In this document: piece by piece, positions 1-64,000 of the stretch
How positions within the stretch are numbered: position 1 is the first letter of the stretch
Layout of the letters: every line of letters starts with the position of its first letter
NCBI RefSeq assembly: GCF_010692555.1
Contig: NZ_JAAHHG010000024.1
Location: 1-64,000 of the forward strand
Direction of reading: 5' to 3'
Source of the DNA: Okeania sp. SIO3B5
Lineage (GTDB): Bacteria > Cyanobacteriota > Cyanobacteriia > Cyanobacteriales > Microcoleaceae
Length of the DNA: 64,000 nt
The notes under the pieces: generated by a model
Told to the model about the DNA's origin: nothing
Database searches by the model: none
The model's input: the letters and a program-made list of their open reading frames with translations, nothing else
Made by a program: the position numbers and the translations under genes

Positions 1-113
1 AGAAGTTGGCCACCTTGTAGGCCACAGATATATAGTTGTAAAGAGGTTAGGTATGCACCCTTCCATTCCTTACGGGCTATACGTTTAAAGCCGTTGGACT
101 TAAACTTTTTAGC

Positions 114-1649
114 TCAACGAATCGCACATCCTGTAGTTTGTGTTTGTACCTCCTGTTCTGGCTGTGTTATGTTATCGGCAGCCTCCGCAATTCCTGCCAT
201 TAATCCCACAGCAATATCACTACCCAATCCCGGTCCAGCATCCGAGCCTTTGATTTTTTTAGCAATCAATACGTTACCTTTTTTGCCTCGAATTACCAAA
301 GGAGTTGTGGGAGCATCATTATATCCGGAATTTGTTGTAGGAATAGTTTCCTGGCGTCCGTCGGGATGCACTACAGCCACCACCGATTGAAAAACTTGTC
401 CTGCATCAGAGATAAATGACACCGACACAATTAGCTGACTGCCCTTTTTCAGAGCATGAGTACCATCCGATGCCACAAGAGGTTCAGTTAATTCCACCAA
501 AAACAATCCATCTGTACCATCGATTTCCTGATTCCAGTGCAGAGGTACAACCACCCTACCTTCTGCAGTTGTACCAATAGTAACCTCAATATCCTTGTAG
601 CCTGTAAACTCCGAACTCTGATTAATAATGCCTTGCATTCCTGGTGTCAAGCCTTCCTTGATTGATGCTCCCACAACAACCGAGGCAATAAGATTATTTG
701 TCGGTGCAATTGCGGGGGTTGGTTTTGCTTGTGTTTGAGGAGTTTCAGATTCAGAAACTACTTCTTTCTCCTCAAACTCCTTTCGCTGAACCTGACCAAG
801 TGCTGCTAGTTCTGTCCAGGCGCTCAGATCGTCAAACTTTTCGGGTTCTGGGGCCGGAGTAAGAACCGGAGTAGGTTTGGGCACAGGAGCAGGAGTAGGA
901 GCTGCTCTAGGAGCAGGAGTAGGTTTTGGCACAGGAACAGGAGTAGGAGCTGCTCTAGGAGCAGGAGTAGGTTTTGGCACAGGAACAGGAGTAGGAGCTG
1001 CTCTAGGAGCAGGAGCAGTTCTAGGCACAGGAGCAGGTCTAGGAGCTGCTCTAGGAGTAGACTTTGGAGTAGGGGCAGGCTTTGGAGTAGGGGTAGACTT
1101 TGGAGTAGGGGTAGGCTTTGGAGTAGGTTTTTGAGAAGGAGTCTCCTCAGTTTTTTCAGCCTTTTTAGCAGTCCTAGACCTTTTAGGTTTCTCTTGGTTT
1201 TCCTGTAAAGGTGACTGAAGATTCCTCACAGCCACAGCAGCTCTTTCTTTATATAATTCATCTTGCAGTCGCTTAATTTCTTCAGCACTAGCATCAGTCT
1301 CTCCTGCTTCATTCGTGGAAGTTTTGGCTATTTGTTTGTTCCCCGTGGAATTGAATAGCATCACAACAAGGGAAATAGCAACTACCACAACAGCAAACAG
1401 CCCACCCACAAATACTGTTTTTGCTAGAGGATTCTTGGTAACGTCCGCTCGTGGTTCTCCCCGTATGGGATGATGTAAATCCTCTGGACTCAATAAAGTG
1501 TCAGCATCAGATTCTAATTCTGATACCGAGCTTTTTGAAGTGTCCGCGCTTCCTGTGGTATCTGCAAGCTCTTCTATCGACAGACTATCCTCTTCTGTCC
1601 CTGAGATAACTTGAGTCGCATTTTCTTCTTGAATTACACTCACGTCCAC
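114..1649 (-). CDS. TrbI/VirB10-like type IV secretion protein
   Basis: Probable inner-membrane-to-periplasm scaffold of the conjugation machine (VirB10/TrbI family). The 511-residue protein has an acidic cytoplasmic N-terminus, one membrane span at about residues 72-98, a charged helical stretch, a long Pro/Ala/Thr/Lys linker (about 165-275) built from a 16-residue repeat, and a C-terminal domain (about 310-490) of beta-rich character with GxxxxGLTPGMQG- and VPLHW-type segments that fits the TrbI fold. It is the last readable gene of the minus-strand run after a VirB8-like gene, the usual VirB8-VirB10 order. After the TGA stop the same frame stays open to the window edge, with no start codon seen. 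The family call rests on topology, linker and gene order; other exported linker proteins are a weaker alternative. Confidence 0.75.
   Translation of the reverse strand: MDVSVIQEENATQVISGTEEDSLSIEELADTTGSADTSKSSVSELESDADTLLSPEDLHHPIRGEPRADVTKNPLAKTVFVGGLFAVVVVAISLVVMLFNSTGNKQIAKTSTNEAGETDASAEEIKRLQDELYKERAAVAVRNLQSPLQENQEKPKRSRTAKKAEKTEETPSQKPTPKPTPTPKSTPTPKPAPTPKSTPRAAPRPAPVPRTAPAPRAAPTPVPVPKPTPAPRAAPTPVPVPKPTPAPRAAPTPAPVPKPTPVLTPAPEPEKFDDLSAWTELAALGQVQRKEFEEKEVVSESETPQTQAKPTPAIAPTNNLIASVVVGASIKEGLTPGMQGIINQSSEFTGYKDIEVTIGTTAEGRVVVPLHWNQEIDGTDGLFLVELTEPLVASDGTHALKKGSQLIVSVSFISDAGQVFQSVVAVVHPDGRQETIPTTNSGYNDAPTTPLVIRGKKGNVLIAKKIKGSDAGPGLGSDIAVGLMAGIAEAADNITQPEQEVQTQTTGCAIR
877..1134 (-). repeat. 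Proline-rich 48-bp tandem repeat inside the VirB10-like gene
   Basis: About three near-perfect copies of a 48-bp unit encode the 16-residue pattern PKPTPAPRAAPTPVPV, flanked by degenerate TPKS/TPKP units. The extended Pro-rich linker probably spans the periplasm. The reverse strand stays open here only because the repeat is stop-free. Confidence 0.85.
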
Positions 1650-1671
1650 TTCTCCTTTTAATCAATCTTCT

Positions 1672-2373
1672 TTAAAAACTATCTTCAACAACACTCGTGA
1701 CCATAACTTTATTTCTAAGCAACAACCGCAGACTCTCTCGAAAAGGGCTAGTTTGATCGGCTGGCAATAATACTGAAAACTGTTCTGGTATAGCCTTTAG
1801 ACTGATACGCCTACTGATAATAACCTGCCCTTGTTCACCTTGATTATTGGTCTCAAAGCGTGCAGCAAGAACTCTTACTTCCCACCTACCCGGGGCAATT
1901 TCCACAGGCTCAGAAACCTCATAAATAACAACCGAAGACTCTAGAAATCCATCAAGGACTGCCTTTGGGATTATCTGACTTCCCATTAACTTCAGGAATT
2001 CGGTGCGAAATCGAGGTTCCATTAAAAAGCTTCCCATGTATACTTTTGAAGGAACTTTCACACCCACAACTGATACACCCGCATCCTCCTCACCATTCGG
2101 CAATTTATTATCCCACTCAAACATGAGCTGGATAAATGATTCAGCCGTAGATTTAAGAACTCCTGGCTCCCGATGTAGTGGATCTACCTGTACAATGTCG
2201 TGTGCAGTACCATCACTCATCTGCACATAAGTCCTGTCCATCGTAGCTAAGGAGCGATTATTCAAAGCTAAAATCAAAGCTCCCATAGTACCAAAACACA
2301 GGCTGCCTGCGAGCATTAATAATGCTATCAGAAATTTAGGGGTATCTTTTTCTGGAATAAGTATGTTGGCCAT
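1672..2373 (-). CDS. VirB8-like single-span conjugation protein
   Basis: This 233-residue protein has a short cytoplasmic N-terminus, one transmembrane helix at about residues 14-38 and a roughly 190-residue mixed alpha/beta domain outside the cytoplasm. That layout, and its place between VirB6-like and VirB10-like genes, fit VirB8/TrbF, the periplasmic assembly factor of type IV secretion. I prefer the ATG at 2373 (MANILIPEK); an in-frame TTG five codons upstream lies within AT-rich repeats. Only 22 bases separate it from the VirB10-like gene, so the two are probably co-transcribed. Sequence similarity to VirB8 was not tested, so the name rests on topology and context. Confidence 0.5.
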   Translation of the reverse strand: MANILIPEKDTPKFLIALLMLAGSLCFGTMGALILALNNRSLATMDRTYVQMSDGTAHDIVQVDPLHREPGVLKSTAESFIQLMFEWDNKLPNGEEDAGVSVVGVKVPSKVYMGSFLMEPRFRTEFLKLMGSQIIPKAVLDGFLESSVVIYEVSEPVEIAPGRWEVRVLAARFETNNQGEQGQVIISRRISLKAIPEQFSVLLPADQTSPFRESLRLLLRNKVMVTSVVEDSF

Positions 2374-2381
2374 GATACTAA

Positions 2382-2730
2382 TTAACAATTAATAATTAAT
2401 AATTAATAATTAATAATTAATAATCACCTATCCTAAATAATTAACAATTAATAATTATCGCTTGCCGGAGCATTAACAATTAAGCAATTTACCAAATTAA
2501 TTACACATTTTGTCTGACTAAATTCCTTATATTGTATGCCTAACATCAAATTAGAGTGGGTAAACAATTTTTTCAGCAAATCAACAATTAACAATTAATA
2601 ATTACCTCTACTTTTTAGGGAGAGGATTGAGGATAAAAGAAAACAATTTCTTTTTTTTTTCAAGGGGGAGGCAGAGTAAGCTAAATTATTTAATTATTAA
2701 TTATTAATTATTCATTATTAATTATTAATT
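2382..2730. repeat. AT-rich intergenic region with TTAATAA heptamer repeats
   Basis: The gap between the VirB8-like and VirB6-like genes holds two tracts of tandem 7-mers (TTAATAA), at about 2388-2426 and 2691-2730, with single ATTAACAATTAATAATT units between. The second tract runs into the stop codon of the VirB6-like gene. No credible ORF was seen. These resemble cyanobacterial short tandemly repeated repetitive sequences. Confidence 0.85.
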
Positions 2731-3820
2731 ATGTCTTGAATGCCTGACGGATTCTGCGAGCAAACGCCTTCCCCCTTTTTGATTTAGCTGCTGCTTTTAG
2801 CATCGAAACGCCCACCCCCGTTGCAAAACTCCCCACCCCGGAAACAACAGCAGCAGCTTGCTTACTAATAGCCTGGAATAATGCTACACCACCCATCTGC
2901 CCTAGATAGACTGCTAGTACAGGACTAGCAACAGCAATGAAAGCAGCAAAAGCAATATCTCGGAAGCTAGTCCCACCCATATCTTGCCCCGCTGCAACTT
3001 GAGCTTTTTTGACAACGATAGCCGTTAAACCCACAATAATGTTGTAACTAAGCATGGTGGCAAACATACCCACCATTGCAGAAGCCCAGGCGAAGACAGT
3101 TTTGCCTGCCACTGGAAGGATACTAATACCCAAAGCAGGTGGAAATAACAGTGCTGTCATTAATAGTGCAGCTTCCATACAATTAATAAATGCCCACTGA
3201 ATGGCATACAAAAACATCATCAGGAGGGTAATCAGAGCAGAGCGCAAACCATTTGTCAAGGGATTTCCACCACTCACAGTAGGGGAAGGTACATCAACCC
3301 CCGCTTCGTTCGCTGCCTCTTCCCTAGCTGGATCTTCCATACACTGTTGTTGCTCTGCGGGTGGTAGATTCATACAATCCGCGTATATCTCTTGCTCGAT
3401 CGCCTGTTCGGCATTCTCCTGTCGTATTTCATTTAGGGCAGTTTGAGCATCCAGTGAAGAAGAGCCAATCTGTTGAGTAAGGACAAACTGAACATTGTAA
3501 GAACCAATACCGTAAAAGGTTTGCACCACCCCCGCTGCTAAAGAACCATTACCACCTAACAGAAAAACTACTATGAGTGGCATAATCAGCAAATCCGCTA
3601 AAGCACTCCAACTTTGTTTCTCAAGCAAAGGCTGAATCTTTTCAATAGCTAAGTACAGTAGTGAGATTCCTGCCAACAATAATCCCAAATCATTCAAGGC
3701 TTGCCAGAGAGGACTACTGGAGGAAATAGCTTCACCCCATAGTTCACCCCAAGCTTGAGTGGTGCTTTGGTTCAGTTCCGAACCCAAGTTAATTAGATCG
3801 CTTCCGGTTAAATCAGCCAT
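2729..3820 (-). CDS. VirB6/TrbL-like polytopic membrane protein
   Basis: This 363-residue protein is rich in hydrophobic helices: about two near residues 45-100 and four to five between 190 and 345. A hydrophilic loop with paired cysteines (DCMNLPPAEQQQCMEDP) lies at about 148-166, and the C-terminus is basic. This is the typical look of VirB6/TrbL, which forms the inner-membrane platform of conjugative secretion. It lies between TrbJ/VirB5-like and VirB8-like genes and starts 7 bases after the upstream stop. The two loop cysteines could form a disulfide if the loop is periplasmic (inference). Confidence 0.75.
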   Translation of the reverse strand: MADLTGSDLINLGSELNQSTTQAWGELWGEAISSSSPLWQALNDLGLLLAGISLLYLAIEKIQPLLEKQSWSALADLLIMPLIVVFLLGGNGSLAAGVVQTFYGIGSYNVQFVLTQQIGSSSLDAQTALNEIRQENAEQAIEQEIYADCMNLPPAEQQQCMEDPAREEAANEAGVDVPSPTVSGGNPLTNGLRSALITLLMMFLYAIQWAFINCMEAALLMTALLFPPALGISILPVAGKTVFAWASAMVGMFATMLSYNIIVGLTAIVVKKAQVAAGQDMGGTSFRDIAFAAFIAVASPVLAVYLGQMGGVALFQAISKQAAAVVSGVGSFATGVGVSMLKAAAKSKRGKAFARRIRQAFKT

Positions 3821-3827
3821 TTTTCAC

Positions 3828-4709
3828 TTACTCGGGTTCCTTGAAAGTGGAAAATTGAGAGCCGTTGGCCAAAGCTCGAATATTGGCAGATTTTTCAACT
3901 CGATTTCCAGCATTGCCACCCTGCAAAGTTGTCGAAATATCACTGAGGATTTGATTTCGATAAGCATTATCAATTCGGTTTTGCTGAGTTTCAGTAAATA
4001 TTGCAGCTTGTTGGGCGGATAAGATGGATAGCTGATTAGATTGAGCTGCCTCTGCTTGTAACTTCAGCCCCATTGCATCTAATTGAAGTCTCTCCAAGTC
4101 TTGAGTAACATCCGTACTTTCTCCTTCTGATACCAAAATTTGGCCTTGCTCGGCTAGTTTTTGTGTAGCCGCAGCCATAAGAGCAGAAGTTTGAGTAGTT
4201 TGATCTCCAAATTCTATTTTTTCTTTGATTTTTTCCTGAGCGTCCTCTCCCAAAGCTGACGAGGACGCCACAGCTTTTGCTAGTTTTCCCGTCAACTCGA
4301 CACTTGCTTCATTAAGGAGTAGCAAATTATCCTCGACGCTAGATCCTAATTGCATTCCAAAAGTAAAATCTTCAGTCCCTGCGTTTTTTAATTCCTCCAA
4401 TAATTTATTAGGATCGGGAATATTCATGTCTCCATAAATACCAGAAATCTCTAAATCCGGAAGATTTAATTCGTTCAAAGCATCATCCAAAAAATCATTA
4501 GGATCGATCGCCAGTAATTCGGATATAGGGCCAATTAAATCATTAATCTGATCTTCTATTTTTCCTTGTGCATCACTCAGAATATCTTCAGGATTCGATC
4601 CCAAGATATCTTCAAAGCTGAAAGATGCAGCAAATGTTGGTTTGGAAATAGCTATAGTAGCAAATATAGCCCCGCTAACTAATAGTTTGAATATCCGTAG
4701 AGTTTTCAT
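3828..4709 (-). CDS. TrbJ/VirB5-like exported conjugation protein
   Basis: This 293-residue protein has an N-terminal signal peptide (basic start, hydrophobic core, cut likely after TFAA near residue 28), then an acidic helical region and long coiled-coil helices. The C-terminal part (about 225-262, QQAAIFTETQQNRIDNAYR) resembles the TrbJ/VirB5 pattern of a secreted minor pilus component. The order VirB4 - this gene - VirB6 supports the call, since VirB5 genes usually sit there. A good ribosome binding site (AAGGAGA) precedes the ATG. Only two residues separate the stop from the next start region, consistent with one operon. Confidence 0.7.
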   Translation of the reverse strand: MKTLRIFKLLVSGAIFATIAISKPTFAASFSFEDILGSNPEDILSDAQGKIEDQINDLIGPISELLAIDPNDFLDDALNELNLPDLEISGIYGDMNIPDPNKLLEELKNAGTEDFTFGMQLGSSVEDNLLLLNEASVELTGKLAKAVASSSALGEDAQEKIKEKIEFGDQTTQTSALMAAATQKLAEQGQILVSEGESTDVTQDLERLQLDAMGLKLQAEAAQSNQLSILSAQQAAIFTETQQNRIDNAYRNQILSDISTTLQGGNAGNRVEKSANIRALANGSQFSTFKEPE

Positions 4710-4735
4710 CCTTTTCTCCTTTTATTCAAAAAATA

Positions 4736-7700
4736 CTAATTTCCAATTTCTTTAATAGAAATACCTCCTCTTAATACCTTGATATAAGCAGCAGCAAAAT
4801 CTCTGGTTCCTTTAACAACACCCACCTGATTTTTAGGATATTTATCGATAAATCTTTGCCGAGCAGCTTTTTCATCCTCAGAATTAGCCACCGCAGCTAA
4901 AATCATCGCCCCGGGATAATACCTCAAAGGACTCCAATAGCGATCGCCTACTTTTAACAACCACTTAGTAAAATATTCCGACGCATCAGGATAAAATGCT
5001 TCAGTCGCGTTTACTCTGATAATATCGGGGTCATACTCACAGTATTTGACATAAGCGGAAGCAGCAGCAGCCGTAGTTTTTCCTACCATCTCAATAGAAG
5101 TATTTTGAAAAATTTTACTTGCAGCAGAGCAAGCAGCAATGGCATTAATATCCTGCAATATCAGCAACCCGGAAATTCCGTCTTTACGACCAGTAGCCCA
5201 AATTGTCCCTACCATTTCGGCAAACCCCGGCTTACTCAGCAATACACTCAGCTCATCTCCTACAAACAAACTTCTCGGATGGGACAATCCGTTGGTAACA
5301 CAAGCCATAGCTGCCAACAATGACATAATTTGAGCATTACTGTCATTATTTAAACCTGACAAAGCAAAGATTTTTACCATAGGGTCTGGCGGAATTGTGC
5401 TAGGGCGACCAATAGCTTGACCAATCTCTGGATCGTCCAGCTTTGCTGAAATTTGGTTGACAATTTGATTAATTGCCAGTCTGTCGATTTCCTCAAAAGA
5501 CTTCAATCCCAATTTTTCCTTAGAACAGAAATTAAGCAAATCGTGCAGGGTTGGGATGTTTTGCCAGGCATTAGAATGAAAACCTTGCTCAAAAGCAAAG
5601 TTGTAGCGATCGATAATTTGAGGATTGGTGGTAAAAACCTGAATCATCTTTACTACTAAAGCGTTAACTCTTTCTTGCAACTTCGGGTCGTGGATAGACC
5701 CCATAGCAATGCCGACTAATGCTTGTTGAAGAAACTGTTTCCAACGATTGAGCCGTTCGGCCACCGTTTTCTTATCCATCCCTCTCAAATCTGGTGGCTC
5801 GACAAGGTTGTAGCTTTGATTAGCCATATTGAAAAAAGCAGCCTTGTCCCCCAACATCCGACAAGCAGTTGCAAAGGTAGAATCGCCACCAGTAGAAATA
5901 TCCATCCCCACTACTGGAATACCTTGAGCAAGGGCATCAACAATAAAGCGAAAACCCAAAACCGACTTACCTCCTCCAGAAGTGGCAGTAATAATAGCCC
6001 GCTCTGTCTTCCGAAACAAATCTACATAGATAGGTTGTCCGCCTTTGTCCGTAATAAACTCCACACCACAACCACCTTTGTGAAAAGGTCGATAGCAGGT
6101 TAGAGGTAACAAACCAGCCACAGTATCTGTATCCAAGATAATCCGTCTGTTTGAAAATAAACTGGTTTGACACAACAGCTTTAATCTATTAATAGGCAAA
6201 GTTTCTACCCACAGCCTCCATGCAATATTAGTTTCTCGAATTACACTTGCTGTGCCAAAACTCCTGCACATCAAAGCACAAGCCTTATCCAATTGAGCTT
6301 CTGTATCTCGGTAAATCACATACAACGGAGCGCACATCATAGGTGTAGCACCCGTTACCAGTTTTCTTTGAGCTTCAAAACTTTCCTCCTCTCGGACTAC
6401 CGAACCTACGTCCAAACCACCACCCTGCTCAACAGTATGCTGATTGCTAGCCTCAGCTTGTTTTGCTATTTTTTCCAAATTATATCGCATCGCTGCCTTT
6501 GATCCAGGCTCCATTTCTAGCCAAACTTCGGTGTCGTAAACAAAAGAAGCTGCCAAGCAATCAAACTGCCACCGGAGTTGTGAACGACGATCGCGCCATC
6601 CAGTGGGAGCTTCTTCCATTGTTAATACCGCCCCGATAGTATGATTTAAGTAGATATACTCCCGACTGCCATTATGTTGTGGGCAAGATGTTTTTCCGTC
6701 AAATCCAGACAGCGCCACTGACAACGTGTCTTTTTGAGTATTCGTTATAATTTGACGCTGAAGACCTTGGCCCATTTCTGAGACTTTAATGATTTGGGGG
6801 ATTTCAGGAGCAACAGTACATCTTCCATTGAACCTATACCATAGCCAATGCCATAAATCATCATCGGCTGGATTTTCAAGAGAAAGTCCGACTTTTGTCT
6901 CTAGGAGTAACCGCCAAGGCAGATACCCATTTTCATAAATATCTTTAGCTAGCTGGCAGTACAGATTTTCTTCCCATTCCCCTTGAGTTCCCATGAAAGT
7001 TCGGGTTGTTTTGCCAATTTTCATCGCCACCGAGCGCAGGATTTTATCTGTAAACCCATCTTTCTCGCGATAATTTTTATTGCCAGTCCAAGTACAGAAT
7101 ACCCAAATTTCCCAAAACTTCCGATTACCTATTTCATCTAATTCATCAATCCTAATTTTCTCATTATTTACTAAAACCGATATAGGTAACATTTCATTTT
7201 GTAATGCCTTTTCCGCAAGTCGTTCGAGTTCTTTTTTTCGAGGAGCTTTATTTCGGAAGCACCCCATGTGAAATGTGATTTTTTCATCAGAGGGAAATTC
7301 TTTGAAAGCTTCAGCGATCGCTTCCGAATATTCGACTATTTCCTCAGTATGAAGCTGTGGATGAAATCCCTGAAGCCTAAATGGAATCACTGCTGACCAT
7401 TTATCTCCGTCCTCATTCAGCAGCCAGCAGCCGAAACTTTGTCCACCTATGGAAACCCGAAGCGGAACATGAAGATTACTTTCAAGTTGAAAAGGGCGAT
7501 AAGTTGTAGTTTTTTTTCCATCTACAGAAGCAACCGCTACTTTTTCCTTCATCATCATTTTACATTTTTGCTCAAATTGCTTTTCTTCCGCAGATACCCA
7601 CATGGTTGGTAAATTTACCCAATCTTTTGAAGGGATAATCCACAAATCGGTATATTTATAGCTCTTCTTGCCAGTCAGGAACCACCAGGAGGCAATCAGC

Positions 7701-7876
7701 CAGACCGAACTTGCCCCCCATACAGCCAATCCCAGATCCAGCAAGACTTCACAAACGAAGAAACTCGCACCAATTAAGACCCCCCAAGGAACTAACTGAT
7801 CTGCGGGGACTGGACCTATGGATGCCTCTTGTTGGTAAATTTTAGAGACTTTGACAAAATCTGACTGATTCTCCAT
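4736..7876 (-). CDS. virB4: VirB4-family conjugation ATPase
   Basis: Large cytoplasmic ATPase that energises pilus assembly and substrate transfer. Two hydrophobic helices near the N-terminus (about residues 35-80) are followed by a roughly 500-residue N-terminal domain and a RecA-like domain. The Walker A motif SGGGKS is near residue 635 and the Walker B-like strand LFVGDELSVL near 870. The family often has hhhhDE; here the acidic pair DE is kept. The length of about 1046 residues is at the long end for VirB4. I choose the ATG at 7876, which has GGAG nine bases upstream; in-frame alternatives are ATG at 7891 and TTG at 7906. It sits between VirB3/VirB2-like and VirB5-like genes, as expected. 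Confidence 0.9.
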   Translation of the reverse strand: MENQSDFVKVSKIYQQEASIGPVPADQLVPWGVLIGASFFVCEVLLDLGLAVWGASSVWLIASWWFLTGKKSYKYTDLWIIPSKDWVNLPTMWVSAEEKQFEQKCKMMMKEKVAVASVDGKKTTTYRPFQLESNLHVPLRVSIGGQSFGCWLLNEDGDKWSAVIPFRLQGFHPQLHTEEIVEYSEAIAEAFKEFPSDEKITFHMGCFRNKAPRKKELERLAEKALQNEMLPISVLVNNEKIRIDELDEIGNRKFWEIWVFCTWTGNKNYREKDGFTDKILRSVAMKIGKTTRTFMGTQGEWEENLYCQLAKDIYENGYLPWRLLLETKVGLSLENPADDDLWHWLWYRFNGRCTVAPEIPQIIKVSEMGQGLQRQIITNTQKDTLSVALSGFDGKTSCPQHNGSREYIYLNHTIGAVLTMEEAPTGWRDRRSQLRWQFDCLAASFVYDTEVWLEMEPGSKAAMRYNLEKIAKQAEASNQHTVEQGGGLDVGSVVREEESFEAQRKLVTGATPMMCAPLYVIYRDTEAQLDKACALMCRSFGTASVIRETNIAWRLWVETLPINRLKLLCQTSLFSNRRIILDTDTVAGLLPLTCYRPFHKGGCGVEFITDKGGQPIYVDLFRKTERAIITATSGGGKSVLGFRFIVDALAQGIPVVGMDISTGGDSTFATACRMLGDKAAFFNMANQSYNLVEPPDLRGMDKKTVAERLNRWKQFLQQALVGIAMGSIHDPKLQERVNALVVKMIQVFTTNPQIIDRYNFAFEQGFHSNAWQNIPTLHDLLNFCSKEKLGLKSFEEIDRLAINQIVNQISAKLDDPEIGQAIGRPSTIPPDPMVKIFALSGLNNDSNAQIMSLLAAMACVTNGLSHPRSLFVGDELSVLLSKPGFAEMVGTIWATGRKDGISGLLILQDINAIAACSAASKIFQNTSIEMVGKTTAAAASAYVKYCEYDPDIIRVNATEAFYPDASEYFTKWLLKVGDRYWSPLRYYPGAMILAAVANSEDEKAARQRFIDKYPKNQVGVVKGTRDFAAAYIKVLRGGISIKEIGN

Positions 7877-7965
7877 ATTCAGAAACTCCATAGCTATTTT
7901 TTTCAAGAGAAAGTAAGAAATTTCTTGCTTTCTCTGTCTGACAAGAAAAGTCTTGAATAATAAAG

Positions 7966-8571
7966 CTAGGCACTACCCAGTATGAGCTGTGTCATTACCT
8001 CAATCGCCAACACGAAGCCAACACCTATAGCCATCATGTTGCCGATGGGTTTCCAGTCCCCACCCTGCATAGCTTGTGATACCAAAAATATACCCCCTAC
8101 CAATATCCCCAAAATCACGATCACCCGCAACACAGTAAAAATCAGGGTAACTGTTGCAGGATCGACTGTCGAACCCGAGCCTGTAAGAATCTCATTCACC
8201 TTGGCCTCTATTGCATCGAATAATAGAGCATGAGCGGGCATCCCTATGCTGGAAAAAATCATGCAACAAATCAAGACAAGTGCTGCTACATGATGGGCTT
8301 TAAACCTTACACCGATTAACTTGCCTAGTGGCGGGAAGTAATCAATCATCATTTTTACACTATGCGCAATTAAGCACACGAATAAATACACTGTCATCAT
8401 TCCTGGGTTCTGAATACCAACAAAGACAAATCCAGCAATAACAAACGCAAGCAACCATAAATCTCCTTTTTCGATTTGCATTCCCAATGCTTTACTTAGT
8501 TTTGATTCAAAAGTTTCTGGGCGACGACGGTAGCTTATAGGATAGTCACCGCTATTTTGTTGTAGGTGCAT
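7966..8571 (-). CDS. VirB3/VirB2-like membrane protein (possible fusion)
   Basis: This 201-residue protein has two parts. Residues 1-90 carry a basic N-terminus and two closely spaced hydrophobic helices, the VirB3 pattern. Residues about 95-201 begin with a leader-like hydrophobic stretch ending in GMPAHA, then two long transmembrane helices, the pattern of a VirB2/TrbC prepilin. It lies just upstream of VirB4, where virB2 and virB3 normally sit in that order. I infer a VirB3-VirB2 fusion. A plain four-TM accessory protein cannot be ruled out. Confidence 0.5.
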   Translation of the reverse strand: MHLQQNSGDYPISYRRRPETFESKLSKALGMQIEKGDLWLLAFVIAGFVFVGIQNPGMMTVYLFVCLIAHSVKMMIDYFPPLGKLIGVRFKAHHVAALVLICCMIFSSIGMPAHALLFDAIEAKVNEILTGSGSTVDPATVTLIFTVLRVIVILGILVGGIFLVSQAMQGGDWKPIGNMMAIGVGFVLAIEVMTQLILGSA

Positions 8572-8620
8572 ACATTTACTCCGTTTTCAAAGTTAATTTC
8601 ACAAGCTGTCAGAGGCTTGA

Positions 8621-10651
8621 CTAACGCTCCATTTGTGGTTTGTTTCCCCGATATTGAGGCTCCTGTATCAGCAAATCATCTACATCTGAAGTAGGAATTT
8701 CACACTGAGAGCATCGCACGGAACTATCAGCTTCAATGGAGGCACTAAAAATTTTACGGGGATTACCCCATTCATCGGTTTGCTTTAAATCAAATCCTTC
8801 TAATTGATACGATTTGTCTGGCTGCTTTGAAATTTCAAAGACACGATCAAATTCTCCATTAGTATCCGTCCAATGGATAGAGCCTACCTCCGTATTGAAC
8901 TGTTCTGGGGCATGGCGTTGGAAGTAATCAATTAAATCCTTACTGTCAACATTTTGGGTATACTCTGACTCTGTTTGAGGTAACTGAAGAATGCGATTTT
9001 GTTCTTCCGACGATAGAGAATTATCGGAAATCTGCCAACCATCATCGGTTTGTTCAGCCCGAAACCGCACCTGTTTATAAGTGATGGTTCGTTCTTTTTC
9101 CTCTGAAGAAAATTGATATCCTTCAGCATCAACTGCCTGATTATCAAGCAATCGTGCCACATTTGCTTTATGTGCCTCAGATAACTCGCTATCGGCCTGC
9201 CAGTCCTGTAAATTTTCATCCCAACTTGCTACAGTAACGTTTTGAGTAATACTAATAGTATTCTCATCAGAGTTGAAGTGGAGGACACCTAAGTTAGTTT
9301 CAATAGGCTCATCCTGATTCAAGTCATGTGCAGTGGCCCGTACACGCACAAACTGGCTTAATGACTCTGCTACAGCTTGAGGACTTTCCTGAATGTTGGT
9401 TGGGACATCGGAGCTTGGGGTTTCAGTGTCAACTTTTACTTGAGCTAACCGTTCATCAAAATGACGTAAGGCTTCCTCGTCATGGAGCCAATCATCATCA
9501 CCCTCAGATTGAGATATTTCTACTGAAGGCCGAGAATTCTCCTCCAATTGCGTTTCTGTCTCTTGCTCTTGCTCCTGCTCCGAGCCCCAAACTTCTCTGC
9601 CAATTTCAACGACTTCTGCCAGGTGCGCCGTCACATCAAGAAACATCCCCGCATAGAACCTGCCATCTATATAGTCACTTTGCTCAAGATGATTAGCCTG
9701 TTGCTTCATCCAGACGATTAAATTTCCAGGAGCTACCTCTACATCTATATCTTCTAAACTAAACTGTTCCTCATTTTGAGACGTTTCATCCTGTTCGGAG
9801 TTCAATTCAGGTGAATAATCTTTGCCTAAAGAGGGTTCATCGACAGTAAATACATCCTTCATTGACGAAATAGGTGTACTTACTGACTCACTCCTTGGCT
9901 CCCAATCTTCAGATTCATCCACCTGTTTAGCCTCCAAACGTTTCAATATAGAGGGTTTCGTGTATTTGCGACCTAGTTGATATCCGGCAAAAGGGATACC
10001 TTCATATCGCATCCACCACCCCTGTGATGTAGTATGTACCTCTACTCCTAAAGATTCCATCGCAGCAGTCAAATCTTCAAAAGAGCTTCCCGGTTCTAGG
10101 CTTTCATCAATAATATTCTGAAGCTTTTGCCGGATACTGCGCTTAGTTGGCTTGATAGTATTTGACTGCTCTTCAAGTTCTCCAATATCTGGAACAGCTT
10201 GCAAGCCATACTTGCGCTCCACAGTCCGCAAGATTTTTGGAATCTTATAATAATCCCAGCTAGTATTAGCACACTTGCCACAATCATCCACCAAATTAAT
10301 CAATAGATGAGCATGAGTGCGAGTTTTTTCAGAGTCTGGATACTTTACATCGTTATGCAAACCCACCAACACCTGGTTCTTATCAAGATTTAGATCGTCA
10401 ATAACTTGGCTACAAATTGCTGCCCATTCACCCCGGCTCAAATTATCTCCGGCTGAGGGAGACAAAGACAAGTGATATGCCGGACGTTTGACTCTGCCAT
10501 TACGACTCGCCACCCATTGCATCGCCGCAGCTTTTTCTGCTACCGTCTTGCCTTCAAACACATTCTCAAGAAGTGCTTCGGCTCCCGGCTTGCCAAATAT
10601 ATAGCTGGCGACACTATGAAAATTAGTGTTTCGTGTGACTTTACCAATCAT
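8621..10651 (-). CDS. MOBP-like relaxase (mobilisation nuclease)
   Basis: Probable transfer initiator that nicks oriT and stays covalently bound to the strand. The start MIGKVTRNTNFHSVASYIFG has the MIGK opening of the Relaxase/MobA family, and its Tyr (about residue 17) is the candidate catalytic residue. Further motifs are YHLSLSP near 58 and a metal-binding segment HNDVKY..THAHLLIN at about 98-118, the H-D..H-x-H..N signature. Residues 260-676 form a long acidic tail. I choose ATG 10651 because it gives an 11-base overlap with the mobC stop; ATG 10660 is also in frame. The tail repeats short IT-x-W-x-D-like units and may contact the coupling protein. Confidence 0.85.
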   Translation of the reverse strand: MIGKVTRNTNFHSVASYIFGKPGAEALLENVFEGKTVAEKAAAMQWVASRNGRVKRPAYHLSLSPSAGDNLSRGEWAAICSQVIDDLNLDKNQVLVGLHNDVKYPDSEKTRTHAHLLINLVDDCGKCANTSWDYYKIPKILRTVERKYGLQAVPDIGELEEQSNTIKPTKRSIRQKLQNIIDESLEPGSSFEDLTAAMESLGVEVHTTSQGWWMRYEGIPFAGYQLGRKYTKPSILKRLEAKQVDESEDWEPRSESVSTPISSMKDVFTVDEPSLGKDYSPELNSEQDETSQNEEQFSLEDIDVEVAPGNLIVWMKQQANHLEQSDYIDGRFYAGMFLDVTAHLAEVVEIGREVWGSEQEQEQETETQLEENSRPSVEISQSEGDDDWLHDEEALRHFDERLAQVKVDTETPSSDVPTNIQESPQAVAESLSQFVRVRATAHDLNQDEPIETNLGVLHFNSDENTISITQNVTVASWDENLQDWQADSELSEAHKANVARLLDNQAVDAEGYQFSSEEKERTITYKQVRFRAEQTDDGWQISDNSLSSEEQNRILQLPQTESEYTQNVDSKDLIDYFQRHAPEQFNTEVGSIHWTDTNGEFDRVFEISKQPDKSYQLEGFDLKQTDEWGNPRKIFSASIEADSSVRCSQCEIPTSDVDDLLIQEPQYRGNKPQMER

Positions 10652-10937
10652 GATGCTCATCCAACAAGCATTGAATATCTTGAACAACCTTAAGAGTTTG
10701 GGGGGAAAACTCTTCAGTAGAGATTAAATCTCGTACCAGATGAAGTAGAGTTTGCAATTCTACTTGCTGTTTCCTAAATTTCACCCTTTGCTCAATGAAA
10801 TCTGTGAGGCAATTAGGAGTGAACAACTTTTCTCGAGCTACCGAGCTAAGACTCTGTTCACTCCTTTCTGCCAATGCCTGTAGGGCATTGTATTCGGAGA
10901 ACGTCAACCGAACCCTCAAATGACGATTTCTTTTCAT
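10641..10937 (-). CDS. mobC: MobC-like relaxosome accessory protein
   Basis: This 98-residue protein opens with RHLRVRLTFSEYNALQALAE, typical of the ribbon-helix-helix start of MobC/MbeC mobilisation proteins, followed by helices that would pack with the relaxase. It overlaps the relaxase start by 11 bases, so the two are translationally coupled. It faces the iteron region at 11.1-11.3 kb across a divergent intergenic region, consistent with binding oriT there. The family call is from motif pattern and position. Confidence 0.75.
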   Translation of the reverse strand: MKRNRHLRVRLTFSEYNALQALAERSEQSLSSVAREKLFTPNCLTDFIEQRVKFRKQQVELQTLLHLVRDLISTEEFSPQTLKVVQDIQCLLDEHHDW

Positions 10938-11100
10938 TAGTTAGATTAAATTTCTCCTGAATCATGGAGAGACCTCACACAGTCTTTGAGCTTGTGTTTA
11001 ACTTAATCGCTGATTTTAGAAATTGCAACCCCTAGAACAGGTCTAAAAAAAACTTGCAAGCAATGGCAAAAGTATTACACGTTCTTAAGTACATCCTGAT

Positions 11101-11324
11101 CACGGCGATTTGAACACAGATTGACCCCGGATTGACCCCCAATAACCGCGATTTGAACACGGATTGACCCCGGATTTTTACGCCTGTTTTTTTGTTTCTT
11201 CAGATTTTATTTTCAATACCGATTTACTCACGGCGATTTGAACACGGATTGACCCCGGATTGACCCCCAATAACCGCGATTAAAACACGGATTGACCCCG
11301 GATTTTTACGCCTGTTTTTTTGTT
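11101..11324. repeat. Iteron array, candidate oriT or partition centromere
   Basis: Two 96-bp direct repeats (11101-11196 and 11229-11324) differ at only a few bases. Each contains two shorter units reading GCGATTTGAACACGGATT then GACCCCGGATT; the four units begin at 11105, 11148, 11233 and 11276 (spacing 43, 85, 43). They lie between divergent mobC-relaxase and parM-parA operons. That suits oriT recognised by MobC/relaxase, or a parC centromere recognised by the segregation genes, and the region could serve both. The rest of the 587-bp gap is AT-rich, with one hairpin and no ORF. Confidence 0.75.
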
Positions 11325-11365
11325 AATTTTCATAAACATATTAATATTATTTAACAATGCATTTA

Positions 11366-11395
11366 TTTTTTCGATAGCATTTGCTATCGAAAAAA
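11366..11395. promoter_or_regulatory. 13-bp hairpin with GATAGC/GCTATC core
   Basis: A perfect stem (TTTTTTCGATAGC against GCTATCGAAAAAA) with a 4-base loop ATTT. It has T and A runs on its two sides, so it could act as a bidirectional terminator or as an operator. Near-identical copies occur at 28770-28797 and 53602-53627. Confidence 0.7.
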
Positions 11396-11524
11396 CTGGT
11401 TACTTATGCGTCAAATAGCGTTGAACATTAAAAAAAAGTAAACACTATTTCGCTAATCTTTTTTTTGAGGTATCAAGAAATAAAATAAAGACATAAAATC
11501 AACAAATAATTAAAAGAGGCAATA

Positions 11525-12703
11525 GTGGTAAAAGGAATCACGGGGACAAGTGCAACGATCTGTATCGATCTCGGTAGCAGCTTAACGAAAGTTGTTTGGA
11601 GTTTGGATTGCTCCGAAGAAAATAATTTTCTTACTATGGAACCGGAGATCATGCAATGCAACGACCAACATTTAGATATATATCGTTCTAGACGCATCAA
11701 TCTATACAACGCAACTAAGGATGATGCCTGGGTCAAACTTGAAGACAACGAATATAGTTTTGCTATTGGCTTCTTAGCTTCTGGTTTGCTGGCAGAAGCA
11801 AATCTAAAGGCCCTCAAATATGAATCGGCTTTGTACAAAATTATGGCTGTATTAGGGGTTATTGCCGAGCAAGTGAAGCCTCAAATGAAGTCTCTAGTGC
11901 CCATTAATCTAACTACTCTGTTGCCACGGTCTGAATGGAACGATCAGTCTAAATTAAAAGAACAAATCCAGAATGCAGCTAAATCATTCTGGTTTAGAGG
12001 ACAGCGGATGAGATTGCGCATTCGGGACTGTAGGTGCTTGCCGGAGGGAGCGGGCATTACCTTAAATCGGTATACTAGCTTAACTCAAAGTACAGCAACC
12101 ATAATCACATTGGTATTTGGGCATCGAAACACAAGTATCCTCATATTCCAAAGAGGTAGGCTGATCGAAGGCGACACAACCAATCTAGGTTTTCACCGCC
12201 TAATTGACAGGATTGTCGAGCTAACTTCTGGTCAATCACGGAAACAATTAAATAAGATAGTCTCTCAATTAGGAGACCCCATAGACACCGATAATCCCCT
12301 CCTGAGCCAGTTATGTATGTCACAGTTGGCAGAAAATCAGCAAAGAGAAAGAGAGGAAATTATTGAAGCTATACGCACAGCTCAACAATATTATTGGGAG
12401 CTAATCAGCCAATGGTTGCTGGCAAAAGCTCCCAGGCAAATAAATGAAGTTGTAATAGCTGGAGGAGCGGGGAAATACTTATACAACCGACTGCAAGAGC
12501 GATTTTGCAACGTTCCTACCTATTGGGGGACTGATTGGCAAGAATTAATTGAAAATTCTCCTCAATTTCAGGAACTAGATTTACATGAAGAATGTAGAGG
12601 AATTTTAGCTTTCCGATTAGTAGATGCTTATGCTGCCCATTACTACCAGTCTAAGGGCATACAGCACTCACAGGCTCAAGAACCTGTTTCTTCTCTCGTC
12701 TAA
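11525..12703 (+). CDS. Actin-like ATPase of the ParM/StbA type
   Basis: This 392-residue protein shows the actin/Hsp70-fold nucleotide-binding pattern: phosphate-1 ICIDLGSSLTKVVW at about 12-25, a second segment TLVFGHRNTSILIFQ near 197-212, and an adenosine motif EVVIAGGAGKYL near 309-320. Such proteins polymerise to segregate plasmids or, in some conjugative elements, accompany transfer. It starts at GTG 11525 with AGAGG eight bases upstream. It is first in the rightward operon, directly after the iteron region and before a small gene and a ParA-like gene. Whether it segregates the plasmid or serves conjugation is open. Confidence 0.75.
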   Translation: MVKGITGTSATICIDLGSSLTKVVWSLDCSEENNFLTMEPEIMQCNDQHLDIYRSRRINLYNATKDDAWVKLEDNEYSFAIGFLASGLLAEANLKALKYESALYKIMAVLGVIAEQVKPQMKSLVPINLTTLLPRSEWNDQSKLKEQIQNAAKSFWFRGQRMRLRIRDCRCLPEGAGITLNRYTSLTQSTATIITLVFGHRNTSILIFQRGRLIEGDTTNLGFHRLIDRIVELTSGQSRKQLNKIVSQLGDPIDTDNPLLSQLCMSQLAENQQREREEIIEAIRTAQQYYWELISQWLLAKAPRQINEVVIAGGAGKYLYNRLQERFCNVPTYWGTDWQELIENSPQFQELDLHEECRGILAFRLVDAYAAHYYQSKGIQHSQAQEPVSSLV

Positions 12704-12736
12704 AATTCTCTAGACAATACATAGTAACCATTTGCC

Positions 12737-13168
12737 ATGACCAACAACCAGAATACTATAGGTAAGATCAAACTTGAGCGAAAAATTTATGGTAACAGGA
12801 GAAACTCTCTATACTATGCCTATCTATATTGTACGCACAATGATTATGTAGGCAATATCAATAGTGCTATCATGGATGCTTTCCAATTGATACATTCTCC
12901 TCTTGGATTACATAAATACGGCCCCCATGAGGAAACCATACGCCAAACTATACAATCTATATCGATACTAGAAGGTCATATTAATTACCTTAAAGAAACA
13001 ATCGGATTAACGTCTCACCATGACAATCCCCCTTCTCTACCACCTGCAATAGTCACATCTCAAAATACTGAGAATACTACCGAAAACACTACCGGGAACA
13101 CTACCCAGGAACTCTCAAAAGAGGAGGAATTGGCATTGACTTTATTTGATAATTTTAGTCTTGATTAA
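12737..13168 (+). CDS. Small unknown protein between actin-like and ParA-like genes
   Basis: Not recognised. It is 143 residues: a basic N-terminus (GKIKLERKIYGNRRNSLYYAYLY), a helical middle, and a low-complexity Thr/Asn/Glu stretch (TENTTENTTGNTTQ) near 115-128 ending in an acidic helix. It lies 33 bases after the actin-like gene and 12 before the ParA-like gene. By position it could be the DNA-binding adaptor (ParR-like) that couples the iterons to the filament. I see no clear RHH or HTH, so that is inference. Confidence 0.6.
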   Translation: MTNNQNTIGKIKLERKIYGNRRNSLYYAYLYCTHNDYVGNINSAIMDAFQLIHSPLGLHKYGPHEETIRQTIQSISILEGHINYLKETIGLTSHHDNPPSLPPAIVTSQNTENTTENTTGNTTQELSKEEELALTLFDNFSLD

Positions 13169-13180
13169 GGAAGAAACCAC

Positions 13181-14125
13181 ATGACATATATCATCCTCGT
13201 AGGAGGAATCAAAGGCGGTGTAGGCAAAACTCTCGTATGCCGTACCTGTATAGAATATCTTGAATCAACTGGTAAGTCTGTTATTGCAGTAGATTCTGAT
13301 AGAGAAGTCCAGGATGTTTCGGGGCTTTACGAATCAGAATCAATTGGATTTTCTGATGACTTGAGACGGGCAATGGAGCCCGATAGAATCCTAGAAATGG
13401 CGGAACAAAAACCTGACTACATAGTAGTCAATTTACCTGGTAACACATATCAGCCACTTCAAGAATGGCTGATAACAACCGGGAGTATTCAAACTCGAAA
13501 AGCACCTGAAGGTCAGCCACAATTCGTCCAATTTTTTATTACGGATGGTTGTTGGTCTTCTATTCAACTACTCCAAAAATCATTAAGCGATCACAATGAC
13601 AACCTTCCTCATGTCCTGATCCGTAATTCTGGGCGATTAATGAGTTCCCCGGATTGGAGTTATTTAGATAGTGTACCTGAGTATCGAGAAATGTTTGAGA
13701 AGCACTGTATATTAGTAGCTGATTTCCCTTTGGTAGCGACACCCGTACTATTTGAATTAGATCGTAAAACTCTAACATTTCGACAAGCGATAGATACTGC
13801 AAATAGTTTGCTAGCAAGACGAGCAAGATTTTTTGTCAATCAGTACAACCAAACCTTTGACCAGATTTTTGAACAGTTACCGAATCTTGTTGAGGGTAAG
13901 TTAAAAGTCCCTAAAAAAAGTCAGAAAAAGGTTACTTTAGATGATTTAGCCAATCAACTCAAAAAAGATATCCTATCTATTGAAAAAGCGATCGCCAATA
14001 CCAAAAATCTGAAAGAATTAGCAGCAAAATTAAATGTGTCTGAAGAGACACTTAACCTGTCCAACGAACAGTATCAGAAGCTTCGAGACAAAATCCCGGC
14101 TGAATCTGGATCTAAATCTAACTAA
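13181..14125 (+). CDS. ParA/MinD-type ATPase (VirC1/TraL-like)
   Basis: This 314-residue P-loop ATPase has a deviant Walker A motif, GGIKGGVGKTL (about 8-18), with the signature lysine early in the motif, and a switch segment AVDSDREVQDV near 36. The DYIVVNLPGN strand near 87 takes the place of the usual DxP switch II. The C-terminal 80 residues are Lys-rich and helical. Such proteins position plasmids on the nucleoid or bring relaxosomes to the secretion channel (VirC1). It sits among conjugation genes without a recognisable ParB, so I favour a VirC1/TraL-like role. RBS: AGGAAG before the ATG. Confidence 0.75.
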   Translation: MTYIILVGGIKGGVGKTLVCRTCIEYLESTGKSVIAVDSDREVQDVSGLYESESIGFSDDLRRAMEPDRILEMAEQKPDYIVVNLPGNTYQPLQEWLITTGSIQTRKAPEGQPQFVQFFITDGCWSSIQLLQKSLSDHNDNLPHVLIRNSGRLMSSPDWSYLDSVPEYREMFEKHCILVADFPLVATPVLFELDRKTLTFRQAIDTANSLLARRARFFVNQYNQTFDQIFEQLPNLVEGKLKVPKKSQKKVTLDDLANQLKKDILSIEKAIANTKNLKELAAKLNVSEETLNLSNEQYQKLRDKIPAESGSKSN

Positions 14126-14149
14126 TTTCCATACTAAGAGAAACAGCTT

Positions 14150-14893
14150 ATGTCAACCCCGAGTCAGTGGATTGAGCAGAACCAGAAAGCCTTGAATCAC
14201 CTTTTGGATGGCGAACCAGAAGAAGCAAGACAATGGGTCCATAGTTTTCTTACTCAAAGTGGTTCTGCGCTTGAAGATCCGTTTTGCAGTCAGATTGCAG
14301 CAAACGCTTATTTAGCCTATGTAATACGAAACAAACCTGATGAGATCCGTTCTGCTTTTGAAATAGCTGAATCAAATATGTTTAAACGGATTGGGACTGA
14401 ATTTGATTCAAAAAGAGAAAGTTACCAGCAAGCTTTATCCGCAGAGGTAGAGGCACGAATTAGTCGGATGGCAGAACGGTTGATTGCGGAGCGTTTTGAC
14501 AGTCCTTCTGAAACAGAAGATAAAGAAGATAAGTCTGTACAGGGTCTCAAAACTGCAACTCATAAATTAGCGCATAGCGCGATTGTTGCTTCAAGTGGAA
14601 TTATTGGCCTAGTGTTGGGCCTTTTTATCAGTTCTTTTCTGGGCAGCAAAAACCCCATTAGCCCTACTGCTGCTGACAATCATCTTCTTAATTGGGCCAA
14701 ATCAAAGCAGGGGGAATTCGCCCGGCAATTGATTGAATGGAATGGCGATCGCTTAGTTTCTCTAAAATGTGAGGCTGAAGCTCAACGCGATGCCATAACT
14801 CTAGCTATACGAGGTGTTCAAGCTACACGGGGAGTATGTGCGGTTTTTGTCCGCGACCCCCGCGAGAGCAAACCACAGCAAGTTTCCGAATAA
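14150..14893 (+). CDS. Single-span membrane protein of the conjugation operon
   Basis: Not recognised. It has 247 residues: a helical, acidic cytoplasmic part (1-135), one transmembrane helix near 141-163 (IVASSGIIGLVLGLFISSFL), and a C-terminal region of about 80 residues. It lies 24 bases after the ParA-like gene and 29 before the AAA ATPase. It may anchor one of these ATPases to the membrane, which would be a natural role for a bitopic protein here, but nothing in the sequence proves it. Confidence 0.65.
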   Translation: MSTPSQWIEQNQKALNHLLDGEPEEARQWVHSFLTQSGSALEDPFCSQIAANAYLAYVIRNKPDEIRSAFEIAESNMFKRIGTEFDSKRESYQQALSAEVEARISRMAERLIAERFDSPSETEDKEDKSVQGLKTATHKLAHSAIVASSGIIGLVLGLFISSFLGSKNPISPTAADNHLLNWAKSKQGEFARQLIEWNGDRLVSLKCEAEAQRDAITLAIRGVQATRGVCAVFVRDPRESKPQQVSE

Positions 14894-14922
14894 ATTTTCA
14901 TTACTGAAGGGAAAATCTAATA

Positions 14923-16557
14923 ATGACGAGGAGACATTATAAACATTGGCCTTTGCTAAGGAGTCAATTAACAGCGATCGCCGTACAAGCTTCCGACCGT
15001 CAGTGTTTTTTCAGACAATTTGAGCAGTGGAGCATAGAAATGGGATTACCCCTATACCTATGGAACGCTGCATATAAATCCATCCAACAAATCAAATCCA
15101 GTAGAATCACGCCAACGGACCAAATAGTAGAAAGAATATTATTTGAAACTATCTGTGAAACATCTCTGGAGGGCATCTTCTTAGTAGAAGGAATTATTCA
15201 GAACATTGACTCAGATAAGGATTTACAACTGAAAAACATCTACGATGCTTTATTTCAGAAATCTCAAAAAACCTTTATTGTGCTGTTTGACGAGATTCTG
15301 GATGTACCCATGCATTTGTACCCCTTTATTCCACAACTGGAGAAGCCATTTCCTTCACCAGAAGAACTTGAGTCACTAATAATTCAGTTCTGTCAGGGGC
15401 ATTCTTTTTTGCAAGAATCCGACCCTCTACCACTACTCCAGGCTTGCACTGGGTTGCCAGAAGGCGAGATTACCCTTATTCTGAATCGCTTGGTGTGTGA
15501 AGTGAAAACCCTAGAAGAGTTGGCAGATTCTGTTCTGGAATATGCCAAAGAGAAGTTGGCAGGTAAGGGAGTGAGAATTCTCCCCCCTCCTGACGTACCC
15601 AAGGCTGCTGGCTTAGATTTACTCGACAAAGATATAGATAAAATAGCATCACTATTCGATCCTCGTGCATCTTCTTGGAAATTACGCAATCCTAATGGTG
15701 GCTTACTTTGGGGATTGCCAGGAACAGGAAAATCCTTGGTGGCAAAGATGATTGCCCAACGCATCCGAGCAAAGATGATAGCGGTTGATTTTAATCAACT
15801 TGTAGGATCTACTGTATCAGAATCATTGCAGAATCTCAAGCATCTCATAGATTTAGCAGATAATTCTGGCAATGTAGTCTTATTTTTTGATGAATTTGAG
15901 AAAAACTTTGTGGGTTGGGAGTCTGGCGGGAGTGGTGGGGCGATGGCCAAGATGACTGGGGAGTTATTATCTTGGCTGCAAGACCATACTACTCCCGTGT
16001 TTATGCTGGCAACAATCAACAGATTAGGATTGCTCCCAGCAGAATTAGTCCGGCGCTTCAAATATGTGTGGTTTTTGGGGAATCCCCATAATGGAGCATT
16101 GTATGAAATCTTCAATATCCACCTGGGTAAATATTGCCCTAACTTACATTTCTCTGATTCACAATGGCGCATCTTACTTGATGAGTATCGAGGCTGTTCT
16201 CCAGACGAAGTGGGTAAAGCTGTGGAGCGTACCTTAGAAACCAACTTTCACTCGCTAGTTTCTCAAGCGAAGGAGCAGGGGAAACCTTTCAATCCCCGGA
16301 AATATTTACCTCAGATTTCTCTAGAGGATTTGTTATCCGAGCGTCGGAATTTCACCCCGGCATCTGCCAATAAAGCCATCAGCGACCAACTTTATGCGAT
16401 TAGGCAGGATGCCGATTTTGCTCGCCCGACTTCAGGGAGAGATACATCTCGTTTTGCTCGAATTAATCGAGGTATGTTTGAGCAATCTGGAGCGAAAAAC
16501 CAGGGGACAGGTACGACAAAGCTCAACCGTAAACCTAACTCACTCGAAGTAATTTAA
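14923..16557 (+). CDS. Ycf46-like AAA+ ATPase
   Basis: This 544-residue protein has an N-terminal domain containing FIVLFDEI then PxxLYPFIPQLEKPFPSPEEL (about 125-150), as in cyanobacterial Ycf46, followed by one AAA+ module. That module has Walker A GLPGTGKS near 264, Walker B VVLFFDEFEK near 318, and sensor/SRH ATINRLGLLPAELVRRF near 363. The paired Asp-Glu and arginine fingers are present, so it should hydrolyse ATP. Chromosomal Ycf46 is a stand-alone protein of uncertain role; here it lies between conjugation genes, two bases from the next start. With no VirB11 recognised, it may supply an ATPase function in pilus dynamics (inference). Confidence 0.85.
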   Translation: MTRRHYKHWPLLRSQLTAIAVQASDRQCFFRQFEQWSIEMGLPLYLWNAAYKSIQQIKSSRITPTDQIVERILFETICETSLEGIFLVEGIIQNIDSDKDLQLKNIYDALFQKSQKTFIVLFDEILDVPMHLYPFIPQLEKPFPSPEELESLIIQFCQGHSFLQESDPLPLLQACTGLPEGEITLILNRLVCEVKTLEELADSVLEYAKEKLAGKGVRILPPPDVPKAAGLDLLDKDIDKIASLFDPRASSWKLRNPNGGLLWGLPGTGKSLVAKMIAQRIRAKMIAVDFNQLVGSTVSESLQNLKHLIDLADNSGNVVLFFDEFEKNFVGWESGGSGGAMAKMTGELLSWLQDHTTPVFMLATINRLGLLPAELVRRFKYVWFLGNPHNGALYEIFNIHLGKYCPNLHFSDSQWRILLDEYRGCSPDEVGKAVERTLETNFHSLVSQAKEQGKPFNPRKYLPQISLEDLLSERRNFTPASANKAISDQLYAIRQDADFARPTSGRDTSRFARINRGMFEQSGAKNQGTGTTKLNRKPNSLEVI

Positions 16558-16559
16558 TC

Positions 16560-18341
16560 ATGGCTCACACACAAATAGCAACCATATTTACTTGGCTTCT
16601 ACTACTAACCACAACAGCTGCTTCTAGTATCACAGTGCAGCAGGTGGGGGAGCAGCAAGTGGCTATGCCGGACATAGAGAGCTGGACATTCAATTCTATG
16701 CCTAATATAGAGGGTATGGATGCCCCATCCCAACTCCTCAAATTAGGCTCACTATCTTCCCTTGGAGCTGAAGAATTTACTTTAGAACAAACATCTGCTT
16801 TTTTAGGAGTGGATATAAATCAACTAACCCTGAATCAATTACCACTAATAGGAGAACAAACCCTTGGTAATTTAGTTTTGGGTGATGGCATTTCATCAGC
16901 CGGGGTTCCGTTTTTAGACCAGTATAAAATCAAGCAAATAAAGCCCCTTGCTACTTTTTTTAAGAACAATCCTCAATTTCAAGATATCCAACTTTCACAA
17001 AATTTAGGTCAATTTGTGGCCAACAATCCCACTGCTGCCAATATAAAATTAAACGAATTGGGGAACCTCAAAATAGGCAGCATCCCCAACCTGGGAAATA
17101 CTCCCCTTAAGGATTTTGTTGATTGGGAGAATTTTAGTTTAGACAGCATTCCCGGAATCTCGGATATTCCACTCTCTCAGTTTCCCAATCCTTTGAATTT
17201 GAGCAGTATTAGCATCATTGCTAGAATCGACACAGTGAGAGGTCCCGCTGAAGCCAATTGGGGGCGGACTGTTACAGGTAGTTTGGAGGTAGGTTTTGAG
17301 TTCCCATGCAATAAAACTTCGGAAAATACAGAGTCCTGTTCTCACATAGAACTCGACGATCCAGAAAACCTGGGTGCGACTGTCTCGTCTCCATTCGAGG
17401 GAAAAGCTTGGATTAATGGGCAGCAACAGTGGGTTGATGGTGGTTCTGGATTACTTAAAATGGCAGTTCTGTCACCCGTCGCTAAACCTGGATTAGAACC
17501 TACCGGACGATTCCCATTTGGAGCATTTGCAAAGATGGTATTATGGGAGGTTGATGAGACAAACGACTCGGCACAATTTGTTTTATTTTTACGATATTGT
17601 AACACTGGAGGCTGCACACCATACAATATTGGCCCTATACCTTTCATGGAGTATAAGCGGGATGCCATGATTCCTATTGGTAGCTTGCGCAGTAATCCTC
17701 CAAGTAATCGGCTGCCTATACGGACACAACAACGGTTGGCACAGCAGCAGGTGAGGAGGCAGCAACCAAGTATATCAATGCGAGGCAATATCATTACTGG
17801 GGAGGAAGTGGCAGGTGGAATTTCTCCATCTATTTTGGCAGAAGGAATTATCAAGATTCTAAGTGTGGGTAAAAGCAATAGTCAATCTGATTTTCCCCCA
17901 ATCACTTGTTTGGGCGATCGCTGTGGGAAGTCACTTGGCAAATATTACCTACACTCTACTAATCAAAAAGTAATAGAAAGTATTGCTCTGCTTGATGGGG
18001 GTGATAACTTTCTAAGAGATTTAACCAAGCCCAACTATCCTACCCCCGCAAGTTTGCACAATTTCTTTCCTTCAACTAGACAAGACGAAGTAATGCGGTT
18101 AGTTATTGGTGAAGCTGCTCTATTAGCCCGCAGCGAAATCGATCCTACTACAAACAAGTATTTTTGTGGCGATCGCTTAATAGAAAGAACTGCTCAAATT
18201 TTTGCTGGTGGGTTGTTCACCCCCATTGACTCTAGGGTAGCAAATGCTGATAATAGCCTAACTATACTGAAATTGGGCCAGAAAGTAAGGACTTATTACA
18301 ACTCTCATGGTGGCACTGTAGTTAGCTGTGCTACTAACTAA
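16560..18341 (+). CDS. Large exported protein of the conjugation locus
   Basis: Family not recognised. A hydrophobic signal sequence at residues 5-22 heads a 593-residue protein. Residues 40-215 contain repeated short Leu/Ile-Pro units (SIPNLGNTPLKDF, SIPGISDIPLSQF). The middle has beta-rich regions with paired cysteines (PCNKTSENTESC; YCNTGGC). A C-terminal domain at 440-593 has further cysteine pairs (ITCLGDRCG). It starts two bases after the AAA gene. Probably periplasmic or surface-exposed, perhaps a pilus-tip, peptidoglycan-binding or mating-pair component. The Cys pairs suggest disulfides, in keeping with export. Confidence 0.7.
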   Translation: MAHTQIATIFTWLLLLTTTAASSITVQQVGEQQVAMPDIESWTFNSMPNIEGMDAPSQLLKLGSLSSLGAEEFTLEQTSAFLGVDINQLTLNQLPLIGEQTLGNLVLGDGISSAGVPFLDQYKIKQIKPLATFFKNNPQFQDIQLSQNLGQFVANNPTAANIKLNELGNLKIGSIPNLGNTPLKDFVDWENFSLDSIPGISDIPLSQFPNPLNLSSISIIARIDTVRGPAEANWGRTVTGSLEVGFEFPCNKTSENTESCSHIELDDPENLGATVSSPFEGKAWINGQQQWVDGGSGLLKMAVLSPVAKPGLEPTGRFPFGAFAKMVLWEVDETNDSAQFVLFLRYCNTGGCTPYNIGPIPFMEYKRDAMIPIGSLRSNPPSNRLPIRTQQRLAQQQVRRQQPSISMRGNIITGEEVAGGISPSILAEGIIKILSVGKSNSQSDFPPITCLGDRCGKSLGKYYLHSTNQKVIESIALLDGGDNFLRDLTKPNYPTPASLHNFFPSTRQDEVMRLVIGEAALLARSEIDPTTNKYFCGDRLIERTAQIFAGGLFTPIDSRVANADNSLTILKLGQKVRTYYNSHGGTVVSCATN

Positions 18342-18355
18342 TTTGTTGAAAAATC

Positions 18356-18925
18356 ATGACACCCTCACAATCAAAAAAATATATTTACCTTATAGTCCCT
18401 TTCCTTAAAGGATTTGCTCTGTTTCTCATCCTGAGTGGATTATTCGGAATTATTGGGTGTGGCTCCCATGCTCAAGCTATTAGTGGTTGGAAACCTGCTA
18501 CTAAAGTCGTTTCTGAAGATACAGCAAAACAAATTATTGCTGATAATTCGTCTCAAAAGGCTGACGGGAACACTTATAAGCAACTAGAAGCAATTCGTCT
18601 GACTAATAAACTTACTTTATTTAAGATAAATTCACCATCTTTTTGTGGATATTTTGGATGTCTACATCTTGCCTATCTAGAAGAAACTCCGGGAGAGTAT
18701 AGACCTATTTTGAGGCGATATATCAATCCGCTCCTTCCTAAAAATACTACTCAAATCCAATTACTGAAAGAGCCACCTAATGGTGTTGTTGCTAAAAGTT
18801 CCCTACCTTGCTTGCGATTTTTCCAAGCACATCCCACAAACAATACCCTGCAACAAATTACCGAATGTTTCGACGGACAAGTTTACAAGATTGTGGAAAC
18901 CAGAAATAGTGTTATTGGTAATTAA
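18356..18925 (+). CDS. Lipoprotein or membrane-anchored exported protein
   Basis: This 189-residue protein has a basic N-terminus, a hydrophobic stretch at about 10-34 and a lipobox-like LFGIIGC near 29-35, so it may be a lipoprotein. The mature part has four cysteines (FCGYFGC; LPC; TEC) likely to form disulfides. It follows the large exported protein by 14 bases. As a small lipoprotein in a type IV secretion locus it could fill the VirB7 role, though it is longer than usual VirB7. Heptamer repeats begin exactly at its stop codon. Confidence 0.65.
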   Translation: MTPSQSKKYIYLIVPFLKGFALFLILSGLFGIIGCGSHAQAISGWKPATKVVSEDTAKQIIADNSSQKADGNTYKQLEAIRLTNKLTLFKINSPSFCGYFGCLHLAYLEETPGEYRPILRRYINPLLPKNTTQIQLLKEPPNGVVAKSSLPCLRFFQAHPTNNTLQQITECFDGQVYKIVETRNSVIGN

Positions 18926-19600
18926 TAATTAATAATTAATAATTAATAATTAATAATTAATAATTGTTGATTAAATATTTAATAATTATTGATTTCAAAA
19001 AATCAGGTTAAAAGCCTCCCTTTTCGATTGAGATTAATAAGTAATAATTGAGTCGCGGATTCATGGGGGGTAATATAGAATCCGGTTGAATAGTTATTGT
19101 ATAGTTGGGAGTAGGGGAGTGGGGGAGTGGGGGAGTGGGGGAGATTAAATATTTAAGTAATTATAGAATTATCAACATATACTATATAACCGAATTCTAT
19201 ATAATACCAATAAAAAAGTAATGCTATACTTAGCTGATACTTCAGTTGTTAAATAATTAAAACCAACAAATAAATCATTGCCTAATTAGATTTTTTTCAT
19301 CTAATATTTCTGTTTTTTTCTGCTTTACTCACTCATTTACTTGTTCTTTTAAAAGTATAAAAAAAAATCATAAGATAGTATAACTTATGATTTATTGTTG
19401 GCATCATCATTTAATTCTAGATTTTTGTAATTAATTTATTTATTTTCATACAGCGAAATATAAATTTCCTAAACCTTGAAAAACCTTGTTTTATTAATAC
19501 ATAAAATAGCACAGTTAAGAATGAAACTACCCTGCATTGTTGGTTAATTATTTATTGATCAGAGGTGGTTATTAATTGTTAATTATTAATTGTTAATTAT
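18921..19600. repeat. AT-rich repeat region upstream of the coupling-protein gene
   Basis: This gap of about 690 bases has no credible ORF. It holds a TTAATAA heptamer tract at 18923-18965, an octamer tract GGGGGAGT (3-4 copies, about 19108-19143), palindromic ATATACTATATAACC-type AT sequence near 19180-19205, and a second heptamer tract at 19571-19600. A promoter for the coupling-protein gene probably lies here but none is convincing. Confidence 0.8.
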
Positions 19601-19602
19601 TC

Positions 19603-19608
19603 AGGAGG
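19603..19608 (+). promoter_or_regulatory. Ribosome binding site deciding a TTG start
   Basis: A perfect AGGAGG lies 11 bases before TTG 19620. The frame is open further upstream to TTG 19590, but that codon has no such site, so the coupling protein probably starts at 19620. Confidence 0.7.
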
Positions 19609-19619
19609 AAAATCCTAAA

Positions 19620-21437
19620 TTGAAAATCTTAGCACAAACTACTCAACCACCACCATCTAACAATATTGCAGGCGATATAGGCAGCGCCTTTGGCAATGTC
19701 TTTGGGGGAGAAAATCTACCTCTAATTCTGACTATGGGAGGGATACTTTTAGTAATGCAACTTCTCGGTGGCGACAAGAAGCAAAAGCTCACCACCGCAC
19801 ATTGGGCAGGAAGAGGAGAAAAAGCTTCTGCTATTGGCAAATTATGCTCCGAAATTGAAAAGCGAAAAGTTTCTGAAATTGGCCTTTACTGTGGGGACTG
19901 GAAACGCAGGAAACGGAGTTCTATCGGTACTTTCTTTTCGGGCAATCCTCCTACTATTCCCGTGTGTACAATCAATCGAGGTGTAATGGTTGTCGGAGGT
20001 GCGGGTTGTGGTAAAACTTTCGGAGTTTTGAATCCTTTGGCCTCAGCAGCGATCGCTCAAAATCTTGGTTTTCTTCTCTATGATTATAAGGGAGAGCAAA
20101 AGTGGGTTGTAGCGACTGAAGCATTGCAGAATGGTTACAAAAACGTGAGGGTTTTTGCCCCAGGAAAACCTTATAGTTGTTGTATCAATCCTATCAAGGA
20201 TTTCATTCGTAGTGCTACTGATAATTTTGGAGCTAAACAATTAGCAGAAGTCTTGTATCAAAATGGCTCTAAAGATAATTCGGGAGGAGACCCGTTTTTT
20301 GAACCCGCCAGTCAACAGTTACTACAAGCTTTAATCCAACTGGCACGGGCTACGGAGTATCCAGACTTGGCTATGTGCTATGCTTTAATTCAACTTTCTG
20401 ACTTGGAAAAAAGACTATTAGAAGCAACTCGCAAACGGGAAAAATACTCTCCTTTTCTTTGGTATCAATTCAATCAAATAGCTTCTTTAGCTAAGGAGGA
20501 TGCAGGAAAAACCACTGGTGGAATTATCGCAGGGGCTTATAATTTATTACAGCCTTTGGTACAACCTCAGTTAATGGCTTGTACTATTGGTGATTCAAGT
20601 ATTCAGACCTACATCGATGATGGCATGATGCTTGTGGTTGAGAATGATATTGCCCGTCAAGATGCTCTAGCTCCCGTACTGGCAGGGACTATCCACATGA
20701 TTGTTTTGCAAAACTTTGCCAAGCAGCGCCAGAGTGGCTTAGTTTTGATGTTTGATGAGTTACCTACCATAAAAGTCAATGTAGCGCAATATGCAGCAGA
20801 GTTTAGGTCTAAGGGGTGTGGTACTATTATTGGTTTCCAGAATAATAAACAGCTAGAACAAAGGTATGGAAAGGAAGGAGCCACAATCATACAGGCGAAC
20901 ATGGCGACCAAGTTTTTCTTTAATCCTGGCCATGTGGAAACGGCAGAGGAGATTTCCAAATACTTAGGAGAGTCGGAAATCACCTATACTACCCAAAATG
21001 TTTCTCAAAATTACGGTACTGGTGCTGCGGGGGGGTCACGTTCTAAAAATCAGTCTATTCAGATCGTGCCGTTGATGAGTAAGGAAGTCCTGCTCAAGTT
21101 TAAGCGTAGCTGTGTTTTTATTAATCCGGCCGTCGGCAGCTCTCAAGAGGGGAGCGTTCCCTGGCATATCAAACCCGAAATCAAGTTGCCACTACAGCAG
21201 GTTAAACGCTTTCAGTCAAACGAAAAGATGTGGCAAGAGAAAATAGAACCTCGCTTAATTGCCTCTGAGTTCAAACGATTAGAAATTAGCAGTTATGATG
21301 AGTTGGATGAGCGCATGGCTGAAGAAATGAATAAGCGTATCGCTTTAGCAGAAGAGCTTCTACCTTTGCCCGACGATCCAAAATCTTCCGCAACAATTAG
21401 TTCGCGTCGAAGTAACCCTTTACCTATAGATATTTAA
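19620..21437 (+). CDS. VirD4/TraG-type coupling protein
   Basis: Type IV coupling ATPase that recruits the relaxase-DNA complex to the secretion channel. It has a TTG start at 19620 and about 605 residues. One hydrophobic helix lies near 25-45; the second span usual in VirD4 is not evident. The P-loop is GGAGCGKTFGV near 125, with Walker B LVLMFDELPTI near 374 and an IGFQNNKQLEQRYG segment after it, as in the TraG/TraD family. It is far downstream of the other transfer genes on the plus strand but still in the same cluster. The single visible N-terminal span is slightly unusual. Confidence 0.88.
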   Translation: MKILAQTTQPPPSNNIAGDIGSAFGNVFGGENLPLILTMGGILLVMQLLGGDKKQKLTTAHWAGRGEKASAIGKLCSEIEKRKVSEIGLYCGDWKRRKRSSIGTFFSGNPPTIPVCTINRGVMVVGGAGCGKTFGVLNPLASAAIAQNLGFLLYDYKGEQKWVVATEALQNGYKNVRVFAPGKPYSCCINPIKDFIRSATDNFGAKQLAEVLYQNGSKDNSGGDPFFEPASQQLLQALIQLARATEYPDLAMCYALIQLSDLEKRLLEATRKREKYSPFLWYQFNQIASLAKEDAGKTTGGIIAGAYNLLQPLVQPQLMACTIGDSSIQTYIDDGMMLVVENDIARQDALAPVLAGTIHMIVLQNFAKQRQSGLVLMFDELPTIKVNVAQYAAEFRSKGCGTIIGFQNNKQLEQRYGKEGATIIQANMATKFFFNPGHVETAEEISKYLGESEITYTTQNVSQNYGTGAAGGSRSKNQSIQIVPLMSKEVLLKFKRSCVFINPAVGSSQEGSVPWHIKPEIKLPLQQVKRFQSNEKMWQEKIEPRLIASEFKRLEISSYDELDERMAEEMNKRIALAEELLPLPDDPKSSATISSRRSNPLPIDI

Positions 21438-21444
21438 GTAAATT

Positions 21445-22239
21445 ATGAGTGAAACAAGCATCGAAATACCTGATACTGTTCAGCGTGCTGTGGGATTTGA
21501 ATTGACAGCCACAGCACTAGAAAACTTTGGGGATGAATGGGCTGTTTTTGCCCAACAATATCGCGGGTTTTCTGAGCAAATTAAAGAGCAAAGTCTTTCT
21601 GGAGGAATGTCTGAGGAATTATGGAACAAAACTCGGCAAACCTTACTTAATGAGCGTGAGGATTCCGCCACAAATTGGGTGCAGATTGATTTTTTTCCTT
21701 CAGTTTCGGGTGATAAGAATTCTACTGCTAGTAGTAGTGATGCTGCTAGTGGAGTCACTGTTAATACTATTGATACAGAAACACATCATAAACCTATAAC
21801 AGCAAATCCGGCAATAAACAATGCCACTGAATTTAGGGACAAAGACGAACCCGACATTTCGGATACTAAGGAACTGGTAGATCAAGAGGAATCTGAGATT
21901 ACGGAGCTAGTAGACGACGATCCTTTGCAACAAGACTTAGTCCAACGAGCAGTCCCTATCCTTTTTGCTGCCCTAGACCGTTATGGAGCTGTTTCTAATA
22001 TGGGCCTTGACATCCGGATCGAAGGCGAACGCAATTCTGTTACTTGGTCTATCCTTGATCGCAAACTAACTGTAGAGGGAGAGGAGAATATGGAGATTTT
22101 GTTTGATTCACACAAACAAGTAGAATCCTTCAATTCAAGCCTGAGCAAAGGATATGTAGAGCATCTGGAAAATCAAGTCGCTCCACAATTAGAAGCACCA
22201 GAACCCACTAAAGCTGTTAGTAAGAACATTAGTCGTTGA
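21445..22239 (+). CDS. Acidic unknown protein following the coupling protein
   Basis: Not recognised. This 264-residue acidic protein has a helical N-terminus (1-85), a low-complexity Ser/Asp/Glu linker (90-165) and a C-terminal module (170-245) containing a strand pattern RNSVTWSILDRKLTVEGEE. The next gene has a similar pattern (HATMSIIDRRTGQTV), so the two may share a small domain. It starts 7 bases after the coupling protein. Probably an accessory factor of substrate recruitment (inference). Confidence 0.65.
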   Translation: MSETSIEIPDTVQRAVGFELTATALENFGDEWAVFAQQYRGFSEQIKEQSLSGGMSEELWNKTRQTLLNEREDSATNWVQIDFFPSVSGDKNSTASSSDAASGVTVNTIDTETHHKPITANPAINNATEFRDKDEPDISDTKELVDQEESEITELVDDDPLQQDLVQRAVPILFAALDRYGAVSNMGLDIRIEGERNSVTWSILDRKLTVEGEENMEILFDSHKQVESFNSSLSKGYVEHLENQVAPQLEAPEPTKAVSKNISR

Positions 22240-22255
22240 TAAGAGGAGATATTTT

Positions 22256-22600
22256 ATGATTGATATAAATTTAGATGATATTGATTTTGGTTTTCAAGAA
22301 AAGCTTATAGATGAGGTTTCGATTGTAGCCAACAATATACTTAATATTCACGGTACGAACACATTTGATTCGCCTACACATCAAATAGTGTATGAACCAG
22401 ATCACGCTACCATGTCCATAATAGACCGCAGGACTGGCCAGACTGTGAATAGTGTTCGTGATGGTGATGGATGGATAGATAACGGTTCAAATGCTTCTGC
22501 GGATATGTTGCACGAGTTTTTGAGACTGCAAGACCGCTTGGAAAAAGAAGCTCGAGAACAAATGAATTCAAATAGAGGCAGAGAACAACTTAGTAGATAA
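22256..22600 (+). CDS. Small unknown protein with SI-DR motif
   Basis: This 114-residue acidic protein has a strong RBS (AGAGGAG). Its core, VYEPDHATMSIIDRRTGQTVNSVRDGDGWI, resembles the end of the preceding protein and is followed by a helix rich in Glu/Arg. Function unknown. It looks co-transcribed with the coupling protein. Confidence 0.65.
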   Translation: MIDINLDDIDFGFQEKLIDEVSIVANNILNIHGTNTFDSPTHQIVYEPDHATMSIIDRRTGQTVNSVRDGDGWIDNGSNASADMLHEFLRLQDRLEKEAREQMNSNRGREQLSR

Positions 22601-22704
22601 AGATACTCTCTTAACGAAAAGTAAAATTGTGCAATAGGGAGTAGATATTGCCTATTTCCTTCTCATAACGACCATTTTTTTTTCAGCCTACTTAAGAATA
22701 TATT

Positions 22705-23658
22705 ATGAGCGAATGTTACCCCGTCTTAAAAATCCCCAAAAAAATACTTGATATTGATGTACACATACCTGAGATCAAAATACCTGAAGCCACAGTACCT
22801 TTGCGGACAAAAAAACCTGTCAAACCTTTGATGTCTAAACTAATAAAACCTAAAAAACTCAAATTTATATTAATTAGTTTGGGTGTGTTTTTTCTTTCTA
22901 TTTTTATACCTATGCCTTATGGAGCAATTGTGCTAGCATTAGGATTTATATTAGGGGTGTTTTTTTATTTTTATAATGAGTTCAATTATACGACAAAAAA
23001 AACTGAACATGACTCGGCTTTAAGACAATATGAACAGGCATTAAAGCAATGGCAAAATCAGGAATTGGCAACTACTAATAGCCACAGTCAAATTTTAACA
23101 AATCAGATTGATTTTATTCAAAGGAATAAAGTCATTGAACACTATAAACATCGGTTCAACCAGCTCGAAGTATTGTCTCCTACTCCGGGAAGCTCTGCAC
23201 CAAAAGGTCGCACTGAATTTAGTTTTTATGATAAATTAAATCGTTATTTTCCTGGGCAAATACTAATAGATTACAAGATGGTAAAATATGTAGAATATCC
23301 ATATACTCCAGACTTTATTTTACATTTGCCAGCGTGGAACTTATATGTAGATATTGAAATAGATGAGCCTTATGATGCAAAGAAAAAGAAACCTACTCAC
23401 TGTATTGATGTTCCGAAAGATACAAATAGAGATGATTTCTTTTTGGAGAAAAATTGGATTGTAATTCGTTTTGCTGAGGAACAAATTGTAGAATCCCCTA
23501 AAAGTTGTTGTAAATTTATTGCATCAGTTGTAAGCAAATTAACTGGTCAAACTTTACCTGGAGAATTAAAAGATGTGCCTAGATTAAAAGATGTGCCTAG
23601 ATGGAATACAAAAAAAGCGAAACGGATGGCTCGGAAAAAATACCGCAATTATTATTAA
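22705..23658 (+). CDS. Membrane-anchored PD-(D/E)XK nuclease-like protein
   Basis: This 317-residue protein has a Lys/Pro-rich N-terminus (1-45), two hydrophobic helices at about 49-90, a coiled-coil (95-150) and a C-terminal domain (165-285). The domain carries RTEFSFYDKLNRYF, then YTPDFILH and LYVDIEIDEPYDAKKKK, followed by FLEKNWIVIRFAEEQI. This order (E, PDF, DIEIDE, VIRF) matches small restriction-endonuclease-like folds such as DUF559/VSR-type proteins. The membrane anchor is unusual for that fold. It lies 104 bases after the coupling-protein operon. It could process incoming or outgoing DNA at the membrane, but that is speculation. The tail repeats LKDVPR twice and is basic. Confidence 0.6.
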   Translation: MSECYPVLKIPKKILDIDVHIPEIKIPEATVPLRTKKPVKPLMSKLIKPKKLKFILISLGVFFLSIFIPMPYGAIVLALGFILGVFFYFYNEFNYTTKKTEHDSALRQYEQALKQWQNQELATTNSHSQILTNQIDFIQRNKVIEHYKHRFNQLEVLSPTPGSSAPKGRTEFSFYDKLNRYFPGQILIDYKMVKYVEYPYTPDFILHLPAWNLYVDIEIDEPYDAKKKKPTHCIDVPKDTNRDDFFLEKNWIVIRFAEEQIVESPKSCCKFIASVVSKLTGQTLPGELKDVPRLKDVPRWNTKKAKRMARKKYRNYY

Positions 23659-24219
23659 ATATTTCCAACGCTCCACACATTTTATATGCAAGGAGTCCCA
23701 TCAAATTATAGCGATCGCATTACATCATATCAAGACCTATACGGCATCATGCAAACCATAGTTTATCCTTTTCTGCCCACTCTCAACATCATAATATTTT
23801 ACTCCCACCATTATTTGGTGCGATTCTATAATAGGCCATCAACTTTTGACGAAAGCTATAACACGCCTACTAGGCCAAAACGTATCCCCTAAATTTATTT
23901 CCTCATTGAACCTGATGATAAATTCAACAAGTCCAATAATTTTCGTGGCCTTTTATTTCATTCAGACTTTTCTGGCTAAAATTTCAGTAAATATAATTAA
24001 GCTATTACTAACTAATTTATTTTTTATACAAATTGCTAAAATTAAAGTAATCGTGCTATGATAAAAGATATAAAGCAGTAAAAAAGAAATACATAGACAC
24101 AAAAAAGTATTAAAAATCTCTCAAAGCCGAGAAAATTCAAAGGTAATAAAAAGAGGATAAAAACTGTGACAAAATAACTCTTGAGAAAAGCGTACTTTTG
24201 AAGAGCTATTACATTAATC
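23659..24219. other. 561-bp gap with no convincing gene
   Basis: This is an AT-rich region between the nuclease-like gene and the recombinase. It contains one HIP1 octamer (about 23710) and AT-rich stretches. The short open frames have no coding character. Being directly upstream of the recombinase, it is a reasonable place to look for its attachment site, but I found no clear repeat pair. Confidence 0.5.
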
Positions 24220-25164
24220 ATGGAAAATCTCTCTATGTGTGGCCCAGACCATCTCGGACTCACTGCCCCTGTCCCTCTTAACCAACATCCTGTGGGGGTC
24301 TATTTGGCCTCTTTGAGTCCTGGTTCTGTGGTCACTATGAGACAGTCTCTCAACACTATGGCCTCTCTCTTGACGAGGGGTGAGTGTGATGCTTTTACTC
24401 TAGATTGGTCTAAACTCCGCTACCAACACACCACTGCACTCAAAGTTGTCCTTAGACAAAAATATTCCCCATCCACTGTCAATAAAATGCTTTGTGCTTT
24501 GAGGCGGGTATTAAAAGAGGCTGTTCGTTTGGATTTAATCGACCCAAAAGACTATTCAAATGCAATTGATTTATCTAATATGAGAGTTCGAGGAAAACCT
24601 AGAGGTCGCGCCCTCACCCGTACCGAAATTACACGCATCATGGAGGTCTGTCAGTCGGACTCACCAATAGATGTGAGGGATACTGCAATAATTGCTATCC
24701 TACGGGGTACGGGTTTGCGTCGAGCTGAAGTGGTTAATTTAGACTTGGAAGATTTTGACCCCACAACCGGAAAGGTGCAGGTACGTCTGGGGAAAGGAGG
24801 TAAGGATAGAATGGTTTATTTGCCAGAAAGTGCGATCGCACTTGTGGAAAATTGGTTACGGGTAAGAGGAGAAATGCCTGGGCCATTATTGTGTCCGATT
24901 AATAAGGGTGGCAATTTACAGATACGCAGGATGTGTCCTGATGCTGTGTTGAAGATTTTGAAGAAGCGCGCTCTACAGGCGGGTGTTGAGGAGTTTAGTC
25001 CCCATGATTTTCGGAGAACGTTTTGTTCTGACTTGTTGGATGCTAATGTAGATATTGTGACGGTTCAGAAATTAGCAGGTCATGCTTCACCCGTTACTAC
25101 AGCGAAATACGACCGACGGGGTGAAGAAACTAAAAAACGGGCTGTGCAAAATTTGGAGTTTTAA
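24220..25164 (+). CDS. Tyrosine recombinase (XerC/D-type integrase)
   Basis: This 314-residue site-specific recombinase has an N-terminal SAM-like DNA-binding domain (about 20-110) and a catalytic domain with Arg in GTGLRRAEV (about 167), Lys in GKGGKDRMVYLP (about 198), HDFRRTF (about 261), GHA (about 286) and the nucleophile in TAKYDRR (about 296). All catalytic residues are present, so it should be active. It may resolve multimers of the plasmid or integrate the element; no att pair was identified. It stands alone, with no neighbours in an operon. Confidence 0.92.
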   Translation: MENLSMCGPDHLGLTAPVPLNQHPVGVYLASLSPGSVVTMRQSLNTMASLLTRGECDAFTLDWSKLRYQHTTALKVVLRQKYSPSTVNKMLCALRRVLKEAVRLDLIDPKDYSNAIDLSNMRVRGKPRGRALTRTEITRIMEVCQSDSPIDVRDTAIIAILRGTGLRRAEVVNLDLEDFDPTTGKVQVRLGKGGKDRMVYLPESAIALVENWLRVRGEMPGPLLCPINKGGNLQIRRMCPDAVLKILKKRALQAGVEEFSPHDFRRTFCSDLLDANVDIVTVQKLAGHASPVTTAKYDRRGEETKKRAVQNLEF

Positions 25165-25326
25165 TAATCAACAATAATATGAGCTTTATCAAGCATCTTA
25201 TTTTTCTTAGCGGGCTAAACCTTTTAAACGACTTTCACCTCGATTAAGTTGCGTGAGATTTCTCCGGCAATAATCTTCTTCATCCACATAATTAATTTAT
25301 TAAACATAATAAAACTTTTAGATAGT

Positions 25327-25635
25327 TTATAGTACTTTCTTTGCTATTTCAGGAATTGTTATTGCAAATATTATTATTATTGTACTTGCTCCAATTATTT
25401 CTACTAATTTAATAGTTTTTTCTATATCTTCTAATTCTTTATCTATTTCCAATAGCCATAATATCAAATTTCTAAACTTTGTGTTTTCCCATTCTAAGAT
25501 ATCTAATATATAGTTTAATTTCTTGTATAATTCTAATCTTTTACATATTTCTATTAATACTGCTCCAGGAATTTTAAACACTATTAAATCACTAATTACT
25601 ATAGGTACTATTAGTATATATTTAAAAAAAATCAT
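25327..25635 (-). CDS. Small membrane protein, paralogue of the gene at 25670-26134
   Basis: This 102-residue protein has hydrophobic N- and C-terminal helices (about 3-25 and 78-98) and a central ILEW-containing helix. It aligns by eye with the neighbouring gene: FKxIL..PIV, PGxxL, YILDxLEW, EDIE/EEAE in the same order. The 46 bases before its ATG are 42/46 identical to those before the neighbour. Function unknown. The duplicated membrane-protein pair, each with its own promoter, is reminiscent of small toxin or immunity genes but nothing proves that. Confidence 0.6.
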   Translation of the reverse strand: MIFFKYILIVPIVISDLIVFKIPGAVLIEICKRLELYKKLNYILDILEWENTKFRNLILWLLEIDKELEDIEKTIKLVEIIGASTIIIIFAITIPEIAKKVL

Positions 25636-25681
25636 TACGTCGCTGCTCCAAGTCTTTACATATATTATATTAACGCCAAAA
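25636..25681 (-). promoter_or_regulatory. Duplicated leader/promoter, copy 1
   Basis: A 46-bp sequence directly before the ATG of the 102-residue gene, 42/46 identical to 26139-26184. Read on the minus strand it contains GGCGTTAATATAAT, with a TATAAT box about 25-30 bases before the start. Confidence 0.6.
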
Positions 25682-26134
25682 TAATTTAGTCAATTCTTTG
25701 GTCAAAAAAAATACAATTAAAAAGCCAAGCTGATCACCGATTATTGAATATAACTCTGGTTGAGGTGACTTAGCCACTAATAGTTTTATTGTTTCATAAA
25801 CAACTAATACCAATATTGCTATAAGTACTATAAGTACAAAAAATGCAGTAGCTCGAGCATATACTAAAGTTATCTCACTAGCTAGCTCTGCTTCCTCTAC
25901 ATATCCAGTTATTCCAAAAAACAACACAAGAAAACGTCCAATCTTTTTACTTTGCCATTCTAATATACACAATATCCAGTCTGATATATACAATATCCAA
26001 CCTGATATATATACTCCTATATATTGAAATAATATTGATAAGATTATTCCAGGAAAATAAAGCACAAAAAAACTACACACTAAAATAGGACTAACTAAAA
26101 TAACTTTGAAAATATTAGTTAAATTTAAATTCAT
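25670..26134 (-). CDS. Small polytopic membrane protein, paralogue of 25327-25635
   Basis: This 154-residue protein has about four hydrophobic segments (5-30, 35-58, 90-118, 135-150). It shares the FKVILVSPILV..PGIIL..DWILCILEW pattern with the smaller downstream gene and is extended at the C-terminus. It overlaps the downstream gene's leader by a few bases, so the two may be transcribed together or separately. Function unknown. Confidence 0.6.
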   Translation of the reverse strand: MNLNLTNIFKVILVSPILVCSFFVLYFPGIILSILFQYIGVYISGWILYISDWILCILEWQSKKIGRFLVLFFGITGYVEEAELASEITLVYARATAFFVLIVLIAILVLVVYETIKLLVAKSPQPELYSIIGDQLGFLIVFFLTKELTKLFWR

Positions 26135-26138
26135 TGAC

Positions 26139-26184
26139 TACGTGGCTGCTTCAAGTCTTTACATACATCATATTAACGCCAAAA
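26139..26184 (-). promoter_or_regulatory. Duplicated leader/promoter, copy 2
   Basis: This is the counterpart of 25636-25681, four bases upstream of the second paralogue's start. The box here reads TATGAT on the minus strand. The retained leader suggests recent tandem duplication of gene plus promoter. Confidence 0.6.
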
Positions 26185-26240
26185 AATGCGTGCGCGTATT
26201 ACTCATTCAATTTGCTACTAACTAGAAATAGTATAGTCGG

Positions 26241-26385
26241 CGAACACATTTCAGGCCGCAAGCTAAACTTTTTACCCAACACGACCGCAAGAAAACATAA
26301 TTGCAAAAATACAAAAACAAGTTAGTGCGGTGTCGGTTGGGTCGCTGCGCTAAAAAGTTTGCCTGAAATGTTTAGTATTGTTCGG
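26241..26385. repeat. Imperfect inverted repeat with attC-like layout
   Basis: The outer arms ACATTTCAGGC (26246-26256) and GCCTGAAATGT (26361-26371) are perfect complements. Inside them, AAACTTTTTA (26265-26274) pairs with TAAAAAGTTT (26351-26360). The core has ACCCAAC (26274-26280) and GTTGGGT (26336-26342), with CGAC/CGCA facing TGCG/GTCG and unpaired bases, an arrangement like integron attC sites. No integron integrase is present, so a MITE or REP-like palindrome is equally possible. Confidence 0.6.
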
Positions 26386-26399
26386 AATATTTAAACCAT

Positions 26400-28712
26400 T
26401 TAAAAAATAATATCTACATCTATTTCTTCATCATTGTTTTCAGTTTCTCCCCATAATTTACGATAGTCAGAAGGTAGCCATTTGGGATAACTAAATTTAT
26501 CCTGTTTCTCTTCCAAAATCAACCACAAAATCCCACCTTTTGCACGAGCTAAACACCGAGTTAGTGCAACATATATCATGTGTTGTTCCTGCTCCTTTTC
26601 CTCTTTAGATTGCTTTTCATATTCAATCGGCATCTGTTCAGGATAAATAATAAATGTATAATGACCTTCACCACCTTTTCCACTGTGAATGGTATATAAA
26701 TCAATAATTTTTTTAGTAGTAATTGATTCATCAAATATTTGATCTATTTCAGTCTTCCAATCATTTAAAGATTTTGGCTGAAATTTAGCAAATAAAGCTA
26801 CTAAACAGTCTCTATAATCCCTTAACTCAGTTAATTTTTGCTCAATTATCTTTTCTGGTAATTTATTAATAGAATTAGCCTGAAACAAAAACCATTCTTC
26901 TACTTTGTTCAAGAAGTTATCAACATGATATTTACCTCGCACAACTTCCTTAACTTTATTTAGTAACTTTGCTCCTAAATTTCTATCTTTAATCCGTGCC
27001 GGGTAGCCAGCAGTTAGCAGCCTAATAGCAAATATTAATAATGGGGCATTTTTACGGCTAATACCAAAAAATGATAAACTTCTATCAACTTCCTCAAATA
27101 TATCTAAAAATTTACTTTCTTTGATGATTCTAATCTCACCATCTGGAGCTACTGGGGATGGTTTAATGTCTATATGTGCGTAAATATTTCTGACTAACTC
27201 TAGATGTTTTTTGCCACACCTCCAATTAGTAGTTAGGGGCATTTTATCACAGTTAAATTTTTTACCTATTACATCAATTCCATCTGTTAAGCAACCGCGA
27301 AAGTTGTAAATTGCTTGATTTTTATCACCACAAGCAATTACAAAATTTTTAGACTGGTTGTGTAGCAACTTAATAAATTCTATTTGCAATAAATCTGTAT
27401 CTTGACACTCATCTACACTAATTACTTTAAACTTATTTGACCATTTTTTAAACACATCTTTATACATATTTTGGTCGTGCCAGAGTAGCCAACTTTGGTC
27501 GAGAAAATCAATATGTAATTCCTTAATTCCTTCGTCCAAACCCGCTTCTAATACATCGCAAGCAGCTTCCGTTATTTCCGATAGCCTATTCTTGCAGATT
27601 TTAATACCGTATTTAGAGGAAATTTCCCATACATTATCTTCGGTTATCTCATCTAGGAAATAACAATGCAACCTCATTTTATCAATTAAATCTAAAAAAT
27701 CAGTCTGAGTTTCGACGGCTATTTCTTTATATTGATTTTTAGTTTGTAATTGACCTCTAATTTCTTCTCCCCATTGATTGCAGGAGTTTAAATACTTTTT
27801 TTGTTGAGCAATTTGTTGATATTTTCCATTATTTAATCTAAATTGTTTGTGAGACTTGCCTAAAGCATCTCTTAGTATTTCATAGCCTAAACTATTTAAA
27901 GTTTGTACCGACTTTTCCCATTTTATTTCACTTAATTTATTAGCTAAATCTTGTTTATTTTTCCGACCAAACACAACAAATCGACATTCTAATGGGGATA
28001 GCTTTTCGGACTTCAAAACCTTAGCTATTTCAGCTAACATAGTACTTTTTCCCGTCCCGGCAAGTGCTTCAATTAATAATCCTTTCTTCTTAGTTTGTGT
28101 GAGGCGAAGGCGTACAGATTTTAGAATATTATATTGCTCTTTGGTTAAGAAGTTACCGTCTGAAGTTTTATAGTCGGAAAACTCAACTGCTGTATCTAGC
28201 TTTTGTGGGGTTACATCGGACGTAGATTCAAACTCTGAAATGCCTGGTGTATCTTGTTTTTCTGAGGTTATAGGCTCTAGTACCGACTCCTGGAATTGAA
28301 ATAGAGGCAAATCTGCTATAATCTCCTGTATGTCTGGCTTTTGAGGTGTGGTATTTAGTACAGGTTCTATTTCTGTTTCGGTAAGATCGATATCTTCCCA
28401 ATAGCTAATAAAATCATCAGGAGAAATTTTTCCAAATATTTTATCTAATAATTTGATTAAAGAATCATTTAAGAACGCCTTAGACAAGTTATCAGGTAAA
28501 TTATTGTGTTTTTCTTGCTGCTCTAGAGGTACATTATACAGCAGGAATTTTTCCACACTCTCCCATTTACTGAGGATATAATCAGGCTCTAATTTCTTCG
28601 ACAAATCATTAATTTTCTCCCCTAAATTTTCTTCAATTCTTATCGTTTTTGTAGGAGCTTTTGCTGGCCTTCCTGCTCCGGTTCTAGCCCCTCCTCTACT
28701 ATGAAATGTCAT
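26400..28712 (-). CDS. UvrD/Rep-family (SF1) DNA helicase
   Basis: This 770-residue protein has an N-terminal extension (1-190) opening with RGGARTGAGRP, a Gly/Arg start common in plasmid- and phage-encoded proteins. Helicase motifs follow: Walker A EALAGTGKST near 218, motif II VISVDECQDTD near 433, motif III GDKNQAIYNFRG near 460, motif V-like HSGKGGEGH near 677, and motif VI YVALTRCLARAKGG near 725. All key residues are present. It may act in plasmid replication, repair or recombination. A hairpin and a small RHH gene lie upstream. Confidence 0.88.
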   Translation of the reverse strand: MTFHSRGGARTGAGRPAKAPTKTIRIEENLGEKINDLSKKLEPDYILSKWESVEKFLLYNVPLEQQEKHNNLPDNLSKAFLNDSLIKLLDKIFGKISPDDFISYWEDIDLTETEIEPVLNTTPQKPDIQEIIADLPLFQFQESVLEPITSEKQDTPGISEFESTSDVTPQKLDTAVEFSDYKTSDGNFLTKEQYNILKSVRLRLTQTKKKGLLIEALAGTGKSTMLAEIAKVLKSEKLSPLECRFVVFGRKNKQDLANKLSEIKWEKSVQTLNSLGYEILRDALGKSHKQFRLNNGKYQQIAQQKKYLNSCNQWGEEIRGQLQTKNQYKEIAVETQTDFLDLIDKMRLHCYFLDEITEDNVWEISSKYGIKICKNRLSEITEAACDVLEAGLDEGIKELHIDFLDQSWLLWHDQNMYKDVFKKWSNKFKVISVDECQDTDLLQIEFIKLLHNQSKNFVIACGDKNQAIYNFRGCLTDGIDVIGKKFNCDKMPLTTNWRCGKKHLELVRNIYAHIDIKPSPVAPDGEIRIIKESKFLDIFEEVDRSLSFFGISRKNAPLLIFAIRLLTAGYPARIKDRNLGAKLLNKVKEVVRGKYHVDNFLNKVEEWFLFQANSINKLPEKIIEQKLTELRDYRDCLVALFAKFQPKSLNDWKTEIDQIFDESITTKKIIDLYTIHSGKGGEGHYTFIIYPEQMPIEYEKQSKEEKEQEQHMIYVALTRCLARAKGGILWLILEEKQDKFSYPKWLPSDYRKLWGETENNDEEIDVDIIF

Positions 28713-28769
28713 GACTTTAGAATGTTGTGACGATTATCTAATATCAGTATATCATATATCATAGACAAG

Positions 28770-28797
28770 TTTTTCGATAGCATTTGCTATCGAAAAA
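28770..28797. promoter_or_regulatory. 12-bp hairpin, second copy of the GATAGC element
   Basis: The stem is TTTTTCGATAGC against GCTATCGAAAAA with loop ATTT, nearly identical to 11366-11395. It lies between the RHH gene and the helicase, both on the minus strand, so it could terminate the former or control the latter. Confidence 0.7.
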
Positions 28798-28829
28798 AAA
28801 GATGCAAAAAAAGAGCGATCGCTTTAAAA

Positions 28830-29054
28830 CTAACTAGCCTGATGTTGTGAAAAAAACCGCACCGCTTCTCTGATTAACTCATTTTTTGTGCAACCTCTAC
28901 GCTTTGCTTCTACGGCCACCCATTCATCCAAATCTACAGGTAATCTAACACCCAAAGTACCAGCTAAAGGTGTGTGATTAGGACTGGCAAATTTACCCTT
29001 GTTTCTGGTCTTAGCTACTGTCTCATATCCTATATTTTTAGTCTTTGTGGCCAT
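28830..29054 (-). CDS. Ribbon-helix-helix (CopG/Arc-type) regulator
   Basis: This protein of about 74 residues has the RHH pattern at its C-terminus: GVRLPVDLDEWVAVEAKRRG then CTKNELIREAVRFFSQH. The basic N-terminal region is disordered. The ATG at 29054 has AGGAGG five bases before it; an upstream in-frame ATG at 29069 lacks a good site. It is divergent from the gene at 29308, and two copies of ACCGCTCAACCG lie between them, one inside the spacer of that gene's promoter. I infer that it autoregulates and represses the divergent gene. Confidence 0.8.
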   Translation of the reverse strand: MATKTKNIGYETVAKTRNKGKFASPNHTPLAGTLGVRLPVDLDEWVAVEAKRRGCTKNELIREAVRFFSQHQAS

Positions 29055-29087
29055 ACCTTCCTCCTGCATTATCTACATTTTTAGTAT

Positions 29088-29165
29088 ACCGCTCAACCGT
29101 GGTATTAGTTGATATTTTGGCCACAAAAATATTTGCTCTAGTTCCTTGACAAAACCGCTCAACCG
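29088..29165. promoter_or_regulatory. Direct repeats ACCGCTCAACCG, candidate RHH operator
   Basis: Identical 12-mers at 29088-29099 and 29154-29165 (66 bases apart). The first lies just upstream of the RHH gene start and the second within the -35/-10 spacer of the rightward promoter. Confidence 0.7.
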
Positions 29166-29175
29166 CGTTTATAAT
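29146..29175 (+). promoter_or_regulatory. Consensus-like promoter for the gene at 29308
   Basis: TTGACA (29146-29151) and TATAAT (29170-29175) are both perfect, separated by 18 bases. They point to the modular gene starting at 29308, leaving a leader of about 125 bases that includes a duplicated CCTAAGTAAATAGGA motif (about 29266-29300). Confidence 0.75.
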
Positions 29176-29307
29176 AGTAAGTATAGAAGGTAATAAAAAC
29201 CATCTATAAAACAAAGGACACCACCTAGTTACGCCCTGAGAAAGCTCTAGGTGATGTCCCACCCCCTAAGTAAATAGGAAACTGACCTAAGTAAATAGGA
29301 GACTAAT

Positions 29308-31101
29308 ATGTTACTGAAATCCCAAACAATTATCAAGCAAGAAGAGTTGGTGTCTATCTTAGAGGCTCAACTCAAGAAAGCAAAATCCAGACTGACTGAG
29401 CTAACAAAAGCTGATACCAAGATTAAATCAGTTGTTGCAGAACTAGAATCATTACTGACTGAGCATCCAGACTACAAACTGCTGGTAAGCGATCGCCTCA
29501 AGCTCGGAGAGAGTGAAGCAGACCAAACAGGGCCAGTGCGAATTGAAATTGAATCAGTAGGCAAAACAGCCGAATATACTGAATCAGAAATAGAAGCTTA
29601 TGACAGTTTATTCGGTGACGGACCACCACAAACCGCACCCAAAACTGAGGAAATAATTACTGAGCATACCGCACAAATTTTAGAAAATACTCCTGAACCA
29701 ATTGAATCGCCATACTCATCTGAAGCAGAAATAGCTCCATTAATTGAAGCACATGACCAACTCTCTCAAAGAAATCAGCCTACGGAACAAGAAATTTCCG
29801 CATGGGATTCTGGACATGAGCAGGTACAATCCGTAGTATCGCCGATTCAATCCGACGAAGAAGAAAAAATTGCTCTGGTTGAAAAAGTATTGTCAGAACT
29901 GGATACTTTTGAGTTTTCAAAGACCCGAGGCATTCCCAAGATAGCTATGTACATAGAAATTAAAGGCAAATCTTTGGGGATGATTTTTACCGACAAAGGT
30001 AATCTGTTAAGCACTATCGAGCTTGAAGAAAACTTGATTAGGACTTACGCATTAGATTTGCCTTTACTCCTAAAGGATGTAAACGAAGGTAAATCTATCA
30101 CTCTTGATAATTATTGCTTATCTAAAAAATCAGAAGTAGGCAAAGTTCAGCAGCAAAACAAGCCTACAGCTAAGGCTACTGTCGAAACTTTAAAAGCTGC
30201 TGATGTTGAGCAAGTAGAAGATGAGTCAATGGTTCAAAAACCTGAACCCACGCTCTCGCAACTGAAGGAACAATTGTTGAGCAAAAAGAACAAATCAGAA
30301 TTAGAGGAATTTAAAGCATCCATAGGTGCACCTATGGCTCTTAAGATTTGGGAAAGCTGCACCCATGCCGAGCGGAATCTCATAAAGTGCATCAACGTCG
30401 TCGCGGATTCCAAGCGAGCTGCCTTACCCTTTGACTTAGTTGGTTGGCACAACGCTCTAGGGAAGCTAGAAATAGCCCGGTATGTAGGTTTTTACTTATA
30501 TGGCAAGCAAGTAGAGGATTCCAAGCGGGTTATCTACTTAGTAAAGCATGACACATTCAAGATAGTAGATAAGCGATCGCTTAAAGGAGTAGATGCAAAG
30601 TCTCAAAAACCTTGCCCGACTGACCTTGTGATTAAGTTAGAAGCTGCATTACAAGCACAACCAGAACCAGAGCAACCTACAGCAGAAGAAATAGCATCTA
30701 ATAACTTTACTGGACTTGAACCTACCCCAAAGCAGAATGGTTCCGAAAATGGAAAACAGCAAGACTTCAGTCAATCAGAGCAAAGCGACGTGGTACAAAC
30801 AGAACTATATCTTAAGGTTGAGCAACCAGCACCATCTAAAAAGACTGAAGTTATTCCTACACCGTTGTTAGAGACAGTTGCAGGTGAGATCAAAAAAGTC
30901 AACCCTGAATTAACTTTTGGCTATGACTCCAATGGTAAATCAACCTTTCTAACCGTTTACCATGGGACATCCTATATAGGTATCTTTGAGGACGACGGTG
31001 TGGATTTATATTCTTCTAATACCGCAAAGATGTTGCATCACGGCTTCACAGAAGAAATGATTGATGCCTTAATTGAGATTGAATTATCCCCAAAGGTATA
31101 G
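29308..31101 (+). CDS. Modular protein with coiled-coil N-terminus, -1 frame continuation likely
   Basis: Family not recognised. It has 597 residues in the zero frame. The N-terminal helical module (1-65: EELVSILEAQLKKAKSRLTEL..ADTKI) matches the start of the 1243-residue methyltransferase-containing protein at 53917-57642. It is followed by an acidic linker, a small domain with GIPKIAMYIEIKGKSLGMIF (about 210-230), a helical domain (335-440) and another small domain near the C-terminus (VNPELTFGYDSNGKSTFLTVYHGTSYIGIF). The frame ends at TAG 31099 just after a CCCAAAG heptamer. The -1 frame is open through the next ORF, which continues with a domain seen in the 1243-residue protein. RBS AGGAGA. 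Confidence 0.8.
   Translation: MLLKSQTIIKQEELVSILEAQLKKAKSRLTELTKADTKIKSVVAELESLLTEHPDYKLLVSDRLKLGESEADQTGPVRIEIESVGKTAEYTESEIEAYDSLFGDGPPQTAPKTEEIITEHTAQILENTPEPIESPYSSEAEIAPLIEAHDQLSQRNQPTEQEISAWDSGHEQVQSVVSPIQSDEEEKIALVEKVLSELDTFEFSKTRGIPKIAMYIEIKGKSLGMIFTDKGNLLSTIELEENLIRTYALDLPLLLKDVNEGKSITLDNYCLSKKSEVGKVQQQNKPTAKATVETLKAADVEQVEDESMVQKPEPTLSQLKEQLLSKKNKSELEEFKASIGAPMALKIWESCTHAERNLIKCINVVADSKRAALPFDLVGWHNALGKLEIARYVGFYLYGKQVEDSKRVIYLVKHDTFKIVDKRSLKGVDAKSQKPCPTDLVIKLEAALQAQPEPEQPTAEEIASNNFTGLEPTPKQNGSENGKQQDFSQSEQSDVVQTELYLKVEQPAPSKKTEVIPTPLLETVAGEIKKVNPELTFGYDSNGKSTFLTVYHGTSYIGIFEDDGVDLYSSNTAKMLHHGFTEEMIDALIEIELSPKV
31089..31095 (+). promoter_or_regulatory. CCCAAAG slippery heptamer, candidate -1 frameshift site
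   Basis: In the zero frame this reads C CCA AAG, the X XXY YYZ pattern, three bases before the TAG stop. A 7-bp stem (31123-31129 with 31137-31143) lies 27 bases downstream, further than is usual for a stimulator. A -1 shift enters the open frame ending at 31628. Confidence 0.45.
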
Positions 31102-31628
31102 CATCGTCTGAAGAAGTACTGTCCTCTCCTACTACTGGGGAGGATTCAGATGATAACTATCGGTACAATATCCAGTGGTCAAAAGACTTGCACCCCAATT
31201 ACGGGTACATCAACGGGCATTATTTTGGATACCACCGGAATGATTACCACGGTGACTATATCCAATTAGTATATCGTAATCAGATTTATATGTCCTTCTC
31301 TTGTACTACTCCAGACCATATAAAGCCATACTTTGATAAGATTTGGCAGGAGCTCTTGGAGACTGAATATATACGTCATCCCAAGGAAATCAGGATAGGT
31401 TCAAAGGTAGCAAATTATTTACCGGATGGTTTTAAAGCCTATAAAACTGATGATGATAGTCAGTGCAAAGTAGCTCGAAGTAAGGAAAAGTATTGCTACA
31501 TAAAGCGTTGGCGCGACAATGAATATTACACCAGTTTCTCCACTAATTGGGCACTACACCCTTCTGAGAAAACTAGCAGCTTGACTGAAGCAGTGAGAGC
31601 TGCTTTAAGAATGATAGCAGAAATGTAA
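31096..31628 (+). CDS. C-terminal continuation of the 29308 gene in the -1 frame
   Basis: An open frame that begins within the end of the preceding gene and runs to 31628. The first possible independent start is TTG 31188, with no clear RBS, and the frame upstream of it reads sensibly (SSEEVLSSPTTGEDSDDNYRYNIQW). The rest contains YFDKIWQELLETE, then KYCYIKRWRDNEYY, then AVRAALRMI. In order and spacing this matches a module repeated in the protein at 53917 (IDAVWQEFKAGK..FWYIRPGRNKVYC..FVEILKGL). It therefore looks like the missing C-terminal module, reached by programmed frameshifting or split by an indel. Confidence 0.6.
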
Positions 31629-31696
31629 ATAAAAACGCCCCTATCCATTGCAAATAGGGAAGAACAAACAGAAAGAATTAAGGAAATTATACAACA

Positions 31697-32332
31697 ATGA
31701 CAACAACACTTAATGTATTCGGAACTAAGCCAGAAAATGCAATCCTAGTCGCAGACGACATCCCTAACCTTCGCTGCAATTGCCAGGAAGGCCAATGGAA
31801 GCTAGGAGAAGAGGCTCTAGGTAATAAATTAGAATGTAGCATCCTAAAATTCTCTAAGTGGTTTGGCACTCTTGGCCAAACCAAACATACACTTTGGGGA
31901 CAGATATTTATGATTGCTGAGAACTCCGGGACTAGCCCTGATATATTCCGGGAGTGCCTTATGGTTACATACCAAAAAACACGCTCGCTGAGTAGTTTTT
32001 TAAATTTGGTTACTAAATTACAATGTAAAGGGGTTGAGGCTGCCGAGGGAGTATTCATCGCCTCTTTTAAAAAACACTCCGGGCAGAAACCCGATGATAC
32101 CGGAGTTGTTAAACCTATCAACTATTACTCAATAGAGTGGAGCTGGCGAGAACGGGCAAAGGAAGACAATTCAATAGAACAGCTTTGTGCAACATTGGAC
32201 GATTCTGGCAAATTTGTCGATCCTCAAAGTACTGCAAAAATGCAATGTTTGGATGGTTTGTCTGCTCCTGAAATCCAGCAAATTATCAGCGTCCGACAGC
32301 AAGAGAAATTATTAGTTGGGACTGACTTCTAG
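31697..32332 (+). CDS. Unknown plasmid protein, 211 residues
   Basis: Not recognised. It is a compact, mostly soluble protein. The N-terminal half is of mixed alpha/beta character with CNCQEGQWKLGEE near 28-40. A central stretch (FIASFKKHSGQK) may bind nucleic acid. The C-terminal half has a helical tail (SAPEIQQIISVRQQEKL). The AGGAA site before its ATG is weak. It lies before an AlkB-like gene with a hairpin between, so it may be a separate transcription unit. A single-strand-binding-like role is possible but unsupported. Confidence 0.6.
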   Translation: MTTTLNVFGTKPENAILVADDIPNLRCNCQEGQWKLGEEALGNKLECSILKFSKWFGTLGQTKHTLWGQIFMIAENSGTSPDIFRECLMVTYQKTRSLSSFLNLVTKLQCKGVEAAEGVFIASFKKHSGQKPDDTGVVKPINYYSIEWSWRERAKEDNSIEQLCATLDDSGKFVDPQSTAKMQCLDGLSAPEIQQIISVRQQEKLLVGTDF

Positions 32333-32341
32333 TTTGATTCG

Positions 32342-32358
32342 GGGGTTTGTGAAACCCC
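32342..32358 (+). terminator. Terminator-like hairpin
   Basis: A perfect 7-bp stem (GGGGTTT / AAACCCC) with loop GTG, ten bases after the stop of the 211-residue gene. Only a weak T-rich stretch follows, so termination may be partial. Confidence 0.55.
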
Positions 32359-32398
32359 TTGAAATTTCCTGATTTTCTTGATAATTACTAGAAAAAAA

Positions 32399-32908
32399 AT
32401 GGTTACAGCTATTGGCAAAATCAGTAATATTTCCTCATTTCAAGATTGGTGTAAAAGCAAGCAACGCCTGATGCGTCGGGGTCGATACAAGTTAGATTTT
32501 AAAAGAATATTTTTGACTTTAGGTTGGAGTGTGACCCTGGATAAACCTCCTCTCTATCTACCCGCGCACAAAGATGAACGGATGGATAAGCTAGCGAGTA
32601 AATATTGTCCAAACTGGAAAATCTCCTTGCTGTGCTATTACGAAAAGGGAGGTGGTATTAAACCACATCGGGACGCAACAGGATACGGAAAAATCGGATA
32701 TTCTTTAAGTACCACCGATTTTATCTTTCGGCATGATGGTACACCGTACTCTTGCAAAGCTGGTACTATCTATCAGTTTGAAACCAAGAAAGTGCATGAA
32801 GTGCCACCACTTCCGCAATCCAGGTATACTCTAATCTGGTGGGAGCCGGACTGGCAGTATTGGAACAAGTACTGGAATCAAATGCAACAACTTGAATTAC
32901 CTTTGTAA
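32399..32908 (+). CDS. AlkB-like 2-oxoglutarate/Fe(II) dioxygenase
   Basis: This protein of about 169 residues has the AlkB-type active site: HRD in GGGIKPHRDATGYGKIGYSLS (about 83), the second histidine in KKVHEVPPL (about 124), and the Arg pair region SRYTLIWWEP (about 135). The spacing fits HxD...H...R of dioxygenases that demethylate nucleic acids. The ATG at 32399 is preferred; an in-frame TTG lies at 32378. AlkB homologues are often carried by plasmids and viruses, where they may protect DNA or RNA from alkylation or remove host modifications. The substrate cannot be told. Confidence 0.75.
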   Translation: MVTAIGKISNISSFQDWCKSKQRLMRRGRYKLDFKRIFLTLGWSVTLDKPPLYLPAHKDERMDKLASKYCPNWKISLLCYYEKGGGIKPHRDATGYGKIGYSLSTTDFIFRHDGTPYSCKAGTIYQFETKKVHEVPPLPQSRYTLIWWEPDWQYWNKYWNQMQQLELPL

Positions 32909-32949
32909 GTAGACAATTAAGTAGACAATAGATGATTGCTAATATTCCT

Positions 32950-33250
32950 AACTTATCGTGGGACTAGGAGATTTCGATAACTGGCATTATGGCGATCGCT
33001 TGCCTGTACATATCGGGAAAAGATAAATTATCAAAAGTATGTAGCAGCAGTGAAATCTAAGATATCTTATTCTGAAAGCTTTCTAGTTCAATCAGAGCAA
33101 ATTAAATTATACCTAGAGAAACGCCATGACGAATATGCTCCTATAGAATACAATTAGCCTGCCTGTAGCGACCAGCAATGTGCTCTTGCTGTGGCTGATT
33201 TAGCTAAGATTTTCTATGATATTACTCAGCCGTTTTTAATTAATTTTTAG
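32950..33250 (+). pseudogene. Probable decayed gene remnant
   Basis: The gap of about 338 bases before the next gene contains coding-like fragments on the plus strand. One reads NYQKYVAAVKSKISYSESF..YAPIEYN, then an in-frame TAG (about 33156), then PACSDQQCALAVADLAKIFYDITQPFLINF to TAG 33248. A short GLGDFDNWHYGDRLPVHIGKR fragment precedes it in another frame. I take this as a small gene broken by a stop and a shift. Identity unknown. Confidence 0.4.
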
Positions 33251-33603
33251 CTTTTTATACGTTTATAGAAGCTAAAGAAATCTTCTTTAAACTCAAAGCT
33301 TGAAAACTTGAGGGGTTTAGACTTATACAAAACTCCAGCCTTGCAAATAGCAGGAGGCCCAAATTCAACCATAATATTAATATTTTTGTTGTGTGGCATA
33401 GCTACTTTGAATGGTACGTTTTGTCTAGAAAATAGTTCCAGATAGAAATCCGACAAAGCTATTGATGCTTGAGATTTGTCCTTGGGAATTTTAAATCTAC
33501 AGTAATCAATCAATCCTTTTTCAAGAAGAGAAATACACCATTTATTTATTTCATCCAAATAAGAAGTTTTTATTTCTGAATGTACACTTTTAACTTTATT
33601 CAC
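33247..33603 (-). CDS. Small unknown protein, 118 residues
   Basis: Not recognised. It is a basic, mixed alpha/beta protein with no membrane segment and no known motif visible. It converges with the remnant on the plus strand and is divergent from the XRE-ImmA-like gene. Base composition resembles nearby AT-rich accessory genes. Confidence 0.45.
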   Translation of the reverse strand: MNKVKSVHSEIKTSYLDEINKWCISLLEKGLIDYCRFKIPKDKSQASIALSDFYLELFSRQNVPFKVAMPHNKNINIMVEFGPPAICKAGVLYKSKPLKFSSFEFKEDFFSFYKRIKS

Positions 33604-33721
33604 TTACTTATCCTGCCTTTTTTATTGATTAAATCCTAACAAGCGCATCTCACACGCTTCCCCTTGGTAATCAAGCTGAACTCTATTCTAACATCCTACC
33701 ATTACGCAAATAGTAAAATCT

Positions 33722-34885
33722 ATGAACAATATCATAACCAATGTCCTTGACGACATCGATCTACGGCAGTTGGGAGAACGCCTCCGTGAGCTTCGTAATA
33801 AATGCGGTATGACTCAAGAGTCGGCTGCAAAAGTCATTAATGCTGCAAGGACTACGATGGTTGCTATTGAAAAAGGAGAACGCCGTCTGAAGGCAACCGA
33901 ACTAATCAAACTTGCTCGTACCTATGGAATATCTGTAAGTGATTTTGTCCGCGAACGTCCAGTAGTCCAACCTTTTAAAGTTAAGTTTAGGAAAGCTTAT
34001 CGGCAAAATGAAGTACAAAAATCTCAGATTGAATCTGAGATTCAGGAATGGGAAAAGTTTTGTCAAAATTACCTAGAACTTGAGGAAATTATGAATGCAC
34101 CGCTTCCACAAAACTACCCTCGTGAATATGAGGTGAGTGGGATGCCCATAGAACGTACTGCCGAAGCTATTGCACTTGAAGAACGTCAGCGACTTGGACT
34201 TGGAGATGGGCCTATTCCTTTACTTCGGGACACCTTGGAGCAGAGTGTCGGACTGCGCATTTTCTACTTGAAGATGCCATCAAAATATTCGGGGGTCTAT
34301 ACTTACGATGAAAAGCTTGGTGGATGTATGGCAATTAATGCTAATCATCCTGAAGAAAGAAGACGTTGGTCTCTAGCACATGGATATCTACATTTTCTAG
34401 CTCACCGACGTAAGTCTGTGGTTGGCTTAATTGAGGGGCAATACAAAAAAATACCCGAAAGTGAGCGGCTTGCTGAAGCTTTCCCCAAATATTTCCTGAT
34501 GCCAACGAGTGGTTTACTGAAGCGGTTTTATGATATGTATCGGGAGAGTAAAAATTTTACACCGACTAATTTATTTATTCTGGCTCGTTACTACGGCGTA
34601 TCTGTGGAAGCGATCGCTAATAGGTTAGAAGAAATAGAACTTCTGCCTTCTGGAACTTGGGAGAGATTGCACTACGGTGGTTTAAAAGTTAGAAAGGTAC
34701 AAGAAGAACTTGGTTTAGAAGCAATTCTACCACACGCTGATACAACACCCGTTTATTACCAACATCTGGCCATTGAAGCACTAGACCTTGGTCTAATTAC
34801 AGAAGGTCGCTTTGCTGATTTTCTGAATGTCGATCGCCTAGAAGCACGTCATATTGCTAATACATTACAAGAATATTTAGAATGA
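33722..34885 (+). CDS. XRE regulator fused to ImmA/IrrE-like domain, HEXXH degenerate
   Basis: This 387-residue protein has an N-terminal helix-turn-helix (about 15-72: LGERLRELRNKCGMTQESAAKVI..RTTMVAIEKGERR) and a central ImmA/IrrE-like (DUF955) region. That region has GVYTYDEKLGGCMAINANHPEERRRWSLAHGYLHFLAHR (about 195-232) and AFPKYFLMPTSGL near 255. In active members the sequence is AHExGH; here it is AHGYLH, so the catalytic Glu is replaced by Gly while both His remain. It may therefore act as a sensor or regulator without peptidase activity. The C-terminal 100 residues are helical. It is followed by a 4-base ATGA overlap with the next gene. Confidence 0.8.
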   Translation: MNNIITNVLDDIDLRQLGERLRELRNKCGMTQESAAKVINAARTTMVAIEKGERRLKATELIKLARTYGISVSDFVRERPVVQPFKVKFRKAYRQNEVQKSQIESEIQEWEKFCQNYLELEEIMNAPLPQNYPREYEVSGMPIERTAEAIALEERQRLGLGDGPIPLLRDTLEQSVGLRIFYLKMPSKYSGVYTYDEKLGGCMAINANHPEERRRWSLAHGYLHFLAHRRKSVVGLIEGQYKKIPESERLAEAFPKYFLMPTSGLLKRFYDMYRESKNFTPTNLFILARYYGVSVEAIANRLEEIELLPSGTWERLHYGGLKVRKVQEELGLEAILPHADTTPVYYQHLAIEALDLGLITEGRFADFLNVDRLEARHIANTLQEYLE

Positions 34886-35172
34886 TTGAACACAACCCAA
34901 AACAATTTGTAGATTTGTCCCCAGAGGAACAACAGATGCTTCTATTAGTGTCATTTAGTGACAAAGGTGGATTAGAAGTTATTGAACATATTACTAAGCA
35001 AAGTAATGGAGAAATTTGTTTCAAGCTACAATCACTTTTTCTTACTTTAAATAAATTAGAAGATATAGGTCTTGTAGAATCGCATTCTAGAGAAGAACTA
35101 CTCGTTGGGGATAACAAAATCAAGCTTAAATGTTACTACAAAATTACAAAAGATGGCAAGTGTTTTATTTAA
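34882..35172 (+). CDS. Small winged-helix-like partner of the ImmA-like gene
   Basis: This 96-residue protein overlaps the preceding stop by four bases (ATGA), so the pair is translationally coupled. The pattern LFLTLNKLEDIGLVESHSRE..KCYYKITKDGKCFI is typical of a winged-helix recognition helix plus wing (PadR/MarR-like), though short. It probably works with the XRE-ImmA-like protein, as regulator and partner or as a toxin-antitoxin-like pair. The exact role is unknown. Confidence 0.6.
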   Translation: MIEHNPKQFVDLSPEEQQMLLLVSFSDKGGLEVIEHITKQSNGEICFKLQSLFLTLNKLEDIGLVESHSREELLVGDNKIKLKCYYKITKDGKCFI

Positions 35173-35359
35173 GAAGATACTATTTGATAGCTATCTAAAT
35201 TTTAGATTACAACTTGAATATATGGACAATTTATATATTGTTTTTGCTTAATTCGATATATATATATGTCCCTATTTAAGCATAACATTATTGTGTTTAT
35301 CTATATACAGTACAACTCTAACATTAAACAATACTAAAATAACCAAAATAGATTAACTT

Positions 35360-35902
35360 CTATTTATAATTTCTATTGATAATGTTGGTAAATTCTATAT
35401 TTGCAACACCTATAATTTGTTCTATATCATTATCAGCATTAAACTTTATATAATGTGTTGAAAATATTATAGTAAATCTGTTATTTGAAATATTGTGATT
35501 CCCTTTTATCATCTGAATTATTTTAGTTAAAATAGATGACTTGATTTCAAAGGTAATAGATATGCTGTGTGGATAATCCTCTAAAGAGTAGCATTTACAT
35601 TTGTAGAATATTTTTATTTCCCTAGAATAAAAAATTTTTATTTTCTTTAATTTTCTGAATAAACTGTTGTAATATATTTCATCCATTGCATAAGGCTTGC
35701 CATATTTAGCAAACATTTCTATTGATACAGATGACTCTACAGTTTTTTTACTAAAATTATTGATAATCGACCTTACATAATTTGTATATCTTTCAATTAT
35801 TTCAACAAAACATAGAATGTTATATTTAACTTTTAGATTAAATAACCTAATCACCTCAAACAAATTGTCAATGTTCATAATTGATAAGTATGAAAACAAC
35901 AT
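35360..35902 (-). CDS. Unknown AT-rich protein, 180 residues
   Basis: Not recognised. It is Ile/Asn/Lys-rich, with a lower GC content than the transfer genes, which suggests recent acquisition. No membrane helices or motifs stand out. The start may be ATG 35902 or ATG 35878 (MNIDNL); neither has a clear RBS. Confidence 0.45.
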   Translation of the reverse strand: MLFSYLSIMNIDNLFEVIRLFNLKVKYNILCFVEIIERYTNYVRSIINNFSKKTVESSVSIEMFAKYGKPYAMDEIYYNSLFRKLKKIKIFYSREIKIFYKCKCYSLEDYPHSISITFEIKSSILTKIIQMIKGNHNISNNRFTIIFSTHYIKFNADNDIEQIIGVANIEFTNIINRNYK

Positions 35903-35992
35903 TGCAAAAGGACAATTATATTACAAAAAAAGAGTCACAGTAAGCACTTTTACTCGTGAAAAATTTAGTCACAATTTGTAATTAAATTAACT

Positions 35993-36352
35993 TCATATTC
36001 GATCTGGGTGATGTTCCCAGAGTTTTTCTTCAAAATCATCTATTTTTCCCCTGGGAAAAATAAACTCTTCTTGATTGACAACTATAGTTGCTTTGTCTTC
36101 TTTTCTGTTTAATATCATCTTGATGGGTTTTGATGGTTTTTTTGAATTAGTTAATATAACTCCATAATCAGTATGCTCTTGCACTCTCCAGTCTCCTAAA
36201 ACTTTTTTGATTCTTCCTATCCATATATCAGTCGGAATTCTTGTTTTTCTAATCATTTGTCTGTTGTCCCTAATTTTTCTAATTGCTGTTTTGATTGCTA
36301 TGCCCGGACTTGAGCTTGTTTGATTGTTCGGCAAGAGACGGTTGTAATCCAT
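35993..36352 (-). CDS. Small basic unknown protein, 119 residues
   Basis: Not recognised. The N-terminal 45 residues are basic (AIKTAIRKIRDNRQMIRKTRIP), and the C-terminal half has alternating strands (TDYGVILTN, KATIVVNQEEFIFP). It may bind nucleic acid. It lies downstream of the HNH gene on the same strand. Confidence 0.5.
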   Translation of the reverse strand: MDYNRLLPNNQTSSSPGIAIKTAIRKIRDNRQMIRKTRIPTDIWIGRIKKVLGDWRVQEHTDYGVILTNSKKPSKPIKMILNRKEDKATIVVNQEEFIFPRGKIDDFEEKLWEHHPDRI

Positions 36353-36446
36353 TCAGAATGGTCTGATTTATACTTCACTCTGGCAGCTTGCCTTCTGCTA
36401 TAACTCAGCTAATACAACTCCTTTAGGTTTGACTGGCATTGTTTTT

Positions 36447-36824
36447 TTAGTCCTTCTGCGTCATTTTTTGAACTTTGCGTTTTTTATCCAACCAACCCTC
36501 CCTCAATAGTTTATAAAACCGTGGTGAATTTTTATTACCTAAAACCGGATTTTTTGAATCTTTCCTGTAATTAAAAGGATGATGAGCTATCTCATGACAA
36601 TCATCACAAAGCGGAAACAAATAACTACCAATCCCCCGAAAATCTGCAATAACTTTTCCGTCACGGTAGGTATACAAAGCATGATGAGTCTGTGTAGCTT
36701 CACTTCTACATAAACAACATCGAAAATTTGTTGATTCACGACATTTCCAAGATATTTCTGCCCAATTCTCAGGATACCTGATACTCCAGTCTACATCTTG
36801 AATATTGTTCTTACTTTGACTCAT
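36447..36824 (-). CDS. HNH-type zinc-binding protein
   Basis: This protein of about 125 residues has two Cys-x2-Cys knuckles: CCLCRSEATQTHHALY (about 36-51) and CDDCHEIAHHP (about 72-82). The HH and terminal H are positioned as in HNH endonucleases. The lysine-rich C-terminus could bind DNA. All putative zinc ligands are present. The ATG at 36824 is chosen over an upstream TTG. A related but ligand-poor protein is at 42137-42496. It may be a homing-type or restriction nuclease; the target is unknown. Confidence 0.65.
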   Translation of the reverse strand: MSQSKNNIQDVDWSIRYPENWAEISWKCRESTNFRCCLCRSEATQTHHALYTYRDGKVIADFRGIGSYLFPLCDDCHEIAHHPFNYRKDSKNPVLGNKNSPRFYKLLREGWLDKKRKVQKMTQKD

Positions 36825-36839
36825 AATTAAATTTATCAA

Positions 36840-37472
36840 TTAATTCGTTATACTACAATTTTTTTTTCGGTCGGATGCTCCCGTTATTGTCCCTACAGGA
36901 ACGTTATAGCAACGGGCTAGCGCGATCAGGTTTATAGCTGTAGCGGGTAGACCGTCTTCAATGCTACGAATATCAACCGTAGCAATGCCTGTAATTGCAC
37001 TTACGGACTCGATGGACTGTCCTTGTTGTCTCCGTAGAATGCGGAGCCTTTTTCCACATGGAGGCACAAAAGCCAGTAGAGCTATTTCTACGTTTCCTGA
37101 GTGTGGATGTCCATAATTGGCTTGCCATGCTGCTAGTAGCGCTACCTGAAAAGTGTAGTAAGTAAAGCAACTTTCCCTAGATTTCAGTTGCTGATAATGA
37201 CGAAAGTCAGTCTTTTCAAATCCAGGTCTTAAATCCCCGTACACAGGAATTACGTTTTGATACAGGTAAGAGTTACCATATATCTCATGCCGTTTTACAC
37301 TGTAGGCTTTAAACTCGGTGTATGTGTACACACACACTGAGTTTAGTGCAATAACACTACCGTATGTAGGTATAGTAGAGTACAGTAATTGAAGTAAACT
37401 AGCCTGGAAATGTTCTGAATGTGGGATATTCTCAATTAATCGGTTTTTTAATTGGTTGATACCTATATCCAT
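36840..37472 (-). CDS. HTH-containing unknown protein
   Basis: This 210-residue protein has a C-terminal XRE-like helix-turn-helix (about 142-200: RLRILRRQQGQSIESVSAITGIATVDIRSIEDGLPAT..LARCYNV) and an N-terminal region of about 130 residues of unknown fold. It lies upstream of the HNH gene and 30 bases downstream of the FtsK/HerA-like gene, both on the same strand. Probably a local regulator. Confidence 0.65.
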   Translation of the reverse strand: MDIGINQLKNRLIENIPHSEHFQASLLQLLYSTIPTYGSVIALNSVCVYTYTEFKAYSVKRHEIYGNSYLYQNVIPVYGDLRPGFEKTDFRHYQQLKSRESCFTYYTFQVALLAAWQANYGHPHSGNVEIALLAFVPPCGKRLRILRRQQGQSIESVSAITGIATVDIRSIEDGLPATAINLIALARCYNVPVGTITGASDRKKNCSITN

Positions 37473-37501
37473 AAAACTTGAGGCGACGCGCTCGCGTTAC
37501 A

Positions 37502-39742
37502 TTATTTTGATTTTAATCTACAATCAGGAAATATACTACCTGCTATATCACTCAAATGTTCCCTAGCTTTCCTCCACTTCCTAGCACTTTTTTTACCCTC
37601 TTTAGTCAGCACATTCCAATCAGCATAAACTGTAGCTACTAACTGCTCAATCCCAATATTAGGATTGTTTTCTCTTAACTCTTGAACATGGTCTAACCTC
37701 CTGGCATCATCAGCTAATTTATCGATAGATTCTACGCTGGGAACCGAAACTGAAAAACTTGGAGCTTTTTGCCCCATAGGAGATTCCAGCGGAATCTGGT
37801 TTTCTATCTGTTCTCCCTTAAGTTCTGGGTCACTAAAACAATTCGGAGGAGGCAATTTAGCAATGAAGGCTGGTTGACCTCGCATTTTTATTAACCCAAT
37901 ATATTTGTTTGATGAGTCTTGTTCTGCTAAAGCTTCCCATGCTTCTAATTGTTTTCTCAGCCTTTTTTTTGTGCTTAAAATATTATTAGAAACTTCATCT
38001 ATTCCTTTTTTAATATTCTCTGCACCTAGCCAAGCAGCTATACCAAAATTATCTAAATCAGTCTCTAACATTCCATATCTTGAACACATTGGAGACTGTC
38101 CTAGCATAATCATAATATTTCTGGTAGAACGTCCTACCTTTAATGTTTGCAGTATAGGATCTACTGCATTAGGCCCTTTGTTTTTAGCGTTCTTCGGATT
38201 TTCAGCTATTAGTCTTTCTGTTTCATCTATTACCCATAGAATAGTATGCCTTTCTGGCTTCTCTTTACCTAGATATTCTGCTTCCCTAGCCTCTTCAAGC
38301 CTGTTTTCGACAGACTCCTGCATATCCAGTAAGCCATCTAGCGCACAAGGCTCCTCAATTCCATCTGGATTTGTCCAGGGCTTAAATCCTTTATACTGAG
38401 GGATGACTTTTTCATCTTTGATTCGCCATTCTGTATCAGGATATTTAGGATCTATAATTCTTAAATCTATCACTCCTATTTTTCTGAATGCAAAATCCAA
38501 AAGATTACACAAGAACGATGATTTTCCTGACCCTGTTGGACCACAAACAAATAGATGGTAGCCACCATGTTCTTGACTAGAAATTTCTCCTAGTGAATTT
38601 AATATCCAGTCTTTTGGCGCTGGTTCAATTTCTATCCCCTTGACTTTTTGTGGTTTGGTTACACTAGGGTCAAACAAACTACAATCTATTTGAAATTTCC
38701 CATCTTCCCAGGTTAGTTGTGCCGTATAATATCCTTCTACTTTTCCTGGGATATTTTCTATAGCACGTTGTACTTTATATTTCGCAATACCGTAACGAAG
38801 ATGAAACCAATGGGAATCAAATTGACTCTTAGGATGTGCCCAAGAGTCTACCCAATCTGCTGCCACTTCATGTTCCAATAATATTTCCTGTACTTGCAGC
38901 GCAGCGTGATGAATACGTTTTGAGCTTTTTGGTGGTGTCTTGCAGGCGTTACTTTCTGCAAGAAGCTCCCGCAGTTGAGCGATCGCTTCATCCTTCAGAT
39001 TCAGTTCGTATGTATGCTGCTCTTGTAACTGCTTGATTTCTTGTGCGGTTTGTTCAGTTTGAAGATCGAGTTGCTTCTGCAAAAACTCTTGAGCTTCTGA
39101 AATACGGTCATTGACGGATTTATTCTCATCGGAAATTGCCTGGAGTAGTTCATTTTGTAGCTGCTCCTCTTTCTCCATCAAGGCCGTGTATTTTCCTTGA
39201 TATTCTGTTTCGAGAGCCGCCAATTTTTCTTCAAACCCTGCTGAGAGGATCGCCAATTTTTCTTCATACTCTGCTTTTTGGGCAGTAACTTCTTGGAGTT
39301 GGATAGCCAACTCCTGCTCTTGGGTAAGCAATTGTGATTCTACTTTGGTGGTAAGCCTCTCGCAGGAAGCCATACATTTTATGCCTGCAAGGGCACCTAG
39401 TATTAATATGGGAGGTGCTAGCACTACAGTCGAAGTAGCCGCGATTATAGTCCCACTTGCCAGGCCAACTCCTGCAATACTTAGGTATAGATATCTGGCG
39501 ATTGCTGTAGGTACTCCGGCACCAAAGTATTTGGTGTCGGTACGTTGAGGGGGTTCTGCTTGATGACCTGTGGTATTATTTAAGCCATAGTCTGTGCCTA
39601 AATCGGCGTGGTTAAAGTCAAAATCTTGCCTACTATCTAAGTTGTTGAAATCTAAGTTGTCGAAGTTTAGATTTCGACCTACATTTTTGACCTTTTGATC
39701 TATTTCACTCAGTTCTAAGTTGTGTTTATCATATATGCTCAT
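37502..39742 (-). CDS. FtsK/HerA-type ATPase with membrane and coiled-coil N-terminus
   Basis: This protein of about 746 residues has two hydrophobic helices near 82-125 (YLYLSIAGVGLASGTIIAAT, LAPPILILGALAGI), then a long coiled coil (about 135-265), a linker domain, and a RecA-like motor. The motor has Walker A GPTGSGKSSFL near 400, Walker B ILWVIDETERLIAE near 503, and a following MIMLGQSPMCSRYGM segment. This layout fits a membrane-tethered DNA translocase of the FtsK/HerA superfamily. Unlike the coupling protein at 19620, it is surrounded by small membrane and helical genes (39742-42064), so it may be part of a distinct complex. ATG 39742 and 39745 overlap the upstream stop. Confidence 0.75.
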   Translation of the reverse strand: MSIYDKHNLELSEIDQKVKNVGRNLNFDNLDFNNLDSRQDFDFNHADLGTDYGLNNTTGHQAEPPQRTDTKYFGAGVPTAIARYLYLSIAGVGLASGTIIAATSTVVLAPPILILGALAGIKCMASCERLTTKVESQLLTQEQELAIQLQEVTAQKAEYEEKLAILSAGFEEKLAALETEYQGKYTALMEKEEQLQNELLQAISDENKSVNDRISEAQEFLQKQLDLQTEQTAQEIKQLQEQHTYELNLKDEAIAQLRELLAESNACKTPPKSSKRIHHAALQVQEILLEHEVAADWVDSWAHPKSQFDSHWFHLRYGIAKYKVQRAIENIPGKVEGYYTAQLTWEDGKFQIDCSLFDPSVTKPQKVKGIEIEPAPKDWILNSLGEISSQEHGGYHLFVCGPTGSGKSSFLCNLLDFAFRKIGVIDLRIIDPKYPDTEWRIKDEKVIPQYKGFKPWTNPDGIEEPCALDGLLDMQESVENRLEEAREAEYLGKEKPERHTILWVIDETERLIAENPKNAKNKGPNAVDPILQTLKVGRSTRNIMIMLGQSPMCSRYGMLETDLDNFGIAAWLGAENIKKGIDEVSNNILSTKKRLRKQLEAWEALAEQDSSNKYIGLIKMRGQPAFIAKLPPPNCFSDPELKGEQIENQIPLESPMGQKAPSFSVSVPSVESIDKLADDARRLDHVQELRENNPNIGIEQLVATVYADWNVLTKEGKKSARKWRKAREHLSDIAGSIFPDCRLKSK

Positions 39743-40035
39743 CATTGGAAATTTAATTCATAAGACCAGAACCCGTAATAGATCATCACTATGCTAATTG
39801 CCAACACCAGCCAAGGGTACCATTCTGGGGAATTAAAGTGTGCAGCCCGCTTCCAATAATTAGAAGCCCATACCACCCAAAATATCCATGCTATTACCAA
39901 TAATCCAACCCATATCCAGTGTACTATTGGCGGTGCTAGCACCCACAAAAATTTTGTGGCAAAACCCGACAGTATGGAGAAAATTGCTACTACTATTAGT
40001 TGCGCGAATCGAAATGATACTGACTGGTCGTTCAT
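39742..40035 (-). CDS. Three-span small membrane protein
   Basis: This 97-residue protein is almost entirely hydrophobic, with helices at about 10-30, 35-58 and 72-90, and is Trp-rich (HWIWVGLLVIAWIFWVVW). Its stop overlaps the start of the FtsK/HerA-like gene, so the two are translationally coupled. It may be the membrane partner of that ATPase. Confidence 0.65.
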   Translation of the reverse strand: MNDQSVSFRFAQLIVVAIFSILSGFATKFLWVLAPPIVHWIWVGLLVIAWIFWVVWASNYWKRAAHFNSPEWYPWLVLAISIVMIYYGFWSYELNFQ

Positions 40036-40036
40036 T

Positions 40037-40522
40037 TTATTTACCTGACAACTTACCTCCTGACAGCCTGCCCTGCAAGGCTAACAAGGAGCTTTTCTCG
40101 GCATTCTGACTTAACAAATCTACCAAATCAAGCTGCTTCCCTTCTATTTGCGCCTGCTTTTGGCGACCAAATAGTTGAGTTTCTACTTGCGCTGCTCCCA
40201 GCTCTATCTGTGCTTTGAGATTATGAACTTGAGCTGTGCGCACTCCGATAGCAGCGGTATTAGCGTCGATGGCCTCCTTTTGAGCTTGGTTGCCTAATTT
40301 TTGCGCGGTATACATCTCCTTAGTATACAGTAAATTAGCCTGTGTTATTTTTACCCGGCTTGCTCGGGTTTTTATTTGTTCAGCAGTGAGCAGATTTGCC
40401 GATTGCTTGTACTTCTCCTGTAGAATAGCAAGATTATTTGTGCGTATTCTGCCTTGTATCTGTTCAGAGGCTTGTGTGAACTGGCCGGGGGTTGTGTACC
40501 CTGCTAATTGAGTTGATGCCAT
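40037..40522 (-). CDS. Gln/Ala-rich helical protein
   Basis: This 161-residue protein, mostly alpha-helical, is rich in Gln, Ala and Leu (QANLLYTKEMYTAQKLGNQA, AQVHNLKAQIELGAAQVETQ). It has no hydrophobic span and probably forms a coiled coil. Family not recognised. It lies one base before the three-span membrane protein gene in the same operon. Confidence 0.6.
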   Translation of the reverse strand: MASTQLAGYTTPGQFTQASEQIQGRIRTNNLAILQEKYKQSANLLTAEQIKTRASRVKITQANLLYTKEMYTAQKLGNQAQKEAIDANTAAIGVRTAQVHNLKAQIELGAAQVETQLFGRQKQAQIEGKQLDLVDLLSQNAEKSSLLALQGRLSGGKLSGK

Positions 40523-40571
40523 AATATATATTTCTTGTGGATTAACATCCGACTACACTACTATATGCTAT

Positions 40572-41192
40572 TTATGCTTCTTTCTGCTGTGTTGGCAGTT
40601 TCAGAATATTACTTGGGTTTCTAGGTGTCAGGCGTTGCGCACCGGACTGTTGCGCAGCTATAGCGTTGCCGTTAGCCACAATACCCTCTACGTCCACGCC
40701 TCCTCTGTCCTGGGGATTAAGAAGTCGTTGGAATCTAGCTGCGAGTGCTTTCTTCCTACTATCCAAACTAGATACAATCTGGGCTTCATTCTGAAGTACC
40801 AACTCGTCTGCTTTTGCATCCATTGGAGATGTAAGGAAGTATTCATAGAACTGTGCTGTTGCCTCAGCTTTCGCCAGGAATGCTGCTTCCCGCAGATGAG
40901 GATCAATTTGAGTTAGGGTTTTGTCGATCAGTTGATCGACAAAACCTGCGTCGCCTTTTCGTTGTGCTTCTAGAAATAGAGTCACGGCTTCATTAGGTGT
41001 TACGCCATTTTGAGTCATCAAAAGGACTAATGCAGTCCTTACTTGATTATTGACTTCAATATTAGCCTGCCGTGCTGCGTGTACCAGCAGTTGAACATCG
41101 TAAATCTCAAGCTTCGCTAGTTGGTACTTGCTCTTAATCCAGTTTATGAATTCTCTTATTTCTTGGTCGTTATCAGTATGATTTTGATTCAT
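40572..41192 (-). CDS. Helical unknown protein, 206 residues
   Basis: Predominantly helical and hydrophilic, with a Pro/Arg C-terminal tail (RLTPRNPSNILKLPTQQ). Not recognised. It may be a cytoplasmic component of the complex encoded by the 37.5-42 kb block. It has a fair RBS-like AGGACAGGG before the ATG. Confidence 0.6.
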   Translation of the reverse strand: MNQNHTDNDQEIREFINWIKSKYQLAKLEIYDVQLLVHAARQANIEVNNQVRTALVLLMTQNGVTPNEAVTLFLEAQRKGDAGFVDQLIDKTLTQIDPHLREAAFLAKAEATAQFYEYFLTSPMDAKADELVLQNEAQIVSSLDSRKKALAARFQRLLNPQDRGGVDVEGIVANGNAIAAQQSGAQRLTPRNPSNILKLPTQQKEA

Positions 41193-41244
41193 ATCCCTGT
41201 CCTGTTGTTATTGCATATATTCCATCAAACCGTTTGCTTTCGGT

Positions 41245-41517
41245 TTAGTTGAAATATTCCTCTGTCGTATCATTCAAATTTGCATAATTTTCGCTATCGG
41301 CAGGATCTAATAATCGGTATTCTGTGAAGTCCAATCCAGCATAATTTTCGTCTAAATTGGGATCTATTAACTTAGGTTTTTTGGAAAATTTCAGCGCGGT
41401 AGTAACATGGTCCCACAACCAGAGCGCCAGATTCTCCCAAAAACCAGGTACTTTACCCTTATACTGATACTTGCCAGTACCTACTCCGCCTGGGGGCGTT
41501 GTTAAACGATTATCCAT
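41245..41517 (-). CDS. Small acidic unknown protein, 90 residues
   Basis: This small protein has a Gly/Pro start (TTPPGGVGTGKYQYKGKVPGF), one short amphipathic Trp-rich segment (FWENLALWLWDHV) and two near-copies of a short motif near the end (DENYAGLDFTEYRLLDPADS, DSENYANLNDTTEEYF). It has a good RBS (AGGAG). Function unknown; part of the minus-strand block. Confidence 0.55.
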   Translation of the reverse strand: MDNRLTTPPGGVGTGKYQYKGKVPGFWENLALWLWDHVTTALKFSKKPKLIDPNLDENYAGLDFTEYRLLDPADSENYANLNDTTEEYFN

Positions 41518-41527
41518 AAAGCTCCTA

Positions 41528-42064
41528 TTATTTCCAAATAAATTTTATTATGTATAATCCAAAAACTACGCCTCCAACAAGCATAATGCCATCCATCATA
41601 TCATCACTAATTTGAAACTCTGGTGTCGCCAAATCTTGATGATTTTCTGTTCTGGTCTTGTGTATAGGCTTTTGCGTATCGTCAGTTTTTGCTTGATAAG
41701 CAGATGCCAAAACACAATTCACACCACCACCATTCAGCAAGCAATTATACTCTGAAATGCTGATATTTTTTAGGTACAATTCTGAGTCTTGGTTGTGAAA
41801 TTTAATCACTACTTCAGTCTTGTCTCTAGTCAGAAAAATAGTGGATGCTGCTGGAGGTAAAGATGTTTCTTCTACAGTTACCTCGGTCTCATTGATAGTT
41901 TTGTTGCCTATTACGGCTCCATCAACGGCGTTATCAGTTGTTATTAAAGGGTATATAGACAATCCGGCGATCGCTAAGACAGCAGAACCAATACCAATAA
42001 ATTTTACAGCCGTTAGTATGGATTTTATGGATGAGTTTGATTTAGTCAAATCACTATTCATCAT
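41528..42064 (-). CDS. Two-span membrane protein with exported loop
   Basis: This 178-residue protein has a transmembrane helix near 20-40, a loop of about 105 residues with a pair of cysteines (EYNCLLNGGGVNCVLAS, probably a disulfide), and a C-terminal helix near 155-175. RBS GGGGGAG. The layout suggests an envelope component with an exported domain. First of the five-gene group ending in the FtsK/HerA-like gene. Confidence 0.6.
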   Translation of the reverse strand: MMNSDLTKSNSSIKSILTAVKFIGIGSAVLAIAGLSIYPLITTDNAVDGAVIGNKTINETEVTVEETSLPPAASTIFLTRDKTEVVIKFHNQDSELYLKNISISEYNCLLNGGGVNCVLASAYQAKTDDTQKPIHKTRTENHQDLATPEFQISDDMMDGIMLVGGVVFGLYIIKFIWK

Positions 42065-42136
42065 AATTATCTCCCCCGTTAAAATAAATCTTGTTTTGAT
42101 CGTCTTTATTTGTTGCCCAAAATTCCATTTTTTTTC

Positions 42137-42496
42137 TTAAATAAATTTAATTAAATACAACAAAATTCCGACAATTCGTGCGTAGGTATGAATAAGTTTT
42201 TGAAAGGTATTTGGGTATCTGTTTTTAGGGTTTTTGTTTTGCTGTGATACTCCAATTTCTCTCCAAGAACCAGCTAGCAATCCATGTATAAATTTGTGTG
42301 CTACTCGTGAAACTACTATGCAGTCTATATTCCACTTTTCACATCCTAATTTTTTGTATGTAGTATGGTGACTACTTTCTGCTTTCAACCAAGGAAATAT
42401 TTGACATTTATATCCTGTTTTTCTTTTAAATTTCCTTGATTTATTTTTCCATTCGTAGCTGTTAATATAGTAATGGTAATTGATTTTTTTCTGCAT
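42137..42496 (-). CDS. HNH-like protein with degraded zinc sites
   Basis: This 119-residue protein follows an HNH layout: YEWKNKSRKFKRKTGYKCQIFPW, then SHHTTYKKLGCEKWNIDCIV, then HKFIHG. In intact relatives the first knuckle is C-x2-C and the third segment has C-x2-CH; here the second Cys of the first pair is missing (CQIF) and the third segment reads VSRVAH. The His residues remain. It may be catalytically impaired, or a Zn-free variant. Its neighbour at 42504 is close upstream. Confidence 0.55.
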   Translation of the reverse strand: MQKKINYHYYINSYEWKNKSRKFKRKTGYKCQIFPWLKAESSHHTTYKKLGCEKWNIDCIVVSRVAHKFIHGLLAGSWREIGVSQQNKNPKNRYPNTFQKLIHTYARIVGILLYLIKFI

Positions 42497-42503
42497 TTTT
42501 TAT

Positions 42504-42629
42504 TTAGCACCGACCGAATATCTCCATGACTATACTGAAGTTTTTAGTACATTCTTGGCTGAAAATTTCACCTAAAAAGCTCTGAAATTGTTGAGAAATA
42601 ATTTGAAAAATTTTACTGATTAGTTCCAT
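42504..42629 (-). CDS. Putative 41-residue small protein
   Basis: A short frame (MELISKIFQIISQQFQSF..FGRC) with AGGGG ten bases before its ATG, seven bases upstream of the HNH-like gene and on the same strand. The amphipathic N-terminal helix could be real. Such a short frame may also be chance. Confidence 0.35.
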   Translation of the reverse strand: MELISKIFQIISQQFQSFLGEIFSQECTKNFSIVMEIFGRC

Positions 42630-42665
42630 AGGATACCCCTTGTTTTTTGTAGATTTTATGGTAAT

Positions 42666-42751
42666 GGAACTGGAACTTTTAAAGCGGAATCTATTGATAT
42701 GACTAGCATTTCGCTGGAACTACACCTTGATGAAAGTTCCGATTAAGTTCC
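42666..42751. repeat. Cluster of GGAAC/GTTCC pentamers
   Basis: Five GGAAC or GTTCC units in 86 bases (starts 42666, 42672, 42716, 42736, 42747), with a sixth overlapping the 41-residue gene's start region (42623). Could be a regulatory site. The rest of the 42630-42870 gap shows no gene. Confidence 0.4.
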
Positions 42752-42870
42752 AGTATTTTTTGATGAATTTGGTCGTTTATTTGTCATTTCAGACTTCTGT
42801 CACTTCCCAGTTTACTAATATTGAGCTTGGAGATTTTTTATTAGTATTCTGGGTTGTTATTTTGTGATTT

Positions 42871-43135
42871 TTAAAACATTCCTGGAAATCCTGTTGTTAG
42901 ACAAATTGAATCTTCTGATTGAGTTTTTTTCTCCCTTACTAATTGGTTTAATTCTGGTGCATTTAACTGCTCTTTTTGTTGTGAAATAACCTGCTTTTTC
43001 TGATTTTCATACTCAGTAATTTTACCTCTATTTTTACGCAGCCATACCTGAACTTTTGCTAGTTCTAACTGAAGATTGAAAACCCTCTGTTCGAGTCTGG
43101 TAGCCTTTTGACCTCGAATCCTTTTAGTGACTCTA
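42871..43135 (-). CDS. Coiled-coil continuation of the 43065 gene in another frame
   Basis: An open frame of about 105 codons (43185 to the TAA at 42871) overlaps the 3' end of the gene at 43065-43580 in the -1 frame. It reads TRLEQRVFNLQLELAKVQVWL, then KNRGKITEYENQKKQVISQQKE, a convincing coiled coil, and ends CLTTGFPGMF. It has no ATG, GTG or TTG start of its own, so it is probably the C-terminal part of that gene, reached by a -1 frameshift or separated by an indel. Confidence 0.5.
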
Positions 43136-43580
43136 AAGGGTCGGTTTCTTCTGCCTCTAATATTTCCGACACATCGGTGGCAGCGTTACTAAATTCTGAT
43201 AGTTTGTCTAGTTGTTCTGCCAGGTCAAATGTTTGGGTGACTTCGTGTTGTGCAAGTTCGTCTAGCACTCCCAATTGTTCACCAATGATGATGTCTTGGG
43301 TTTTAGTTCGACCTCGTTTTACTCCTGTTTGAATACGGGCTTTTTTACTGAGATTAGCACTTTCTACTAATTTTTGAGCGTTTCCTGCTACTGCGTTTTC
43401 TAGAGTTTCTGAAGCTGTGGTTATGCTTCCTTGTACTTCTGTTGTTGGCTTTTTATTTACATTTTTACTGCTGTTATTAGTCGTATTTTTCTTCCCTTGG
43501 TTGTGTGCTTGCTGTATCAATTCTTCGGCGGTTAGCTCGGTAGCTAAATGTGTTCCGTTGTTGATTGTTTTCGTAGTCAT
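43065..43580 (-). CDS. Unknown Asn/Thr-rich protein, apparently frameshifted
   Basis: This 171-residue protein has a disordered Asn/Thr/Lys N-terminus (NQGKKNTTNNSSKNVNKK), then helical segments with a KRGRTKTQDIIIGEQLGVLDEL motif (95-115) and an acidic C-terminal part. Its last 20 residues (LPDSNRGFSIFS) look non-native. The -1 frame continues into a strong coiled coil ending at 42871. Its N-terminus overlaps the previous gene's end by 104 bases, an unusually long overlap. Confidence 0.55.
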   Translation of the reverse strand: MTTKTINNGTHLATELTAEELIQQAHNQGKKNTTNNSSKNVNKKPTTEVQGSITTASETLENAVAGNAQKLVESANLSKKARIQTGVKRGRTKTQDIIIGEQLGVLDELAQHEVTQTFDLAEQLDKLSEFSNAATDVSEILEAEETDPLESLKGFEVKRLPDSNRGFSIFS

Positions 43581-44049
43581 TTTTTACTTTTTGAAACTCC
43601 TGTTCTATGTCGATTTGATGGTGTTGAAGAACTGCTTTTAGTTGTTTTTCTCCTAGTTTTATTAGTTCTAAATATGTTTGACGGCTATATTTTGGGTCGC
43701 CTCTTCCTATTGCTAGGAAGAGTTTTAATCCGATTAGTTTTCGTACTGTTTCCCATGTCCAGGGATAGGTTTCTTCACCTATTGCTTTGAGGTCGTCTGA
43801 GATGGTTTTCTTGGCTTTGATGCCTAATATTTTTCTCAGTTCTTTTTTCTGGAATCGCTGTTCGCCATTCACTTGATAACCGTTGATGTAGACTATTGTT
43901 GCACCTTTTTCGGTTGTTACTGGCACCTCCTTTGCCTTTCTCCTCCTTGGTAGTGGGTTAAGATGTTTTCTTGTGTGTATGCTTATATTAAAAAGCACAT
44001 CCACCGGGATGTGCAAGGAACCTAAGCAACTATTTGGGAACGTAGGCAA
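43477..44049 (-). CDS. Unknown basic protein, uncertain start
   Basis: Up to 190 residues. The convincing part begins near residue 40 (EKGATIVYINGYQVNGEQRF), followed by KELRKILGIKAKKTISDDLKAIG (possible HTH-like), ETYPWTWETVRKLIGLKLF and a charged helical tail. No ATG is available; TTG 44049 lacks an RBS, while GTG 43926 has AGGAG directly beside it and AGGAGG further up. The 3' end overlaps the next gene by 104 bases. Function unknown. Confidence 0.5.
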   Translation of the reverse strand: MPTFPNSCLGSLHIPVDVLFNISIHTRKHLNPLPRRRKAKEVPVTTEKGATIVYINGYQVNGEQRFQKKELRKILGIKAKKTISDDLKAIGEETYPWTWETVRKLIGLKLFLAIGRGDPKYSRQTYLELIKLGEKQLKAVLQHHQIDIEQEFQKVKNDYENNQQRNTFSYRANRRRIDTASTQPREEKYD

Positions 44050-44078
44050 TTAATACGCAATCAGACTTCAAAAAGGGG

Positions 44079-44111
44079 TCTCCCGTTATAATCAGGCGAT
44101 TTAACGGGAGA
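44079..44111. terminator. 10-bp hairpin between two minus-strand genes
   Basis: TCTCCCGTTA (44079-44088) pairs perfectly with TAACGGGAGA (44102-44111), with a 13-base loop. It lies 34 bases beyond the stop of the 44145 gene. No T run follows on the minus strand, so a regulatory or RNA-processing role is also possible. Confidence 0.5.
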
Positions 44112-44144
44112 GAACTTCACATTTGTAGAGTCGGGAAAAGGATA

Positions 44145-45152
44145 TTATGCCACTTTTGAATTAGGAATTTTCTCAGGTTTATAATACTTAGGAACATCTA
44201 AAGTTGGCTCTCCAAGTAGTTCCATAAATCCCCATTGTTCTCTACCAGGTAAAAATTTAGCTTTAATTTCCACAAAGTAGCGATCGCCTTGTTGATCTTT
44301 CTCCAACTTAGGATTAAATCTGAACGGTTTTACTGGAGCATCCCTCCACAAGACAGGGACATGATTGGCTCTAGTAATTTGTTTATTTAATTTCTCATTA
44401 TCAAATTTTTTCTTTAATCGTGAGACGCGATCACCTTTTCCTTTTCTATTCCTGTGAATAGAAATTACAGGACATTTACAGACCGCTATAAATTGCCACA
44501 ATCCTGATAGTTTAAACTCGTTAACTTTTAAATCTAAATGAGGAGTATCATTAGCTGCAATTATTGTAAAACCTAGTTTTGGGGGAGTATTTTTGTTAGG
44601 GAAATGTGTGAGGTAAGGATAAACAGTTACATACCTATCTTTGTCAGGATTGTAGTCTAGCCTGAGAAATTCTTTTACCTTGGGGCTATTATAAATTAAT
44701 CCATAAGTTTTTCCTTCTGAAATCAGATTGTAGTAAGCATCATTATCCTCATATCGCCTGACTATTTTGCCATATAAAATTCCTATACCTTGGAAAGCAT
44801 AATCTTGTTTTGGTGGTAGGCTTTCTTCTTCTTTATTTTCTAATTTCTCTTCTTCTTTCACTTCTGAAGTAGCTACTTTTTGAGATTCAGATTTAGGCTT
44901 TGATTCTGTCTGTTTTTTAGTTTCAGTTTTGGACTGCTGAGTTGATTGAAATGTTTTCTCTTTATCTGAAGGTTTATCTACTTTTAAATCCTCAGCTTTA
45001 GTCGGATTTAATTTAGATTTTTCTGACTCTAATTGCTTAGTTAAATTATCAATAATATCTTGGAAAGTTTTCTTTTGTACTTCGTTTTGTGCAGCATTAA
45101 GGAGCTGCTGCATTTTTGCTAAATTTTTTTCTAGGTCTGGGATAGAAACCAT
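44145..45152 (-). CDS. Coiled-coil plus globular unknown protein
   Basis: About 335 residues: an N-terminal coiled coil (1-45), a Lys/Glu/Ser-rich disordered linker (50-115), and a globular domain (about 120-330) of beta character with YAFQGIGILYGKIVR, a Tyr/Pro-rich middle and KGKGDRVSRLKKKF. Not recognised. The ATG at 45152 has AGGAG nine bases upstream; GTG 45158 is in frame. Probably the first gene of the minus-strand block that ends with the FtsK/HerA-like and HNH genes. Confidence 0.65.
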   Translation of the reverse strand: MVSIPDLEKNLAKMQQLLNAAQNEVQKKTFQDIIDNLTKQLESEKSKLNPTKAEDLKVDKPSDKEKTFQSTQQSKTETKKQTESKPKSESQKVATSEVKEEEKLENKEEESLPPKQDYAFQGIGILYGKIVRRYEDNDAYYNLISEGKTYGLIYNSPKVKEFLRLDYNPDKDRYVTVYPYLTHFPNKNTPPKLGFTIIAANDTPHLDLKVNEFKLSGLWQFIAVCKCPVISIHRNRKGKGDRVSRLKKKFDNEKLNKQITRANHVPVLWRDAPVKPFRFNPKLEKDQQGDRYFVEIKAKFLPGREQWGFMELLGEPTLDVPKYYKPEKIPNSKVA

Positions 45153-45458
45153 ATTCACAATCTCCTTTTTTGATTTTTTCTCGCATTATCAAACTCGAAC
45201 AAAAGCTAGGATAAACTACCGCTAATTGATTTCCATCAAAAGGCAAAAAAGTATTTCCGATATTTCTGGAAATATATCTAAAGTAATTTGCTGCTCTTTA
45301 ATACAATCATCAAATAATTTATGGCCAGCTTTGACTCCACCTTGATTAGTTCTTAGATTTTTTTGTTATACTTTTTATATAGTATAATTATAACAATTCC
45401 TATTAAAAATATCAGGTTTTGTGGAGAGCGTTCGTAATACATTTAGGAGGATTTTTGT

Positions 45459-46373
45459 ATGGGTGAAGCAAAACGTAGAAAAGCATTAGACAAAAATTAT
45501 GGCAAAATCCCTAAACAGCAATTAATAACCGATGCAGACTATAATTTTTCAAAAAAGTCTATACAAACTTTGAGACTTGAACATATTAATAAGTTGTGGC
45601 AACAAAACAGTTCTATAAAAAGAGATGCACTAACAAGCTTAAACACTTTAAAAACAAAACGCCCATACAAGATAAATAACAATTATATATCTTGGGATGA
45701 ACTAGCAAATATAATTGTCTATTACACTACTATTGGTGCAGGTCGTATGAATTATTTAAGTATAAAAAAAATAACCGATCCTGTTTTTATGAATAACAGT
45801 CATGCACATAATTCATGGTGCTTGACTAAAGCAGCGCCAATTTATTATGTAGATAATAAATTGATGACCCGCTATCAAAATCAACCATTAACAAAAGAAG
45901 TGAAATTATTTCAAAATCAACAAATCCCCGTTGAAAATTTTATATTATTGTTTGAAAAAAATCATGCTTTATCTACTGGATATGGAATAGGTTACGCAGA
46001 TTACTGTGTTGTAAATTGTTTTTTAAGAGGGTACGAAAATACTTCTCGCGAATATTTAAAAAAACAGGGAGAATATGTTCTACGTATTAGTGATATTAAT
46101 GAGAACTGGGAAGATCAAAATGATTATGATATTATGATTCAAATTGCTTTTTTTGATACAATTGGTCAGAATTGGTGTTCGTGCATCAAATATCGAAATT
46201 ATGTACTTGATGAAAGACATGAATTAGTAAGCCTTACTAATTCAGATCGAGAGTTAATATTTAAAATAAATAACCTTGTATGTCATAGTTTGAACATCAT
46301 CAATAACCAAGCTATACCAACAAAAATTGATTCCGAACGAGGGTCATTAGAGCCGATACTACTACCAGTTTAA
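45459..46373 (+). CDS. Unknown AT-rich protein beginning MGEAKRRK
   Basis: This 304-residue protein starts with MGEAKRRKALDKNYGKIP, a start seen in several cyanobacterial hypothetical proteins, preceded by an excellent RBS (AGGAGG). The remainder is Asn/Ile-rich and carries no motif I know; cysteines occur in YADYCVVNCF and NWCSCIKY. It is monocistronic, low in GC, and flanked by genes on the opposite strand. An AT-rich palindromic stretch at about 45366-45386 may be its promoter. Confidence 0.6.
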   Translation: MGEAKRRKALDKNYGKIPKQQLITDADYNFSKKSIQTLRLEHINKLWQQNSSIKRDALTSLNTLKTKRPYKINNNYISWDELANIIVYYTTIGAGRMNYLSIKKITDPVFMNNSHAHNSWCLTKAAPIYYVDNKLMTRYQNQPLTKEVKLFQNQQIPVENFILLFEKNHALSTGYGIGYADYCVVNCFLRGYENTSREYLKKQGEYVLRISDINENWEDQNDYDIMIQIAFFDTIGQNWCSCIKYRNYVLDERHELVSLTNSDRELIFKINNLVCHSLNIINNQAIPTKIDSERGSLEPILLPV

Positions 46374-46471
46374 AGTTTTAGTAGAGTTATTAGAGTTGCA
46401 ACAAAAACATCTCGGAATTGGTATCAGAAATGATCAATTAGCGTTAATTTTGTCGCCAATAGTTAGACAAA

Positions 46472-46696
46472 TCAACCAAACCCTACGCCTGATAAACTGT
46501 GACGTTGCTTATATATGCCAAGCTCATCAATCCAAGATATTTCCAGGAACATCTTGCAGAAATTAACGGCAGCTAAAATCTGGAGTTCTTCCAATAATTT
46601 AAGGACAGAATCCTTATAATCTGCATCATAGGATATATAGAGTTGATTTTTTTCATACTCAAGGGAACATATCTCCTCATTAAATACCCTTACCAT
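46472..46696 (-). CDS. Small acidic unknown protein
   Basis: This protein of about 74 residues (MVRVFNEEICSLEYEKNQLY..DADYKDSVLKLLEELQI) has a coding-like composition. It starts at the very edge of the deleted IS element: the end sequence GATGTCAATGG supplies its ATG, and an in-frame ATG lies two codons upstream. The IS insertion may have removed its native promoter or 5' end. Confidence 0.5.
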   Translation of the reverse strand: MVRVFNEEICSLEYEKNQLYISYDADYKDSVLKLLEELQILAAVNFCKMFLEISWIDELGIYKQRHSLSGVGFG

Positions 46697-47163
46697 TGAC
46701 ATCCTCCCGACGCTGCTCTATGAGACAGCGCGGGATTCCCGCTCCATCACTGTTAGGGGCTTTCTGTTTCTGCCGCACCTGCATAAACGGGATTTACTCT
46801 CTTCGGGTCTAAAGGCGCGCTCCACAGACTGACACTGCTCCTCCCGCAGCAGAAATATTTATACTAGCGTTTATGTCCCGGTCATGGTGGCTACCACACT
46901 CTGGGCAATCCCACTCTCTAATATTTAGAGGCTTTGTTGCACAAAGAAGCTTTGTTGTAGATTAGCCTTACGCACCCCAATGTTCTCTGCAACAGGTTTT
47001 CCTGCGACTGAGTTGGGTAGAATCTAAATTTGTACGCTTTTTCGACCATCTACTGTTTTCTTCCCAACATTTACATTTTAGCAGATCATGTGTGATGCCG
47101 CTCTTATTGATTGGCATTCCCATACGACGCTCCCCTACGGGAGAGCGTGGGTATAAATGTCAA
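46697..47163 (-). mobile_element. Internally deleted IS200/IS605-type (tnpB) element
   Basis: Both ends look intact. The right end has a hairpin CCCGACGCTG / CAGCGCGGG (46706-46734) and the left end a hairpin ACGCTC..GAGCGT with CCC/GGG inside (47127-47148). Between them lie only the first 33 or so codons of a tnpB (MVEKAYKFRFYPTQSQENLL, start 47049) and a C-terminal zinc-knuckle piece ([16 protein letters not shown], about 46926 to the stop at 46809). The middle of tnpB and any tnpA are gone. A short GCTTTGTTG repeat at the join (about 46930-46960) may mark the deletion. Confidence 0.75.
46809..47049 (-). pseudogene. tnpB: Truncated tnpB
   Basis: About 33 N-terminal codons reading KAYKFRFYPTQSQENLLQRT then [11 protein letters not shown], a stop-containing junction, and then the C-terminal zinc-ribbon end [20 protein letters not shown] of a TnpB-family RNA-guided nuclease. 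The catalytic core is missing, so it cannot be active. The 3' region that in such elements encodes the guide-RNA scaffold is partly kept. Confidence 0.75.
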
Positions 47164-47183
47164 CATTTAGATAAAATCTCAAC

Positions 47184-50100
47184 CTAGCCCGCTACCCAAT
47201 CATCAGGCGGCCCCAAAGCCAACCGCAACCCCTCAAAAAACTCCACAGGCATCACCCCCAACAACCCACTCAACAAACCAACAAGCGTATCAACAGATAC
47301 AAAATCCAGGATTTTTCGGCCAAAAATCTTAACTACCTCCACCACTTCAGTCGCTAATTCCTCCGCCGTAATCAAATTATTCTTCAAATCCTGCAACAAA
47401 GTAGGTATCCAAACCTCCAAAAAAGTCCAAGCATCCTCAAACTCAATATCCACATCAGTTTCACTGATGTGCATTTTGTTATTATCTAATAAAGAATATA
47501 TAACCATTTTGCACATAGACTCAATTCGCCTTAACCCTTCTGGAGTAATAGTTTTTGCCTTTCGCCCTACACCACTACGATCTATACCAATTATTTTCCC
47601 TAATTTCTTTTGAGTAATCTCCTCGCCTTCTTTTACCAAATTAAACACAGCCTCAACCAACCGACGCTTAACCTGCTCACCTTTAGGAGCCGCTTGTGGA
47701 CAAATATCAAAACTACTCACAACATTAACCGTTGCCCCCGGATAATTCCGGATTATTTCAGCAATTTCCATTTCATTGAAAGGAGCAACATGATAAATAG
47801 TTAATCCCTCATTCTGACGACGGTTCGCCCTTAGACGAGCATAAGTCTGAATAGTCTCATTCATATTCTGGCGAACCACCCACTCCCCATACCTACCTGT
47901 CAACTTATTAGGCACAACAGCACATCCTGTAGTTGCTTGCCATTGAGCCGCCATAGCAGACAAATTACGAGTCTGCTTACCCACACAAATCAATAAATCA
48001 TCCTTTTGAGATTGATTACTAGCACGGTTATCCCGGAAATGATACCCCAAGCGTCCAATATTTTCTATATCCTGATATTGCTCAATATGTCCCTGGAAAT
48101 CAAACAAAGTAGACGAATTAGGTTTATTCTCTTGATCAGCGATCGCCTGCACCAAAAACTTAATTCGATTACCATTAGCATACCGAGAATCATAACGACG
48201 CTGAGTACCACAAGCACCCATATCAGTAATTAAGTTGATGGTAAGATTACTATAGTCAGGCAATTCCATCTCCACCACCAAAATATACTTACCCGCCTCA
48301 TCAAACTTAGCCTGCTCCAATTCTTCACGAATTGCCTCAACAGTTCTAGATAAATTTTGATACCCTTCGTCTTCAACAGTTCCCGGCCAATGAAGAAGGA
48401 AACCCTCAGCAATAGCCAACTCTTCAGTAAGTGATGAAACTCTTTCAGGTGATGGTTTACCCAAGCCAGTAAGTCGCTGTAAGTCCTTCACATCAGCAGT
48501 AGCATCAATATAAATATTAAACGCCGAATTCTTGACTAACTGTTGTGGATGACGACTTGGACGAGTAAATGTCAATTCTTTATTTGGTGTAATTCCCAAA
48601 CTAATTTTTTTGTTACCGCAAAATACATCAAGCAGAGGGGAAAGCCAATTGAGATGGACTTTTTGTTGAATCAGCATTTGTTTCTCTGCTGGAGTTTGAG
48701 TAGCAGAGAGCATAGATAAACTTTTCTCCAACCATGAATAGACCTCATCTCTGATATTCTCTAAGCTAGGGATAACCCATTGATTTTTACATCCAACAAC
48801 TATGGGGTCTCCATCTTCATCAAACTCATTAGTATAAAGCCATTCATTTTTCCCCCAAATATCACTTCCAGAGCGCTTGACATTTGTAGTTGTATTTGTA
48901 TTTTCTGGCCGTGAGATTTTTTCTATTTTCTGGGAAAGAATTTTCTGATAATTCACCTGGTTTGTTGTATCCCAATAAGAATAATGAGAAACTGAACCTG
49001 TGATTAAATCGAATGATTCTAGTAGTAAGTTATTTAGTTTTTGTAGATGGACTTGTTTGTGTAAAGAAAATTGACCATCTATGATTGGAGATGTAGCTAA
49101 ACAGTCCTTAGAATATTTTTTGAGAATTTTTTTGTCTAGTTTGTCTCTGTCTGAATTTTTCAATGGGAGAGAGAGAGTCAACCACATTTGAGAATAAGCT
49201 TCAAATATTGCCCCGTCTAATTCGGTGCGAGTAGGTAATTTGGCCATCACATCAATATGAGAATCACCATATTTTTTATTCTCTGCATTAATAGAAGTGA
49301 TCGCTTTCTGGAAAGGAACTAATATGGCCTTTAATGCCAATTTCAACTCATCAGGCAAACCAGCACCATCAACTTTATCTGCGACAAACTTCTGAATTTC
49401 AGTCAAACTTACCTTCAGAGTCTCAAACGGAACAATATTAGCCTCAGCTTCTTCAATCACCAAAATATCCGAATGCCGAGATTTACCAAAACCAGGTACA
49501 GATGAACTGATATAATTTTCCTCTTCTTGAATGCGTTGCCTTTCTAAAATCAGAGGACAGCCAATATCACCATTCTTATCATACAGCAAAGGGCAAGTTT
49601 TACAAATAGGTGAATCTTTGCCTGCAAAGACTTGTATACCTTTTTTCTTGGTTTCCAGAAAAGTATATGTTTCAGGGCAATTAGGGGGTATGTCAGGTAT
49701 TTCATCTTTTTTGACTCGGATTAAATGAGGATTTCCTAATGCTGTGAGTCTATTCTCATCTTTTTTCAATCCTAAATGTTTGCCAGGAAGAGGTATGAAT
49801 TTACGTTCAATACCAGCGACAGAGGGATTTCGATAATTAGCATCTAAGTAAATAATTCTTGGGTATTTTTCATCAATGACATTACCCATTTCATCAAATT
49901 CGATATCAGGTTCAATACCAAACAAGGATAAGTCTAATTTATCTACACTCCAAGACTTACCACCTCCGGCGTAGATATTCCACAGAATATTTCTGAACCC
50001 GTTCAAATAAGCTTCAGCAGTGAGAAGTGGTAAATCTGCACTACTGCTGATAATTATTTGAGGACAACCCATCTCTACCCATTTCTGAAACTCTGGTAAA

Positions 50101-51368
50101 TTTCCTGGTTCATATTTTATTGTGTTCTTCTCCAGATTGCCTTTTTTGTCAGTGCTTTCCGTTACCGATTTTAGTTTAGACTGTTTGAATGGACCAAATA
50201 ACTTCCTGGTTTTACCTGCAACCCAGTCAGCAAAACTTTTGCCCGCTTTAGTTTCTCCGATTTTATCCCACCATTGCTTTTTTGTTATTGGCTTTGATTT
50301 ATGTTGTGGTTTCCACTCCGGCAGTTCTACGCCAGCATCGTCAGCCAACTCTTCAACTATCTCCACAAAATCCTTGCCTGTAGGTGTGCCATGCTCACCT
50401 TTTGAAAACCAACGATATTGCACCGCACCCCCGCCTTCCTGACAACTATGACAATACCAGGAATTGTCTTTTGTATTTACTTGAAATGCCGTACCGCTAG
50501 ACCCGTTGTGTTGTGGGCAGTAACCAACTAATTTATTGCGCCCATGCTTTTTAAATTGATGCTCGCTCCAATTATATATATCTTCTGTATTTAGTCTGGG
50601 GAGGATGTCCAGCTCTAGGATATCGGCTAAGGAGTCAGCAGTGCTGAGAGTAGGTAAGGCTTGTCTCTCTAGTTTACGTTGTTCTAAGTATCGCTCCCGT
50701 TCAGCTTTCTTCTCTTCAGCTTTTCTAGTAGCTTTTGCTTCCTTATCGGCTACTTCTAGGAGTACATCTAGGATAGGTTGTGGAGCGATCGCTACCTCTG
50801 TATCTGCCGGAGAATTAATCCATACATATTTACCAGTTGTTGGATGGTAGGAGGGTGGCAGAACGGACTGACAATAATTATAACGAAATTCTAAAAGTTC
50901 GTCTGTGTCAGTTTTTAAGCCCTTCCACTCTCGGATTACAGCTCTGGTAAAGTTGGCTAATTTTTCCCTATACTCCGGCGGGATTTGAAATGCTATTTGA
51001 TACCGTCCTGGTTTTCCTGATGTCCAACTTACAGATTTAGGTAAATCTGGACAAATAGCCTTGAGAATGGGTTCGGCACTAGCACCATCTACATCTATGG
51101 CCAGCAGTCCATCGGATATCTCACCTAGTCTTACCCCATATCCAGAATCAAAAGCTGTATATGGTTTACCTTTTTTGCTGATTAATTTTTGTCCTTGGGT
51201 TATTGCAGTAGCGATCGCTTCCCTACTAACTGGCTCTTCATGTTGCCAGTTACTTCTATAGGGGCGTTTTTCCCTTACTGGTGTCAATGCCAAGTTAGCA
51301 GGGATAATTCCTAAACCTTCTGCTATTTCTGAGGCTCTGGGGTGGCGATTAAATATTTTCCAATCCAT
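47184..51368 (-). CDS. Plasmid replication protein with primase-polymerase domain
   Basis: This 1394-residue protein opens with an archaeo-eukaryotic primase-type (prim-pol) domain (about 1-215: GVRLGEISDGLLAIDVDG, SWTSGKPGRYQIAFQIP). A zinc-finger of CHC2 type follows (GYCPQHNG..WYCHSCQEGG, about 278-312), then a region with P-loop-like NIYAGGGKSWS near 468, a Cys cluster CKTCPLLYDKNGDIGC near 595, a helicase-like half (about 950-1180), and a winged-helix segment (EEITQKKLGKIIGIDRSGVGRKAKTI, about 1240). The layout resembles large cyanobacterial plasmid Rep proteins (the CyRepA1-type group; to be tested). It probably initiates replication of the plasmid. It is followed by the deleted IS element. 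Confidence 0.8.
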   Translation of the reverse strand: MDWKIFNRHPRASEIAEGLGIIPANLALTPVREKRPYRSNWQHEEPVSREAIATAITQGQKLISKKGKPYTAFDSGYGVRLGEISDGLLAIDVDGASAEPILKAICPDLPKSVSWTSGKPGRYQIAFQIPPEYREKLANFTRAVIREWKGLKTDTDELLEFRYNYCQSVLPPSYHPTTGKYVWINSPADTEVAIAPQPILDVLLEVADKEAKATRKAEEKKAERERYLEQRKLERQALPTLSTADSLADILELDILPRLNTEDIYNWSEHQFKKHGRNKLVGYCPQHNGSSGTAFQVNTKDNSWYCHSCQEGGGAVQYRWFSKGEHGTPTGKDFVEIVEELADDAGVELPEWKPQHKSKPITKKQWWDKIGETKAGKSFADWVAGKTRKLFGPFKQSKLKSVTESTDKKGNLEKNTIKYEPGNLPEFQKWVEMGCPQIIISSSADLPLLTAEAYLNGFRNILWNIYAGGGKSWSVDKLDLSLFGIEPDIEFDEMGNVIDEKYPRIIYLDANYRNPSVAGIERKFIPLPGKHLGLKKDENRLTALGNPHLIRVKKDEIPDIPPNCPETYTFLETKKKGIQVFAGKDSPICKTCPLLYDKNGDIGCPLILERQRIQEEENYISSSVPGFGKSRHSDILVIEEAEANIVPFETLKVSLTEIQKFVADKVDGAGLPDELKLALKAILVPFQKAITSINAENKKYGDSHIDVMAKLPTRTELDGAIFEAYSQMWLTLSLPLKNSDRDKLDKKILKKYSKDCLATSPIIDGQFSLHKQVHLQKLNNLLLESFDLITGSVSHYSYWDTTNQVNYQKILSQKIEKISRPENTNTTTNVKRSGSDIWGKNEWLYTNEFDEDGDPIVVGCKNQWVIPSLENIRDEVYSWLEKSLSMLSATQTPAEKQMLIQQKVHLNWLSPLLDVFCGNKKISLGITPNKELTFTRPSRHPQQLVKNSAFNIYIDATADVKDLQRLTGLGKPSPERVSSLTEELAIAEGFLLHWPGTVEDEGYQNLSRTVEAIREELEQAKFDEAGKYILVVEMELPDYSNLTINLITDMGACGTQRRYDSRYANGNRIKFLVQAIADQENKPNSSTLFDFQGHIEQYQDIENIGRLGYHFRDNRASNQSQKDDLLICVGKQTRNLSAMAAQWQATTGCAVVPNKLTGRYGEWVVRQNMNETIQTYARLRANRRQNEGLTIYHVAPFNEMEIAEIIRNYPGATVNVVSSFDICPQAAPKGEQVKRRLVEAVFNLVKEGEEITQKKLGKIIGIDRSGVGRKAKTITPEGLRRIESMCKMVIYSLLDNNKMHISETDVDIEFEDAWTFLEVWIPTLLQDLKNNLITAEELATEVVEVVKIFGRKILDFVSVDTLVGLLSGLLGVMPVEFFEGLRLALGPPDDWVAG

Positions 51369-51483
51369 TTTACACCTCCTCCACTAGCGAAGTTTGTACA
51401 GTGGAAATTAGGGTAGTAGTTGCAGAATTTTGATGTTTGTGTAATAATTGATTCATAAGTTTTTTTTTCAAATAATTTTGAAT

Positions 51484-51517
51484 CTACAGGGCTGTGAATT
51501 CTGTAGGTTTTTTCTTT
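51484..51517 (+). terminator. Terminator-like hairpin between rep and helicase genes
   Basis: CTACAG (51484-51489) pairs with CTGTAG (51501-51506), followed by a T run on the plus strand. The genes around it run on the minus strand, so it may instead be an RNA structure or a remnant. A near-palindromic GCGATAGCGTAG..CGTAGTTATCGC lies at about 51536-51567. Confidence 0.4.
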
Positions 51518-51557
51518 TAAACCTGAAATTCACACGCGATAGCGTAGCTAAACGTAG

Positions 51558-53210
51558 TTATCGCGGAGCGGAACGGATGATAAGATCGCCAAAAATCATC
51601 TTCATGTGGTGTTCAACCCAACCTATGCACTGACCGTCGGCTTTCATCAGGCGGAGTAAATATTTTTGATACGCAACTTTGTCAGCCACAGTAGGTTGCG
51701 AACCAAATATGGCACCGTGCATCCATTTGTAGGGAGGCCAGTATCCATAATGTATTTGGTATTGTTTATCTGCCCAATTAGGTTTGAGTCCTTGATGGTA
51801 AGCTTCTGTGAGCAATTCGTGATAATGGCGATATTGCTTGACCTTATCTGCTGTGCAGCGTAGGAGTTTAAATGTTGTGTCTGTGGTGGAGGAGAGTTTG
51901 GAAACAGAAAATTGGTAACCGCAACAGCCACAAACCTTATCAAAGTTGTAAGTAATCGCACTGCATTGAGGGCAGATTTTTGTAGGAGCTTCACTTGGCA
52001 ATGAGTGTTTTGATTGTCCAAGAGTAAATGTTTTTACATCTTCAATGAATCCAAATTGTTTAATTAATCCTGCTTGGTCTAAAATTAGGCAGTCATATTT
52101 TCCTGGGGATATCCTTAACCCACGCCCTATCTGTTGCCATGCCTTAGCCTTAGATTTAGTGGGACGACATAATAAAACGCAAGAAATGGCAGGGACATCA
52201 AAACCTTCTCCCAATGCTTCACAACTTGCTAAGACTTTGATAAGTCCTGATTGTAGTTGGGAGTAGATTATTTCTCGCATTTTTGTGGGCATGGTGCCGT
52301 CTACACTTGCTGCGGGGATGCCAGCTTGATTGAAGGCAGTAGCGATCGCTTTGGCATGATCCACATTGATAGCAAAGGCAATGGTTAACCGATTGAGTGC
52401 TAATCTTTTCCATTCAGAAACTATGGAATTAACTACTTCGGGTACATTGCAACGCACTTCTAAGTCAGAGTTGTTAAATTCTCCGGCAATAGTCCTTACG
52501 CCTTTGAGGTCAGCACCATCAACGCTGTAGTAGATTGGGGGTGCAAGATATCCTTTGAGGATAAGTTCTCCTGGAGTTGGAGCTGCTATGAGGGTATCGA
52601 ATAGGTCAGACATTGCTTCCCTTTTTGATAGTCTCCAGGGAGTAGCGGTTAAACCTATAAAGGTAGTGTTGTTAGATTCATAATTTTCTAGTTGTCTCTG
52701 TACGACTTTGTTCCAGGCGGTTTGATGTGCTTCGTCTATTAATACAATGTTGGGGGTAAACCAGTTAATTTTCCTTCGACTGAGAGTTTGAGCGCTGGCT
52801 ATTTGAACAGGAGCATTGCGAGTTTCTTTGTAGCCTCCAGCAATGACTCCACATTCAATGCCGAAGTTAGCAAATTTATTTAGTGTTTGCTTGATCAGCA
52901 CATCACGATGGACGATGAACAATATAGTTTTGCTACTTGAATACTCTTGATAGATGAAGGAAGCAGCAATTATAGTTTTTCCAGCTCCAGTAGGGGCAAC
53001 GATAAGTATGCGACGATAATTTTTCTGCCGGAGTTGATATAGATCGTCAATGACTTGGAGTTGGTAATCTCTGAGCTGAGGAATCTGTGATGGTGCTATA
53101 ATTAGCCTCAGAGATAATTGTTTATCTTCTTCCATTTGAGTATGTTGCTGTAACCATGAGGGTTGCAGCAGTTTTGTTTTTGTTATGGATGCTATTGATG
53201 GTGTTGTCAT
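51558..53210 (-). CDS. SF2 DEAH-type helicase with zinc ribbon
   Basis: This 550-residue protein has the superfamily 2 motif set: Walker A APTGAGKTII near 75, DEAH in LIDEAHQTAW near 157, TATPWR near 180, and motif VI QIGRGLRISPGK near 362. The C-terminus has a zinc-ribbon with CPQC and CGCCG (about 415-432). It resembles restriction- or UvsW-like helicases of plasmids and phages. It precedes the replication gene in the same direction, so it may support its replication or recombination. Confidence 0.88.
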   Translation of the reverse strand: MTTPSIASITKTKLLQPSWLQQHTQMEEDKQLSLRLIIAPSQIPQLRDYQLQVIDDLYQLRQKNYRRILIVAPTGAGKTIIAASFIYQEYSSSKTILFIVHRDVLIKQTLNKFANFGIECGVIAGGYKETRNAPVQIASAQTLSRRKINWFTPNIVLIDEAHQTAWNKVVQRQLENYESNNTTFIGLTATPWRLSKREAMSDLFDTLIAAPTPGELILKGYLAPPIYYSVDGADLKGVRTIAGEFNNSDLEVRCNVPEVVNSIVSEWKRLALNRLTIAFAINVDHAKAIATAFNQAGIPAASVDGTMPTKMREIIYSQLQSGLIKVLASCEALGEGFDVPAISCVLLCRPTKSKAKAWQQIGRGLRISPGKYDCLILDQAGLIKQFGFIEDVKTFTLGQSKHSLPSEAPTKICPQCSAITYNFDKVCGCCGYQFSVSKLSSTTDTTFKLLRCTADKVKQYRHYHELLTEAYHQGLKPNWADKQYQIHYGYWPPYKWMHGAIFGSQPTVADKVAYQKYLLRLMKADGQCIGWVEHHMKMIFGDLIIRSAPR

Positions 53211-53267
53211 ATTATTAGTTAATTTTGATTTAAAGTTCGGTGGTTGCGTTGGTTGTGTATATGAAAA

Positions 53268-53855
53268 CTATGTAGGGGGAGGTGTAGGATTTTCCCCCTT
53301 GATTATTTCTAATATTTGGCGATACGGTAATTTAGCAGCGAGCGCTCTCTCTACCGCGCGAACTTTTTTTTGTGGACATCCCACACATTCAATTACTGGC
53401 TTGCCTTTTTTATATATTTGTTGGCCATTTTCTCCTTGCTGATACCAGCAATAGCGCCAATACCAATGTTCAGGATTATTAGGGCCTCGCTTCTCTTTCC
53501 CTTCTTTGATGCGGGGGTACTCAACAAGTCCAGTTTTGGTTTCTACTGATTGTGTGTACTTATTCAGCCACCCGCTGCCTCCCACTGGCTTATACTGGGA
53601 TTTTTCGATAGTATTTGCTATCGAAAACCTAGACTCTTTGTTGGGCGGGTTTCCTGGAGTTTGAATATTTTCATTTTTTTGATGGCCATTATCTAGCTGA
53701 CGCTTTAATTTAGATTCATTGAGATTGAAAGGATGGCGTTTGTTTGGTGGTAAGTCACCACCATTATTAGGTGTACTCTCAGCTACATATTGTTGTGGGC
53801 TGTAAGTAATAGTTTCTTGTCTTGCGAACGCACTCTGTTGATGATATAGTTTCAT
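53268..53855 (-). CDS. Unknown protein carrying the hairpin in its coding sequence
   Basis: This 195-residue protein has a disordered polar N-terminus (1-90) and a compact C-terminal domain (about 95-190: GWLNKYTQSVETKTGLVEYP, WYWRYCWYQQGENGQQIYKKGKP, VGCPQKKVRAVERALAAKLPYRQILEII). The Trp/Tyr-rich strands plus a basic helix look like a small nucleic-acid-binding module found in cyanobacterial accessory proteins; I cannot name the family. Codons for FSIANTIEK overlap the third copy of the GATAGC hairpin. It lies upstream of the SF2 helicase. Confidence 0.6.
   Translation of the reverse strand: MKLYHQQSAFARQETITYSPQQYVAESTPNNGGDLPPNKRHPFNLNESKLKRQLDNGHQKNENIQTPGNPPNKESRFSIANTIEKSQYKPVGGSGWLNKYTQSVETKTGLVEYPRIKEGKEKRGPNNPEHWYWRYCWYQQGENGQQIYKKGKPVIECVGCPQKKVRAVERALAAKLPYRQILEIIKGENPTPPPT
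53602..53627. promoter_or_regulatory. Third copy of the GATAG/CTATC hairpin, inside a gene
   Basis: The stem TTTTCGATAG / CTATCGAAAA is a perfect 10 bp with loop TATTTG. One base differs from the copies at 11366 and 28770, which extend to 12-13 bp. It lies within the coding sequence of the 195-residue protein. Confidence 0.65.
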
Positions 53856-53916
53856 GATTTAGAAAAGGATGTAATTTATTAATGATGAGAAGTTTGAGCC
53901 TCAAGAGTGACTCAAG

Positions 53917-56900
53917 TTAAAATACGTTTTGCTCGTTGTCGTTTGATTTTGGATAGTCTGGCTTCTTTCCACTTGTGGAGCCAGTCTGGGGCTTTTTTAC
54001 TTGTTCTGAGGTCTGAGTATCAGAGTGTTGAGTTGTTGTCACACCAACAACTGGTTTGAGGTGATAGAACTTATAAGGGATATTCTCTGCCACTAAAAAT
54101 GCTTCTAGGTCAAAGTCATATTTAGCTAGTTCGCCAATTAATTTTTGTTCTATTTCTAGTTCGTATTTCTCGTTGTGGTGAATACTGCCTACAACTGTGC
54201 CGTAATGAGTTACAGTGAGGTCTACTTCATCATGCGTAACTTTAAAGCCTTCAAGTTTTTCGACTTCAGCTTTAATGACATCCATCCAGGTAGGATCGTC
54301 GTCATCTGCTTCACTGAAGAAGTTAAAGTCGTCTTCTTCCTCAACTGTAGGTTCATTTGCTACAAGTGTATTGCTATCAACAAACTTCTCTTCACTTGGT
54401 TTCAGAAATTGTTGATTTTTCACGTCATTCAGTTTGTTCCAAGCAGGAGAGTAGTAGAAAAGTTCACTGAGTAGTCGTTCGGCAATTTCAAACTCTTTAT
54501 CGTCCCAATTTTCTTTGGTAATTAATTCTTTGATGTTTTGATTAGAGATGATATAATTTTTGGGATTATCTTCATATTTCTCATTGAAAATATCCGTAAT
54601 TAAATCCTCTGCTAATATTGAATATTTTTCAAATAATAGATGATTTAATTGTTCATCTATCACTATGTCTGAAGAATCAATAACCTTGATAGTTCCTAAG
54701 TCATCACCGAGCCAATCTCCCAATCGTTCATCATTATAAAATTTGAATATTTTTCCCTGACGAACTATTACTAAATCATTCATGTTTGATAAGGAGTGTA
54801 GAGCATTTTGGATAATATCTGCTTTGGTAAATTCCACTCCTAATTTACCTATACCCATTAGGTAATCATTTGGATTTATTTCTCCTTGAGATTGAATATC
54901 TTCTATTAAGTTGTCAATGTCGATACTATATGTATCTCTGAGTAGTTGTTTTTCCCGTTCTGCTAGTTCTAATCTTTCATCATCTTTAAAAAATACTGTG
55001 CCAAATAATTCTTTGTCTTGGTGTATATATGCTGTAGTCGAATTATTTCTGGTGGCAATTAAGTCGGTATTATACCCGTTCAGGATATCAATAAAATCAT
55101 CTAAACTATCGATGACTTCTTGATCGAACCACCATGCTGCTCTTTCTACAGCCTCTTCTATAGTTTTTGCATGGTTGGAAAATGCTGTTTCATGGCTTAT
55201 GAAGAATAGACCTTGACTTTCGTATAGGTCGGTGATTTTTACCCAGTCACTACTATTTTTATCATCTGTTTCATAGAGCATTACTTGGCTATCATCAATA
55301 GCTTCTAATACCCATTTTTCTGATACTAATGGTTCGAGTTTTTTGATGATTGGTATAGTAGTTTCAACTTCTGTGGGTTGACTATTTGTTGAAGTTTTTA
55401 CCTCTCCATATTTGCTAAAAACTTCATTAAATTTGTCTGCGTTTTCTCCCCAATAAACTAGACAATGGGATTGTCGTGCGGGTAGTTTTGGTTGGTAGTT
55501 CGTATCTAAGAATTTGATGCGTCCTTTCCAAAAACAGATGGGTTGGTTCCATAGTGGGGCAAACCATTTAGTATCTGTTGATGCTGGCAGGAGGGCGATC
55601 GCTTCTGTTGTCCTACCATCATTAACTTCTGAAATTAGTTTATCGACCCATTTACCAGGACAGCTATAGGGTGGGTTCATGAATACTTTCCCAAACCATG
55701 CACAAGCAAGTCCATCTTCTCTTATGGTTTTGTGGTATTGTGCTGGTATGTGTCTTCCGTCGTCAGAACAGGGGTCTAGGTCTATGCTTCCTAATACTTT
55801 TTCAACTAATTCAACAATTTCGCGTGGTGTGTACCAACAGTCGGAAGACTTTGAGGAGGTTTTGTTTTTGTTAGGTTCACTAGCACTTTCTGTTTTTGCT
55901 AAACCTTTTAAGGTTTCAGCAAACTCATGCATATCTCCCGTGCAGTAAACTTTTTCATACCCAGGGCGAAAATACCAATAACTACCGTCGTTATAGCCTA
56001 CTTCAATACTTTCTTGATTTGGGATATAAAAAGTGCCCAAATTACCTACAGTACAGCTTGAATGGCTTTTGACAAACTTACCTCCTACTTCTTCTGGCAC
56101 ATCGTACAATCTCTGTAGAATGGCTTCTGCTGCATCGGGTTTACCTGCTTTGAATTCTTCCCAGATAGCCTCCGCAAATAGTTTAGTAGAGTTATCTGGT
56201 TGAATCCACTTTCCCCCCTCGGCAGATTTTTTAAACTTGATTTCATGCTCATCTTTGAGATCGTCCGGAATTATCCGGAAATACCTTTTAAAAGAACCTT
56301 TTTTTACTTCTCCGGTACTACTGTTGTACCAAGTGACAGTAGGAACCGTAGCTACATCTACTATCTCAGCAGTGTCTATTTGGGTATTTTCTGCTGTCTT
56401 AAGCGGAGGAGTTATGCATTTCTGCTCCGCTAAAACTAAATCCGTCTTTAAACCTTTCAAGATTTCAACAAAGGCAAGAACGTGGCCAGAACAGTAAACT
56501 TTGTTGCGACCTGGACGGATATACCAAAAGTTACCTTCGCTATGACCTACCTCGATATCTTCATTTAAGATCTGGAAAACGCCAAAAGTTTCATTTAGAT
56601 GGAAAGTACCGTAAGTACCTAAATTACATAAAGAGCTAGTAAACTTACCTCCTACTTCCTCTGCTGCTTCGTACAATTTCTGTAGAAAAATTTCTGCGGG
56701 CTTACCTGCTTTAAATTCTTGCCATACCGCATCTATCAAGGGTTGAGTGGTGGGATTGATATCTTTACTCCACCTCTTGGCGGATTCAGATTTTTTGAGA
56801 CCTACTTGATGTATATTGTGCTTGCTGTTCCAAAGTAAGCGGAAATACCTTCGTTCGTTCCCTGCACTTACTTCTCCGCTGATGGAGTTGTACCAAATGA

Positions 56901-57642
56901 CGTTGATATCGTTATTGTCATCCGTGTCAGATGTAGGGGGTGTCGATGCGTTTTCCTGTGTGGAGTTGGTTTCGATATTATTGTGATGTTGTTCAAAGAA
57001 ATTGTGAGCAATTCGACACAATACGCCAAGAAAATTTAAGCCTTGAGAGGCAGACGAGTATCGTTTTCCGTCGAAAGTGGTGTATAGACATTTCCAGCCA
57101 CCGGGGTGATTATGAATGCTTAATGTGGCAATAGAATATAGTTCTCCACTATAGCTAGGTTCTCCACGTTTACGTTTAGGGTGCGGGGCAAAAAGTTCTG
57201 CTGTTAGATTTTCAAAATCTGCATTAAGAACTAGATTTTTAATTAGGCAGAATGAGACAAGTTCTCCGAGTTTCGATTGCAGATACATCTGAGAACCTAT
57301 TTTTTTGTCTAGACTATTATCATCTAGACAATTACTACTTTTACTACTTTCGGCGTATTTTGAGTTCTTTGTATCCGAGGATACTTTTTTTTGTTCGTCA
57401 TCACCATCAATTTCAATAACTCGCGGTGTTGGTGATATTGGCATTGGCAGGATAAATCCGAGTAGATCGGCAACTTCGGATCTATACACGGGATATTTTG
57501 TGAGTATTGGAGCCAACTCTCCTGTTAATGCAGAAATTTGCGTATCCGCATTTCTCATGTCTTCAAGACGCTCTTGCTCTTGCTGTAGCTGGATTTGAAG
57601 AATCCGCACCAGCTCTTGTTGGCTTTGTAGATGTAGTACCAT
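53917..57642 (-). CDS. Modular protein with Dam-type adenine methyltransferase
   Basis: About 1241 residues. An N-terminal coiled-coil module (about 1-65, QQELVRILQIQLQQEQERLEDM) matches the 29308 protein. Two copies of a roughly 150-residue module follow (about 245-390 and 425-585), each with WYNS..GEV, YFR, IWxEFKAGKP and WYxRPG..KVYC. Then comes a DNA N6-adenine methyltransferase domain of the phage Dam type (about 603-745: CWYTPREIVELVEKVLGSID, VFMNPPYS with NPPY, LLPASTDTKWFAPLW). The C-terminal half is acidic and ends with another small module (WMDVIKAEVEKLEGFKV). ATG 57642 is chosen over TTG 57648. Dam plus duplicated modules in one chain is unusual. Confidence 0.8.
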   Translation of the reverse strand: MVLHLQSQQELVRILQIQLQQEQERLEDMRNADTQISALTGELAPILTKYPVYRSEVADLLGFILPMPISPTPRVIEIDGDDEQKKVSSDTKNSKYAESSKSSNCLDDNSLDKKIGSQMYLQSKLGELVSFCLIKNLVLNADFENLTAELFAPHPKRKRGEPSYSGELYSIATLSIHNHPGGWKCLYTTFDGKRYSSASQGLNFLGVLCRIAHNFFEQHHNNIETNSTQENASTPPTSDTDDNNDINVIWYNSISGEVSAGNERRYFRLLWNSKHNIHQVGLKKSESAKRWSKDINPTTQPLIDAVWQEFKAGKPAEIFLQKLYEAAEEVGGKFTSSLCNLGTYGTFHLNETFGVFQILNEDIEVGHSEGNFWYIRPGRNKVYCSGHVLAFVEILKGLKTDLVLAEQKCITPPLKTAENTQIDTAEIVDVATVPTVTWYNSSTGEVKKGSFKRYFRIIPDDLKDEHEIKFKKSAEGGKWIQPDNSTKLFAEAIWEEFKAGKPDAAEAILQRLYDVPEEVGGKFVKSHSSCTVGNLGTFYIPNQESIEVGYNDGSYWYFRPGYEKVYCTGDMHEFAETLKGLAKTESASEPNKNKTSSKSSDCWYTPREIVELVEKVLGSIDLDPCSDDGRHIPAQYHKTIREDGLACAWFGKVFMNPPYSCPGKWVDKLISEVNDGRTTEAIALLPASTDTKWFAPLWNQPICFWKGRIKFLDTNYQPKLPARQSHCLVYWGENADKFNEVFSKYGEVKTSTNSQPTEVETTIPIIKKLEPLVSEKWVLEAIDDSQVMLYETDDKNSSDWVKITDLYESQGLFFISHETAFSNHAKTIEEAVERAAWWFDQEVIDSLDDFIDILNGYNTDLIATRNNSTTAYIHQDKELFGTVFFKDDERLELAEREKQLLRDTYSIDIDNLIEDIQSQGEINPNDYLMGIGKLGVEFTKADIIQNALHSLSNMNDLVIVRQGKIFKFYNDERLGDWLGDDLGTIKVIDSSDIVIDEQLNHLLFEKYSILAEDLITDIFNEKYEDNPKNYIISNQNIKELITKENWDDKEFEIAERLLSELFYYSPAWNKLNDVKNQQFLKPSEEKFVDSNTLVANEPTVEEEDDFNFFSEADDDDPTWMDVIKAEVEKLEGFKVTHDEVDLTVTHYGTVVGSIHHNEKYELEIEQKLIGELAKYDFDLEAFLVAENIPYKFYHLKPVVGVTTTQHSDTQTSEQVKKPQTGSTSGKKPDYPKSNDNEQNVF

Positions 57643-57644
57643 AA

Positions 57645-57875
57645 TCAATTTTTTTGATATTGTTTGCAGAATTCCCCTTGGTTGCAGGGGATGGGAATTC
57701 CGTGTACATCAGAGATAGTGGTGGGTTGCGGGGTTAAATTGAAAATCTTGTATATACGAATCGCGATCGAAAATAACACAACTGCAGTTATATACAACAG
57801 TATAGTTTGGTATTTTTTGAACGAATGATCGCAGTTCAAGATTTTTAACATGAATGCAATATCACTGTGATGCAA
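57645..57875 (-). CDS. Small one-span membrane protein
   Basis: Up to 76 residues, with one hydrophobic helix (YQTILLYITAVVLFSIAIRIY) and a short exported tail with two cysteines (IPIPCNQGEFCKQYQ). Its stop lies just before the methyltransferase gene's ATG. The start may be ATG 57875 or ATG 57851 (MLKILN). Function unknown. Confidence 0.5.
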   Translation of the reverse strand: MHHSDIAFMLKILNCDHSFKKYQTILLYITAVVLFSIAIRIYKIFNLTPQPTTISDVHGIPIPCNQGEFCKQYQKN

Positions 57876-57952
57876 CGGAGGTACGGATGGAGTGATGCTC
57901 GGCTCAAGTGTAGTTGTTGCACTTGATTACACGAAGGAGCGATCGCTACATC

Positions 57953-58360
57953 CTATCCGGTTAGTACAACCCACTTTTGATTCAGTTGATGCGCCAATCG
58001 GCGTACTTTGCGAGATGGTTTGTTATGGCCATTAATCCAGTGGCCAATAGCTCTAACCGAAACTCCTAGAGCCTCAGCTAATGTATCTCTGGAAATATTA
58101 AATTTTTTGAGCAGTTGTAGTGGGTCCAATTCTGCTGTTTCGATTTTTGGAGGGAACGGTAGTGGCCACTTATTCAAAATCTGTAAAAGTTCCCAGGCTA
58201 GTCGTTGAATAGTCCGGCTTGGTTTTGTTGCGCCACACATCCATCTCGATACGGCAGATGGATTTACTCCTAGAGCTTTGGCTAGCTGCGTTTGGGATAG
58301 CCACTGGAATTGTAAAAGGAGGGAGACTGGACTTGTCTCCTCAAAAAGTGCTATACTCAT
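57953..58360 (-). CDS. Regulator with two tandem HTH motifs
   Basis: This 135-residue protein has two similar helix-turn-helix units: FQWLSQTQLAKALGVNPSAV then SRWMCGATKPSRTIQRLA (about 18-55), and FNISRDTLAEALGVSVRAIG then HWINGHNKPSRKVRRLA (about 87-124). They are internal duplicates, sharing LA(K/E)ALGV..(S/G)(R/H)W..G..KPSR. A single chain could bind a direct repeat or two half-sites. Confidence 0.75.
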   Translation of the reverse strand: MSIALFEETSPVSLLLQFQWLSQTQLAKALGVNPSAVSRWMCGATKPSRTIQRLAWELLQILNKWPLPFPPKIETAELDPLQLLKKFNISRDTLAEALGVSVRAIGHWINGHNKPSRKVRRLAHQLNQKWVVLTG

Positions 58361-58456
58361 GATTTAAGAATTTTAATTTGTTTGTGCTATCGGGAAGTTC
58401 GATTCTTCCTGGTAGCTTTATTTTTAGCTTCATGGTAACTAAGTATTACTATTAAG

Positions 58457-58756
58457 TCAAGTACCATCAAAAAAGTGTTTTTTGAATAACTGACGGAATT
58501 CGTTGATAATGTTGGCCTGTTTTAGTATGACCTTGACATAGTCTGGATGCCCTTTGAAATCAGCTCCCCAGTTTTTTATAGATTGCTCGGTAAAGCCTGT
58601 GACTTTTGCTAGCTCTTCGATACAACGAGCTTTATAGCCTCGCTGTTCTGGTAAAGTGTTGTAAAGTACAGGGACCCATATTTGACAATACTCTTCAGGA
58701 CTCATGCCAGTTTTAATATATGAATTATTTTCTACATGGCATTTTGTTAAAGACAT
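58457..58756 (-). CDS. Small HTH-like protein, 99 residues
   Basis: This protein carries ARCIEELAKVTGFTEQSIKNWGADFKGHPDYV (about 43-74), a probable helix-turn-helix, and a helical C-terminus. It is on the same strand as the tandem-HTH gene. Likely a small regulator. No operator was identified. Confidence 0.6.
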   Translation of the reverse strand: MSLTKCHVENNSYIKTGMSPEEYCQIWVPVLYNTLPEQRGYKARCIEELAKVTGFTEQSIKNWGADFKGHPDYVKVILKQANIINEFRQLFKKHFFDGT

Positions 58757-58871
58757 TGTCTAGGGTTAATTTGAACTATATCTATATCTATGGTAATCAA
58801 TAGTTACCTATAATTCATATCTGGCGATCGCTACAAAACTCAAATCATTCTCTAAAAAAAGCTTTTGAAAA

Positions 58872-59135
58872 CTATTTTCTAGAATTGATTTGTTCAGCTT
58901 TGAGGAGTTGTAATTCTGACAATAAACTATGTATAGCCTCTAGATGTTCCACTTTAAAGTTAATTACGAACCCGAATCCGTCCCTACCACAACCAGGACA
59001 GTTTAAGGCTACCCCCTCCTCACCCTCTCCAAAAGTCGTTTTTGTCGAAAACAGCCCGTCGTCGGGAGTTAGGTTGTAGTAGGTGTCCGTCCAGGTTCTG
59101 TGCGGGGCCTCGGTATTTTGAGTAATTTTGTTCAT
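58872..59135 (-). CDS. Small protein with CPGCG motif
   Basis: This 87-residue protein has one Cys pair (CPGCGRDGFGFVINF) and a helical C-terminus. A single C-x2-C may form a shared zinc site in a dimer. Divergent from the RHH gene at 59397. Function unknown. Confidence 0.5.
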   Translation of the reverse strand: MNKITQNTEAPHRTWTDTYYNLTPDDGLFSTKTTFGEGEEGVALNCPGCGRDGFGFVINFKVEHLEAIHSLLSELQLLKAEQINSRK

Positions 59136-59280
59136 ATTATGACTTTGGTGGATCTCGGTTTGCTGTTAGGTCAATCTGTTAAACCTTGAAATAAGACATC
59201 CTCCGGTTATTTGTAGTCTGATAGGAGTTTTTGAGCGTGTACTCTATTAAGTTCCTATGTGATAGTATTATACACATGAT

Positions 59281-59337
59281 TTACTAATTAGTAACTAAAT
59301 CTTTCAATTTTTATAAAACGTAACGAAAAAGTTACTA
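59281..59337. promoter_or_regulatory. Palindromic operator cluster before the RHH gene
   Basis: TTACTAATTAGTAA (59281-59294) is a perfect 14-bp palindrome. TAGTAACT (59289-59296) is repeated in inverse as AGTTACTA at 59330-59337, and a CGTAACG lies between (about 59319-59325). The cluster sits about 60-115 bases upstream of an RHH-type gene, a likely autoregulatory operator. Confidence 0.6.
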
Positions 59338-59396
59338 TAGTCCACTTATTTAGCTATGCTGAAAGTATAGTAATTAAGGTAAAGGGCAATGAAACA

Positions 59397-59795
59397 GTGG
59401 GGAAGCGGTACTACATTACTTTACCCGACGGGATAGCAGAAGCTTTGGAACGTTGGGCTGAAAGCGAAGGCAATAAGCCTGCTACACTGGCTGGTTTTTT
59501 ATGTGAGTCTGCTGTTAGAGATGCTATGGAATTGGGAAAAGTACCACCCGATCCCAATAAAGAACCACCTAAGTATGAGCAATTTAAATATTTATTGTTG
59601 GATAACTATGACTTGCTGGCTAGAAATTCATATCTTAAAAAGAAATTAGGTTGGTTGCTGGAAGGAAATAGGCCCACGCTAGAAGATAAATTAAGAATTG
59701 CTATTGCGATGGGTGTTAGTGAGCAATATTTGGACGAGCTTATAGAGGTATCCTTTAATGGAAATGGAATCAATGGAAGTGCAAAAAACGTTTGA
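59397..59795 (+). CDS. RHH-like small regulator
   Basis: This 132-residue protein begins GKRYYITLPDGIAEALERWA, ESEGNKPATLAGFLCESAV, the ribbon-helix-helix pattern, with a C-terminal helical region. The start is GTG 59397; the ATG at 59389 is out of frame. It overlaps the next gene by 38 bases. The palindromic sites upstream suggest autoregulation. Confidence 0.7.
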   Translation: MGKRYYITLPDGIAEALERWAESEGNKPATLAGFLCESAVRDAMELGKVPPDPNKEPPKYEQFKYLLLDNYDLLARNSYLKKKLGWLLEGNRPTLEDKLRIAIAMGVSEQYLDELIEVSFNGNGINGSAKNV

Positions 59796-60441
59796 ACTCC
59801 CCTATAACTGGGATATTAAGTTAGGTTGTAGAGTTGTGCAGCTTGTTTCCCCTAATATACGGGAGGCTAAATATTTCGCTTCCGGTGCTATTGCGTACTT
59901 GGAGCAAATAGCAAAACGGTTTGATGCGCTAGTTGAAATAGTAACTCCAGAAGGAATGAAGTTAGCGAGTTTTGGTCAACCCTCTGAACTAAAAGCACAA
60001 GCACCAGAGCCACAACCACAAATATCTAGCTATGCTGCGTCCAGGATTGACCCTACTGCTGACTCTGAAGCTGTACTTGATTTTGTAAAAGGTAAGAAAG
60101 CAGAAGGATTGATAGTGACTGTTACAGGGATGCACTCAGATAAATGTCTTTTGGTCAACGATTTACAAGCACTAGATAGAGGAGGTGGCTGGACTGCACA
60201 AGATTGGATAGGAATAGACTTCAAGAAATTGTGGCATGATAGTTTCCTTGTGGGAAAAACTAATTATTATGGCCAATTAATAGAAGCTGTGGAACGCGAT
60301 CGCTACTTGCCAAACTTCTTTTATCACATCCGTCGGCCTTCAGGTGCATTGGCTGAGTATAGTAGTTCATATAGCAATGTGCCCTGGCCTATTTACATAC
60401 TACACATCAAGGACAAAAGTAGTATTGTAGTTGCCGTATGA
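59758..60441 (+). CDS. Unknown protein overlapping the RHH gene
   Basis: Up to 227 residues with two regions. The first (about 10-75) reads ELPYNWDIKLGCRVVQLVSP. The second (about 100-205) reads DSEAVLDFVKGKKAEGLIVT, LALDRGGGWTAQDWIGIDFK, FYHIRRPSGALAEYSSSY, a pattern like a small sensor (PAS-like) fold. Three in-frame ATGs (59758, 59764, 59773) fall inside the RHH gene's 3' end. Translational coupling with that regulator is likely. Function unknown. Confidence 0.5.
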   Translation: MEMESMEVQKTFELPYNWDIKLGCRVVQLVSPNIREAKYFASGAIAYLEQIAKRFDALVEIVTPEGMKLASFGQPSELKAQAPEPQPQISSYAASRIDPTADSEAVLDFVKGKKAEGLIVTVTGMHSDKCLLVNDLQALDRGGGWTAQDWIGIDFKKLWHDSFLVGKTNYYGQLIEAVERDRYLPNFFYHIRRPSGALAEYSSSYSNVPWPIYILHIKDKSSIVVAV

Positions 60442-60599
60442 CCTATATTTTTCATAAATTACGCGATAGAACTCCGTTCCGCTGTCGCGATCGCCAAAGG
60501 TCAAAAAAAATTTGAAGGATAGTTGTTGAGGTATTGACAATTTACAACTTACAGTTTATAAATTATGATATTTATATCTGAAAATAATTAGTGAGTGTG

Positions 60600-61480
60600 A
60601 TGGTACATCCTTACAGTCAAGATTTACGCGAACGTGCTCTTAATCTGATTAATAATGGTATGTCTATCAATCGTGTAAGTCGTCTCTTAAAAATCAGCCG
60701 ACCTACTCTTCATAAGTGGCGAGAACGATATTTAATAACAGGTTCAACAGAGCCTAAAATAAGTGTACCTCCTCCTCAACCTTCTACTATTAAAGACATG
60801 GAAGAATTTGAAAAGTTTGTTGAGGCTAATTATGATAAAACCCAAAAACAAATGGCTGCAAAATGGGGAAATTGTAGTCGTTTTACTATTAGTAGAAATT
60901 TAAAAAATCTCGGTTTTACTCGTAAAAAAAAACGTATAGTTATCAAGAAAGAGACGATTTAGAAAGAGAAGAGTTTGTCTTAAAAGTGAATCAAATAGAC
61001 AAAAAAAATATTGTATATGTAGATGAAGCCGGAATAGATAATAGAGAAGATTATCCTTATGGTTATGGAATTAAAGGGAAAAGAGTACCAGGTATGAAGT
61101 CAGGAAAAAGAACTGAGAGAGTAAGTTGGATTGCAGCTATAAATCAATCAAAAATGTTTGCTCCTTTAACATTTACAGGAAGTTGTAATCGTGTATGGCA
61201 TGAGAACTGGTTGGAAAATTGTTTACTACCAAAATTAAAACCAGGACAAGTTATCATACTGGATAACGCAACGTTTCATAAATCAATTTATATAGAAGAA
61301 TTAGTGGCCAAGCAAGAGTGTGAAATTTGGTATTTACCACCATACTCACCAGATTTTAATAAGATAGAACGTTGGTGGTTTGTGTTAAAAAATTGGATCA
61401 GACAAAGACTCAAAGAATTTGAGAATTTTAGAGACTGTGTGGATGCAGCTTTTATGGAAAATCCTCAAGTTTTTCCATAG
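60600..61480 (+). mobile_element. IS630-family insertion sequence (ends not resolved)
   Basis: The two overlapping-frame ORFs encode an IS630-type transposase. Terminal inverted repeats and TA target duplication could not be set with confidence. The spacer upstream (60442-60599) contains a GCGATAG/CGCGATCGC-type dispersed sequence. Confidence 0.8.
60600..61480 (+). CDS. IS630-family transposase with -1 frameshift
   Basis: The first frame (ATG 60600, with an upstream GTG at 60591) ends at 60962 and encodes the HTH part (MVHPYSQDLRERALNLI..SRPTLHKWRERY). The catalytic DDE half lies in the -1 frame up to 61480: YVDEAGIDNRED, VIILDNATFH, LPPYSPDFNKIERWW. The frames meet at a run of nine A (60924-60932). 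Shifting -1 there yields KKTYSYQERDDLEREEF, the usual IS630 link. This is the programmed frameshift expected of the group, so the copy may be active. Confidence 0.85.
60924..60932 (+). promoter_or_regulatory. A9 slippery run for transposase frameshifting
   Basis: The zero frame reads AAA AAA AAA; a -1 shift brings the catalytic-domain frame in. Such A runs are standard for programmed frameshift in IS630 elements. Confidence 0.75.
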
Positions 61481-61998
61481 TGGTCAAAGATATCAATTAT
61501 TCCTATAGGGTTTAGTCGCTCTCAGAAGCGATCGCGCTCACACAACACTCTGACACCAAATCTAAGCATAAAAATAGAATTTTTTAGTTGTCTTTTAAAT
61601 CAAAGTCAAACCTGCGAGTCTATCAAACTTCAACCTAGTCGCGATCGCATGGTTTGTCAAAATATCTATCATGTAGCAGAGATTTGTACTATGTTAAATA
61701 CAATAGTAGTATGTAAATAGACCAGCGCTCATTGCTATAAAACGACCAGTTCAGGTCGCGCTCAACTGAACGAATCGCACACCGGACATGATATCATGTA
61801 TATCTATGTACTACATTATGAAGTGCGGAATGTGGGTCTGTCCAGATAAAATTTGAATAATAATTCAATTAAAACTCTCAAGTTATTGCTATATCTAGCT
61901 TTTAACTGGCTTGTTACCTCGTGAGAGTCTCATACTACAACACAAAGAGCGGAATGAGGGTTAAAATTTTTCGTATTATCGTAGTATAATGTACTAGT
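61481..61998. other. Gap between the transposase and the ABC transporter
   Basis: AT-rich with two HIP1-like octamers. It holds a CATGATATCATG palindrome (about 61786) and two degenerate copies of a TGCGGAATGTGGG/AGCGGAATGAGGG sequence (about 61824 and 61948). TATAAT-like bases near 61984 may be the -10 box of the ABC operon. No gene seen. Confidence 0.5.
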
Positions 61999-62688
61999 AT
62001 GACCGAACAGCTCGAACAAAATCCATTAGCAAAAGAAAAACCTTATCCACAGAAAGCTCTCTTGTTAGTTCAAAATTTGGGTCGGCAACTTGAGGATACT
62101 TGGATTTGGCGAAATATAAGCTTTGAAGCCTACCCAAGCGAACGTCTTGCAATTGTAGGTCCTTCAGGCGCCGGTAAAACGCTTTTGTTACGAGCGATCG
62201 CCGGTCTCGATCCAGTTCAAGAAGGGGAAATTGTATTTGAGGAACAGCATTTAGAATCATGGTTCATGCCACACTATCGAACCCAAATCATGTATTTGCA
62301 TCAACGACCAACACTCTTAGAGGGAACGGTAGAGGATAATATTCAAAAAGGCTACCTTTTTACTATTCATCGCGATAAGATATACAACCGAGAAAAAATA
62401 GTTTCTTATTTGAAGCTCTTGGGGCGAACGGCAAACTTTCTAACTCAATCTAGTGCCTACCTTTCTGGAGGTGAAGCTCAAATAGTTGCTCTATTACGAG
62501 CCTTACAATTTTCCCCGTCTATTTTACTTTTGGACGAACCAACGGCATCTCTAGACTCTAAAGCCACTGAAAATATTGAAGCCTTGATTACATCCTGGCA
62601 CGCCGAATCTCCCCAGAGGATTTATATTCTTATCAGCCACGATCCGGCACAGATAGAACGAATGACCGATAGACAAATTATTTTATAA
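61999..62688 (+). CDS. FetA/YbbL-like ABC transporter ATPase
   Basis: This 229-residue protein has Walker A GPSGAGKTLLL (about 54-64), signature LSGGEAQIVALLRAL (about 155), Walker B SILLLDEPTASLD (about 175) and the H-loop ISHDP. All motifs are intact. Paired with the UPF0014-type permease 11 bases downstream, it resembles FetAB (YbbLM), which helps in iron or oxidative-stress homeostasis. Substrate assignment is by homology only. Confidence 0.85.
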   Translation: MTEQLEQNPLAKEKPYPQKALLLVQNLGRQLEDTWIWRNISFEAYPSERLAIVGPSGAGKTLLLRAIAGLDPVQEGEIVFEEQHLESWFMPHYRTQIMYLHQRPTLLEGTVEDNIQKGYLFTIHRDKIYNREKIVSYLKLLGRTANFLTQSSAYLSGGEAQIVALLRALQFSPSILLLDEPTASLDSKATENIEALITSWHAESPQRIYILISHDPAQIERMTDRQIIL

Positions 62689-62699
62689 GGAGAAGACTC

Positions 62700-63602
62700 A
62701 TTTATATAGATTACATCAAAATCAGTAACTTACAAATAGAACTGGCAGCATTGCTACTACTTATAAACCTGATACTTTCTGTGGTTTGGCAGCTTGGTCT
62801 GAGTCAAAATATTTTAATAGGTGCAATCCGTTTAATTGCTCAGTTACTGTTAGTCGGATATTTTCTCCAATGGCTTTTTACAATTCACAACTTAGGATTG
62901 GTATTGTTGGTTGCTTTGTTCATGCTTTCCTTAGCCAGTTATACAGCAGTAAAGCGTACCAACAGGCGTTTTGGAGGTATCTATTGGAACAGCTTTCTTT
63001 CACTCCTAGTATCGGCATCTTTTGCTACAGGCTTAACCATCAGTGGCGTCCTCCACATCACTCCTTGGTACGATCCAAAATATTCGATACCATTGTTGGG
63101 AATGATTCTGAGCAATGCCATTTCAACAACCTCTCTGGGTTTAGATTCCTTATTAGAAAACATGGTTCGTCGCTCTGAAGAGGTAGAAATGCTTCTCACC
63201 CTAGGAGCAACACGTTGGGAAGCAGCTCATGAAATAGTAAAAGAGGCTATCAGGACAGGAACGATCCCCGTTATCAACTACATGATGGTAATTGGGCTAG
63301 TTAATTTTCCAGGAATAATGACAGGGCAACTAATGATTGGAATGCTTCCCATTGATGTAGTCCGCTTCCAAATTACGATCGCTTTTGCCATCGCAGCGGG
63401 TAGCATATTGGCAACAATAGGGGTAGTAATGCTGACTTTTCGATCCTTATTCACCCCAGATCATCGACTTCAGCTACAACGATTGCGTAAAGTTAAAAAC
63501 GAACCAAAACTGAGTCAACTATTCCCGCTCCAGCAAATACTTAATATTGTCAAAGTGCTTGGACAAAAGATTGGAAAAGCTGACGGTGGCATCTCCAATT
63601 AA
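62700..63602 (+). CDS. FetB/YbbM-like (UPF0014) permease, probable ATT start
   Basis: About 300 residues with seven hydrophobic helices. The conserved UPF0014 region (TTSLGLDSLLENMVRRSEEV, EMLLTLGATRWEAAHEIVK, VNFPGIMTGQLM) is present. The frame starts at ATT 62700, seven bases after AAGGAGA; the first conventional codon is TTG 62751, which would cut off the usual N-terminus (YIDYIKISNLQIELAALL). There is no ATG, GTG or TTG between. The ATT start is rare in bacteria and may keep the level low relative to the ATPase. Confidence 0.75.
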   Translation: MYIDYIKISNLQIELAALLLLINLILSVVWQLGLSQNILIGAIRLIAQLLLVGYFLQWLFTIHNLGLVLLVALFMLSLASYTAVKRTNRRFGGIYWNSFLSLLVSASFATGLTISGVLHITPWYDPKYSIPLLGMILSNAISTTSLGLDSLLENMVRRSEEVEMLLTLGATRWEAAHEIVKEAIRTGTIPVINYMMVIGLVNFPGIMTGQLMIGMLPIDVVRFQITIAFAIAAGSILATIGVVMLTFRSLFTPDHRLQLQRLRKVKNEPKLSQLFPLQQILNIVKVLGQKIGKADGGISN

Positions 63603-63696
63603 CAAAAAATAGAGCTGGCCCTGACTCGTTAATCACAAAGGATAAAAAGTCATAGATAGCAGTTAATCTGTATGGATTAAAATCGAGTGTCCAAGA

Positions 63697-63808
63697 TATA
63701 GCAATCGCCAGAGCGATTGACACATGCTGGAAATTAGACAGTATCCTTCAGCCCCAAGCGGATCTTAAACGAAGCTATGGCGTGTCAACTGCCGTGGCGA
63801 TTGCTATA
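63697..63808. repeat. MITE-like inverted repeat
   Basis: The arms TATAGCAATCGCCA (63697-63710) and TGGCGATTGCTATA (63795-63808) are perfect complements, with TTGACAC/GTGTCAA nested inside. The element is about 112 bp, without an ORF, in the gap between the permease and the acyltransferase-like fragment. Dispersed copies elsewhere would be expected. Confidence 0.65.
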
Positions 63809-63813
63809 TTTAT

Positions 63814-64000
63814 TCACGTTCGATCGGCACGATTGCATTGTGCTTTAATGCCTAAAAGTAGATTTGGTATAAACCATAACCGGATGAGGAGTTCATAGGT
63901 GAAGATAGTAATTGCAAACGTTAAGACGATCGTGGTTGTAAACTCAGCTATCCCGCCAAGCCCTATTTGGGTAATATAGCGACCTAAAATGCTCATAAAG
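63814..64000 (-). CDS. C-terminus of a probable membrane acyltransferase (partial)
   Basis: Only the last 60 or so residues are in the window. The end (TIVLTFAITIFTYELLIRLWFIPNLLLGIK) is like the final transmembrane helix and basic Leu-Gly-Lys tail of acyltransferase-3 family proteins. The frame is open to the window edge, so the ATG at 63996 is probably internal. Confidence 0.5.
   Translation of the reverse strand, partial: FMSILGRYITQIGLGGIAEFTTTIVLTFAITIFTYELLIRLWFIPNLLLGIKAQCNRADRT

Follow-up and report, generated by a model that had tools for sequence, protein, structure and literature searches.

A predicted membrane-anchored FtsK/HerA-superfamily motor on an Okeania plasmid and its diverged relatives on plasmids of filamentous cyanobacteria

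The plasmid contig of Okeania sp. SIO3B5 analysed here (NZ_JAAHHG010000024.1, 75,452 bp), whose first 64,000 nucleotides are hereafter called the window, carries its own relaxase/VirD4 and par genes and, besides them, a putative ATPase surrounded by small genes for helical and membrane-associated proteins (Table 1). The question raised by this locus is whether these genes constitute a six-gene DNA-handling or export complex, as the original prediction had it, and which task such a motor might perform on a plasmid so equipped. No description of this motor module was found in the searched literature.

The sequence supports the assignment of the ATPase to membrane motors of the FtsK/HerA superfamily, with coiled-coil and membrane partners. 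Two hydrophobic segments (residues 78-96 and 100-118, by hydropathy) adjoin an uninterrupted predicted helix (residues 112-265) that comprises a coiled coil some 150 residues long, and both the P-loop (GPTGSGKSS) and Walker B (VIDE) are present; the membrane tether (TM 78-118) and long coiled coil announced for this protein are thus borne out. The AF2 model, built from three sequences, is confident for the coiled coil (112-265) only. The ATPase has counterparts of 72-76% identity on two other Okeania contigs, with dN/dS of 0.16-0.25, and the Walker A, Walker B and GQ motifs are kept in 39 of 39 aligned motors, ATPase-domain identity being as low as 15%; for these reasons the open reading frames of the window are regarded as more than chance. 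Matches to the family profile include E. coli FtsK (1.1e-12), EccC, the HerA-like YjgR and TcpA (9e-5), the Pfam FtsK_SpoIIIE match to the motor staying below the cut-off. No Pfam match to T4SS-DNA_transf, TrwB, CagE/VirB4 or the HerA domain (DUF87) was found in the window ATPase, and no NurA among its neighbours, by which the module differs from HerA-NurA; a DUF87 match below the cut-off is seen in the motor of locus L020. The VirD4-type protein of the window is encoded by a different gene, and the motor set is, as predicted, separate from the type IV genes (relaxase/VirD4) at 0-23 kb.

Table 1. Genes of the motor region, in positions of the window
Feature	Position	Strand	Length (aa)	Remarks
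HNH-type protein	36447..36839	-	130	Downstream partner in Okeania loci
Weak-HTH protein	36840..37472	-	210	Downstream of motor; weak HTH matches
ATPase	37502..39745	-	747	Core; membrane-anchored, coiled-coil, FtsK/SpoIIIE-type, HTH-like C-terminus
3-TM protein	39742..40035	-	97	Core; stop overlapped by ATPase ATG
Rod-like helical protein	40037..40522	-	161	Core; upstream of 3-TM gene
Helical protein	40572..41192	-	206	Orphan, probably outside core
Small protein	41245..41517	-	90	Possible accessory; homologue (47%) only in L028
2-TM protein	41528..42064	-	178	Probably outside core; TM at each end, two Cys between
HNH-like protein	42137..42496	-	119	Upstream
Backbone genes	43065..45158	-	337, 190, 171	Upstream

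As to the surroundings of the motor, the two helical proteins, the small protein and the two-cysteine 2-TM protein described upstream are all present, as is the overlap of the ATPase start with the 3-TM gene, and no known conjugation part was matched among the partners in Pfam, NCBIfam, PHROGs or PADLOC. The six genes are, however, not conserved as one complex. Six related genomes yielded no homologue of the 206-aa gene; the 178-aa gene belongs to an unlinked multicopy family, with relatives in three genomes (G001, G003, G004) on contigs other than that of the motor; the 210-aa gene was not seen beside the motor in loci L018 and L028, nor did the loci compared first include a homologue. Since they are not conserved together with the motor, these three genes drop out, and the six-gene system, two to three of whose members are not kept, was rejected; what stands of the predicted block is the motor with its coiled-coil and membrane partners. 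As far as gene comparison tells, the conserved core comprises the ATPase, the 161-aa rod and, in some members of the family, the small TM protein; in Okeania the downstream HNH gene joins it. AlphaFold gives the rod as a single helix (residues 14-127, mean pLDDT 83); its homologues are present in L018 and L028, and its profile resembles that of the helical gene preceding distantly related motors (hhalign, 91% probability). In the same two loci, homologues of the 3-TM protein (59-66% identical) hold the same position, and the order of the 130-aa HNH gene is the same (dN/dS 0.17-0.20).

HNH-type genes lie on both sides of the module, a feature on which the original prediction was silent, as it was on the weak-HTH gene downstream. 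The upstream HNH-like protein has homologues in L028, L019, L020, L023 and L024, and its relatives adjoin a diverged Okeania motor type; all three backbone genes are kept in L028, and a 96% identical copy of the 337-aa one precedes the other motor type in L025. Elsewhere on the plasmid, the gene at 4736-7906 was considered as VirB4 and gave no match, and that at 29308-31101 (597 aa) was rejected as a divergent telomere resolvase, having no Pfam or profile similarity.

The motor family is highly diverged and was seen here in cyanobacteria only, on plasmid-type (extrachromosomal) contigs. Searches with the window ATPase and with close relatives of it gave no matches in plasmid, phage and viral-contig collections; diverged relatives were needed to reach the plasmid members. 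In the named plasmids the motor gene goes by 'hypothetical protein' or, in one case, 'Smc', unless the gene table omits it altogether. Carriers include small named plasmids, most of them typed non-mobilizable (no relaxase detected); pLBY of Leptolyngbya boryana and pANACY.06 of Anabaena cylindrica PCC 7122 are among the natural carriers, and a telomere resolvase is encoded by 11 of 11 distinct named carrier plasmids. Among 390 cyanobacterial genomes the resolvase occurs in 25 of the 27 carriers versus 72 of the 363 others, and 17 of 33 motor contigs carry it themselves; the carriers were selected by hand as strong, near-full-domain matches, chromosomal FtsK being left out, and the genome-search counts are lower bounds, as scoring was confined to the top candidates and assemblies are fragmented. 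HetR is a marker of filamentous cyanobacteria; it was detected, with a query backed by 198 strong matches, in 27/27 carriers versus 198/390 genomes overall. Within the resolvase-positive genomes the motor is found in 25 of 74 that have HetR and in 0 of 23 that do not; a wider profile, run on those without a known carrier and used for comparison within this group only, raises the former to at least 33 of 74 and leaves the latter at 0 of 23.

Since its relatives are nearly confined to plasmids of filamentous cyanobacteria, most often linear and hairpin-ended, the motor probably serves to carry plasmid DNA through membranes or from one cell of a filament to another. The reading that I prefer, tentatively, is that the module may be a plasmid-dedicated, membrane-tethered FtsK/SpoIIIE-type dsDNA translocase, spreading or segregating plasmids along filaments. 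The membrane anchor, the rod and the small TM protein would position the motor at the inner membrane or the septum; its C-terminus, which differs between plasmids (zinc ribbon or HTH-like), would select the plasmid; and plasmid DNA would be pumped through the septum as it closes, or into the next cell, so that the plasmid would spread and be retained along the filament, as with TraB and Spd in the Streptomyces mycelium. The FtsK-type profile and motifs, the anchor, coiled coil and rod, the plasmid location and the HetR link are consistent with such a septal or membrane pump; furthermore, the Okeania plasmid keeps the module despite its own relaxase/VirD4 and par genes, and most named carriers are non-mobilizable by type. 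Against it speak the absence, in 12 sequences, of a consistent cluster of clt-like repeats around the module, and a filament link that, with carriers spread over seven families, is confounded with host phylogeny.

With FtsK/SpoIIIE (E. coli FtsK, PDB 2iuu) the family shares the N-terminal membrane anchor, a RecA-type motor with the same motifs and a C-terminal DNA-binding-like domain; it differs in being plasmid-borne, in the long coiled coil, the helical rod partner and the low identity, and in a C-terminus formed by a zinc ribbon or some other HTH-like end, in which no gamma domain was recognised; nor was a consistent KOPS-like cluster seen near the module. Precedent for a plasmid-encoded FtsK-like motor is given by Streptomyces TraB/Spd (PMC4170104, PMC5365140), which is alike also in its small membrane partners, in often having no relaxase and in its confinement to one multicellular host group (PMC4170104), whereas the present motor belongs to another phylum, has another sequence, shows no clt-like repeats in the 12 sequences, and is in many carriers borne by linear replicons with hairpin ends. 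It is conceivable, if rather doubtful, that widespread hairpin-ended linear plasmids spread from cell to cell in filaments by a self-encoded septal dsDNA pump, independently of a T4SS and in parallel to Streptomyces TraB, and that conjugative Okeania plasmids borrowed this pump to colonise filaments after transfer.

The tight link with the telomere resolvase could alternatively reflect a role in replicon resolution, in which an FtsK/XerCD/dif-like pump would bring the dimer junction at the septum to a tyrosine-recombinase-type enzyme so that daughter plasmids separate, the enzyme being the telomere resolvase on linear plasmids and, on the Okeania plasmid, a recombinase of the phage-integrase type. 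The resolvase counts in carrier genomes, named plasmids and motor contigs argue for it, as does a tyrosine recombinase at 24220-25164 of the window; yet many genomes with a resolvase, including all 23 HetR-negative ones, have no motor, and three with the window-type motor (G000, G001, G021) have no detectable resolvase, G000 being without PF16684. This role is a rather unlikely one. Among the hairpin-ended linear plasmids of Nostoc sp. N6 (pNPM8-10), pNPM9, whose closed hairpin ends were inferred from sequencing reads (PMC5987646), carries a member of the motor family; the Okeania plasmid differs in having the module without a recognisable resolvase, none being recognisable in the window's own genome, and no inverted-repeat ends were found on its contig, which may be incomplete. 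No mention of FtsK was found in the paper on the N6 plasmids (PMC5987646). It is improbable that the ATPase is an accessory or alternative coupling motor feeding DNA to type IV machinery, as is TcpA in Clostridium pCW3 (6o1w): TcpA is among the profile matches, and VirD4-type genes lie on the same contig as the module both in the window and in G003, but a VirD4-type coupling protein is already on the plasmid, and the named carriers are mostly small and non-mobilizable. Both TcpA and Thermus TdtA are FtsK/HerA-type motors in DNA transfer (PMC5365140); they differ from the present one in that TcpA works with a T4SS-like machine and TdtA is partnered by NurA; for the latter, PMC5365140 mentions neither a coiled coil nor a membrane anchor.

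A terminase-like gene on pRIV7116.01, a disrupted terminase on pNPM9, whose authors suggest phage remnants (PMC5987646), and a weak similarity of the ATPase to a PHROG terminase (1.6e-4) would fit a remnant or part of an N15-like telomere phage, the ATPase aiding genome packaging or virion assembly. This is quite improbable, for a terminase would itself do the packaging, no clear capsid or portal gene is seen at the window module (weak matches, best 1.6e-4), the ten pRIV7116.01 proteins examined include a terminase but no clear capsid or portal, and the queries used retrieved neither a phage record nor a viral contig. A HerA- or Zorya-like defence module guarding plasmid or host is hardly credible: the downstream HNH protein matches ZorE-HNH-like profiles (1.5e-7) and HNH genes flank the motor in Okeania, but it is in Okeania loci only that they were noticed beside it, the module differs from Zorya in matching the HNH alone, a scan of ten proteins from the module region having yielded neither ZorA/ZorB nor a partner of HerA systems, and a strict tie to plasmids and linear replicons is atypical of defence islands.

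Should the preferred septal pump hold, a single FtsK-like motor moving plasmid DNA in a multicellular bacterium would be known from a second, independent instance, and the spread and persistence of plasmids in polyploid filaments would become testable. The motor is also a marker of a large group of linear, hairpin-ended plasmids found in multicellular cyanobacteria. Linear replicons have been described as 'rarely found' in this phylum (PMC5987646); the presence of a telomere resolvase in 97 of the 390 sampled genomes suggests that they are much commoner than the literature states.

The 75,452-bp contig, of which the window forms the first 64 kb, belongs to an 11-Mb draft genome of Okeania, a genus of filamentous marine cyanobacteria. 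It encodes a relaxase of the MobA/VirD2 type and a coupling protein of the VirD4 type, together with actin-like (ParM-like) and ParA-like proteins, a tyrosine recombinase, a Prim-Pol replication protein and a helicase; judging by this gene content, it is a plasmid-like element with conjugation genes.

Every feature named in the original prediction was found in the window sequence. The 747-aa ATPase begins with two adjoining hydrophobic segments, followed by a predicted uninterrupted helix of ~150 residues and the motor domain, and ends in an HTH-like C-terminus. Its start overlaps the stop of the 97-aa gene, which encodes a three-TM protein and is preceded on its 5' side by the genes of 161, 206, 90 and 178 aa. 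AlphaFold models the 161-aa protein as one 114-residue helix plus one short helix (mean pLDDT 83).

Coordinates of features in the window and in one other motor plasmid
Feature	Positions	Strand	Remarks
ORF with tandem repeats	114-1649		repeats at 868-1127
1,056-aa protein	4736-7906		conjugation region; no Pfam match, no significant relative among solved structures
Repeats and palindrome	11099-11395, 28770-28798, 53601-53627		a pair of 97-bp direct repeats, with GATTGACCC iterons, lying between relaxase and ParM-like genes; also three copies of a 27-30 nt palindrome; candidates for centromere or oriT
HNH-type gene	36447-36839		one side of module; matches HNH part of ZorE
210-aa gene	36840-37472		
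747-aa ATPase (motor)	37502-39745	-	
97-aa gene	39742-40035		
161-aa gene	40037-40522		
206-aa gene	40572-41192		
90-aa gene	41245-41517		
178-aa gene	41528-42064		
HNH-type gene	42137-42496		other side of module
Terminase-like gene	9706-11226 of pRIV7116.01 (L125)		near telomere resolvase, on a motor plasmid

The proposal that six genes, the ATPase among them, form one conserved complex fails, since the 206-aa gene has no relative among six related genomes, and relatives of the 178-aa two-TM gene exist but lie on contigs without the motor; what is left is a core of three of the six. The order 161-aa gene, 97-aa gene, ATPase, HNH gene is kept in two further Okeania contigs (L028 of SIO2B3 and L018 of SIO2F4); in both, an extra small TM gene separates the 97-aa gene from the ATPase, and the 210-aa gene is missing. 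The ATPase and the HNH gene have dN/dS values of 0.16-0.25; no ratio was obtained for the 161-aa gene or for most pairs of the 97-aa gene, whose dS is saturated. At the corresponding place, a contig of genome G003 with the same VirD4-type gene carries a motor only ~25% identical and a different, 179-aa helical partner, which points to exchange of the module as a whole.

Profiles built from window-type and related sequences detected diverged relatives of the motor in 27 of the 390 Cyanobacteriia genomes sampled, on contigs of ~3 to 325 kb. Usually, a gene for a helix-rich protein (~130-300 aa) is followed by a coiled-coil FtsK-like ATPase with an N-terminal membrane anchor, and the proteins encoded upstream of motors exceed other ORFs of like size in helix propensity (p = 3e-7); one subgroup also has a C-terminal-TM protein, a small TM protein and, downstream, a membrane-anchored protein. 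Across 39 aligned members, Walker A, Walker B and a GQ motif are conserved but for small differences; the C-terminus differs among members, being either a zinc ribbon weakly like those of InsA/IS1595 transposases or HTH-like segments. The motor profile matches E. coli FtsK best (1.1e-12), then EccC, HerA-like YjgR and TcpA. Among plasmids of all bacteria, matches were confined to cyanobacterial ones, from the filamentous genera Anabaena, Calothrix, Leptolyngbya, Nostoc, Fischerella and Rivularia, and the queries used gave no match in phages and viral contigs. Open frames of ~1,800 aa matching an FtsK-type profile, outside the motor family, are common in cyanobacteria. Within a kind of machine already known, the FtsK/SpoIIIE pump, the motor is a new version; the openly licensed papers searched yielded no description of its architecture, which is specific to plasmids, of its link with hairpin-ended linear plasmids or of its restriction to HetR+ hosts.

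The module most likely encodes a membrane-held dsDNA pump specific to the plasmid. The rod-like partner, together with the anchor and the coiled coil, would position and orient the motor, whose C-terminus would pick the plasmid; the motor would then move DNA across the septum or into a neighbouring cell, a hairpin-ended linear molecule being a presumably convenient substrate for end-first translocation. In filamentous hosts, such a pump would help the plasmid to colonise and persist in all cells of the filament, the model being Streptomyces TraB and the Spd proteins, which likewise help a plasmid to colonise and stay throughout the mycelium (PMC4170104, PMC5365140).

All 27 carriers encode HetR, as against 198/390 genomes overall (4e-9), a link still confounded by host phylogeny, the carriers falling in seven families. 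HetR is a marker of filamentous cyanobacteria. When only telomere-resolvase genomes are compared, as a control for having linear plasmids, the motor occurs in 25/74 HetR+ versus 0/23 HetR- genomes (3e-4), and with a wider 39-sequence profile in at least 33/74 versus 0/23 (1e-5); motor and resolvase share a contig in five of the eight genomes that this profile added. A further control was the CyRepA1 replication protein, which plasmids of unicellular genera commonly carry.

The main rival is that the motor would coordinate dimer or telomere resolution at division in an FtsK/XerCD-like manner. A telomere resolvase (ResT/TelK) is present on 11/11 distinct named motor plasmids examined, six confirmed by Pfam (1e-23 to 1e-41) and the rest by annotation, profile or tblastn. 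The resolvase family PF16684 occurs in 25/27 carriers versus 72/363 non-carriers (390 genomes; Fisher 1e-14); of 33 contigs with a motor, 17 also encode it. PF16684 was detected neither in the window's genome, where the module lies on the relaxase/VirD4 plasmid, nor in the other two genomes that share its type of motor. The module is thus able to persist where no resolvase can be recognised, and this weighs against a function bound strictly to the formation of telomeres.

Several named plasmids have exact inverted repeats at their record ends (1491, 2213, 186 and 18 bp), and palindromes occur in pRIV7116.01 (arms of ~800 bp) and in NIES-22 plasmid8 (arms of 49 and 73 bp); such structures are the product expected of reading through closed hairpins. 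For pNPM9, which carries a motor-family member and a disrupted terminase, closed hairpin ends were inferred by its authors from sequencing reads (PMC5987646). Telomere phages may be the ancestors of these motor-bearing linear plasmids. Given that PF16684 is found in 97/390 cyanobacterial genomes, hairpin-ended linear replicons look much commoner in cyanobacteria than the literature says. One 98-kb contig (G237:C241) has a telomere resolvase gene at each end, in opposite orientations, as expected for terminal inverted repeats.

Follow-up and report, generated by a model that had tools for sequence, protein, structure and literature searches.

What is the role of a phage-type adenine methyltransferase that shares one polypeptide chain with duplicated modules, in an element carried by a marine cyanobacterium? 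The gene lies in a 64,000-nucleotide stretch of DNA from Okeania sp. SIO3B5, referred to here as the window. Its open reading frame begins with an ATG at position 57642 (1241 residues) or with an alternative in-frame TTG at 57648 (1243 residues). The chain comprises two modules of about 150 residues, followed by the Dam domain and by about 475 residues that match no family. The modules, at protein residues about 248-398 and 436-581, are 45% identical over 155 columns (E 2e-46), which is far beyond chance. Each consists of unit A, about 62 residues long and mostly basic, and unit B, about 80 residues long and acidic. The regions of the protein are as follows:

53917-57642, reverse strand: whole module-Dam protein, 1241 residues
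57298-57642, reverse strand: N-terminal region, about residues 1-115; 69-80% identity between the relatives and the window
56905-57303, reverse strand: insert, about residues 114-246, missing from all seven relatives; position approximate, read from the sequences
56713-56901, reverse strand: module 1, unit A
56449-56694, reverse strand: module 1, unit B
56152-56337, reverse strand: module 2, unit A
55900-56127, reverse strand: module 2, unit B
55486-55866, reverse strand: Dam domain (PF05869)
53920-55329, reverse strand: C-terminal region, family unknown; 89-95% identity among relatives

The initial annotation described a Dam fused to duplicated modules in a single chain of 1241 residues, and the open reading frame, the module alignment and the match to PF05869 all agree with this description. 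The EFKAGKP and RPG..KVYC motifs that it reported as duplicated are indeed found in both modules, as VWQEFKAGKP and IRPGRNKVYC in module 1 and as IWEEFKAGKP and FRPGYEKVYC in module 2. The gene is not an assembly artefact because it recurs in related genomes. The start of a 597-residue window protein of no known family (29308-31101, forward strand) resembles the N-terminal region of module-Dam, with 40% identity to its residues 7-63 over 57 residues. The answer preferred here, at somewhat less than even confidence, is that the protein is a solitary N6-adenine methyltransferase of the element's replication cassette, and that the A and B units are its localisation domains.

The enzymatic part of the chain belongs to an established family. 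The window Dam matches Pfam PF05869 (E 4.3e-17; 62.8 bits, above the cut-off of 28.1) and phrog_111, 'DNA methyltransferase' (E 1.1e-36), and does not reach the equivalog cut-off of TIGR01712, phage_N6A_met (55.7 bits versus 97.05). The NPPY motif is intact at protein residue 656. In an alignment of 16 Dam domains NPPY is present in the window and 13 others, NPPF in two, and YTP in all 16, so that the catalytic motif expected of an adenine methyltransferase has not been lost. The domain is predicted to be active and would methylate adenine within a short target motif. GATC counts neither support nor exclude GATC as the target: the window contains 135 GATC sites versus 242 expected, a ratio of 0.56 that is the lowest among the 16 four-base palindromes, and the cassette has no dense GATC cluster. 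A Pfam scan of the module-Dam protein matched PF05869 alone, and no family match to HsdS, HsdM or HsdR was found in it. PF05869 is present in 15 of 291 genomes of the class, and a relative of the Dam in 12 of 61 genomes of the window's family.

The proposed cassette contains module-Dam and four other genes:

57953-58360, reverse strand: double-HTH regulator, upstream of module-Dam in all seven relatives
53268-53855, reverse strand: 195-residue protein of no known family, the next gene downstream of module-Dam
51558-53210, reverse strand: DEAD/ResIII helicase, RadD-like by its best NCBIfam match, which is below that family's cut-off
47184-51368, reverse strand: Prim-Pol primase-polymerase with a DnaG zinc ribbon

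The module pair or a part of it occurs in 5 of 98 related genomes, the window's own included. Seven related loci were found in four genomes titled Okeania sp. (SIO1I7, SIO2F4, SIO2C9 and SIO2B3), which makes eight with the window; four of these are in SIO2B3. When genomes were scanned with Dam plus the C-terminal part, 16 stretches were obtained; seven of them encode a relative and represent six distinct loci, five from Okeania and one a distant Dam from Beijerinckiaceae. Module-Dam is followed by a 195-residue-type gene and a helicase in all three relatives with long enough contigs (L014, L015 and L016), and the primase comes after the helicase in L015 and L016. The L016 contig stops inside the primase, that of L014 about 0.5 kb past the helicase, and those of the other four relatives, all from SIO2B3, within the module-Dam gene. 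L014 (15021-17223, forward strand) has the 195-residue-type gene in three pieces or copies, and one of these contains internal repeats. The 195-residue protein was also considered as a detached form of the C-terminal module of the Calothrix Dams described below, which it resembles by eye; this was rejected after hmmsearch gave E 2.7 for one relative and profile comparison a probability of 3%.

The helicase invites an interpretation of the cassette as a restriction or defence system, in which the Dam would be paired with a ResIII-type helicase. The ResIII match is consistent with this, as is the match of the helicase part to a type IV restriction enzyme profile in PADLOC (E 1.2e-30). The best NCBIfam match of the helicase, however, is RadD (140 bits versus a cut-off of 720), the cassette includes a primase-polymerase, and family scans of the helicase, the 195-residue protein and the Dam protein detected no nuclease domain. 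A restriction pair is regarded as highly improbable. A search for a type III Res subunit with a nuclease found none, the 550-residue helicase protein giving helicase-type matches only. That no nuclease domain was detected in the scanned cassette proteins supports the reading of the enzyme as a solitary methyltransferase. The window also encodes a MobA-type relaxase, a T4SS coupling protein, an actin-like protein and a tyrosine integrase. The contig does not close on itself, and the element may be a plasmid or an integrated conjugative element. In one SIO2B3 copy (C194) an apparent NRPS gene was recognised by eye at a distance of about 12 kb from the cassette, and at least some copies therefore appear to be chromosomally integrated.

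The module array varies among the eight loci. Two modules are present in the window, L014 and L017, and one in L018 and L019. The arrays of L015 and L016 consist of one module and a lone unit A, and that of L020 of one module, a spacer and a lone unit A. For the region after Dam, protein identity is 89-95% in the 15 measurable pairs. In module 1, across all 28 pairs, identity is 56-97% for unit A and 48-93% for unit B. When the L015/L016 type is compared with the type of the window, L014, L017, L018 and L019 (10 pairs), unit B has 59-65% protein and 71-76% DNA identity, and the unit A that precedes it has 83-97%. In L020 both units are unlike those of all other loci. The simplest reading of this mosaic pattern is that single units were exchanged by recombination. 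The SIO2B3 assembly alone contains at least four different arrays. Its contig ends pair up, those of L017 and L018 just after '...HIPAKYHKTI' and those of L019 and L020 after '...NDYLMGIGK'. Such pairing is how an assembler behaves where different upstream sequences meet a shared repeat, and at least four copies are therefore present in the assembly; a mixture of strains could also be their source.

The variation of the array could be neutral. It would be so if the Dam were a general anti-restriction methylase that shields the element in transfer and has no need of its modules. The phage-type family of the enzyme, its listing by PADLOC as an orphan methyltransferase, the relaxase and coupling protein encoded in the window and the reduction to one module in two relatives are all compatible with such a role. 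Each of the eight loci, however, retains one or more complete modules in an open reading frame, and many columns are invariant; a purely protective methylase is regarded as unlikely. Localisation by the modules is supported by the intact Dam motif and by the constancy of the C-terminal part beside the varying array, and targeting gains weight because the modules exchange beside a constant enzyme.

Neither unit has a match in Pfam, PHROGs or NCBIfam. The initial annotation would have been contradicted by missing catalytic residues or by a module already described with a known role; the motif is present and the module is in none of these databases. A description of the module-Dam fusion was not found in the literature covered, which includes PMC10899382, PMC4916379 and PMC9950141 and few subscription journals; the text of PMC10899382, the CyRepA paper, does not mention a methyltransferase or methylase, a primase, DUF3854 or synteny. 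Phage-type Dam is already known, and what these sources lack is the A and B units and their fusion to it. The module pair has no tblastn match among PLSDB plasmids and INPHARED phages, and IMG/VR, searched with the whole protein and the module alignment, yielded no confirmed relative. Among 291 genomes of the order the module profile matched four, two of them by weak single-unit matches.

The two units show no similarity to each other or to the Calothrix C-terminal modules, and they differ in distribution. Unit A occurs without unit B as the lone copies in the Okeania relatives and in the Dam protein of genome G016, which is found by a profile free of G016 rows at E 2e-8; the first A copy dominates this match and the second alone gives 0.07. 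Among 388 genomes of the class the unit A profile matched 14 at E <= 0.05, and the match is good in the window's own genome only; G016 is not one of the 14, though its two A rows belong to that profile. The other 13 were treated as chance, with E values of 5e-4 or worse and stop codons in several. Unit B has likely relatives in proteins of 200-400 residues without Dam, from another taxonomic family (f33) of the same order. Its profile, A3, matches 68 of 192 genomes and 12 of 388, counts that are partly circular since the profile includes one row (L029) from the protein family that it then finds. With that row removed, E values are 3e-5 for L029, 1.4e-4 for L050 and 0.001-0.006 for others (4844 ORFs), so that homology of unit B with the B-like domains is likely, not certain. 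The Dam-less proteins (L049:910-1818 and similar loci L050-L116) form a many-copy family of unknown function, with up to 13 matches per genome, in which the B-like domain is accompanied by repeated upstream segments.

Charge also distinguishes the units. All eight loci have a basic unit A in module 1 (pI 9.0-10.1). Unit B, by its pI of 4.4-5.7, is acidic, and the pI of the second unit A falls below 7 in three of six cases. The basic first A units fit DNA binding; the acidic unit B and some second A units do not. The structure model of the whole module has a pLDDT of 58, too low for a structure search, and that of unit B alone a pLDDT of 75 and a pTM of 0.64. For the unit B model Foldseek returned no significant match (best E 0.14), and no DNA-binding fold was matched significantly, the DALI-scale Z being below 8 throughout. 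The match to the T4 MotA DNA-binding domain (Z 5.8, rmsd 2.9, 76 aligned) ties with frataxins and is below Mediator chains. By sequence, no solved-structure relative of the module or the Dam was found, the single Dam match (E 0.74) being chance. The structure searches thus decide nothing about a DNA-binding role of the modules.

Related Dams with other partners are more informative. The closest named ones are on four Calothrix plasmids and are 61-66% identical to the window Dam; 1037 phage records were matched by it, all below 60% identity. Plasmid2 of Calothrix NIES-4101 encodes KilA-N and Dam, with a C-terminal module in two copies after them. Dam is followed by a single copy in p3 of PCC 7716, and is likewise accompanied by one copy in plasmids 3 and 4 of NIES-4105. 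In the two NIES-4105 plasmids a Tn7-like element lies at a matching place inside the Dam gene (L119:3775-12909 and L120:3775-13032) and separates an N-terminal fragment from the rest. The G016 Dam (L028) is 75% identical to that of the window and has unit A on both sides. The gene before it (L028:20-1285, forward strand) is a 422-residue frame that opens with short exact repeats and contains roughly three copies of another module. The G029 Dam, 65% identical, has an N-terminal extension of about 450 residues of no known family. Among less closely related cyanobacterial Dams the fusion partner is DUF3102 or a set of repeated segments, SH3/KOW-like by eye; such repeats precede Dam in L079:1384-3294 (reverse strand) and L070:916-3282 (forward strand) and have no Pfam match.

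Targeting by the modules gains further weight because close relatives of the Dam carry other accessory domains, KilA-N among them. KilA-N is a known DNA-binding domain, and its N-terminal position in a close relative offers the best analogy for possible DNA binding by the modules. The localisation reading is also supported by unit A flanking the G016 Dam and by the KilA-N and other repeats of related Dams. The strongest rival is that the modules serve in docking only and attach the Dam to the primase, the helicase or the 195-residue protein without touching DNA. The constant cassette, the acidity of unit B and the B-like domains in many Dam-less proteins agree with docking; against it, the DNA-binding KilA-N replaces the array in a close relative and unit A is basic. 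It is considered doubtful as the whole explanation.

A link to replication is suggested by the neighbouring genes. The replication genes next to or near Dam are Prim-Pol and the helicase in the Okeania cassette, CyRepA1 in NIES-4105 (336 bits versus a cut-off of 200; plasmid 3 tested), DnaB in NIES-4101 and PCC 7716, a DUF3854/D5_N primase in G016, and DnaB in G041, the Dam of which is more distant. This recurrence supports a replication-associated methyltransferase, and points to one Dam clade whose members have exchangeable accessory domains and are located in or near replication genes on cyanobacterial plasmids and elements. The G029 Dam weakens the explanation: it has a transposase downstream and no replication association, on a contig that starts some 0.35 kb upstream of the gene.

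According to the localisation reading, which accords with the initial proposal that the modules may bind DNA or protein and direct methylation, the A and B units would keep the Dam at selected DNA, with the element's own origin or freshly replicated DNA as the most likely site, through direct DNA contact or through docking on replication proteins. Since the enzyme stays constant while its array loses, gains or swaps units, co-resident element copies could come to bear different marks. In its boldest form, which is judged improbable, A and B would be recognition units swapped between co-resident elements, sending the constant Dam to different sites or origins and giving each copy its own epigenetic mark. 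If the modules do localise the Dam, the arrays provide a natural set of variants for how a methyltransferase reaches chosen DNA, and they bear on whether an origin is marked by the mobile element that carries it.

Phage-type Dam enzymes are commonly regarded as stand-alone proteins. Module-Dam has the same catalytic domain family as the phage N-6-adenine methyltransferases (PF05869, phrog_111, TIGR01712), but differs from them in its 1241 residues, module array and long C-terminal part. The Calothrix plasmid Dams likewise stand beside replication genes with accessory modules, which are KilA-N and another C-terminal module rather than an A-B array. The G016 protein shares Dam and unit A with module-Dam; it differs in having unit A on both sides, no unit B and a nearby primase of another type. 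The specificity subunits of type I restriction systems (HsdS) are exchangeable modules beside a constant enzyme, and the likeness to them is one of working principle only. In module-Dam the modules and the enzyme are in the same chain, and exchangeable targeting, if true, would parallel type I specificity switching within a single chain, with a link to replication in place of restriction.
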